Origin: Xenococcaceae cyanobacterium MO_167.B52
GTDB taxonomy: Bacteria; Cyanobacteriota; Cyanobacteriia; Cyanobacteriales; Xenococcaceae
Direction: 5' to 3'
Length of the DNA stretch: 38,973 nt
Assembly: GCA_030065315.1 (NCBI GenBank)
Contig: JASJDB010000003.1
Location: 1 to 38,973, forward strand
In this document: positions 1 through 38,973 of the stretch, in pieces
Layout of the letters: each line of letters begins with the position of its first letter
Position numbering within the stretch: the first letter of the stretch is position 1
Program-made: the position numbers and the translations under genes
Notes under the pieces: generated by a model
What the model saw: the letters and a program-made list of their open reading frames with translations, nothing else
What the model was told of the DNA's origin: nothing
Database searches by the model: none

Positions 1-18
1 GGATTTCGTACAATCTAT

Positions 19-1326
19 TTATAAGCCAATTGTGTCCACTGTAATTGCGCCAGTTAGGTCAGCACCTATCAAGTTAGCGTCAGTGAAATTAGCCTTCGAC
101 AAGTCAGCGTTGACCAGAAGCGCATTCTCAAAGTCAGCATTAGTGGCAATACCATCGACAAATGTAATGGCAGTTAGATCGGCTCCGATATTATCGGCAT
201 CAGCTCCGTCACTCAAGTTGGCACCATCGAGATTAGCATTGTTCAAAATAGCTCCATTAAGAACAGCATCTTCAAGTTGCGCTCCACTTAAGTTAGCCCC
301 TGTCAAGTCCACACCACTGAAATTAGCTCCATTAAGGATAGCTCCACTCAGGTTAGCACCAGTAAGAGTAACACCAGAGAAATCGACTCCAGTCAGGTCA
401 ACATTACTCAAATTGGCACTGTTCAAGTTGGCATTAGTAATATCAACTCCAGTCAAGTTAGCGTTACTTAAATCAATTCCTTCAAGAAAGGCATTGTCTA
501 GTTGAACCCCTCCAGAAAGATTCGCTCCAGTAGCAATAGCGTTATTGAGGTTGGCTCCACTAAGATCGGCTCCAGTGAGATTAGCACCAGCTAGAATAGC
601 ACGTTCCAAAAATAAGCCTTCCGCACTGATATTAATGAGAATACTGCTACTGAGGTTAGTATCAGCCAGACTAGCATTAGTTAAGGTAGCGTTGCTCAAT
701 TCAGTGTTGGATAAGTTGATGTCTTCGGCACTGACATTGCTCAAATTAGCACCAATAAAAGTAGTATTGTTAAAGCTTCCATCAGTGATGGCTAGACCAC
801 TTAGGTTAGCACTGTCAAAGGTAGAGTCATTGACGCTGACATCCGTAAAGTTGCTTAGTTGAAAGTTAGCACCAGTGGCATCGACATTGTTAAAGATGAC
901 CCCCTCTAAATTTGCGCTTTGAAAGTCCACATTGGTCAAAATAGCGTCGGTAAAGTCAGTGGCTTTAAAGTCAGCAAATGTGGCTGTAGCTCCAGCTAGA
1001 TTCGCTCTAATAAATTTAGTTCTTTCAGACTGTTCGCTACTAAAGTTAGCACTGTCTAGTTCAGCATCAACTAGTGTAGCGTCAGTGAAATTGCTCTGTT
1101 GCCCTTTAACTAAAGTTAGATCAGCTCTTGTTAGGTCAGCACCAACGAAGGAAGCCTTAAATAGATCCGCTTCGGAGAGAGTAGCCTCTAGGAGAATCAC
1201 TCCATCAAAAATAGCGTTTTGTGCGGTTATTTTAAAGAGATTTGCTCTAGTACCGTCTTGTCCAGTAAAGTCTTGATTGTTTAGATTTTGTTCAGATAGA
1301 TTAATTTCTGGCTGCAACATTACCAT
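19..1326 (-). CDS. Pentapeptide-repeat protein (435 aa)
   Basis: Long run of A(D/N)LXX pentapeptides (GANLSGAILNGANFSGVDLTGANLSGA) over most of the ORF. Confidence 0.95.
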   Translation of the reverse strand: MVMLQPEINLSEQNLNNQDFTGQDGTRANLFKITAQNAIFDGVILLEATLSEADLFKASFVGADLTRADLTLVKGQQSNFTDATLVDAELDSANFSSEQSERTKFIRANLAGATATFADFKATDFTDAILTNVDFQSANLEGVIFNNVDATGANFQLSNFTDVSVNDSTFDSANLSGLAITDGSFNNTTFIGANLSNVSAEDINLSNTELSNATLTNASLADTNLSSSILINISAEGLFLERAILAGANLTGADLSGANLNNAIATGANLSGGVQLDNAFLEGIDLSNANLTGVDITNANLNSANLSNVDLTGVDFSGVTLTGANLSGAILNGANFSGVDLTGANLSGAQLEDAVLNGAILNNANLDGANLSDGADADNIGADLTAITFVDGIATNADFENALLVNADLSKANFTDANLIGADLTGAITVDTIGL

Positions 1327-1426
1327 TATTGTTTGTTTTAATTAGAAAATATCCTATTTTTTTAAGTAGTCAATGAATGTATAGCGGTTCTCATTTTAAT
1401 GAGATACAACAGATATCTTGGTTTTC

Positions 1427-1447
1427 GTTCATGGTTCATGGTTCATT
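1427..1447. repeat. Heptanucleotide tandem repeat (gttcatg gttcatg gttcatt)
   Basis: Three adjacent 7-bp units read directly. Confidence 0.7.
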
Positions 1448-1858
1448 GACTGTACCTCACTTATTTGAGAAAGGCTATATAATTTTTAACTACAAAGTAG
1501 GTGGATTTTAGAATATTATGGTGGTTTAGTGAAAATTCGGATAATAATATTTTGTTTATTAGTTCCAGGTGTTTCTTATTACTTTTTTATTAGTTTTAAG
1601 TCTTAGTTTATGAGTTAATTATTAGTTCCGATACTATCTGAATTTTATCTTTACTGTGCTAATTTTAAGATTGTATATTTAATGTTAACGGTTTAAATTA
1701 GTTTAAGCTGTAATTACTTAGAGAGCTTGAAAAATGACTTCATCTATTAATCTATTAGTTAAATAATTAATCTATTAATAAATACAAAATAATTACTTGG
1801 CTTACCCAAGTTAAAAATTCAATACTGTTTGGATAAGCCTAAAAACTTAATGAAATTA

Positions 1859-1894
1859 GGGAGTGTGGGGAGTGTGGGAGGTGTGGGGAGAGAG
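1859..1894 (+). repeat. G-rich 9-bp tandem repeat (gggagtgtg-like), G-quadruplex-capable
   Basis: gggagtgtg gggagtgtg ggaggtgtg gggagagag. Four G-tracts of at least 3 with 5-6 nt loops. Confidence 0.75.
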
Positions 1895-2006
1895 TGGAGA
1901 AAGTCTTGCTCCCTTGTCCTCCCCTTCTTCTCCATGTTCTCCATCCTCCGAAGGACGTTCTTCTCTCTCTTTCTCAACAGATAACTTTTTTAACCGAACA
2001 GTATTG

Positions 2007-2972
2007 CTACAGCCCCGATGCTCTCATAATATCACCAAGATTAGAACAATAATTATTCAAACCAAAGCTGGCAGGAATAACAGGATTTTTGTAGGTAAAA
2101 TGACGATAGTTTAAGGAAAAATAACTCCAAGAATCCATTTGAATACGGAACAGTTTGATTAAAATGTTTGCCAACCAAATATATAGAGGAATACGAAGAT
2201 AAATTTTCTTATTAAAATATTGACATATATCCGCGATCGCGTTATTTACAGTAATACTAGAATTGCCTAAAACTAAATATTTAATCGCTTTTTCTGAAGT
2301 ATCCCATTGATTTTTTGCTTCTGGATGTTCAACTAAATAATTAACTATATAAGCTATGTCTTGAGCATGAATATAATGCAAACTACCATCAGCTTTAAAC
2401 CATTTAATCACCCCCAACCATTTAACAATTTCTGGTAATCCTGAAGATAAATGGGACATAGGTTTATTGTTATCACCACCAAAAACTAAAGTGGGAAATA
2501 GGGCGACAGTTTTATCGGCTATATCTAGTTGATTTAATTGATTTAAACATTGATATTTTGTTCTAATATAATCAGTGCCAAATTTTTCCGCTTCTGACAG
2601 TAGATCATTATTATGATTTAAAATACTAGCTGTCGAAAAATATAATATTTGTTCGCATATTTCTGGATTCAGGGTTTTTATTAAAGATAAAGTTTTTACC
2701 ACATTAATATCATAAGACTCTTTAGCTCCTCCCCAAGAGGTAGCAATTAAAATTGCAATATTAATCTTTTCTTGGAGTAAAGTTTTATAAGATTCAATAT
2801 TTTGTAAATCTCCAGTTAAAATATTAATACAACTATTAGGTTTCCATTGTTCAGGAATTTTAGAAATATTTCTGACTAATAGGTTTAGTTGATAGTTAGG
2901 ATTTTTGCTTAAAATCTCAACAATATATTGCCCAATACATCCAGTAGCACCAGTAATAAATATTTGCTTCAT
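2007..2972 (-). CDS. NAD(P)-dependent epimerase/dehydratase, extended SDR-like
   Basis: N-terminal Rossmann motif MKQIFITGATGCIGQYIVEIL (TGxxGxxG). Start taken at MKQIF rather than the upstream ORF start. Confidence 0.8.
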   Translation of the reverse strand: MKQIFITGATGCIGQYIVEILSKNPNYQLNLLVRNISKIPEQWKPNSCINILTGDLQNIESYKTLLQEKINIAILIATSWGGAKESYDINVVKTLSLIKTLNPEICEQILYFSTASILNHNNDLLSEAEKFGTDYIRTKYQCLNQLNQLDIADKTVALFPTLVFGGDNNKPMSHLSSGLPEIVKWLGVIKWFKADGSLHYIHAQDIAYIVNYLVEHPEAKNQWDTSEKAIKYLVLGNSSITVNNAIADICQYFNKKIYLRIPLYIWLANILIKLFRIQMDSWSYFSLNYRHFTYKNPVIPASFGLNNYCSNLGDIMRASGL

Positions 2973-3027
2973 TAAAATAGCTAAGATCAAGTTTGTTTGA
3001 CTGATAAAAAAGAAAGATTAAAATATT

Positions 3028-4632
3028 TTAATCTAATTGGGATTTTATTTCTAATAAAGGATTAGGCAAAAACTCGGTAGATTTTACTTCTGGCATAATA
3101 GTAAGATATGGTTGCAATAAACTATCTTCTACCCAGGCGGAATAATAGTTAACTTTAGTAGTGTTTTTAGTTAATTCTAATATTTGTAGATCACCACGTA
3201 GAGTATTGATATCAAAGATATATTCATCATTAGGTTGCCCTGAACTAATCCCTAGCGCACCACCACCAACCAAATTCAATTCCACCTCATCTAAACCCCG
3301 AACAAACTTATTGCCTTGCCAATGCCAATTACTTCCTACCCAATATAATAATGCTTCCCATACAGGGGGTTCTATATCATCGTAATAATATTCATTCCAT
3401 GTAATTGCTCCGATATCATTTAACTCTACTGTCATGGCACTTTCTTGTCTAATCTCATACCGACCTTTAAGAGGTTCCTGTTGTTTTGGTAACCACCAAA
3501 GTACTTCTATGGTTTGATCTGAGTCTTTAGCAATAATAGTTCCATCCGCAGTATCATCTAATAAACTGCTATAAATTGGCAATTCTTCCTTGGGTAATTG
3601 CGCCATCACAGCAAAACGCCAACAATTCCAACTATCATCAGTCTTAATAGTCTGCCACTTTACTTTACAAATACCGTTACCTGTTCCAACCCAGAGAATA
3701 TCATTTTCTAGGTGTAGTTTGGTAGGAATTGCACCGACAATTGGACTGTTGCGTACTCGGTAGCTATCGATTTCACCCCTAGTATAATCTGAATTATTAG
3801 GGCGATATGCTACTAATCCCATACTAGGTATATAAGGATTTCCTTCTCCTGTTAACTGAGTAGCAAGCCAAAAAATTGGCTGATCGGGAGTTCCTGTAAT
3901 AACTAAATCATTAACTATTTGATCTGCTATTTCTGGGGGTTTAATGACAGTTATCTGATTAATTTCAGGATTATAACTGACTATGGTGGCAATTCCACCA
4001 AATCCTTCACCACGATAGGTAAAAATTGTCCAAAATAGGCGATCTCGATAAACTAGAGGTGGGGAAATTTCGGGAATACCTAATTCTATACCCGCTCTTG
4101 CTGCTTTAGTTTCTTCTAGGGTATAAAGTATTTGCTGTTGTAATTGAGGAGATTCGGAGGAAATTAATTCAAAAACAACTTGTTTGTCCCCATCAAGTTT
4201 TACTGTATATTGATATTCTTTATCTTCTATTTGAACATTTTTATATTGCTCTGATTCTAAATTATTTTCCAATTTTGAAGGTGATGTTGCTTCAATAATC
4301 CAGTTATTATTACCTCGACATAACGTAAATTTGTAGTTAAAGGCTTTAAATACTATTGTATCTTCCTCAGGGATAATTTCTTTTATTTGATAATTAAAAG
4401 CATTATTAAAACCGTATTCTTCACTATCGATTTTAATAAAAGCCAAGTCTTCTGGTGGTGTAGGACAATTGACAGGTTGCTCAATATTTTCAGTGATTAT
4501 GTCAGTATTATTAGTCGATTTGCAACCAGTAATTATAGTAAAGCCAAGTAATATTGCCACAAAAATTCTGATTTTGGTTGGGGTCAAGAGATTATTTAAA
4601 CTTAAATTATAGATTGTCAATTGTTTATTCAT
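3028..4632 (-). CDS. Hypothetical lipoprotein (534 aa)
   Basis: Hydrophobic N-terminus ending in lipobox-like IITGC-KS; no recognised domain. Confidence 0.6.
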   Translation of the reverse strand: MNKQLTIYNLSLNNLLTPTKIRIFVAILLGFTIITGCKSTNNTDIITENIEQPVNCPTPPEDLAFIKIDSEEYGFNNAFNYQIKEIIPEEDTIVFKAFNYKFTLCRGNNNWIIEATSPSKLENNLESEQYKNVQIEDKEYQYTVKLDGDKQVVFELISSESPQLQQQILYTLEETKAARAGIELGIPEISPPLVYRDRLFWTIFTYRGEGFGGIATIVSYNPEINQITVIKPPEIADQIVNDLVITGTPDQPIFWLATQLTGEGNPYIPSMGLVAYRPNNSDYTRGEIDSYRVRNSPIVGAIPTKLHLENDILWVGTGNGICKVKWQTIKTDDSWNCWRFAVMAQLPKEELPIYSSLLDDTADGTIIAKDSDQTIEVLWWLPKQQEPLKGRYEIRQESAMTVELNDIGAITWNEYYYDDIEPPVWEALLYWVGSNWHWQGNKFVRGLDEVELNLVGGGALGISSGQPNDEYIFDINTLRGDLQILELTKNTTKVNYYSAWVEDSLLQPYLTIMPEVKSTEFLPNPLLEIKSQLD

Positions 4633-5125
4633 AATTTAATTATCCAGGCACACTAGCTAAACTTTCTTTCAGTCTGCTCATCTAATTTCTAACCAAAATC
4701 ATATCCTTGAAAAGTTCACGAGTAGAGAGTTTATCTTGCCTTTTGGCAGAAGACCCGACAGCATAGCCGAAGGGATGAATTTTGGGCAACAGCTATGTTT
4801 ACAAAATATAAAGAAAAGACTATCATTTCAAATGATCTCATCAACTTTGTAATGCAACAGGAATGATATTTGTCCTAAAGGATACCCCTTCGCATATTGA
4901 GAATATAAACTTTATGAGTTGGAGCGTCGATAAGCAACCAAAAACTTGTCTATAATTATTCATAGTTGTTTATTTTGGATAATTTTTGAGTAACAGTATA
5001 GGGTTATTCTGTAAACAATCTCTGGATATGGGAATAAGACAATTCTTTACTATCCTAGAATATGTTTGTTAAATACAAGAATCCATCGCCTACGGCGACG
5101 GGAGGTTCAATTATTATTTATTAAA

Positions 5126-6322
5126 ATGACCAAACCCTTAAGCTGGCAAGAATTAGAAAAGCTAACAGACTGGCAAATCGACAAAATTAATGGAGTTACC
5201 AACTCCCAGGCTAGGTTACGCTTATTTGGTCATAATGAATCAGATATACGAGTTACCTTATATCGGGATAATCATGCTTGGTGTCCCTATTGTCAAAAAA
5301 TTTGGCTATGGCTAGAGGAAAAACAAATTCCCTATCGCATCGAGAAAGTAACTATGTTTTGTTATGGAACGAAAGAGCCTTGGTATAAGCGAATTGTTCC
5401 ATCGGGTATGTTACCAGCCATTGAACTTGACGGACATATTATTACTGAAAGTGATGATATCTTAATTGCTTTAGAGCAAGTTTATGGAGTATTAAAATAT
5501 GGCATGAAAGACTCCATAGTTATGCCTTTGCGACAACTAGAAAGACTGCTATTCAGAGCTTGGTGTGCTTGGTTATGCTATCCTGCGAGACTACCTGGTG
5601 CAGAAAAACGGAATCGGGAGCAATTTACAGATGTAGTTGAAATGGTAGAAAAAGCTTTAGCAAAGATCACCTCACCTTATTTCCTAGATGATTTTAGTAC
5701 AGCTGACGTCATTTTTACCCCCTATGTAGAAAGAATGAACGCCAGTCTTTATTACTATAAAGGTTATTCTCTTAGAGAAGAAAATCCCCGCTTGTCTGAC
5801 TGGTTTGATGCTATGGAAAGCCGAAGCACCTACCGAGGTACTCAAAGCGATTTTCATACCCACGTTCATGATTTGCCACCTCAAATGGGAGGTTGTTGGT
5901 CAAATGGAACACCACAAACCAAGCTAAATCAGGACAAAGTAGATAATGGTGATTGGTTTGGACTTCCTGATGTAACTTATACTGAGCCTGAAACTTCTCG
6001 CGCTGAAGCTCTCTCTAGGGTGATTAAACATCATGCTAATATTATTCGAGTTAATCCTGCTGAGGACGAGTTATTTGATGAAGCCTTGCGTTGTGCTTTA
6101 ACTCATATGATGACAGCAGAAACTTGTAAACCTCCTGCTGGTTCCGATGCTGGACTACGCTACTTACGAGATAGAATTAATGTCCCTCGTGATATGTCTA
6201 TCTATGCAGCCAAACGATTAAGACAATCTTTAGAAGCTACTGCTGCTTTGGTAGGAAATAAGCAAGGTATTCCAATTCCTTTTAAGCATAGAAAAGATCA
6301 AGACCCTGTTAATTTTGTCTAA
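5126..6322 (+). CDS. Glutathione S-transferase family protein (about 398 aa)
   Basis: Thioredoxin-fold start with [24 protein letters not shown]...[12 protein letters not shown]. Start moved to MTKPLSW because the upstream extension contains a palindromic repeat (tcgcctacggcga). Confidence 0.8.
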
Positions 6323-6390
6323 AGATCAGGTTTTGATCCTGGCTTAACTAAGGCAATCGTATTAGTTATTCCCCCAATATATTGCCAAAC

Positions 6391-6423
6391 AAAAAGGGTT
6401 GACTAATCTAATAGAGTCAACCC
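6391..6423 (-). terminator. Rho-independent terminator downstream of the ycf35-like gene
   Basis: Perfect 9-bp stem GGGTTGACT/AGTCAACCC (6396-6423), followed on the minus strand by TTTTT; lies 44 bp past the minus-strand stop. Confidence 0.8.
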
Positions 6424-6466
6424 AAATGCTTGGGAACGCGCTTCAAACTAAATTCTTAATTATCAT

Positions 6467-6817
6467 TTATTGAAGAACCAACTTAACGTTGGCATTTTGT
6501 AAACCGCGTTGCTTAACTTCAGCCAAAGTTTTGTTAACAGCGTATTTTTGATTGATGGAATTGATTAGTTCAGTTTGGTTGTGCTTTTTAGCAACACCCC
6601 AAAGGTCAGCGATTAAATCAAAAGTTCCATCGCTATTCTCTGACCAACCTAAATCGTATTCACCCTCAAGAACAGCTACGATGTCAGCACGAACTTTCTG
6701 TCCGTTATAACCACGAACATCAGCTTCAGTTTTTACACTAATGCCAAGGTCACGCAGAGAGTTAGTTAAGATTTCAGCGTCAGCGATCTTGGTGCGTAGA
6801 GTACTAAAATGAGACAT
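6467..6817 (-). CDS. ycf35: DUF1257 / Ycf35-like protein
   Basis: MSHFSTLRTKIADAEILTNSLRDLGISVKTEADVRGYNGQKVRADIVAVLEGEYDLGW matches the conserved cyanobacterial/plastid Ycf35-type family from memory. Confidence 0.85.
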   Translation of the reverse strand: MSHFSTLRTKIADAEILTNSLRDLGISVKTEADVRGYNGQKVRADIVAVLEGEYDLGWSENSDGTFDLIADLWGVAKKHNQTELINSINQKYAVNKTLAEVKQRGLQNANVKLVLQ

Positions 6818-6962
6818 GAGATTTCCTCCAGTAGAAGAGAATTAAACAACAACTTTAAGTTTAGACCTGCCTTAATTGGGAATTTTAAGACAGCTTTTTG
6901 AAACAAACTGCTGACTAAATTTCAGTCAGCCTTTACTTCCGCATACCACGGAAGAAAGCCTT

Positions 6963-8546
6963 TTAAAACTCCAGTCGCTGGTATTCAGCAACTGAAGCAG
7001 ATGCAGGACGCGCCCTTTGTCTTGCCCAATCCCGAAGCGCTGTTACTTGCTCGGTCATAGTACGGGACAAGGGGAGAGTTGATTTTATAGCAGCAATAAT
7101 GTCTAACTGCGTGAACTCTCTGTCTTGAGCAAAAGCATCATACATAGCTGCGATGATTGCTTGCTCAATCTCTGCACCTGAAAAACCCTCGGATACCTTG
7201 GCTAACTGTTCCAAATCGAAGCGAGTGATATCAGAACGTCTTTTACCAAGATGAATTCTAAAAATGTCTTGTCTTTCTGCTGGAGTTGGTAAGTCAACAA
7301 AGAAAATTTCGTCAAATCTACCTTTTCTCAAAAATTCTCCTGGCAGCTTTTCTACTCTGTTAGCAGTAGCCATGACGAATACCGGAGAAGTTTTTTCTTG
7401 CATCCAAGTTAAAAATGAACCAAAGATCCGATTAGATGTTCCACCATCAGAATCTCCTGAACCAGCACCACCAGAGAAAGATTTATCTAGTTCATCAATG
7501 AACAAAATTACGGGAGATATAGATTCTGCGGTTTTAAGAGCATTCCGCAGGTTTGCCTCTGAGCGACCTACCATTGAGCCATCATAAACTCTACCCATAT
7601 CTAGGCGTAATAGTGGTAATCCCCAAAGTCGGGATGTAGTTTTGGCAATGAGGGATTTACCACAACCAGGAACTCCTAAGATTAACATTCCTTTGGGCTG
7701 GGGAAGTCCATATTCTCTAGCTCTTTCAGTAAAAGCATCGGAACGTTGTCTGAGCCAGCGTTTCAGTTCTTCTAACCCACCGACTGAATTAATGGTTTCA
7801 TCTTCTTCAATATACTCTAAAATTCCGTTACGTCTAATTAGCTGTTTTTTCTCTGACAAAACTATTTCTACTTCTTTTTCTGTCAGGCGACCAGCTTTGA
7901 CTTGAGCTTTACGATAAACCTTTTCTGCTTCGTCTTTGGTTAGTCCTAAAGCCGCTTTTAATAGTTTTTCCCGATCTTCTGTTTTTATGCTACGACTTTT
8001 ACTCTTCCGCATTTGAGAAGACAATACTCGATCTAGCTCTGTAAGATTGGGTAGGGGATAGTCTAGTACTACCACTTCTTTTTCTAGCTCAATGGGAATC
8101 TGCTGAATGGGAGACATCAGAACTATGACCTTATCCGTGCCTTTAAAGCTAGCAATCACATCTCTGAGCCATCTGGTTACTACCGCACCATCTATAAAAG
8201 GATGTAAATCTTTAAATATGTAGATGCCGGGCTCTTTCTGACGCACCACCCACTCTAAAGCTGCCTCTGGCGATACAGTATTGTGCTGATTCATCTGACG
8301 AGGTTGACCATATTCCACAATACCGCGAGTTACTGTCCACACGAATACCTGTCGATGTTCAGCGTAGTCTCTAGCAATTTTGGCAATTGCTTGCTCTGCT
8401 CTTTCCTCTTCGGGTGTTAATAGATAAATCAGAGGGTATTGAGCTTGTATTAGTATGTTTAGCTCTTCTTTCATAAACATCGACCTTGAGTGAGGGGTTT
8501 GCGGTATGTATCGCCTATCCTGTTCTTGAACTTGGTTGTTCAACAA
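6963..8546 (-). CDS. ycf46: AAA family ATPase, Ycf46-like
   Basis: Walker A GVPGCGKS, Walker B ILFIDELD, AAA sensor region, N-terminal Ycf46-like domain. Confidence 0.85.
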   Translation of the reverse strand: MLNNQVQEQDRRYIPQTPHSRSMFMKEELNILIQAQYPLIYLLTPEEERAEQAIAKIARDYAEHRQVFVWTVTRGIVEYGQPRQMNQHNTVSPEAALEWVVRQKEPGIYIFKDLHPFIDGAVVTRWLRDVIASFKGTDKVIVLMSPIQQIPIELEKEVVVLDYPLPNLTELDRVLSSQMRKSKSRSIKTEDREKLLKAALGLTKDEAEKVYRKAQVKAGRLTEKEVEIVLSEKKQLIRRNGILEYIEEDETINSVGGLEELKRWLRQRSDAFTERAREYGLPQPKGMLILGVPGCGKSLIAKTTSRLWGLPLLRLDMGRVYDGSMVGRSEANLRNALKTAESISPVILFIDELDKSFSGGAGSGDSDGGTSNRIFGSFLTWMQEKTSPVFVMATANRVEKLPGEFLRKGRFDEIFFVDLPTPAERQDIFRIHLGKRRSDITRFDLEQLAKVSEGFSGAEIEQAIIAAMYDAFAQDREFTQLDIIAAIKSTLPLSRTMTEQVTALRDWARQRARPASASVAEYQRLEF

Positions 8547-8887
8547 GGAACTAGCTCTTCTTCTCCATGAAGCTTATCAGGAGCTACACCTTCTCTAACT
8601 GGTAAGGGTAATTCTTCTTCAATGACACCTGGCTGATTTTTCAGGGATATCATTTCGCCGTCTCTCATTACCACAGCAGCTTCACACTCCGGACATATAT
8701 GTACCTGGTGAACATTGCCTTGAGTTGATGTTTCAATCTGATCTACCTGCTCTGGATATTGTAGGTAGAAAGATATAGCTTTTTGTACTAAAGCAGACAT
8801 TGATTCTGCATCTATAGCTGCTCTAATTTTTAGCTTCCTGTGTAGTTCTGGAGGTATGTATAAGGTTACTTTCTGCTTGCTTTGCAT
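8540..8887 (-). CDS. Ribbon-helix-helix-like protein with C-terminal CPEC motif
   Basis: KVTLYIPPELHRKLKIRAAIDAESMSALVQKAISFYL resembles an RHH/Arc fold. It overlaps the start of the AAA ATPase gene by 7 bp. Confidence 0.65.
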   Translation of the reverse strand: MQSKQKVTLYIPPELHRKLKIRAAIDAESMSALVQKAISFYLQYPEQVDQIETSTQGNVHQVHICPECEAAVVMRDGEMISLKNQPGVIEEELPLPVREGVAPDKLHGEEELVPC

Positions 8888-9155
8888 ATTATTAACTTTA
8901 ATAAGTACCCGGGTATGTCAACTAATTTATCTGGTGTTTTGGGTTCTGTCAAGATGTTAAACCATCATGACGGCAATATTGTTACATAGCTTTACAGTTA
9001 GTAATATGTAGCAATATTTAAAGTATCGAGACAGTAGTGGATTTATAGACTAAAACCTTTCTCTGACAAGGAGTATAGAGAAGATTGGGGATTTTTTGAG
9101 CAACTATTAACAATAATCAACACTTACCAAGCCCTTCGGGCTAAAGTCAGAAGTC

Positions 9156-9345
9156 ATACTAAATCCTGTTTAGATACAACACTTTAAATTTGTGGGAATT
9201 TAGAATGCAGAATTTAGAATGCAGAATTTAGCCCTAAAGGCACTAAAGTATTCCCTTCGGTCATTCCCTATCGGTCAATGCAGAAAGGTTTAAGCTAATT
9301 CTACGCTTTAAACTAAAAGTATACTTTGGTAAGCGGATTTAGTAT
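9156..9345. repeat. Possible MITE-like intergenic element bounded by 11-bp inverted repeats
   Basis: ATACTAAATCC (9156-9166) and GGATTTAGTAT (9335-9345) are perfect reverse complements, with an internal 14-bp tandem repeat. Confidence 0.4.
9196..9231. repeat. 14-bp tandem repeat (gaatttagaatgca), about 2.6 copies
   Basis: gaatttagaatgca gaatttagaatgca gaatttag read directly. Confidence 0.85.
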
Positions 9346-9353
9346 TATTTCTG

Positions 9354-11870
9354 TTATGCAGTCTGCTTGATGACCTTTCTTGTAGTCTTTTTAGAATATT
9401 CTTCTAAAGTAAATGCATCTACCTGGATTGAATCATTACGAGCAGTTTCAGCTTGGGTTAATAATTCAACTTCATCCAGGTTAATTATCTTTGCCTCTAG
9501 AGCATTACGAATCAGGTTTCTTGGTTTTTCTGAGGGTAATTTACCTTCTTTACTAGCAGTTTTGATTTTTTGGAGAATGGACTCAGCTTGAACTGATAAG
9601 GCAAAGGCGTTTTCCAGTCTTCCTAAAGCTTCTTCAGTATTAGTGGGAATGTGCATATCTGCGGTCAACCGCTCCCTTTGAGTTCCTAGATTTTGAACAA
9701 TCTGAGCGACTTTAGAACCTAATTGATCCGATGGCATTTTGCCAATAGGGTTAAGTCGCCACCAAGTTGCAATAACTTTTGATAATGGTAATGAGATATT
9801 ACTAAAGATCCCTTCAAATCCCTGTTGGATTTGAGCAAAAGCATATTGGATTGACCAATGTACTAGAGGTAAATCTTCGGGATTTCTGCCTTCTGCTTCA
9901 AAACGACGTAGGGTAGCAGTAGCTAGATACATCCAAGAAAGAATATCAGCAAATCTTCCTGTAAGTTTTTCCTGGCGTTTGAGACTTCCACCATAGGTAA
10001 GTAAAACTACATCGGTTAGAAAAGCAAAACTAGCAGTAGACCAGGCTAATTTACGATAATATTTGGCAGTAGCTCCCGATACAGGAGAAAGAGCTAGATA
10101 ACCGCGAGTCAAGCTGAGTAAGAGAGTACGGAAGAAGTTACGTACTATTGAGCCAAGATGGTGCCAAAATACTCGATCAAATGCCTTAATATCAGACTTA
10201 TTTAAAGCTTCGATTTCGCGATAGACATAGGGATGAGAACGAATTACCCCCTGTCCGAAGATAATCATGGTACGAGTGAGAATATTCGCTCCTTCCACAG
10301 TAATAGGAATAGGTGTGGCAGAGTAAATATTAGCTAGTAAATTTCTTGAACCTCGACAAATGCCAGCACCGCCGAGAATATCCATGCCATCATTAATAAT
10401 TTTACGGGAAAGCTCGGTAAAATTATATTTTGCGATCGCAGAAATTACCGCAGGTTGTTCACCTCGATCTACTGCACCTACTGTATATAGCCTGGCAGCT
10501 TCCATTAGATAGGTTAATCCGCCAATACGGGCAAGGGGTTCTTCAATACCTTCAAAACGACCGATATTTAGTCCAAATTGTCTTCTGACTCTACTATATG
10601 CACCTGTAACCCTAGTTACTAATTTGGCAATGCCAGTACAGGTAGCAGGAAAACTAATACCTCTTCCTGCTGCGAGGGATTGCATCAGCATTTTCCAACC
10701 CTGTCCCGCTTGTTCTGTACCACCAATAATTTGATCGATGGAAATAACTACATCATGTCCTTCTGTGGGCGAGTTGTAGAAGGGTACACCCATCGGATCA
10801 TGTCGGCGATTAATAATCACGCCAGGGGTACTAGTGGGAATTAAAGCACAAGTAATACCGACATCTTCCCCTTTACCCAGTAGGTTATCAGGGTCACGGA
10901 GTCTAAACGCTAACCCCATTAAAGTGGCAATAGTAGCTAGAGTAATGTAGCGTTTTTTCCAGTTCAAACGCAGATATAATTTTCCATCATCACCTTTAAA
11001 CACTACTCCATTAGAGATAATACTGCCTGCATCCGATCCTGCATTGGGTTCAGTTAAAGCAAAACAAGGAATTTCCTCACCTGTTGCCAGTCTAGGTAAA
11101 TAATAATCTTTTTGAGCTTCTGTCCCATAGCGTAGGAGTAATTTAGCCGGTCCCAAGGAATTAGTAACGCCCACTGTAGCAGTATGAGTAAAAGAACGAG
11201 AAGCCAACTTCATCATTATGGAACTGTAAGCCAAGTTAGAAAATCCTAAACCCCCATATTCAGTAGGAATCATCATGCCAAAGAAACGCTCTTGTCTCAG
11301 ATAATCCCAAACTTCAGGTGGTAAGTCTTGACGAGAATGAATTTCCCAGTCAGTTGCCATCTGACAGACTTTTTCTACCTGATTATCGAGGAAGGAACGA
11401 ATATTTTTGAGTTCGGAACGACCTTCGATAGTCGCTGGCGCGGACGGAATTCGGAGTGCCCTTCGGGAGTCGCTAATGCGGACGGAGTTTTTAGGTATTA
11501 ATGGATAAGGTTCGTTGAGGAGGCGTTTGAAATTGGGTTTGCCTGAGAAGAATTCACCATCTACCCAAACATTACCAGCTTCAATTGCTTCTCGTTCTGT
11601 ATCGGATATTTTGGGTAATAGTTTTAGAGCTTTTAGGGTTTTAACAATAGGGGTTGTAATTATTAACTGGCGCAGTTGCGGAATATTAAAAACTAACGCT
11701 ACAACACCAAAGATAATCCAGCCCCAAATTGGTGCTTGAAAAACCCATAATATAGTAGCCACGTATAGCGACCATACCCAAAGGGGAACACCCATATAGC
11801 CAAAGACGACTAGTGCCAGCAAAAATATAACAATAGAAATACTAAAGGTAGATTCAAAAAGATTAATCAT
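9354..11870 (-). CDS. fadE: Acyl-CoA dehydrogenase, E. coli FadE-type (838 aa)
   Basis: Strong recall match to FadE: GEEIPCFALTEPNAGSDAGSI, WKKRYITLATIATLMGLAFRLRDPDNLLG, GITCALIPTSTPGV, TVEGANILTRTMIIFGQGVIRSHPY; N-terminal membrane segments. SD-like gggagag upstream. Confidence 0.93.
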   Translation of the reverse strand: MINLFESTFSISIVIFLLALVVFGYMGVPLWVWSLYVATILWVFQAPIWGWIIFGVVALVFNIPQLRQLIITTPIVKTLKALKLLPKISDTEREAIEAGNVWVDGEFFSGKPNFKRLLNEPYPLIPKNSVRISDSRRALRIPSAPATIEGRSELKNIRSFLDNQVEKVCQMATDWEIHSRQDLPPEVWDYLRQERFFGMMIPTEYGGLGFSNLAYSSIMMKLASRSFTHTATVGVTNSLGPAKLLLRYGTEAQKDYYLPRLATGEEIPCFALTEPNAGSDAGSIISNGVVFKGDDGKLYLRLNWKKRYITLATIATLMGLAFRLRDPDNLLGKGEDVGITCALIPTSTPGVIINRRHDPMGVPFYNSPTEGHDVVISIDQIIGGTEQAGQGWKMLMQSLAAGRGISFPATCTGIAKLVTRVTGAYSRVRRQFGLNIGRFEGIEEPLARIGGLTYLMEAARLYTVGAVDRGEQPAVISAIAKYNFTELSRKIINDGMDILGGAGICRGSRNLLANIYSATPIPITVEGANILTRTMIIFGQGVIRSHPYVYREIEALNKSDIKAFDRVFWHHLGSIVRNFFRTLLLSLTRGYLALSPVSGATAKYYRKLAWSTASFAFLTDVVLLTYGGSLKRQEKLTGRFADILSWMYLATATLRRFEAEGRNPEDLPLVHWSIQYAFAQIQQGFEGIFSNISLPLSKVIATWWRLNPIGKMPSDQLGSKVAQIVQNLGTQRERLTADMHIPTNTEEALGRLENAFALSVQAESILQKIKTASKEGKLPSEKPRNLIRNALEAKIINLDEVELLTQAETARNDSIQVDAFTLEEYSKKTTRKVIKQTA
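11431..11486. repeat. Repeat-like insertion within fadE
   Basis: Imperfect direct repeat gtcgctggcgcggacgga / gtcgctaatgcggacgga (15/18) flanking a cccttcggg palindrome, encoding SVRISDSRRALRIPSAPATIEGR. Confidence 0.5.
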
Positions 11871-11958
11871 ATTATCTCTCCCAAAAACTTATTTTTAAAT
11901 AACCTGGGTCAATTTAAAGAAGACGGAGCAAAAGTATATTGGAGCAGTACGACTAAAA

Positions 11959-12080
11959 GATAGACCTCTTGCATAAGTCTTGAATTGCTTTGTTTTATTT
12001 ACAAATGACGGGTGACAAATGACAAATAACAAATAACAAATGACTTTTAAGATAAAAATTATTTTTGCAAGAAGTCTAAT
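11959..12080. mobile_element. MITE-like element with TA-flanked terminal inverted repeats
   Basis: TAGACCTCTTGCA (11961-11973) and TGCAAGAAGTCTA (12066-12078) form a 13-bp inverted repeat with one mismatch. The outer TA dinucleotides fit an IS630/Tc1-mariner-like target duplication. Confidence 0.5.
12001..12044. repeat. Heptanucleotide repeats (aaatgac/aaataac)
   Basis: acaaatgac gggtg acaaatgac aaataac aaataac aaatgac. Confidence 0.8.
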
Positions 12081-12084
12081 GAAC

Positions 12085-13266
12085 TCATAACATCAAATTT
12101 TCAAAGACTCCAGCAGCACCCATACCACCTCCAATACACATAGTTACCATGCCATAGCGGATACCACGTCGTTGCATTTCATGGAGTAAGGTAGCAGTGA
12201 GTTTTGCCCCAGTACAGCCGAGGGGATGTCCTAAAGCTATCGCACCACCGTTAACGTTTATAATGTCTTCATCTAGGGCAAGTTTGCGAATTACTGCTAG
12301 AGACTGTCCTGCAAAGGCTTCATTAAGCTCGATCAGTCCGATATCTGCTAGGGTTAAACCTACTTGTTTTAAGACTTTCGGGACGGCTTCTATGGGACCA
12401 GTACCCATAATTGCTGGTGGTACGCCAGCTATCGCATAACCCAAAAGTTTTGCCATGGGTTTGAGGTGCAGTTCATCCAGTATTTTCTGACTTACTATGA
12501 TACTTGCTGCTGCACCATCAGACATTTGGGAAGCATTGCCAGCAGTGACTGTACCTTTAACATGAAATACTGGTTTCAATTTAGCTAAGGCTTCTAAACT
12601 AGTGTCTGCCCTTACTCCTTCATCTGTGGCAAAGATTTTTTCTATAGTCTTGGCTTGTCCCTGGTCATAAATAGTTTCCTTTACTGTAATCGGAACAATT
12701 TCCGCAGTAAAACGACCTGATTTAATAGCTGCTAAGGCTCGTTTGTGCGATCGCAAAGCAAATTGATCTTGATCTTCACGGGAGATCTGAAACTCTCTAG
12801 CGACATTTTCCGCAGTAATCCCCATAGTGATATAGGGTTCGGGAGAATGATCCATTAGTTCGGGATTAGGTGCGAGATAATGACCACCCATAGGCATTAA
12901 ACTCATGGATTCGGCTCCACCAGCCACAATCACCTCTGCCTGTCCTGTCATAATGGCTTGGGATGCCATAGCAATAGTTTGTAATCCCGATGCACAGAAA
13001 CGATTCACCGTACAACCAGGTACAGAATCAGGTAATCCAGCCCGTTGTGCCACTATTCTGCCTAAATTGAAACCCTGTTCTCCTTCAGGAAAAGCACAAC
13101 CCATCATCACATCATCAATCAGTTCTGGCTTTAATTCTGGCACTTTTGCGATCGCACCTTGAACCGCAGTTGCGCCCAAATCATCGGGACGAACATTGTG
13201 TAAAGTTCCCCGTGGTGCTTTTCCAATAGCAGTTCTTACACTGCTTACTATATATGCTTCTTTCAT
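12085..13266 (-). CDS. fadA: Acetyl-CoA C-acyltransferase (3-ketoacyl-CoA thiolase)
   Basis: Thiolase motifs: [59 protein letters not shown]. Start at MKEAYIVSS preceded by SD AAAGGAGAAAGAA. Confidence 0.93.
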
Positions 13267-13337
13267 TTCTTTCTCCTTTTTGAGTTCGGAATTACTCATA
13301 AATTAACAACGCCGAACCACTAACTACTAACCACTAA

Positions 13338-15680
13338 CTAATTCCTCAAAGGCTTCTTCGTTTTCAGTACATGAGCAATTCTCTCTTGGGTTTTTGGTTC
13401 TTTAAGTAAGGGTAAAAACCTTTGTCTTTCTAGTTGTAGTAAATAGTCTTCACTTACTAGAGAAGGTGCAGATAGTTCACCACCAGAGATGACATATGCC
13501 AGATGTTGAGCTAAGAAGCGGTCATATTCAGAGATATACCCCCCTTGTTGGAAAACATAGGCTGCGTGTTCCAAAGCTGCACGAGCTGGAAGACCTAAAA
13601 CTTTAACTGCATCCCGATGAGGGATCGGTGCATAGCCTTCTAAATCCAGGCGGATTACTTCTTGTTTAGCGACATATAATCTGCGATCGCTATTTATGAC
13701 AATTCTAGCTGTGGGAGCTAGAAAACCAAGTTCTTGGGCTTCATAAGCACTATTGCTAACTTTTGCCATACCAATAGTTTCAAAGGCTTTTTGTAAGAAA
13801 GGTTGAATTTGATTGGGGGTTTCGGTAGCTGCGGTTTCTGCTGCCCAAGCTGCCATCCGCATGATGCCTCCAGCCCCAGGAATTAAGCCGACACTCAGTT
13901 CTACTAAACCGATATAGCTTTCTGCTGCTGCCACTACTTGAGGGCAAGCCATAACCAATTCACAACCACCACCAAGGGCTAAACCTTGCACCGCAGCCAC
14001 AATAGGTTTAGCAAAGTAATGGATTCGCTGTAAGGTTTTTTGGAATTGACTAATCAAATTGGATACTGAGTCTAAATCACCTGATTGAGCCAGCAGCCCC
14101 ATTTCTGCCAGATTAACTCCTGCACAGAAGTTAGAGTTATTATTGCCGATGACCATACCTCGATAATCTTGGGTTTCCAGAATATCTAAGACTTCAGTAA
14201 ACCCTTCCATTACTTTAAAACTAAGGGTATTACCTTTAGAACGGAAATCGTATAAAACTACCCCATCTCCCAAATCCAATAAAGCAGCTTCTTCGTTTTG
14301 CCAAAGAATATTTTTCTTACTCGATTTAATAAGCTTGAGATCGATTTCATCTTCAGGAATATTAAGAGGCATATATCCCTGACTGGGAGTATAAACCGTA
14401 TCTTGTTTATAGAATCCTTCAACTTGGTGATGTTTGATCATGGTTTCGACCCAACCTGCTAAGGGAATATCCGCTGTTTGCAAATCAGTAATCACAGTTT
14501 TAAAACCTAGTGCATCCCAAATTTCAAATGGACCCAGTTCCCAACCAAATCCCCAACGCATTGCCCTGTCTAATTCTGCTAAATTATCGGTAATTTCAGG
14601 AATGCGATAAGCACTGTAGCTAAGAATGGAGAGAATCAACTTGCGGAAAAACTTGCCAGCCCGACTACTATCCTGATATAAAGCTCTTAATCTTTCTGGT
14701 AGTTCGAGTTTTTGGATGGCTTTAAGATTACCTAAATTCAGAGGTTTGGCTGGTTCATAGTTTAGAGTTTCAGGATTGAGAGAGAGGATTATTCCTGCTT
14801 CTTTTTTGTAAAATCCTTGACCTGCTTTCGCCCCTAATTTTCCTGTTTCTACTAGCTTTGCTAGTAGAGGAGGTACGCGGAAGATATCACGGCTTTCATC
14901 TTCAGGAACGGCTGGATAGAGATTTTTTGCCACATAAACTAAAGTATCTAAGCCAACTAAATCCGCAGTACGGAAAGTTGCTGATTTTGGTCTACCAACT
15001 AGAGTTCCTGTGAGGGTATCAATTTCTTCGATGGTATATCCTTCTTCTAGAAAAGCTTTAACACCCAACATGGTGGCATAAATACCGATGCGATTAGCAA
15101 TAAAGTTAGGGGTATCTTTAGCTATCACAACTCCTTTCCCTAAATGGAGACGACCAAACCATTTGAGCCTATCTAGTACTTTAGGATCGGTATTTGGTGT
15201 GGGAATTAGTTCTAATAACTTGAGATAACGAGGGGGATTAAAGAAATGAGTCCCTAAAAAGTTGGTTCTTAAAGATTCTGGCAATCCTTGTGCAATCTGA
15301 TGAACAGGTAAACCACTAGTATTGGTAGAAATAATCGTATCTTGTCTGACTACTTTTGCGACTTTCGCCATCAACTCTTGTTTAATGGCTAAATTTTCGA
15401 TTACTGCTTCAATAATCCAATCTACCTCAGCCAAACTTGCTAAATGTTCATCAAAGTTGCCGAGAGTGATATGACGAGCAGTTTTTTCGGTAAATAAAAT
15501 TGGTGGTTTCAGCTTTAAAGCTTTTTTCCAACTAGCCTCAACAATGACATTTTTATTGTCTTCAGCAGCAGCTATATCCAGTAAATAAACTGTTAAGCCA
15601 ATATTCGCCAGATGGGCTGCAATCTGGGAACCCATAACACCTGCACCTAATACGGCAGCGGTTCGGAACGGTTTAAACAT
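13338..15680 (-). CDS. 3-hydroxyacyl-CoA dehydrogenase / enoyl-CoA hydratase fusion (FadN-like domain order)
   Basis: N-terminal HAD: AAVLGAGVMGSQIAAHLANIG, NTSGLPV, GTHFFNPPRYLKLLELIP. C-terminal crotonase: GNNNSNFCAGVNL, ALGGGCELVMACP, GLIPGAGGIMRM. SD AAGGAG upstream of MFKPFRT. Confidence 0.93.
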   Translation of the reverse strand: MFKPFRTAAVLGAGVMGSQIAAHLANIGLTVYLLDIAAAEDNKNVIVEASWKKALKLKPPILFTEKTARHITLGNFDEHLASLAEVDWIIEAVIENLAIKQELMAKVAKVVRQDTIISTNTSGLPVHQIAQGLPESLRTNFLGTHFFNPPRYLKLLELIPTPNTDPKVLDRLKWFGRLHLGKGVVIAKDTPNFIANRIGIYATMLGVKAFLEEGYTIEEIDTLTGTLVGRPKSATFRTADLVGLDTLVYVAKNLYPAVPEDESRDIFRVPPLLAKLVETGKLGAKAGQGFYKKEAGIILSLNPETLNYEPAKPLNLGNLKAIQKLELPERLRALYQDSSRAGKFFRKLILSILSYSAYRIPEITDNLAELDRAMRWGFGWELGPFEIWDALGFKTVITDLQTADIPLAGWVETMIKHHQVEGFYKQDTVYTPSQGYMPLNIPEDEIDLKLIKSSKKNILWQNEEAALLDLGDGVVLYDFRSKGNTLSFKVMEGFTEVLDILETQDYRGMVIGNNNSNFCAGVNLAEMGLLAQSGDLDSVSNLISQFQKTLQRIHYFAKPIVAAVQGLALGGGCELVMACPQVVAAAESYIGLVELSVGLIPGAGGIMRMAAWAAETAATETPNQIQPFLQKAFETIGMAKVSNSAYEAQELGFLAPTARIVINSDRRLYVAKQEVIRLDLEGYAPIPHRDAVKVLGLPARAALEHAAYVFQQGGYISEYDRFLAQHLAYVISGGELSAPSLVSEDYLLQLERQRFLPLLKEPKTQERIAHVLKTKKPLRN

Positions 15681-15720
15681 TATGTTTTTCTCCTTTGAAT
15701 TCAATAATGATTAGAGTGGG

Positions 15721-18081
15721 CTAGGCTGTGGAACTGTTTTTTCCAGTAATCTCTGAATCTAATTCTTCAGAATTATTATTTTCTTCTTCTAGCTTCCAGA
15801 GCATTGTGGGGGGTAGAGTAAAATAGTTTTTTAAGTTTTTCAGATATCTCCCGATAGTGCGGAATTGAAAATTGTCTTTCTTGCCCAGAAAAGCAAATTC
15901 TTCGTCCTCGAATGAGGGTAGTTTAAGAGAGCTATCGGTTCCTTTATGAATCCCCATCTTATGTAAGAAATCTCCACCTTTGGCACCTAAATTACGGAAG
16001 TATTCCAGAACAACTTGCCATGATAGAAATTTGAACTTTTTAGCCAGCAATTTGAACTTTAATAACTCCCACAACTGGGTGGGCATTAGGGACTCCCGAA
16101 GAATACTTGTAGTTAACTCTTCTCCATACAGAGCATTTATTTCTCTGGCAAATATTTCATCGACTTGGGCGCGATCAACTGGTAAGTTTGGCTCTAATAG
16201 TCCATTTTCGACACTAAGCTTGGCATTAACTAACTGAAACTGCTTAACATTCGACCATATAGGCAGCTTTTCGTTAGCTTCATCCACTAAAGTTTGATAA
16301 AGAGCAATAATCTCTGGGTGTTGTAGTAAATCTTTAGTTGGTAAGTGCTGCCAGCCTAAAGCCTTAGCTTGCTTTTGTAACTGCTCTAGATCGGGGAAAA
16401 TCAACATTCCACAAAACTTTTTCTCCCTGCCCACCGCCACCGCCTGAGCTACTAAATGCGATCGCTCAATTTGCTCTTCTAAAGGTTGAGGAATGACATA
16501 TTTACCAGTGGAAAGTTTAAATAGGTCTTTTTTACTGCCTGTAATAGTCAAGAAACCTTCTGGCGTGAATGCTCCTAAATCTCCTGTATGCAACCAACCC
16601 AACTCATCTATAACTGAATTAGTGGCTTCAGGGTTTTTATAATATCCCTGCATCACATAAGGAGCTTTAACGAGAATTTCTTGATCATTTGCAATCGCAA
16701 TTTCTACCCCAGGAATTGGTAATCCTACTGTTCCTGCGCGGTTTAAACCATTGCGATTGCAACAAACCACAGAACTGGTTTCAGTTAAGCCATAGCCTTG
16801 GAGTACAATCATGCCCGCAGCACTAAGTAGATTAGCAATCTCAGCTTTTAATCCGGCACCGCCACTAATAAAGTATTTGAGCTTACCACCAAAAGCTTTT
16901 CGCCATTGAGAAAAAACTAACCAATCTGCTAACTTAAGTTGCAAAGTATTAAATATACTAATTGGTTCTCCCAACTCGTAATTTTGAGCCAGTTTAAATG
17001 CCCAATTAAAAATTGTTTTCTTAATTCCTTTGAGCTTACTACCGCGATCAATTATCTTTTGATAAATTTTTTCTAATAAACGGGGTACAGTAGCTACCAA
17101 AGTCGGCTGTACTGTTTTAAAATCTCTAACTGCTCGGTTGGGAGTAGAGAAATAAATACTATGTCCATAATTAAGATGACCGTAAATTAACGCTCGTGCA
17201 AAAATATGGGTTAAGGGTAAAAAAGATAGTACTGTCTCAATTACTCCTGGTTTTAAATCAGGAATACTCCTAAAAGTAGTCAGAATATCAGCAGTAATAT
17301 TTTCATGACTTAACATTACCCCTTTAGGTTCTCCTGTCTCTCCAGCAATATAAACTATGGTTGCCAAGTCTTGAGGAGAGATACTAGAGCGCAATTGCTT
17401 TAACCCCTCTTCATTCCATAACTTTTTACCCCTAGCTCGTACTTCATCGAGAGATAATAATTGAATACATTGAGGCAAACTGGGAGAATGTAAGTCTTGT
17501 CTTCCCTGACAAAGCAACATGGGAATACATAAACAAGCTGGGGGAGAATTCCTAACTTCCAATTCATTTACACCACAAGTTAAGAGTTCAATCCGTTTTT
17601 CTGACCAATCATCAGGAATATCGGCGACAATAATTGTCTGAAGATTGGGAGTCTTGCCTAAATAGGGAATGATTTGAGCAAGCAGATCTAAATCCGAAAC
17701 AATTAAGACTTTAGCTGCGGAATGACTCAAGATGAATACGATATTATCTAGAGTTTGAGTTAAATCAATTGGTACATTAGTTAGTCCAGCCAGTAATGAA
17801 CCAAAATCTGCCAGACAGAAATTCAGATCGCTGTGCATTAATAAAGCGATTTTGTCACCCTGTTCTAATTCCTCTTCAAGTAATCCTAAAGCCAACTCTT
17901 CCGCAGCAGTTCGCATCTTTTCATTAGATTGAGCCTGCCAAGCACTATTTGGCCACTGGTTAAATGCACGATAATTTGGATAGGATTCGCAAGCTTCATC
18001 TAACAATGACGGTAGCGTTCGCCCCAAAATTGGCTGATCAATTATGGAATCAGATTTATTAATCTCAATTAAAGAAAACAT
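15721..18081 (-). CDS. fadD: Long-chain fatty-acid-CoA ligase / AMP-dependent synthetase with extended C-terminus
   Basis: Adenylation motifs: YIAGETGEPKGVMLSHENI, LQGYGLTETSSVV, GWLHTGDLGAFTPEGFLTITGSKKDLFKLSTGKYV. Placed first in the beta-oxidation cluster. Confidence 0.85.
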   Translation of the reverse strand: MFSLIEINKSDSIIDQPILGRTLPSLLDEACESYPNYRAFNQWPNSAWQAQSNEKMRTAAEELALGLLEEELEQGDKIALLMHSDLNFCLADFGSLLAGLTNVPIDLTQTLDNIVFILSHSAAKVLIVSDLDLLAQIIPYLGKTPNLQTIIVADIPDDWSEKRIELLTCGVNELEVRNSPPACLCIPMLLCQGRQDLHSPSLPQCIQLLSLDEVRARGKKLWNEEGLKQLRSSISPQDLATIVYIAGETGEPKGVMLSHENITADILTTFRSIPDLKPGVIETVLSFLPLTHIFARALIYGHLNYGHSIYFSTPNRAVRDFKTVQPTLVATVPRLLEKIYQKIIDRGSKLKGIKKTIFNWAFKLAQNYELGEPISIFNTLQLKLADWLVFSQWRKAFGGKLKYFISGGAGLKAEIANLLSAAGMIVLQGYGLTETSSVVCCNRNGLNRAGTVGLPIPGVEIAIANDQEILVKAPYVMQGYYKNPEATNSVIDELGWLHTGDLGAFTPEGFLTITGSKKDLFKLSTGKYVIPQPLEEQIERSHLVAQAVAVGREKKFCGMLIFPDLEQLQKQAKALGWQHLPTKDLLQHPEIIALYQTLVDEANEKLPIWSNVKQFQLVNAKLSVENGLLEPNLPVDRAQVDEIFAREINALYGEELTTSILRESLMPTQLWELLKFKLLAKKFKFLSWQVVLEYFRNLGAKGGDFLHKMGIHKGTDSSLKLPSFEDEEFAFLGKKDNFQFRTIGRYLKNLKNYFTLPPTMLWKLEEENNNSEELDSEITGKNSSTA
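17470..17590. repeat. Possible in-frame insertion in the fadD N-terminal domain
   Basis: Encodes atypical Cys/Pro-rich ELEVRNSPPACLCIPMLLCQGRQDLHSPSLPQCIQ between IELL and LLSLDEVRARG. Confidence 0.35.
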
Positions 18082-18329
18082 TGGCAATTCTAAGAGATAA
18101 ACTTTCTTTTCTCCTGAAGACTATCTTTAGTCTTTGAGATGTTGCCCAACATTTTTTCGCAACTACAAGACTGATTTGATAGCCATGTAATAAAAACACA
18201 TATTAGCTATTAACATTTATTAAATTTAAATCATCTTTCTGATATTTTCGACCCAAAACATCACTCAGGCAATTGGTTTTTGAAGGTTATATTCTTGCCC
18301 GTACAAAGCTAGATAATAAGCTAATCTGA

Positions 18330-18349
18330 TATAATGCTCAGTATAGCAT
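18330..18349 (+). promoter_or_regulatory. Candidate promoter/operator of the small RHH gene
   Basis: TATAAT (18330-18335) overlapping inverted repeat ATGCT-N6-AGCAT (18334-18349), about 45 bp upstream of the ATG at 18395. Confidence 0.35.
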
Positions 18350-18394
18350 ATTTCTAGTAAATCAATTTGAGATAGCCAAGAGCTATTCAATATC

Positions 18395-18550
18395 ATGTGT
18401 CAAAAACAACTAAACATAAGAGTTCCCGCACATGAACTAAAAATTTTAGATAGCTATGCTAAAGAGACTAAGCGGACTAAGACTGAAATCTTGCGGGAGT
18501 TTATTCGCTCTTTAAATAAAAAACCCAAAATACTTCAAGGAAGTAAATAA
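18395..18550 (+). CDS. Small ribbon-helix-helix DNA-binding protein (51 aa), absent from ORF track
   Basis: Manual translation: MCQKQLNIRVPAHELKILDSYAKETKRTKTEILREFIRSLNKKPKILQGSK*. Beta strand LNIRVP followed by two helices, typical of RHH. Confidence 0.75.
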   Translation: MCQKQLNIRVPAHELKILDSYAKETKRTKTEILREFIRSLNKKPKILQGSK

Positions 18551-18639
18551 TTATTAATTTATAGATTTTGTTTGTGTTTGAAGTTGAATTAAGTTTAGAG
18601 CAAAATACAAATAAATGATTAAAGTAATTCGGGTAAAAA

Positions 18640-18740
18640 ATCATGCTTTTGAGTAAAAAAACTCGAAAGCACGATTAAATTTGGGCTGCGGAGACGACAC
18701 TAAAGGTCATAAAGCATACTGTATAAGGGAAACAGCCCTC
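18640..18740 (+). ncRNA. Candidate structured RNA / leader
   Basis: Hairpin ATCaTGCTTTTGAGT-aaaaaa-ACTCGAAAGCAcGAT (18640-18675), then a long-range stem GGGCTG (18683-18688)/CAGCCC (18733-18738). Confidence 0.35.
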
Positions 18741-19150
18741 ATACAATGTGGTAGTACATTAATTAATCTAGAAGCGAATTTCCAAAATGTAGATTATGGT
18801 ATGGCGGTTCTTATTTGAATGAGGCGAATTTTAAAGTCCTAATTCTTGTTGATAGTTGATTGGGTGTACTCAATAATCCGATAAAATATACACTTCTTAT
18901 CTCATAAGGGTTTTGAAGTTTTCCAAATCGAAAACATAGAAATTTTCAGCTTATGCTTAAACCAAAGAGCCTAAAACGAATTTTTCTCGTTGAAAATATT
19001 TCACGTTATGGTTAAACCAAGAATATTTCCTTCACTTAATTACCTAATATGAGCCAATATCTTAAAAAATTCTGAGGTATGATTTAATTTTTCTAACACA
19101 TTAAGTATATTATCCAGGTAAATCATATTTTGCTTATCGAGAAATTTTGA

Positions 19151-19624
19151 ATGCAGCGTTCTATTTTCAGTCTTCTAATAGGATTATTGCCCTTAGCCAC
19201 AATATTTCAAGCTAACCCAGCATTTCCCCAAGAAGTGAAATTCTGGCAAATAACTCAAGGTATTGAGCCCTATGAAACAAGGGAATCAATAGGAGCAGTT
19301 GTTCCTAACCAACCGATTCAAATTCGAGTTATCAATAAATCGGAAATAGAGGTTGACATTATTACTCAACTTATTCTTCCTCCTTCTAATAAACGTATTG
19401 CCAAGCCAGGGACATCAGTTACTTTTGGCAGACTTCATACCAGCTTTTTGCCCCCTCCAATTGAGTTATCAATTTTTCCTAGAGATAATGATATTGTTTT
19501 AGATGACTTAGACTTAGTAGTAAAAAAGAACGAAATAATTGTGACAGTAAAAGCAGAAAAAGGTGTTTCTGGAGGTCTGAGAAATATTCGTGTAAATCCC
19601 TCTGGTAAAATTTACCTTTTTTAA
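19151..19624 (+). CDS. Hypothetical secreted protein (157 aa)
   Basis: Signal-peptide-like N-terminus MQRSIFSLLIGLLPLATIFQANPAFPQ; no recognised domain. Confidence 0.6.
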   Translation: MQRSIFSLLIGLLPLATIFQANPAFPQEVKFWQITQGIEPYETRESIGAVVPNQPIQIRVINKSEIEVDIITQLILPPSNKRIAKPGTSVTFGRLHTSFLPPPIELSIFPRDNDIVLDDLDLVVKKNEIIVTVKAEKGVSGGLRNIRVNPSGKIYLF

Positions 19625-19884
19625 TTTAATTTTTTGTCTATCGATTAAAAAAATCTGATAGCCAAACAGTAGATATTGCTAATGCTTCAACTCCTAACCT
19701 TACTACAACAACGACGAAGCTCTATCGTTAAGCAACAGGCATTGGGCTTAGTCTGGTCATGTACAAGGTTTACAAGCCCCCCAATGAATTGGGAAGGGCT
19801 CGCCCCTTAACCGGATTTATGACAAGTTTTTGCTCTGGTTACCACTTAGTTGAGAAAATATTTCTATCCACATATCGCAAAACT

Positions 19885-21969
19885 ATGAATTGGTTTTCAG
19901 TACCTAGACTCAGCTCACTTAAACGAAGACTAGCAATTACTTTACTGACATTCCTTATTGCCATATCTTGGCATCCTATGGCTCTCGGGCAATTTCCTTT
20001 TTTATCCTCTTCCAGTGCAAACCAGACCCAAGGTCTCCCTTGGTGGGAAATTAGTAAGGCAAAACGCTGTGGTAAACTCTGGTGTAGTGAAGTTGCCTTT
20101 CCCTATTTTCCCTATGGCAAGTTCTTTGAGAATTTTACTTTGGCGATCAAACCAGAGCTAGAGCAAGATTTAACTGAAATAACTTCAAAGATTGAAGAGC
20201 GAGCCTTAACTGTTGAAGAAACTATGTTTGCTATCTTGAAACAAACTGTTAAGATACGCCGTTCTCTGCAATTTAAAATCTTCGGTACTCCTCAAGACAG
20301 ATTGTATCTTAACTGGAACCGCTGGTTGCCCACTACTGATAAAGGCAGACATCCCTTAACTCCAAAAGTTGAAATTGGCATCGAAAACCAACAAACCGTA
20401 GTTTATGTTCCTGCTCAACCTGATTTAGGCTTGTATCAGCAAACAATTGTCACAGTCAATAGATCTGATGCTCTGCACAATGGAAAACCAATCCCAGAAC
20501 TCGCGCAACAATGGCGAGATTTTATTTTCCTGAGCTTTAATGAGGCTTTATGGGGAGTGGAGTTCGATCTCCGCTATCCTTGGGCAAGAATAATTTTCAT
20601 AACTTTGATCTTGTTCGGGACTTTGGTACCAATTGCTGCTCTCAGTGTGGTGCGAAAATTGCTCCGAGTCTTAGATCGCAATTTTAGACGGCAATTACAA
20701 TTACTTGAGCAATCTGCCAAGTCGGAAAAAATAGCTGCTTCTACTAATAATTTGCCATCAGATTCCTCCGAAGAAATCGAATCGGTTACAGCAGAGCAAT
20801 CTGAAACTGTTCCCCCTGTTTCAGCTTATGTCAACCCTAACCCTGAGTTAGCTCGTAATTCTTCCTCTGAAGAAGGATCTTATTCTAAGAAAACCCCAGC
20901 TAGAAAACTTTTTAATCTCTCAGGTATCCTGGGTAAGGCTCAAAAGGCTATCTCGACCAAGATACAAGTCCTGTTACAAAATCTACCCAAGGTTTCTCTT
21001 CAGCGACAGAATTGGCTCAAACAGTTACACAATTTAATGCAGTTATTGCTAAGTCTACTGTTCTGGACGCGCATTTTTATCGTTTTATTTGGTGTTGCCC
21101 TAATTTTTGCTATCTATCCCTCTACCCGCGAGTTCACCTTATTCTTTTTAGGACAAGCCATTGTTTTGCCGATGATTTGGGTGTTGGTCTCTTTAGCAGA
21201 TACTCTGGTTTCTTTTCTAGTTGATTACTATCTCAATCAATGGGCTAAGGAAGCACAAGTTGATGACCTAGCTTCGACACGCTACGCATTAAGAGTCAGT
21301 ACCTATTCACCTGCTCTCAAAGGTGCTAGTACCTTTTCATTTATTCTTCTCGGTCTTTATTTGACTATTCTATTCCTAGAGATTGATACTGCAATTTTGG
21401 CAAGCGCAGGTGGTGCAGCTTTGATTCTCGGCTTTCTTTCTCGGAATATTTTGGAAGATATGCTCAATGGGGTTTTGATTTTGTGGACAGACCGCTATGC
21501 TATTGGTGACGTGATTAATGTGGGAGATCTAGGTGGTTTTGTCGAGAACATGAATCTCTACACAACTCAATTACGTGGGGCAGAAGGACGTCTAATCACT
21601 ATTCCTAATAGTCAAATTTCGACAGTAGAAAATTTAACTAAAGACTGGTCTAGAGTTGATTTAGTCGTTGAGATTGCCTACGACGCGGATCCCCAAAAAG
21701 CTATAGAAATTATCGATCAGGTAGCTCAACAAATGCGAAGTGAACCCAAGTGGGAAGATAGTATTTTGGAACCTGCCATGATTTTGGGAGTCGATCAAGT
21801 CGCTCACACAGGTATTAAGATTCAAGTCTGGCTGAAAACCCAGCCAATCAAGCAGTGGGCAGTAGGAAGAGAGTTTCGTCTGCGGATTAAGCAAGCATTT
21901 GATCGGGCAGGAATTTCTCCTGGAGTACCACAGCAAATCTGGCATGGGGATAGAACCACTAATACTTAA
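19885..21969 (+). CDS. Mechanosensitive ion channel, MscS family
   Basis: MscS core AGGAALILGFLSRNILEDMLNGVLILWTDRYAIGDVINVGDLGGFVENMNLYTTQLRGAEGRLITIPNSQ. Start moved to MNWFSVP because the extension overlaps hairpin repeats. Confidence 0.9.
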   Translation: MNWFSVPRLSSLKRRLAITLLTFLIAISWHPMALGQFPFLSSSSANQTQGLPWWEISKAKRCGKLWCSEVAFPYFPYGKFFENFTLAIKPELEQDLTEITSKIEERALTVEETMFAILKQTVKIRRSLQFKIFGTPQDRLYLNWNRWLPTTDKGRHPLTPKVEIGIENQQTVVYVPAQPDLGLYQQTIVTVNRSDALHNGKPIPELAQQWRDFIFLSFNEALWGVEFDLRYPWARIIFITLILFGTLVPIAALSVVRKLLRVLDRNFRRQLQLLEQSAKSEKIAASTNNLPSDSSEEIESVTAEQSETVPPVSAYVNPNPELARNSSSEEGSYSKKTPARKLFNLSGILGKAQKAISTKIQVLLQNLPKVSLQRQNWLKQLHNLMQLLLSLLFWTRIFIVLFGVALIFAIYPSTREFTLFFLGQAIVLPMIWVLVSLADTLVSFLVDYYLNQWAKEAQVDDLASTRYALRVSTYSPALKGASTFSFILLGLYLTILFLEIDTAILASAGGAALILGFLSRNILEDMLNGVLILWTDRYAIGDVINVGDLGGFVENMNLYTTQLRGAEGRLITIPNSQISTVENLTKDWSRVDLVVEIAYDADPQKAIEIIDQVAQQMRSEPKWEDSILEPAMILGVDQVAHTGIKIQVWLKTQPIKQWAVGREFRLRIKQAFDRAGISPGVPQQIWHGDRTTNT

Positions 21970-22034
21970 GACTCATACTAAATCCTATTTAGATACGCTA
22001 CTTAAAAATTGTGATGAGGCAGCCCTAATCCCAA

Positions 22035-22055
22035 AGGGTGGGCATTGCCCACCCT
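22035..22055. terminator. Palindromic hairpin between convergent genes (possible bidirectional terminator)
   Basis: AGGGTGGGCA-t-TGCCCACCCT, perfect 10-bp arms, between convergent stops at 21969 and 22082. Confidence 0.5.
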
Positions 22056-22081
22056 ACCTGAGAAAAAATTAATTAGATTTG

Positions 22082-23794
22082 CTATCTATTTGTCACAAGC
22101 TCTGGCTCATTTTCTATGGTTACGGGTGCTTTATTAGAAGATTTAAACCATCCTTTGTATTTAGTCGTGGTAATTATGACGAAGAGTAAATCTAAGCCCA
22201 CAAAAGCAGCAACAGCAAATACAGAATCTCCTGTACCGAAACCATAACTGTGTAACCCAGTACCGAGAACAAAGTTTACTCCATACCAAGCCATTAATAC
22301 GGCATTAAATGCCACAACACTGGTGACAGCCATACCGAAATCAGCTAACCAACCAACTAAACGCCCGTGAAGGGGTACAACGTAACACATTAAAGCGATT
22401 AATGCCCAAGTTTCTTTAGTATCCCATCCCCAGAAACGTCCCCAAGCATAGTGCGCCCAGATACCGCCCAGAATAATTCCTGTGGTAAGTAATAACACTC
22501 CGACCTGTAAGACTCCATAATTCCATTTACCGAGGCTGCGAATTCTAGCTTTAGCTTGGGGGGCAAATAGATAATGTCCTAAGATAATGTGACCTAATCC
22601 CAATGCCAGGGCAAAAGCAGCATAACTTAGGGTAATAGTAGGAACATGAATGCTCAACCAAAAGTTGTCTCTGAGTACTGGGACTAGAGGTTTGATAGTA
22701 GGATCGAGTATGGCAGGGAGACTATCCGCTAGTATCAAACAAACTATAGATAATGGTGCAGCAGCTAATAAGTAATATTTAGCACGATAGATACATTCAA
22801 ATAATAACGCGATGGCGGTAATTCCGAAACTTACCCAAATTACAGATTCATACATATTAGTGACAGGAGGTCTGCCAGCAATTTGCATTCTTTCGAGGAA
22901 GCCGTAACCGTGAATAAGTAATCCAGTACTGAATATTCCCACCGCACCCCAATAGAAGTCTAAGGATTTAAACAGCAATACCAGTAACATGATTAAAAAT
23001 CCCAAGGCATAAATCATCCAAGCTTTAGCAAAAGGATGCAAGCCATAAAATCTCACTTCTCTAGCTAAAGTAGCTGTATCAGGATAAATACTGGGGCTAA
23101 GATTATCTAATTTAGTTTGCAGTTCACCAGCAATATTACCTAAACTAATCTGATCTTGGGGATTGTTGCGATAGGTTTGCTTGAGATTATCATAGTCTGC
23201 AATTAGAGACTGCATAGAGTCAGCATTATAATATTGTTCTGCTTCAGGGATACCTACCCAATTACCTTTAATATCTGTGGGATGAGGTACTAAAGGCAAA
23301 TTATCATTACCTACTGTTTCTACAGTTAAAGCCAATCTATCTTCAATAGTCAAAGCTTCTCTTTCATCTCTATTTAGATCAATCCCTGCAACTTGTTTCT
23401 CTTTAGTAGCTACCAGAACATCCCTCAGAGGAGACTGGATTAACTCAGAAAAACTAAAATATTTACGCTCAGGATCCAGTCCTAATTGCTCTTTTAGGGG
23501 ACGATAACTAAATAAAATGAAAGGTTCTTCATTCCAATTACGGTTATTAAGCCATAAAGAAAGATAGGTATCAAGATAATTTAGTTTTATACCATCTGAA
23601 GTTTCATAGCTAGTTCTACCATGAAGTTGGGCTACAGTTTCTCTAGCTACCGTATCTAGAGGTTTTTTCCTTCCTTCTAGTTGTACAGCTAAGTCTTTTA
23701 AAGGTTCAATAGGGGATGGTTGGAAATTACTAATTGGTAAAACCAAAATGGAAATTCCCAATACCAGCCCGATAATAAATTTTATGATTCTCAC
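22082..23794 (-). CDS. Cytochrome c biogenesis protein, CcsA/ResC-like, with extra N-terminal domain
   Basis: C-terminal WGRFWGWDTKETWALIALMCYVVPLHGRL (WWD-type) plus conserved His in TM segments; about 240-aa N-terminal region including GRKKPLDTVARETVAQLHGR. Confidence 0.8.
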   Translation of the reverse strand: MRIIKFIIGLVLGISILVLPISNFQPSPIEPLKDLAVQLEGRKKPLDTVARETVAQLHGRTSYETSDGIKLNYLDTYLSLWLNNRNWNEEPFILFSYRPLKEQLGLDPERKYFSFSELIQSPLRDVLVATKEKQVAGIDLNRDEREALTIEDRLALTVETVGNDNLPLVPHPTDIKGNWVGIPEAEQYYNADSMQSLIADYDNLKQTYRNNPQDQISLGNIAGELQTKLDNLSPSIYPDTATLAREVRFYGLHPFAKAWMIYALGFLIMLLVLLFKSLDFYWGAVGIFSTGLLIHGYGFLERMQIAGRPPVTNMYESVIWVSFGITAIALLFECIYRAKYYLLAAAPLSIVCLILADSLPAILDPTIKPLVPVLRDNFWLSIHVPTITLSYAAFALALGLGHIILGHYLFAPQAKARIRSLGKWNYGVLQVGVLLLTTGIILGGIWAHYAWGRFWGWDTKETWALIALMCYVVPLHGRLVGWLADFGMAVTSVVAFNAVLMAWYGVNFVLGTGLHSYGFGTGDSVFAVAAFVGLDLLFVIITTTKYKGWFKSSNKAPVTIENEPELVTNR

Positions 23795-23866
23795 GGTATA
23801 TTAAGGTCTCTCAAGAAATTCGCTATATAAAATTATAAGTAATTAGCCTCTCAAGAAATTAGGATT

Positions 23867-24457
23867 ATGTATTTAACTAGTAAGCACATAGTAAAACTTA
23901 GTAGTTGGGGACTAGCTGTTTTATGGAGTTTTAGTCTTACTATTAGCGGACATAAACTCATTTTAGTGTCAGCTAATGCTGTTACTGCCCCCAGTGGCGT
24001 AGTTTCTTTTAATAAGTCTCCTCGTTTGATCGATGCTCATACAACTTTTAGTGGTACTAGGATCCGAGGTGCAATCTATTATTTTGATGTTGAGTTACCT
24101 CAAGATGCAGGAGAACCACTGGAACAAATTGTCATTCGTCAGCGTCAAGGGCAACAAGATATTAAATTTAGGCTAGATAGAACAGTAGCTTATAGGGGAA
24201 CTCATCGTAAGAAAAAAGCACCATTAAATATCGCCACTGTTACTCAAGATCCAGAGAGCCAAGCAATTACAATTGTTTTTGATGATTATATTAACCCTGG
24301 TACGACTTTTACAGTAGGAGTTAAGCCTAGAAGAAATCCTTTCTATGACGGAATTTATCTATTTGGTGTTACGGCTTTTCCTGCTGGAGAAGAATCTAAC
24401 GGTTTGTATTTGGGTGTAGGTAGATTCCACTTTTATCGGGTCGGAGATTACTTCTAA
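23867..24457 (+). CDS. DUF2808 domain-containing protein
   Basis: TYYFDVELPxxAGEPLxxIxI-like core (IYYFDVELPQDAGEPLEQIVIRQRQG) and C-terminal LGVGRFHFYR typical of cyanobacterial DUF2808. Confidence 0.75.
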   Translation: MYLTSKHIVKLSSWGLAVLWSFSLTISGHKLILVSANAVTAPSGVVSFNKSPRLIDAHTTFSGTRIRGAIYYFDVELPQDAGEPLEQIVIRQRQGQQDIKFRLDRTVAYRGTHRKKKAPLNIATVTQDPESQAITIVFDDYINPGTTFTVGVKPRRNPFYDGIYLFGVTAFPAGEESNGLYLGVGRFHFYRVGDYF

Positions 24458-24707
24458 TTTTAGATAGATAAATTTTTGATAATCCACAGAAATATAAAAA
24501 AAGATTATCGAAATTTATGTCGATTGTGTGTCGTTGGAAAATTTAGAGGGTGTAGGAAAAAGTATTTCTCAAGTTTTTCTGTGAAGTCAATTTATCTAAT
24601 ATCAAACTATAGTTAATCCCCTATACATAAAAAGCCTGCCTAAGCAGACTAGAAAAGTAAGAGGGGGATATATATCTGATTTAAGTTTTGCTAGATCCTG
24701 GCAGGTA

Positions 24708-24754
24708 AAGATTTTAGCTTTTGCCAACTATTAAAGCTATTAAGCTAAAATCTT
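24708..24754. other. 13-bp inverted repeat/hairpin in a long intergenic region
   Basis: aagattttagctt (24708-24720) and aagctaaaatctt (24742-24754), 21-nt loop. Confidence 0.6.
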
Positions 24755-25334
24755 AGGTCTTTATCTTGCTTAATTAACCATTGTAGTCAATTACTGTGGT
24801 TTAAAGCATCTGATTATCTTCTAGATCATTAAAGTTACTTATGCTGGATTTTTTTAAAATTTCTTTGTCTTGTGTTGGTGATATTTCAGCGTGCATTGAG
24901 AATAACTGGTGTAGTTTATAAATCCGATCTACTGAGTTTAATTTGTACATTTCTTTTTGTGTTTGTGGTTTGTTGTTTGTATATTGAAAATTTAAATAAA
25001 AAAAGTTAAAAACTTGGAAAGATCAGAATTAAAAAATTTTACAAGTGTTTTTGATCCTTTTGCTGGCTAACTTATAAGGATTTTGGAGATATTATCTCAA
25101 TTTGTTAAGAAGAAATAATTTATTGTTTTGAGCGGAAATTATCAATAGTCTTGTCGGTAAATCATCAATATTTAAACTTCTAAAGAATAAGTAAAAATAC
25201 TCACCAAGCCGAAAAATAGCGATTACATCAGAATAATTGAGAGGAATTGTATGATTAGTTACTAAAATTTCAGACCATTACTAAATTGTGTAATGATTGA
25301 AATTATTTGCAAGATAGTTAAATTCTTTAAAACT

Positions 25335-26729
25335 ATGTCCCAATTACTTGAAGACTATCGCAATCTTCTGACAGATTTAGTAACCCGTTATCAGACTCAG
25401 ATAGATTTTTTAACTATTCGCCTTGAAGAAGCAGAAAGTACAGATATTTTACTTCGGGGAAATAGGATTGAAACTCTGAGTGAAAGCTTGGCTTTAGGAG
25501 GACAAGTAAGAGCTTGTTATAAGGGAGGATGGGGTTTCGCAGCTTTTAATGATTTATCCACACTCCAAGATAAAATTGAAGAAGCGATCGCATCAGCTAA
25601 AATTATTGGGGATGATCAAACCATACTCGCACCAGTAGAACCAATACAGACAGTTTGTACCTTACCCCTAACTGGAATTGACCCTCGTAACATACCTTTA
25701 ACTGAAAAAAAAGCTTTATGCGATCGCTATAATTCCCTACTTCAACAATATAGCGATCTGATAACCACCAGTTCCGTCAGATATGGGGATAGTACCCAAA
25801 GGATTATTTTAGTCACTTCTGAAGGAACAGCGATCGAGCAATCTTGGTCAGATCTGGAAATGCGCTTTTCTGCGACAGCTAGAAAGGGGGAAACTGTCCA
25901 AACAGGAAGAGAAACCACAGGATCCAGAAAAGCTTACCAAGACTTGGAAAATTTAGAAGCACAAGTGCAGGGTGCAGCAGCAAGAGCCGTTAAGGCTTTA
26001 TCTTTACCCTCTATTAAAGGAGGCACTTATCGAGTTGTAATTGACCCCATCCTAACGGGTTTATTCGTTCATGAAGCTTTTGGACATCTTTCTGAAGCGG
26101 ACATGACTTACGAAAACCCCGATCTCTTAGAAGTGATGAGTATGGGAAAATCCTTTGGCTCACAAGAATTGCAGATTTATGATGGAGCCTTACCCGAAGG
26201 ACATAGAGGTAGCTACTATTATGATGATGAAGGCACCCCAGCCACTACCACCCAATTAATCAAAGATGGGGTCTTGGTGGGACGCTTACACTCGCGAGAA
26301 ACCGCAGGAAGATTAGGAGAAAAACCTACAGGAAATGCTCGCTGTTTGAGCTATCATTATCCTCCTCTAGTCAGAATGACCAATACTTGGATTGAAAGGG
26401 GTAAAACTCCTGTGGCTGATTTATTTCAAAATATCGATGAGGGAGTCTATGCTTGTAACTGGTTAGGGGGAATGACTAACGGAGAAATGTTCACTTTTAG
26501 TGCAGGGGAAGCTTGGATGATTCGCAATGGAGAATTAGCCGAGCCTGTGAGAGATGTTACTTTATCGGGCAATGTCTTTAAAACCTTAGCTAATATTGAA
26601 GCCATTGGAGATGATTTTTATTGGGATGAATCTGGTGGTTGTGGTAAAGGAGGGCAAAACGGTTTACCCGTCGGTTGTGGAGGTCCCAGTCTTAGAGTTA
26701 AAGATGTAGTAGTTGGCGGTGATGCCTAA
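25335..26729 (+). CDS. tldD: TldD/PmbA family protease, TldD-like
   Basis: HEAFGHLSEAD metal-binding motif, YDDEGTPATTTQLIKDGVLVGRLHSRETA, C-terminal GGCGKGGQNGLPVGCGGPSLRV. Confidence 0.88.
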   Translation: MSQLLEDYRNLLTDLVTRYQTQIDFLTIRLEEAESTDILLRGNRIETLSESLALGGQVRACYKGGWGFAAFNDLSTLQDKIEEAIASAKIIGDDQTILAPVEPIQTVCTLPLTGIDPRNIPLTEKKALCDRYNSLLQQYSDLITTSSVRYGDSTQRIILVTSEGTAIEQSWSDLEMRFSATARKGETVQTGRETTGSRKAYQDLENLEAQVQGAAARAVKALSLPSIKGGTYRVVIDPILTGLFVHEAFGHLSEADMTYENPDLLEVMSMGKSFGSQELQIYDGALPEGHRGSYYYDDEGTPATTTQLIKDGVLVGRLHSRETAGRLGEKPTGNARCLSYHYPPLVRMTNTWIERGKTPVADLFQNIDEGVYACNWLGGMTNGEMFTFSAGEAWMIRNGELAEPVRDVTLSGNVFKTLANIEAIGDDFYWDESGGCGKGGQNGLPVGCGGPSLRVKDVVVGGDA

Positions 26730-26766
26730 TCTATGAGACCGAGAGTATTAAATTGATCTAAAAAGC

Positions 26767-27886
26767 ATGAGTCAAAAATACCAAGCTAATAAAATTATTA
26801 CTTCCTTAGCTATTATTACAGCTGCTTTAGGTTTAGCTTATGCACCCATACCAGGAGTGAAACAAACTATTATTGTTGTCAGTGGCACAGAATTAAAAGA
26901 ACCACTCCAAGAATTAGAAACTAGATTTGAGCAAAACAATTCTAATATCGACTTACAACTAAAATTTCAAGGTTCTCAAGATATTGTTAATAATTACCTT
27001 GCTCAAAAAAATGACTTTAACCCAGCTATTTTAATACCTGCAAACGCACAAATCCTAGAAGAATTAAGCACTCGCTGGCAAGCCTCTAATAATAGTAAAC
27101 CTTTTTATAATCAATCAACAGCGATCGCAAAAACTATCTTAGTCGCAATTGCCTGGCAAGAAAGAGGGAAAGCTATTTTCCCTAATGGTAAATTTTCTTG
27201 GTCTAAAATAGAACAAGCAATGAAACAACGCAACTGGTCAAAAATTGGAGGAAAACCTAATTGGGGAAGTTTTGATTTTGTAACAACTAATCCTACCCGC
27301 TCTAATAGTGGTCAATTAACTTTAAATTTATGGATGCAATCAAATAAGTATAGTTTAAATAATCCTCAAACCGAATCTCTTTTTTCCCTAATCAAAAAAT
27401 CCGTATATCAACCACCTCGTTCAACAGATATCTTATTACAAGAATTTATTAGTCGTGGTGCTAACGATGGAGATATCGCTACAGTATATGAACGATGGAG
27501 ATATCGCTACAGTATATGAAAGTATCGCTTTACACCGTTGGTCACAAGCTAAGATAACCCAAGGAAAACCTGATCAAATCTACTATCCAAATCCCACAAT
27601 TGAAACGGTAGCCACTGCTGCTATTGTTAGGCAAAACATAGACCAAAATACAGCCAAATTAGCAACAAAATTTATAGACTTTATTACCCAGCCCAAGCAA
27701 CAGGAAATATTTGTTCAATACGGCTTTCGTCCAATAATTTCTAATGTTGATCTAGAATCTGTTCCTAATAGTCCTTGGGTACAAAATATTCCAGGTGCAA
27801 TGCCAAAGCTTACAGTAAAAGTAGAACAGCCTCCCAGTTCTCAAGATATTGCAGAGATTCAACGCTTATGGGGTCGAGTTCGCTAA
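26767..27886 (+). pseudogene. Extracellular solute-binding protein, frameshifted by a 28-bp tandem duplication
   Basis: Two overlapping ORFs (26767-27519 and 27455-27886). Removing one 28-bp copy restores a single ORF of 363 codons plus stop. N-terminus resembles PBP2-type SBPs (VVSGTELKEPLQELETRFEQNN). Confidence 0.85.
27463..27518. repeat. 28-bp perfect tandem duplication
   Basis: aacgatggagatatcgctacagtatatg at 27463-27490 and again at 27491-27518. Confidence 0.98.
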
Positions 27887-27987
27887 TCAATAACTGATGT
27901 CAGGAAGCTATCTAATATTTATGTAGTACATTGTATCCATCTCTTGTAAGCCATGTATTAATATAGACTTACAAGATAAAACATAAT

Positions 27988-28104
27988 TTAATCCATTCCT
28001 AATTGATCACCACGCTTATATTGCATATATGCAGCAAAAAATAGCCCTAATAATGTAATGAAAATTAGACCCAACACCATACCTAACAATAAAGGTTCAA
28101 TCAC
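27988..28104 (-). CDS. petG: Cytochrome b6-f complex subunit PetG (38 aa, GTG start), absent from ORF track
   Basis: Manual translation of minus strand: (M)[37 protein letters not shown], matching the PetG consensus; SD aaggag upstream. Confidence 0.93.
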
Positions 28105-28229
28105 CTAATGTCTCCTTATTAATAATTTATTTGTTTTAACATATATTATGTTAACCGAATTTACCCCTATCCTAAATCTCATGCTAAGAGAAGTTGCAAT
28201 TGTCCAGTCATAATTACTCCACCATAAAA

Positions 28230-28323
28230 GGGATGAGAACCCGCGGAGAAGATTTCGCAAAGAAAACTCATCAAGGTAATATGGAGCCTGGGATGACTGC
28301 ATTTTGCGGTTAAGTATCATCCC
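28230..28323. promoter_or_regulatory. Alternating complementary segments in petG/cytochrome c intergenic region
   Basis: GGGATGAG (28230-28237), CTCATC (28267-28272), GGGATGA (28290-28296), TCATCCC (28317-28323) allow mutually exclusive stems. Confidence 0.35.
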
Positions 28324-28400
28324 AATGAAACCGTATATTTCTAAGAGTATACGGATACATTACAAAAAAATAATTAAGTAAACACTTTAATCAAAAACTA

Positions 28401-28775
28401 GTGGATAAACAGTTAGTCCAATCTCCATTATGGATTCAGCGTCTCTTGATTCTGTCTGTAGTGTTGATAGTTACTTTATGTATTTCTATCTTGGGCATCT
28501 ATCACAATAAAAATCTAGACCCCTATATTCATCAAGTATTATCTTTGGAAGGAGACCCAATTAACGGTGAAGCCATTTTTCAGATAAACTGCGCTGGATG
28601 TCATGGAATCAAAGCTGACGGAAGTGTTGGACCTAGTCTCCAAAATGTTCATAAACGCAAATCTAAGATAGAGTTAATCAATCAAGTGATCAGTGGAAAC
28701 ACTCCTCCAATGCCCAAGTTTCAACCCAGTCCAGAAGAAATGGCGGATTTGCTGACCTATCTAGAACAACTTTAA
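28401..28775 (+). CDS. cytM: Membrane-anchored c-type cytochrome, probable cytochrome cM
   Basis: Single N-terminal TM; heme motif CAGCH; MPKFQPSPEEMADLLTYL. Resembles CytM from memory. Confidence 0.7.
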   Translation: MDKQLVQSPLWIQRLLILSVVLIVTLCISILGIYHNKNLDPYIHQVLSLEGDPINGEAIFQINCAGCHGIKADGSVGPSLQNVHKRKSKIELINQVISGNTPPMPKFQPSPEEMADLLTYLEQL

Positions 28776-28839
28776 TTGTTAATTTCTTGGAAAGTGGGGG
28801 AAAATTCATAAACTCCCCTCACTCTGACTAAATAATTAC

Positions 28840-29091
28840 TTAAAATCTTTCTACACTACCCAGATAAATAGGCTCAACCCGAATTGCAACTATATTCGCA
28901 GGACGAACAACCATATATTCTCCCTGAATATTTTTGATGGGTATATTAATAAAGTCTAGAGAATTTGATTTTGGTACTAAATCACTACTGTACCATTTTT
29001 GAAATTCTTGCACTGTCGTGAATCTAATTTCTTCTTTATGACCACCAGAGAAGAAAAAGTGAATTGCGTATTCATCGGGTTTTCTAGGCAT
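28840..29091 (-). CDS. Conserved hypothetical protein (83 aa)
   Basis: MPRKPDEYAIHFFFSGGHKEEIRFTTVQEFQKWY; start at internal Met. Confidence 0.55.
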   Translation of the reverse strand: MPRKPDEYAIHFFFSGGHKEEIRFTTVQEFQKWYSSDLVPKSNSLDFINIPIKNIQGEYMVVRPANIVAIRVEPIYLGSVERF

Positions 29092-29204
29092 GATAGAACT
29101 ACAGCTTTTATAATTTTTATGCAATAAATTTTAGTCCTATAGTTCCCACAAATGATGGATGAAATATAGAAATACAATAGAAAACACTGATATTTCAAGG
29201 TAAT

Positions 29205-29241
29205 AAAAAATCAGCAACTAAAAATAATTATAGTTGCTGAT
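29205..29241 (-). terminator. Rho-independent terminator downstream of the DUF2605-DUF2973 pair
   Basis: Perfect 11-bp stem ATCAGCAACTA/TAGTTGCTGAT (29210-29241), followed on the minus strand by TTTTTT. Confidence 0.85.
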
Positions 29242-29315
29242 ATTAAAATTTTATGAATTAAAGTTCGTCTAGTAATATAAAAATCAGTGTAAAGATATGC
29301 CTTAATTACCACTGC

Positions 29316-29642
29316 TTATTCTTTTGGCTCATTACCTTTGTTAGAAGATTCATTATACAAAGCATCCAATTTTTGACGAGCATCTTCTACCGAAATAGAG
29401 CGCATTACTAATAAGGGTTCGTCAATTCTTCTTCCTTGATTGTCCAGTAACTCAGGATGTAAATTTGCCGAATTATTCCCTTGAGTTTTATAGGGATAAT
29501 TTTGTTGGTATTGTGGCTGCTGACGCTTTTGGGGATAGTTTCTTTGAGTTTCTGTGCTGAGGGTTATTAAACTGCGTACTAAGTTAGTTACTGCCAAGAC
29601 AGCAATAATTGTAAATGCTAAAATGTATATTAGATGTAACAT
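29316..29642 (-). CDS. DUF2973-like membrane protein
   Basis: MLHLIYILAFTIIAVLAVTNLVRSLITL N-terminus and PELLDNQGRRIDEPLLVMRSISVEDARQKLDALY tail, cyanobacterial family. Confidence 0.75.
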   Translation of the reverse strand: MLHLIYILAFTIIAVLAVTNLVRSLITLSTETQRNYPQKRQQPQYQQNYPYKTQGNNSANLHPELLDNQGRRIDEPLLVMRSISVEDARQKLDALYNESSNKGNEPKE

Positions 29643-29717
29643 GAGTAGACTCCTTTGTCCGAGTTTTTTGTTTGACTAAAATAGTAAATTAACTTGATAT
29701 TCTTCTGATAATTAGCA

Positions 29718-30053
29718 CTAGATTGCTTGTCTATCTTGATTGTTATATTGTCGCCATTTTCTAGCAACATCCCAACATTCCGTAACTAATTGATGTAAAG
29801 GGATTAAGGTTTTGAAATCAACTCCTGCTTTTCCTTCTGTCGCTTGGAATAGCATTTGAGCAGTACTAATTTTTTGTTGACTATACTTGATTCTCTCTAG
29901 CAGTTCTGCTTGCTCTAATTCTGAATAGAAAGGTAGTCTCTCTGATTCGAGTAAGGTGCGAGTAGAAGTAAACCAGTATTGGAAATCTTCTAGCAAAGGT
30001 TCCAAAACCGCTTTTAAGAGGTCTTTTTCTTGGGGTTGCTGAGAAAACATCAA
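29718..30053 (-). CDS. DUF2605-like protein
   Basis: LLKAVLEPLLEDFQYWFTSTRTLLESERLPFYSELEQAELLERI, typically adjacent to DUF2973. Confidence 0.75.
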   Translation of the reverse strand: MMFSQQPQEKDLLKAVLEPLLEDFQYWFTSTRTLLESERLPFYSELEQAELLERIKYSQQKISTAQMLFQATEGKAGVDFKTLIPLHQLVTECWDVARKWRQYNNQDRQAI

Positions 30054-30205
30054 TTATCAAACATTTTATTATTACAATACTTATATTAACGTCTTTTACA
30101 TTACTTAATAAAAAATAAGATTTTTTTTATATTTGCTCAAATTTTAGTTTGAGCCTTTAAGTGATACTGTAAAAGTTGCTGGCAAGTTTAACTGATTGAT
30201 AAGTA

Positions 30206-30517
30206 ATGCACGTTCTTTCAATTCCCACTTGGATGGTTCATGTTTCTAGCGTCATCGAATGGATACTGGCAATTTGGCTAGTATGGCAATATGGCGCAGT
30301 AGTAGGTAATCTTTACTGGAGAACATTATCTTGGGCTATGGTGCCAGCCTTGGTAAGTGCTATGTGTGCTTGTACTTGGCATTTTTTCGATAATGATTTA
30401 TCTCTTCAATGGCTAGTGACTCTACAAGCATCGATGACTGTGGTGGGAAATTGTACTTTATTTATTGCAGCTTGGCTGATTTATGCTCAAAGCAAAAAAA
30501 ATGTTGAAGGAAATTAA
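30206..30517 (+). CDS. DUF2499 / Ycf49-like membrane protein
   Basis: MHVLSIPTWMVHVSSVIEWILAIWLVWQYG...MVPALVSAMCACTWHFFDN. Confidence 0.8.
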   Translation: MHVLSIPTWMVHVSSVIEWILAIWLVWQYGAVVGNLYWRTLSWAMVPALVSAMCACTWHFFDNDLSLQWLVTLQASMTVVGNCTLFIAAWLIYAQSKKNVEGN

Positions 30518-31632
30518 TCATATTCTTGGTAAATATCTTCGATATTGATCTCATCGTACAATTCTTGCAAATTTTGTTGTTTTTCCCGACGGGAAGAACG
30601 ACGATACTTTTTACTAGCTAGTCTGGGTTCGTATTGGCTTTTTCCAGATTTTTTGATCTTAAGTTTGACAGTCGATTCTGCGTCTGGGGTGTTTTGTTGC
30701 TGTTTTTTATGAAAAATTGTTTTTTCTAAAAATACTCTGTAATATTCATACCTTTCCCAATTACCTCTGACAACACAATTTGGTTCATCCCGATGGGAAC
30801 AATTTTTGAATTGACACTGTCCTCGACTCATTCGGCTTCGGGCTTCAGGAAAATATAAAGCTAAATCAGTTGGTTCGTGGTCTAAATCGGGTTGATTAAA
30901 TCCAGGGCTATCTGCCAATAAACCACCCCCAGGAATACTAAACAACTCTACATGGCGAGTAGTGTGACGACCTCTTTGTAATTTACCAGAGACTTTTCCC
31001 ACTCTCAATTGAGCAGCAGGAATTAATTTATTGATTAAACTAGATTTTCCTACACCACTAGGACCAGCTAAAATTCCAATTTTGCCTTGTAGGTACTCTC
31101 TTAAGCTTTCTATGCCTTGATTTTGAATAGCACTGACAAATACAGGATTATATCCCCAAGAGCTTAATCTTTCCTGCCATTGCTGCTGCTGTTGTTCGCT
31201 AATTAAATCGCATTTATTGAGACAGAGACAAATCTCTAACTTTGTAGATTCAGCCTTGATCAGAAAACGACTTAATTGCCAGGTATCTAAAGTAGGTTCT
31301 TCTAAAGCAAATACCAGCAAAATTATATTGGCATTAGCTATGGGAGGTCTTTTTAGCTCAGTACTGCGGGAGAGAACTTGGGAAATTGCACCTCTACCAT
31401 CAAGCCAATCAGGTTCTTCGATAATTACGAGGTCGCCAACAATGACTTTCTGACCAATTTTTTTCAGGCGGGTTCTGCGAGTACAAAGTAAATAATTACT
31501 CTCAAAATTCTCAGGAATTAACCCGCTTTGATTCCTATTATCCAAAAGAACTCGATAAAAATTAGCTTGTACCGCGACAACCGTCCCTCTTAATTGATTA
31601 TGATTTGTTGCTGCTGATTGAAATTCACTCAC
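30514..31632 (-). CDS. rsgA: Ribosome biogenesis GTPase RsgA (circularly permuted)
   Basis: LNKCDL (G4) precedes GPSGVGKSSLINKL (G1); C-terminal zinc motif CQFKNCSHRDEPNC. Confidence 0.92.
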   Translation of the reverse strand: MSEFQSAATNHNQLRGTVVAVQANFYRVLLDNRNQSGLIPENFESNYLLCTRRTRLKKIGQKVIVGDLVIIEEPDWLDGRGAISQVLSRSTELKRPPIANANIILLVFALEEPTLDTWQLSRFLIKAESTKLEICLCLNKCDLISEQQQQQWQERLSSWGYNPVFVSAIQNQGIESLREYLQGKIGILAGPSGVGKSSLINKLIPAAQLRVGKVSGKLQRGRHTTRHVELFSIPGGGLLADSPGFNQPDLDHEPTDLALYFPEARSRMSRGQCQFKNCSHRDEPNCVVRGNWERYEYYRVFLEKTIFHKKQQQNTPDAESTVKLKIKKSGKSQYEPRLASKKYRRSSRREKQQNLQELYDEINIEDIYQEYD

Positions 31633-31895
31633 AGCTTTAGAGGCTTACGTACTAGTAAAGCAAAAAACTCTTGACGATTTTCAACCATTTCTAATTGATA
31701 ACCTTCCATTTTCAAGCTATCTGGTACTTGTTCTATGGGTTCTCCAGCATCTAGCCAAACTTCCAATAAAGCATTAGATGGCATTTGTTCTAAGCGTAGT
31801 TTGGTTCTGACAAAATTAATGGGACAGGGAGTACCCCGCAAATCTAGAAAAGCATCTGCTTGAGACTTATAATCAACATTTAAGCCACTAGTCAT
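31629..31895 (-). CDS. TusA/SirA-family sulfurtransferase-like protein
   Basis: [45 protein letters not shown]. Confidence 0.88.
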
Positions 31896-33022
31896 TTATG
31901 AAATAATCCTCCCAAAAATCCTTCTAAACCTCCTTTTCCGATACTTTTTCCCTTAATACTGGCTAATTTTTCCAATAACTCTCGTTCATCAGCATTGATT
32001 CGAGTGGGAATTTCAACCTTAATTGTAATCAAGTGATTGCCACGACTTACTGGGTTGCCTAACTTGGGAACTCCTTTGTTTTCTAGAGTGATAATAGTAT
32101 TCGGTTGGGTTCCAGCGGGGATTGTAATCGTTTCTGTTCCGTCAACTCCATTAACTTCTAGGCGACAGCCCAAGATTGCTTGTAGATAACTGATCTTAAT
32201 TTCAGATTTAATGTTGATTCCATCTCTGGCAAATTCCTTGTCAGGCTCAACAAATAAATAAACATATAAATCTCCTGAGGTGCCACCGCGAACCCCCGCA
32301 TCTCCTTCAGAAGCTACTCTCAAGCGAGTTCCATTATCTACACCAGGAGGAATAGTAATTTTGAGTTTTTTGGTTTCTTGTTTTCTGCCTGCACCATTAC
32401 AAGCCTCACATTTAGCTTCTATAATTTGTCCTACACCATTACAGGTTGGACAAGTAGAAACTTGAGCAAAACTGCCAAAAGGAGTCCGAGTCGCTCTTTT
32501 GACTTGACCTACCCCATTACAGGTAGGGCAGGTACGAGGACTGCTACCTGGTTTGGCTCCACTACCTTGACAAACCCCACAAGTTTCTAAATGGGGTATT
32601 TTAATCTGCTTTTCCCCACCAAATATAGCCTCACGAAATTCCAGCTTTAAATCTAATCGGAGATCATCCCCTCTTGCAGGACCATTACGACGGCGAGAAG
32701 TTGTTTGAGAACCTGCCCCACCAAAACCGCTAAAGATCGTCTCAAATATATCGGCAAAGCCTCCCATATCACCATACTCAAATCCAGAGGCTCCGGCACC
32801 AGAAGAGACTCCAGCTTCACCGAAGCGGTCATATCTGGCTTTAGTTTCTGGTTCTGAGAGTATTTCATAGGCACGGTTGATTTCTTTGAACTTTTCTTCC
32901 GCACCTGATTCTTTATTTACATCAGGATGATATTTACGCGCCAGACGGCGGTATGCGCGTTTAATTTCTTCCTTGTCCGCATCTCTCGATACACCTAGGA
33001 TTTGATAATAGTCCCCTGCCAT
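31892..33022 (-). CDS. dnaJ: Chaperone DnaJ
   Basis: J domain with HPD (RKYHPDVNK), four CxxCxGxG-type zinc motifs. Confidence 0.95.
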
Positions 33023-33105
33023 AAATTCTTATTGTGTTGTGTGGTGTCCCTATCGTACTGTAACAAAATATTTTGTCTAAAGTTCTATATTATTACAACG
33101 ATAAC

Positions 33106-35145
33106 TTAATCTACAACTTCGTAATCATCAAATGATGTGTCATCATCAATCATAGTTCTGTCATCGTTGTATTGTTCGACAGCCAAACTTTGGTGGTTAC
33201 TTTGATTAACACTTACTACGGCTCTAGATGATTCATCTTGTCGGAGTCTATCTATAGGAGTTTCAGAACTAGCAATATTGGCTTCAATATCTTCAAACTC
33301 TAACATTTGCGCTAGGGCATCTTCCTCACTTAAGGTACTGTTCTGATATACTTGACTACCAGCTTGAAGTATTTTCTGTCGTAACTCTTCTAGAAGGTCA
33401 TTCATAATCTCAAAGCTGCCCTGACCGTTGTCAAATGTTTGGTCAATACGCCTTTTTAATTGACTGATATGAGATTTGAGTTCTTCTTTGATCAGATCGG
33501 GTTGACGACTTAGAGTGAGTTCGTAGTTGTAATATAAATCATCCGCTTGATTTTTCAATTCTACAAGTTGAAGCCGATTACGGTCTTGTTCCGCACAAGC
33601 TTCTGCTTCTTGACGCATAGTTTCTACTTCTACAGCACTCAAACCACCTGTGTTAGAAATGGTGATATTTTGGTTTTTTCCTGTACCTTTGTCTTCTGCT
33701 GCAACTTGTAAGATGCCGTTAACATCGATTTCAAAACTGACCTCGATTTGAGGCACACCTCTAGGAGCGACTGGAATACCATCTAGCAAAAATTTGCCCA
33801 AGCTTTTATTATCTTTTGCCATAGCTCGCTCTCCTTGGAGAACATGAATTTCAACTGATGTTTGTCCATCGACGGCAGTGGAAAAAACTTGGGATTTACT
33901 GGTAGGAACTGTGGTATTTTTTTCAATAATTTTTGTAAAAACTTCTCCCAAAGTTTCTAGTCCTAAAGACAGGGGGGTTACATCTAGCAAGAGTAAATCT
34001 TCTACCTCTCCTCCTAATACACCTGCTTGAACGGCAGCACCAAGAGCAACGGCTTCGTCAGGATTGACTGAGCGGTCTACTTGCATTTGGGGAAAAACAG
34101 TTTGAATAGCTTTTTGCACCCCAGGAATACGAGTCGAGCCCCCCACTAAAATTAAACGCTCAATGTCATCTGAAGATAAGTCAGCGTCTTTAAGAGATTG
34201 TTTTACAGGTTCTAAAGTTTGCTCGATTAAACCCCGAGCCAACTCTTCAAATTTAGACCGACTTAGTTCCATTTCCAAGTGTTTGGGTCCTGTTTCATCA
34301 GCGGTGATAAACGGCAGGTTAATCGAAGTAGTAGGGGCGGTAGAAAGTTCTATTTTGGCTTTTTCTGCTGCTTCTCTGAGTCTTTGTAAAGCCATTTTAT
34401 CGTTTCTAAGGTCGATCTGTTCTTGGCTATGAAAAGCTTTGATCATCCAGCGTACGATGACATTATCAAAGTCGTCACCACCAAGTTGATTATTTCCACA
34501 AGTTGCTTTTACTTCAAATACACCATTGCCTAATTCCAGAATCGAAACATCAAAAGTTCCTCCTCCCAAATCGAAAACTAAGATATTTTGTTCGCGGTCT
34601 AACTTATCTAAGCCATAAGCTAAGGCAGCAGCAGTAGGTTCGTTAATAATTCGTAAAACTTCTAGTCCCGCGATTGTGCCAGCGTCTTTAGTTGCTTGTC
34701 TTTGGGCATCTGTGAAGTAAGCGGGTACGGTAATTACTGCTTGAGTTACTTCTTCCCCTAAAAAGTTTTCTGCATCGGTTTTGAGTTTTTGCAAAATCAT
34801 TGCCGAAATTTCTTGGGGGGTATATTGACGATTTTGAATTTTAACGTCAACTGTCTTATCTCTACCAGTTACGCATTGATAAGGAACTCTAGAGCGTTCT
34901 TCTTCTGTTTCCTCCCAACGACGACCAATAAAACGTTTGATGCTATGAATTGTGTTAATGGCGTTGGTCACAGATTGTCGTTTTGCCAGTTGCCCCACAA
35001 GACGAGTATTTCCTTTGGCAAAAGCCACCATACTAGGGGTGGTACGCCCTCCTTCTGAGTTAGCAATTACTACAGGTGTTCCCCCCTCTAGCACAGAAAC
35101 ACAACTATTCGTAGTTCCTAAATCAATACCAATAACTTTTGCCAT
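33106..35145 (-). CDS. dnaK: Chaperone DnaK (Hsp70)
   Basis: [55 protein letters not shown]. 679 aa with acidic EVVD tail. Confidence 0.96.
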
Positions 35146-35277
35146 AATATCGAGGCATTCAGGTCAATTTTGTTCACAGTTAGCTTGATAAAAACAATCC
35201 AGAGTACAGTTTTTTTCCGTTGAAGATTATTCTTAACGGTGAAGTTGAGTCGGAATATTTTCTCATAGAAAACTAAT

Positions 35278-36045
35278 TTAGTTCTCGTCAACTACTTCAT
35301 CTTCTGAAGTTGTCTCTTCTTCTTCCGAGGTTATCACGGGTTCTTTAGGAACAGCAACTTTGACCATTGCATGTCGAATGACCTGTTCTTCTAGCATATA
35401 TCCCCGCATCAATTGCTCAATTACCGTACCTTCTGGATGTTCATCAGTTGCTTCCCTGAGCATTGCTTCATGAAAGTTGGGATCGAATTCTTGTCCTTCA
35501 GGACGCATAGCAGAGACCCCTAGTCTCTTGAGGCAATCAACTAAAGTTTTATATACTCCCTGATAACTATTCTGAATAGTTTGTTCTCCTTCTGTTGCTG
35601 GCTGGATTTGAACTCTGGCTCTTTCAAAATTATCTACTACTGGCAACAATTCAGTAACGAAGGCTTTTTTGGTTTGTTTGGTAAGATTTTCTTTTTCTTT
35701 GCCGGTTCTTTTGCGAAAATTGTCAAAGTCCGCTGCTAATCTAGCGTATTGAGCTTTAATGCCACTGCTTTGCTCAATTTTTTCATCTAGAAGCCTTTTC
35801 AAGTTAGCATTTTCTTGTTGTAGGGCGGAGATAATTGCCTCATTTTCAGTACTTTTTTCACTATCCAAGATTTGATCGGTTTCTTGAGAACTAGCATCAT
35901 GATTCTCTATGGATTGAGCATCTTGGGTTTCGGCAACAACCTCGGAAACTGCATTTTCGGAACAGGTTTCACTTGAATTAATTGTTTCTGAGGTGTTATT
36001 GGGAGTTTCGGAAGTAGTTGTTTGCTGATTTTGTTCGTCAATCAT
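35278..36045 (-). CDS. grpE: Nucleotide exchange factor GrpE
   Basis: [46 protein letters not shown]. Confidence 0.93.
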
Positions 36046-36265
36046 AGGACACTTCAAGATTCGAGTTTTTTTATTAATAGGGAGTTACGAAGCTGCTTGA
36101 GAAAGCATATATTACCACATGGCAAAGTTATTATAATGACTTTCAACTGACAACAGTATCACAATAATTTTCTCTGGTGTTGAGGAATATTTTTATCATC
36201 TTGTCTGAAATTTTAACAATAGTTTGGGGAACACTGGGTAATATCAGGAGACTATTTATGATTTT

Positions 36266-38290
36266 ATGACTTATTCATCATCTACTAAATCTACTAGATC
36301 TAAAAGAAATAGAGCGATCGCACTTCGTAATTATTTTTCTCCTTTTGGCAATAAACTGGTGGAAGCTGGATTCCTTAATGGGGAAGAAATGCAGAAGGCT
36401 TTAGCAGAAAGTCGTAAGTCTGGTCGTTCCTTGGTAGATATTATCGAATCTTTTAAAGGAGAGGCGTTACCACCTGATTTACAACGCCAATATAAAAAAC
36501 ACCATCTCTTCGAGTTAAAAATTCTCTATGGCGTAGAATCTGTCGATCCTGAAATTGAAGAAGTAAAAATCAAAATAGCAGGAGATTTAATTGATTCTCT
36601 GATTCCTTTGGATTTATGCCGTCGTTATCGCATGATTCCCCTAGAAAAGCAGGAGGAGCCTCTTGCTTTGTTGGTGGCGATGGTAGAGCCTGAAAACTTG
36701 GAAGCACAGGATGACCTGAATCGAATTTTGCGTCCCAAAGGAATCGAACTAAAACGAAAGGTAATTACTCAGTCAGATTATCAAAAACTAATTGATCAGT
36801 ATCTAGATGAGCAAGTTAAGCAAGAGAGCGTTAAGGAGAAGAAGAAAGACAATGTCAATGTTGATGTCTCTCTAGATTTAGATAATTTAGATTTTAATTT
36901 AGAAGAAACGGATGAGGACACTGCGGATGATTTGGGTGCAGTTAGTGAAGCTCAAGGGGCGCCGATTATTAGTCTGGTGAATAAAATTTTAGCTAAAGGG
37001 TTACAAGAAGGAGTATCAGATATTCACGTTGAACCTCAAGAAAATGCTTTACGAGTACGTTACCGCAAGGATGGAGTACTTCAGCAAGCCTTTGAACCAA
37101 TGCCGAAGAAAATTATTCCTGCTGTGGTGGCTCGCTTCAAGATTATGGCAGATTTGGATATTGCAGAGAAACGTCTGCCCCAAGATGGTAAAATTCGACG
37201 GATGTTTCAGGGCAGAAAAGTGGATTTTCGGGTTAATAGCCTACCCAGTCGCTACGGAGAAAAGGTCTGTTTGCGGATTTTGGATAACTCTGCTACTCAA
37301 TTGGGTCTAGATAAATTAATTACTCATCAACCCACCCTAGAACTAGTCAGAGACATGGCACAGCGTCCCTTTGGGTTGCTTCTGGTAACAGGTCCTACTG
37401 GTTCAGGTAAATCCACTACTCTCTACTCGGTTTTAGCTGAAAGAAATAATCCAGGGGTAAATATTAGTACTGCGGAAGACCCGATTGAATATTCTCTAGA
37501 TGGCATTACTCAGGTACAGGTGATTCGGGAAAAAGGCATGAATTTTGCCTCAATTCTACGGGCTTTTCTGAGACAAGATCCTGATGTAATTCTGGTGGGG
37601 GAAACCAGAGACCCTGAGACCGCAAAAACTGCTATTGAAGCTGCGATGACTGGTCACTTGGTATTAACTACCCTACACACTAATGATGCTGCTGGAGCAA
37701 TCTCTCGTTTGGATGAGATGGGTATTGAACCATTTATGATTTCTGGGGCATTAGTAGGAGTCCTAGCACAAAGATTAATGCGTCGGGTATGTAGCGAATG
37801 CAAAATTGCCTATAACCCTAGCACTGAAGAGTTAGCGCGATTTGGTCTATCAGCTTCTAATGAAGAAGAAGTTGTTTTCTATAAAGCTAAAACTTTAAAC
37901 GCAGAAGAAAAAGCGGAAGCTAAAGCTAATGGTACTCTTTGTCCCAAATGCGGTGGGGGTGGCTACAAAGGTAGAGTCGGTGTCTATGAAGTAATGAAAA
38001 CTTCGGAAAAAATAGAGGAGTTAATTAACCAAGGAGCTACTACAGATCGTATTAAGGAAGCTGCTGTAGAAGAAGGGATGATCACGATTTTGGCTTACAG
38101 TTTAGACCTAGTAAGGGAAGGTCACACCACTTTAGAAGAGGTAGAGAGGGTGACATTCACTGATTCCGGTTTAGAAGCAGAACTTAAAGCTAAAAGAAAA
38201 AGTGGTCTAGTTTGTCGTACTTGCAACGCCCAATTACAACCAGAATGGTTGGATTGTCCTTACTGTATGACTTCTCGTTTTTCTGACTAA
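36266..38290 (+). CDS. pilB: Type IV pilus assembly ATPase PilB (GspE family)
   Basis: Walker A VTGPTGSGKSTTLYSVL, Asp box, DPDVILVGETRDPETAKTAIEAAMTGHLVLTTLHTNDA, zinc CSEC/CPKC, plus extra C-terminal CRTC...CPYC ribbon. Confidence 0.93.
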   Translation: MTYSSSTKSTRSKRNRAIALRNYFSPFGNKLVEAGFLNGEEMQKALAESRKSGRSLVDIIESFKGEALPPDLQRQYKKHHLFELKILYGVESVDPEIEEVKIKIAGDLIDSLIPLDLCRRYRMIPLEKQEEPLALLVAMVEPENLEAQDDLNRILRPKGIELKRKVITQSDYQKLIDQYLDEQVKQESVKEKKKDNVNVDVSLDLDNLDFNLEETDEDTADDLGAVSEAQGAPIISLVNKILAKGLQEGVSDIHVEPQENALRVRYRKDGVLQQAFEPMPKKIIPAVVARFKIMADLDIAEKRLPQDGKIRRMFQGRKVDFRVNSLPSRYGEKVCLRILDNSATQLGLDKLITHQPTLELVRDMAQRPFGLLLVTGPTGSGKSTTLYSVLAERNNPGVNISTAEDPIEYSLDGITQVQVIREKGMNFASILRAFLRQDPDVILVGETRDPETAKTAIEAAMTGHLVLTTLHTNDAAGAISRLDEMGIEPFMISGALVGVLAQRLMRRVCSECKIAYNPSTEELARFGLSASNEEEVVFYKAKTLNAEEKAEAKANGTLCPKCGGGGYKGRVGVYEVMKTSEKIEELINQGATTDRIKEAAVEEGMITILAYSLDLVREGHTTLEEVERVTFTDSGLEAELKAKRKSGLVCRTCNAQLQPEWLDCPYCMTSRFSD

Positions 38291-38332
38291 ATTTTAATAA
38301 CAAATAATTAATTAAATCAAAGGTAAAAAACA

Positions 38333-38973
38333 ATGATGGATTTCATGATTGAAGATTTGATGGAGCAGTTGGTGGAGATGGGAGGCTCCGATATGCATAT
38401 CCAAGCCAGCGCACCAGTCTATTTTCGGATTAGTGGTAAGTTGACTCCTATTGGGGATGATTTGACTGCACCAGAATGTCAGAAATTAATCTTTAGTATG
38501 CTCAATAATACCCAACGCAAAGATTTAGAACAGAACTGGGAATTGGATTGTTCTTATGGGGTTAAAGGTTTAGCTCGCTTTCGGGTAAATGTGTATAAAG
38601 AACGAGGTTGTTATGCTGCTTGTTTGAGGGCATTATCTTCTAAAATTCCCAATTTTGATCAGTTGGGTTTACCCGATATTGTACGAGATATGACCCAAAG
38701 ACCCAAAGGATTGATTCTAGTTACAGGTCCTACTGGTTCAGGAAAAACTACTACTCTAGCAGCAATGTTAGACCTGATTAATCGTACTAGAGCCGAACAT
38801 ATTTTGACTGTGGAAGACCCAATTGAATATGTTTTCCCCAATATTAAAAGTCTGTTTCACCAACGACAAAAAGGCGAAGATACTAAGAGTTTTTCTAACG
38901 CTCTCAAAGGTGCATTGCGAGAAGATCCAGATATTATTCTGGTGGGGGAAATGCGGGATTTAGAAACTATTTC
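38333..38973 (+). CDS. pilT: Twitching motility ATPase PilT (partial, truncated by window end)
   Basis: Manual translation: MMDFMIEDLMEQLVEMGGSDMHIQASAPVYFRISGKL...LVTGPTGSGKTTTLAAMLD...EDPDIILVGEMRDLETI, running off the edge. Confidence 0.92.
   Translation, partial: MMDFMIEDLMEQLVEMGGSDMHIQASAPVYFRISGKLTPIGDDLTAPECQKLIFSMLNNTQRKDLEQNWELDCSYGVKGLARFRVNVYKERGCYAACLRALSSKIPNFDQLGLPDIVRDMTQRPKGLILVTGPTGSGKTTTLAAMLDLINRTRAEHILTVEDPIEYVFPNIKSLFHQRQKGEDTKSFSNALKGALREDPDIILVGEMRDLETI

Follow-up and report, generated by a model that had tools for sequence, protein, structure and literature searches.

A 28-bp tandem duplication splits an orphaned solute-binding protein gene, probably a pseudogene, in Xenococcaceae cyanobacterium MO_167.B52

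The broken gene and its duplication

The window – by which we mean the whole stretch of 38,973 nucleotides of Xenococcaceae cyanobacterium MO_167.B52 analysed here – carries, behind tldD, a solute-binding protein gene that is split in two by a short tandem repeat. The features of the locus are the following:

25293 to 26729, forward strand: tldD (PmbA/TldD metallopeptidase), the upstream neighbour, which lies outside the usual operon
26767 to 27519, forward strand: 5′ part of the broken solute-binding protein gene, a 250-aa open reading frame with about 242 aa of family sequence; PF13531 matches residues 36-244 (profile 2-165)
27455 to 27886, forward strand: 3′ part of the broken gene, in the shifted frame, a mechanical open reading frame from GTG 27455; PF13531 match at profile 154-227
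27463 to 27490, forward strand: first copy of the 28-bp unit (AACGATGGAGATATCGCTACAGTATATG)
27491 to 27518, forward strand: second copy, the same as the first, then AA (2-nt homology to the unit start)

The two copies are perfect and abut each other, from 27463 to 27518, giving an array of 56 bp. TRF carries its end on to 27520, because the AA that follows the second copy is the start of the unit again. No perfectly matching tandem array of the window is longer. At lag 28 the self-match runs over 30 bases, against a simulated maximum of 13 (window simulated 60 times with a first-order Markov model, lags 15-60). The duplication in the window is real. The first-pass annotation, made from the letters of the sequence, had the coordinates, the copy number and the effect on the frame right. 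A hairpin in the repeat unit was considered as a cause of the duplication and set aside, its fold being weak (z = -1.2).

As 28 leaves a remainder of 1 when divided by 3, the unit shifts the reading frame by one. Translation of the 5′ frame enters the second copy in the wrong frame and meets a stop, TGA, at 27517-27519. In the 3′ frame, family sequence begins at about 27488, at an in-frame ATG 29 bases ahead of the stop of the 5′ frame; some 121 aa of family sequence lie past the duplication. Pfam SBP_bac_11 (PF13531) is recognized in both parts, the N part scoring 34.6 bits (profile 2-165) and the C part 32.2 bits (profile 154-227), each above the curated cut-off of 25 bits. This bears out the identity that had been proposed for the gene, and the breakage of its frame as well: the 5′ frame stops after the second copy and the family sequence resumes in another one. 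When one copy is removed, computation of the frame yields the 363 codons that had been announced. There is no continuous frame over the whole SBP_bac_11 domain. Two overlapping frames are split at the duplication, within the binding domain, at profile position 160 or so of 227. The 250-residue product would end with eight foreign residues and would miss the final third of the solute-binding domain, an intact protein having about 363 residues.

Intact relatives and missing partners

In all 31 aligned relatives the gene is a single unbroken frame. They read RGANDGDVATVYESIALHRWSQAKIT through the break point, with one copy, as seen in locus L003, the alignment of which has a gap of 28 nt. Two genus mates (G003 and G005) have the gene intact, at 80% DNA identity, and so do the 18 other gene-bearing genomes of our order sample, where the frame is full-length in every case. 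The frame of the window is thus disrupted relative to its intact orthologues. The N part is 76-80% identical to the genus mates and retains most invariant sites. Two substitutions, P117S and Y260D, fall in columns that are invariant across the 31 relatives; under the same test, intact genes depart from invariant columns 0-4 times each, against two for the window. Decayed copies are found in other genomes: in Calothrix FI2-JRJ7 (L027) the gene is spread over three frames, in Cyanomargarita (L028) it has been cut short, and the entire three-gene module to which it belongs is in fragments in genome G021 (L040). Loss of this module seems to be common.

The module has a usual order in nearly all relatives: a protein of about 580 aa of the SBP_bac_8/VWA type, next a protein of some 240 aa that matches nothing in Pfam, and last the SBP_bac_11 gene. 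In the window, by contrast, the gene is alone, 37 bp behind tldD, with neither partner immediately upstream. The order sample comprises 100 genomes, and the binding protein is present in 19 of them, including the genome of the window (G000). The 240-aa partner accompanies it in 18 of the 18 others and is absent only from G000. With a strict cut-off, the SBP/VWA partner is found in 17 of these 18 and is likewise absent from G000; in the remaining genome, G074, the contig ends just ahead of the position of the SBP/VWA gene. G000, the assembly of which is 79% complete, is the sole sampled genome that has the binding protein without either partner. When the four genomes of the genus were searched directly, G003 and G005 proved to have both partners adjoining the gene; G000 had neither, distant VWA proteins being the only matches there. 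With an assembly that is 79% complete, it is likely rather than certain that the partners are absent from the G000 genome: the chance that they reside on missing contigs is about one in five, if loss is random and both genes are adjacent.

The co-occurrence of the binding protein, the SBP/VWA protein and the 240-aa protein points to an uncharacterised cyanobacterial surface module that is worth study. In L003 (1479-5089) and some 30 equivalent loci, the SBP_bac_8/VWA protein has a conserved cysteine near its N-terminus, and no transporter genes were seen in the run. The 240-aa gene is present in 18 of the 99 other genomes of the order.

A second contig with the same duplication

A scan of the collection found exactly the same two copies in contig JASJDF010000099.1 (C293, locus L043), assigned to the metagenome-assembled genome (MAG) Xenococcaceae cyanobacterium MO_188.B19 (G004). 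This contig matches the window from 22035 to 34568: over these 12.5 kb the identity is 99.04%, the differences being 118 mismatches and two gaps of one base each. The contig keeps P and Y at columns 117 and 260. MO_188.B19 also holds diverged versions of the flanks: its contig C240 corresponds to 22035-26736 of the window at 88-90% and its contig C362, a second copy of the other flank, to 33078-38973 at 92%, and the remaining long matches of this MAG to the window have identities of 81-95%. Because MO_188.B19 has its own copies of the flanks, at 88-92%, C293 was probably misbinned and would come from a different strain of the species to which the window belongs. We would then most likely be looking at two strains of one species, with two copies in each. 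The same second copies, C240 and C362, speak against MO_188.B19 as a sister species that received the duplication by descent. The duplication may be used as a marker tying this probably misbinned contig to the species of the window.

Between the two strains, the polymorphisms of the gene are clustered: 11 of them are found in a tract of 144 bp (27115-27258), then a single one across 27259-27882, and this suggests recombination between strains. Dating the duplication from the density of polymorphisms was therefore abandoned, clustered as they are in recombining strains. Nine are synonymous and four nonsynonymous, numbers too small to demonstrate relaxed selection; their ratio is indistinguishable from purifying selection and comes mostly from the one recombined-looking tract. 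The duplication had been called recent. It is so relative to the genus, with the single-copy gene intact in two genus mates, but it either predates the divergence of the contigs of the two strains or was spread by recombination between them.

MO_188.B19's own tldD locus, in C240, has no such gene: the sequence diverges seven bases past the tldD stop. There, an open reading frame of 135 aa (L062, 5392-5796) resembles, by eye and with no Pfam match, part of a phage-type integrase. It is possible that the locus behind tldD is an insertion hot spot. At the other end of the match, both C293 and C240 cease to align with the window at the very same base, 22035, at an inverted repeat (GGGTGGGCATTGCCCACCC); this repeat-associated breakpoint adjoins a mechanosensitive channel gene. 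Interspersed repeats are found at 1817-2010 and 9152-9348, with many copies, 90-100% identical, over contigs of G004 and G005. Finally, on the reverse strand of the window (9354-18087), a run of four genes resembles a full fatty-acid beta-oxidation set: an acyl-CoA dehydrogenase with the bacterial FadE-type C-terminal domain (PF09317), a thiolase, a 3-hydroxyacyl-CoA dehydrogenase/enoyl-CoA hydratase and an AMP-binding acyl-CoA ligase. In the family, 12 of 27 genomes have PF09317, and portions of the run recur in genus mates with identities of 81-95%. This pathway is often said to be missing from cyanobacteria.

Probable decay after the loss of an operon

The duplication and the frame break it causes are present in two contigs, and both partners are absent from the assembly as well as from the locus. 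We consider, with a probability of about 0.85, that the broken gene is a pseudogene, the remnant of a three-gene module that has come apart, and a case of ordinary decay. The third gene of the module (SBP_bac_8/VWA, 240-aa, SBP_bac_11) would have been parted from its partners and left alone behind tldD. A tandem duplication of 28 bp would then have arisen in it, with replication slippage or short-homology repair at the AA/AA junction as the probable cause, and the two nucleotides of homology at that junction are as expected if slippage or short-homology duplication was at work. Because of the change of frame, translation would yield 250 residues, 242 of which are family sequence, out of about 363, and the protein would be deprived of the last third of its solute-binding fold. 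If translation were re-initiated at the 3′ frame, no exported protein would be expected, because this frame appears to be without an export segment. Subsequently, the duplication would have passed into at least two strains, by inheritance or by recombination. Function was presumably lost in the process, with the gene orphaned first and broken later.

The source is an incomplete draft genome, in 449 contigs and 79% complete, and it had been proposed that the second copy might be an artefact of assembly; chimeric reads could have had the same effect, the true genome then having one copy and an intact gene. This is now hardly credible. Assembly error is unlikely because C293, a contig placed in a different bin and differing at 118 positions over 12.5 kb, shows the identical duplication, and it is very unlikely that the same 28 bp would be duplicated by an independent error. 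The sampled genome has no surplus of such duplications elsewhere, and usual read lengths exceed the 56 bp of the array. Comparison with a sister strain had been recommended at the outset; it returned a contig which likewise has two copies, hence no difference in copy number. This same observation weighs on the other proposal that had been made, that of a phase-variable switch, where slippage or recombination between the 28-bp copies would drop one of them and restore the gene in some members of the population, turning a surface protein on and off. A perfect repeat of 2 × 28 bp is in principle revertible by slippage, the repeat itself is undecayed in either strain, and the copy number of tandem repeats has been reported to be phase-variable in Mycobacterium tuberculosis (PMC12817950), mainly, however, for promoter repeats the copy number of which varies between strains. 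Here a coding repeat does set the frame, yet there are two copies, and two only, in both contigs (in a comparison of two strains), the G000 assembly is without any one-copy version, the operon partners are missing, and invariant residues are changing in the window. We sampled 60 contigs, 697 kb with the window: the other perfect tandem duplications well inside genes, of 12, 18, 45 and 57 bp, are all in frame, and the out-of-frame ones are mostly intergenic runs of 7-bp units. The 28-bp case is the only out-of-frame duplication of at least 24 bp that interrupts a clear gene. Nothing points to a systematic switch, because no further duplication of this kind was found in a gene in these 697 kb, and the 28-bp case looks like a single mutation rather than a member of a set of switches. 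Altogether, we regard phase variation as improbable, with the odds heavily against it. It is very improbable, too, that the two-copy state is the reversible 'off' form of a binding protein that stands alone at the surface, its one-copy 'on' form being rare in the same populations.

One might also imagine that the gene is useful in pieces, either as an N-terminal product of 250 aa, or as two fragments made via re-initiation at ATG 27488, cooperating or in a new role. The position of this ATG, so close ahead of the 5′ stop, would allow it, and both parts remain close to the sister strain in amino acid sequence (identities of 98.8% in the N part and 99.3% in the C part). But the C fragment, devoid of an export segment, would remain cytoplasmic, the break falls inside the binding domain, Y260D affects an invariant site, and such splitting is absent from relatives save for decayed copies. 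We give this view very little credence.

Decay remains our preferred account and, in practice, the gene should be annotated as a pseudogene. Taken alone the case is of little importance: it is an example of what befalls a gene once its operon has come apart. A search of the literature on the MAG series, on cyanobacterial cases and on short-homology duplications found nothing directly relevant. The window gene belongs to the same family as the cyanobacterial SBP_bac_11 (PF13531) branch that sits in the SBP_bac_8/VWA operon and it has kept most invariant sites, but it differs in being frame-broken and outside the operon. With tandem-repeat phase variation, as in contingency loci and in M. tuberculosis (PMC12817950), it shares a reading frame set by copy number; it departs from it by having only two copies, a long unit, an equal copy number in both strains and no partners. 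The likeness is closest with pseudogenes born from short out-of-frame tandem duplications: a perfect two-copy repeat, 2 nt of homology at the junction, a unit that is not a multiple of 3, a truncated product and intact single-copy orthologues in relatives, the sole difference being that the broken gene of the window is also without its operon partners.
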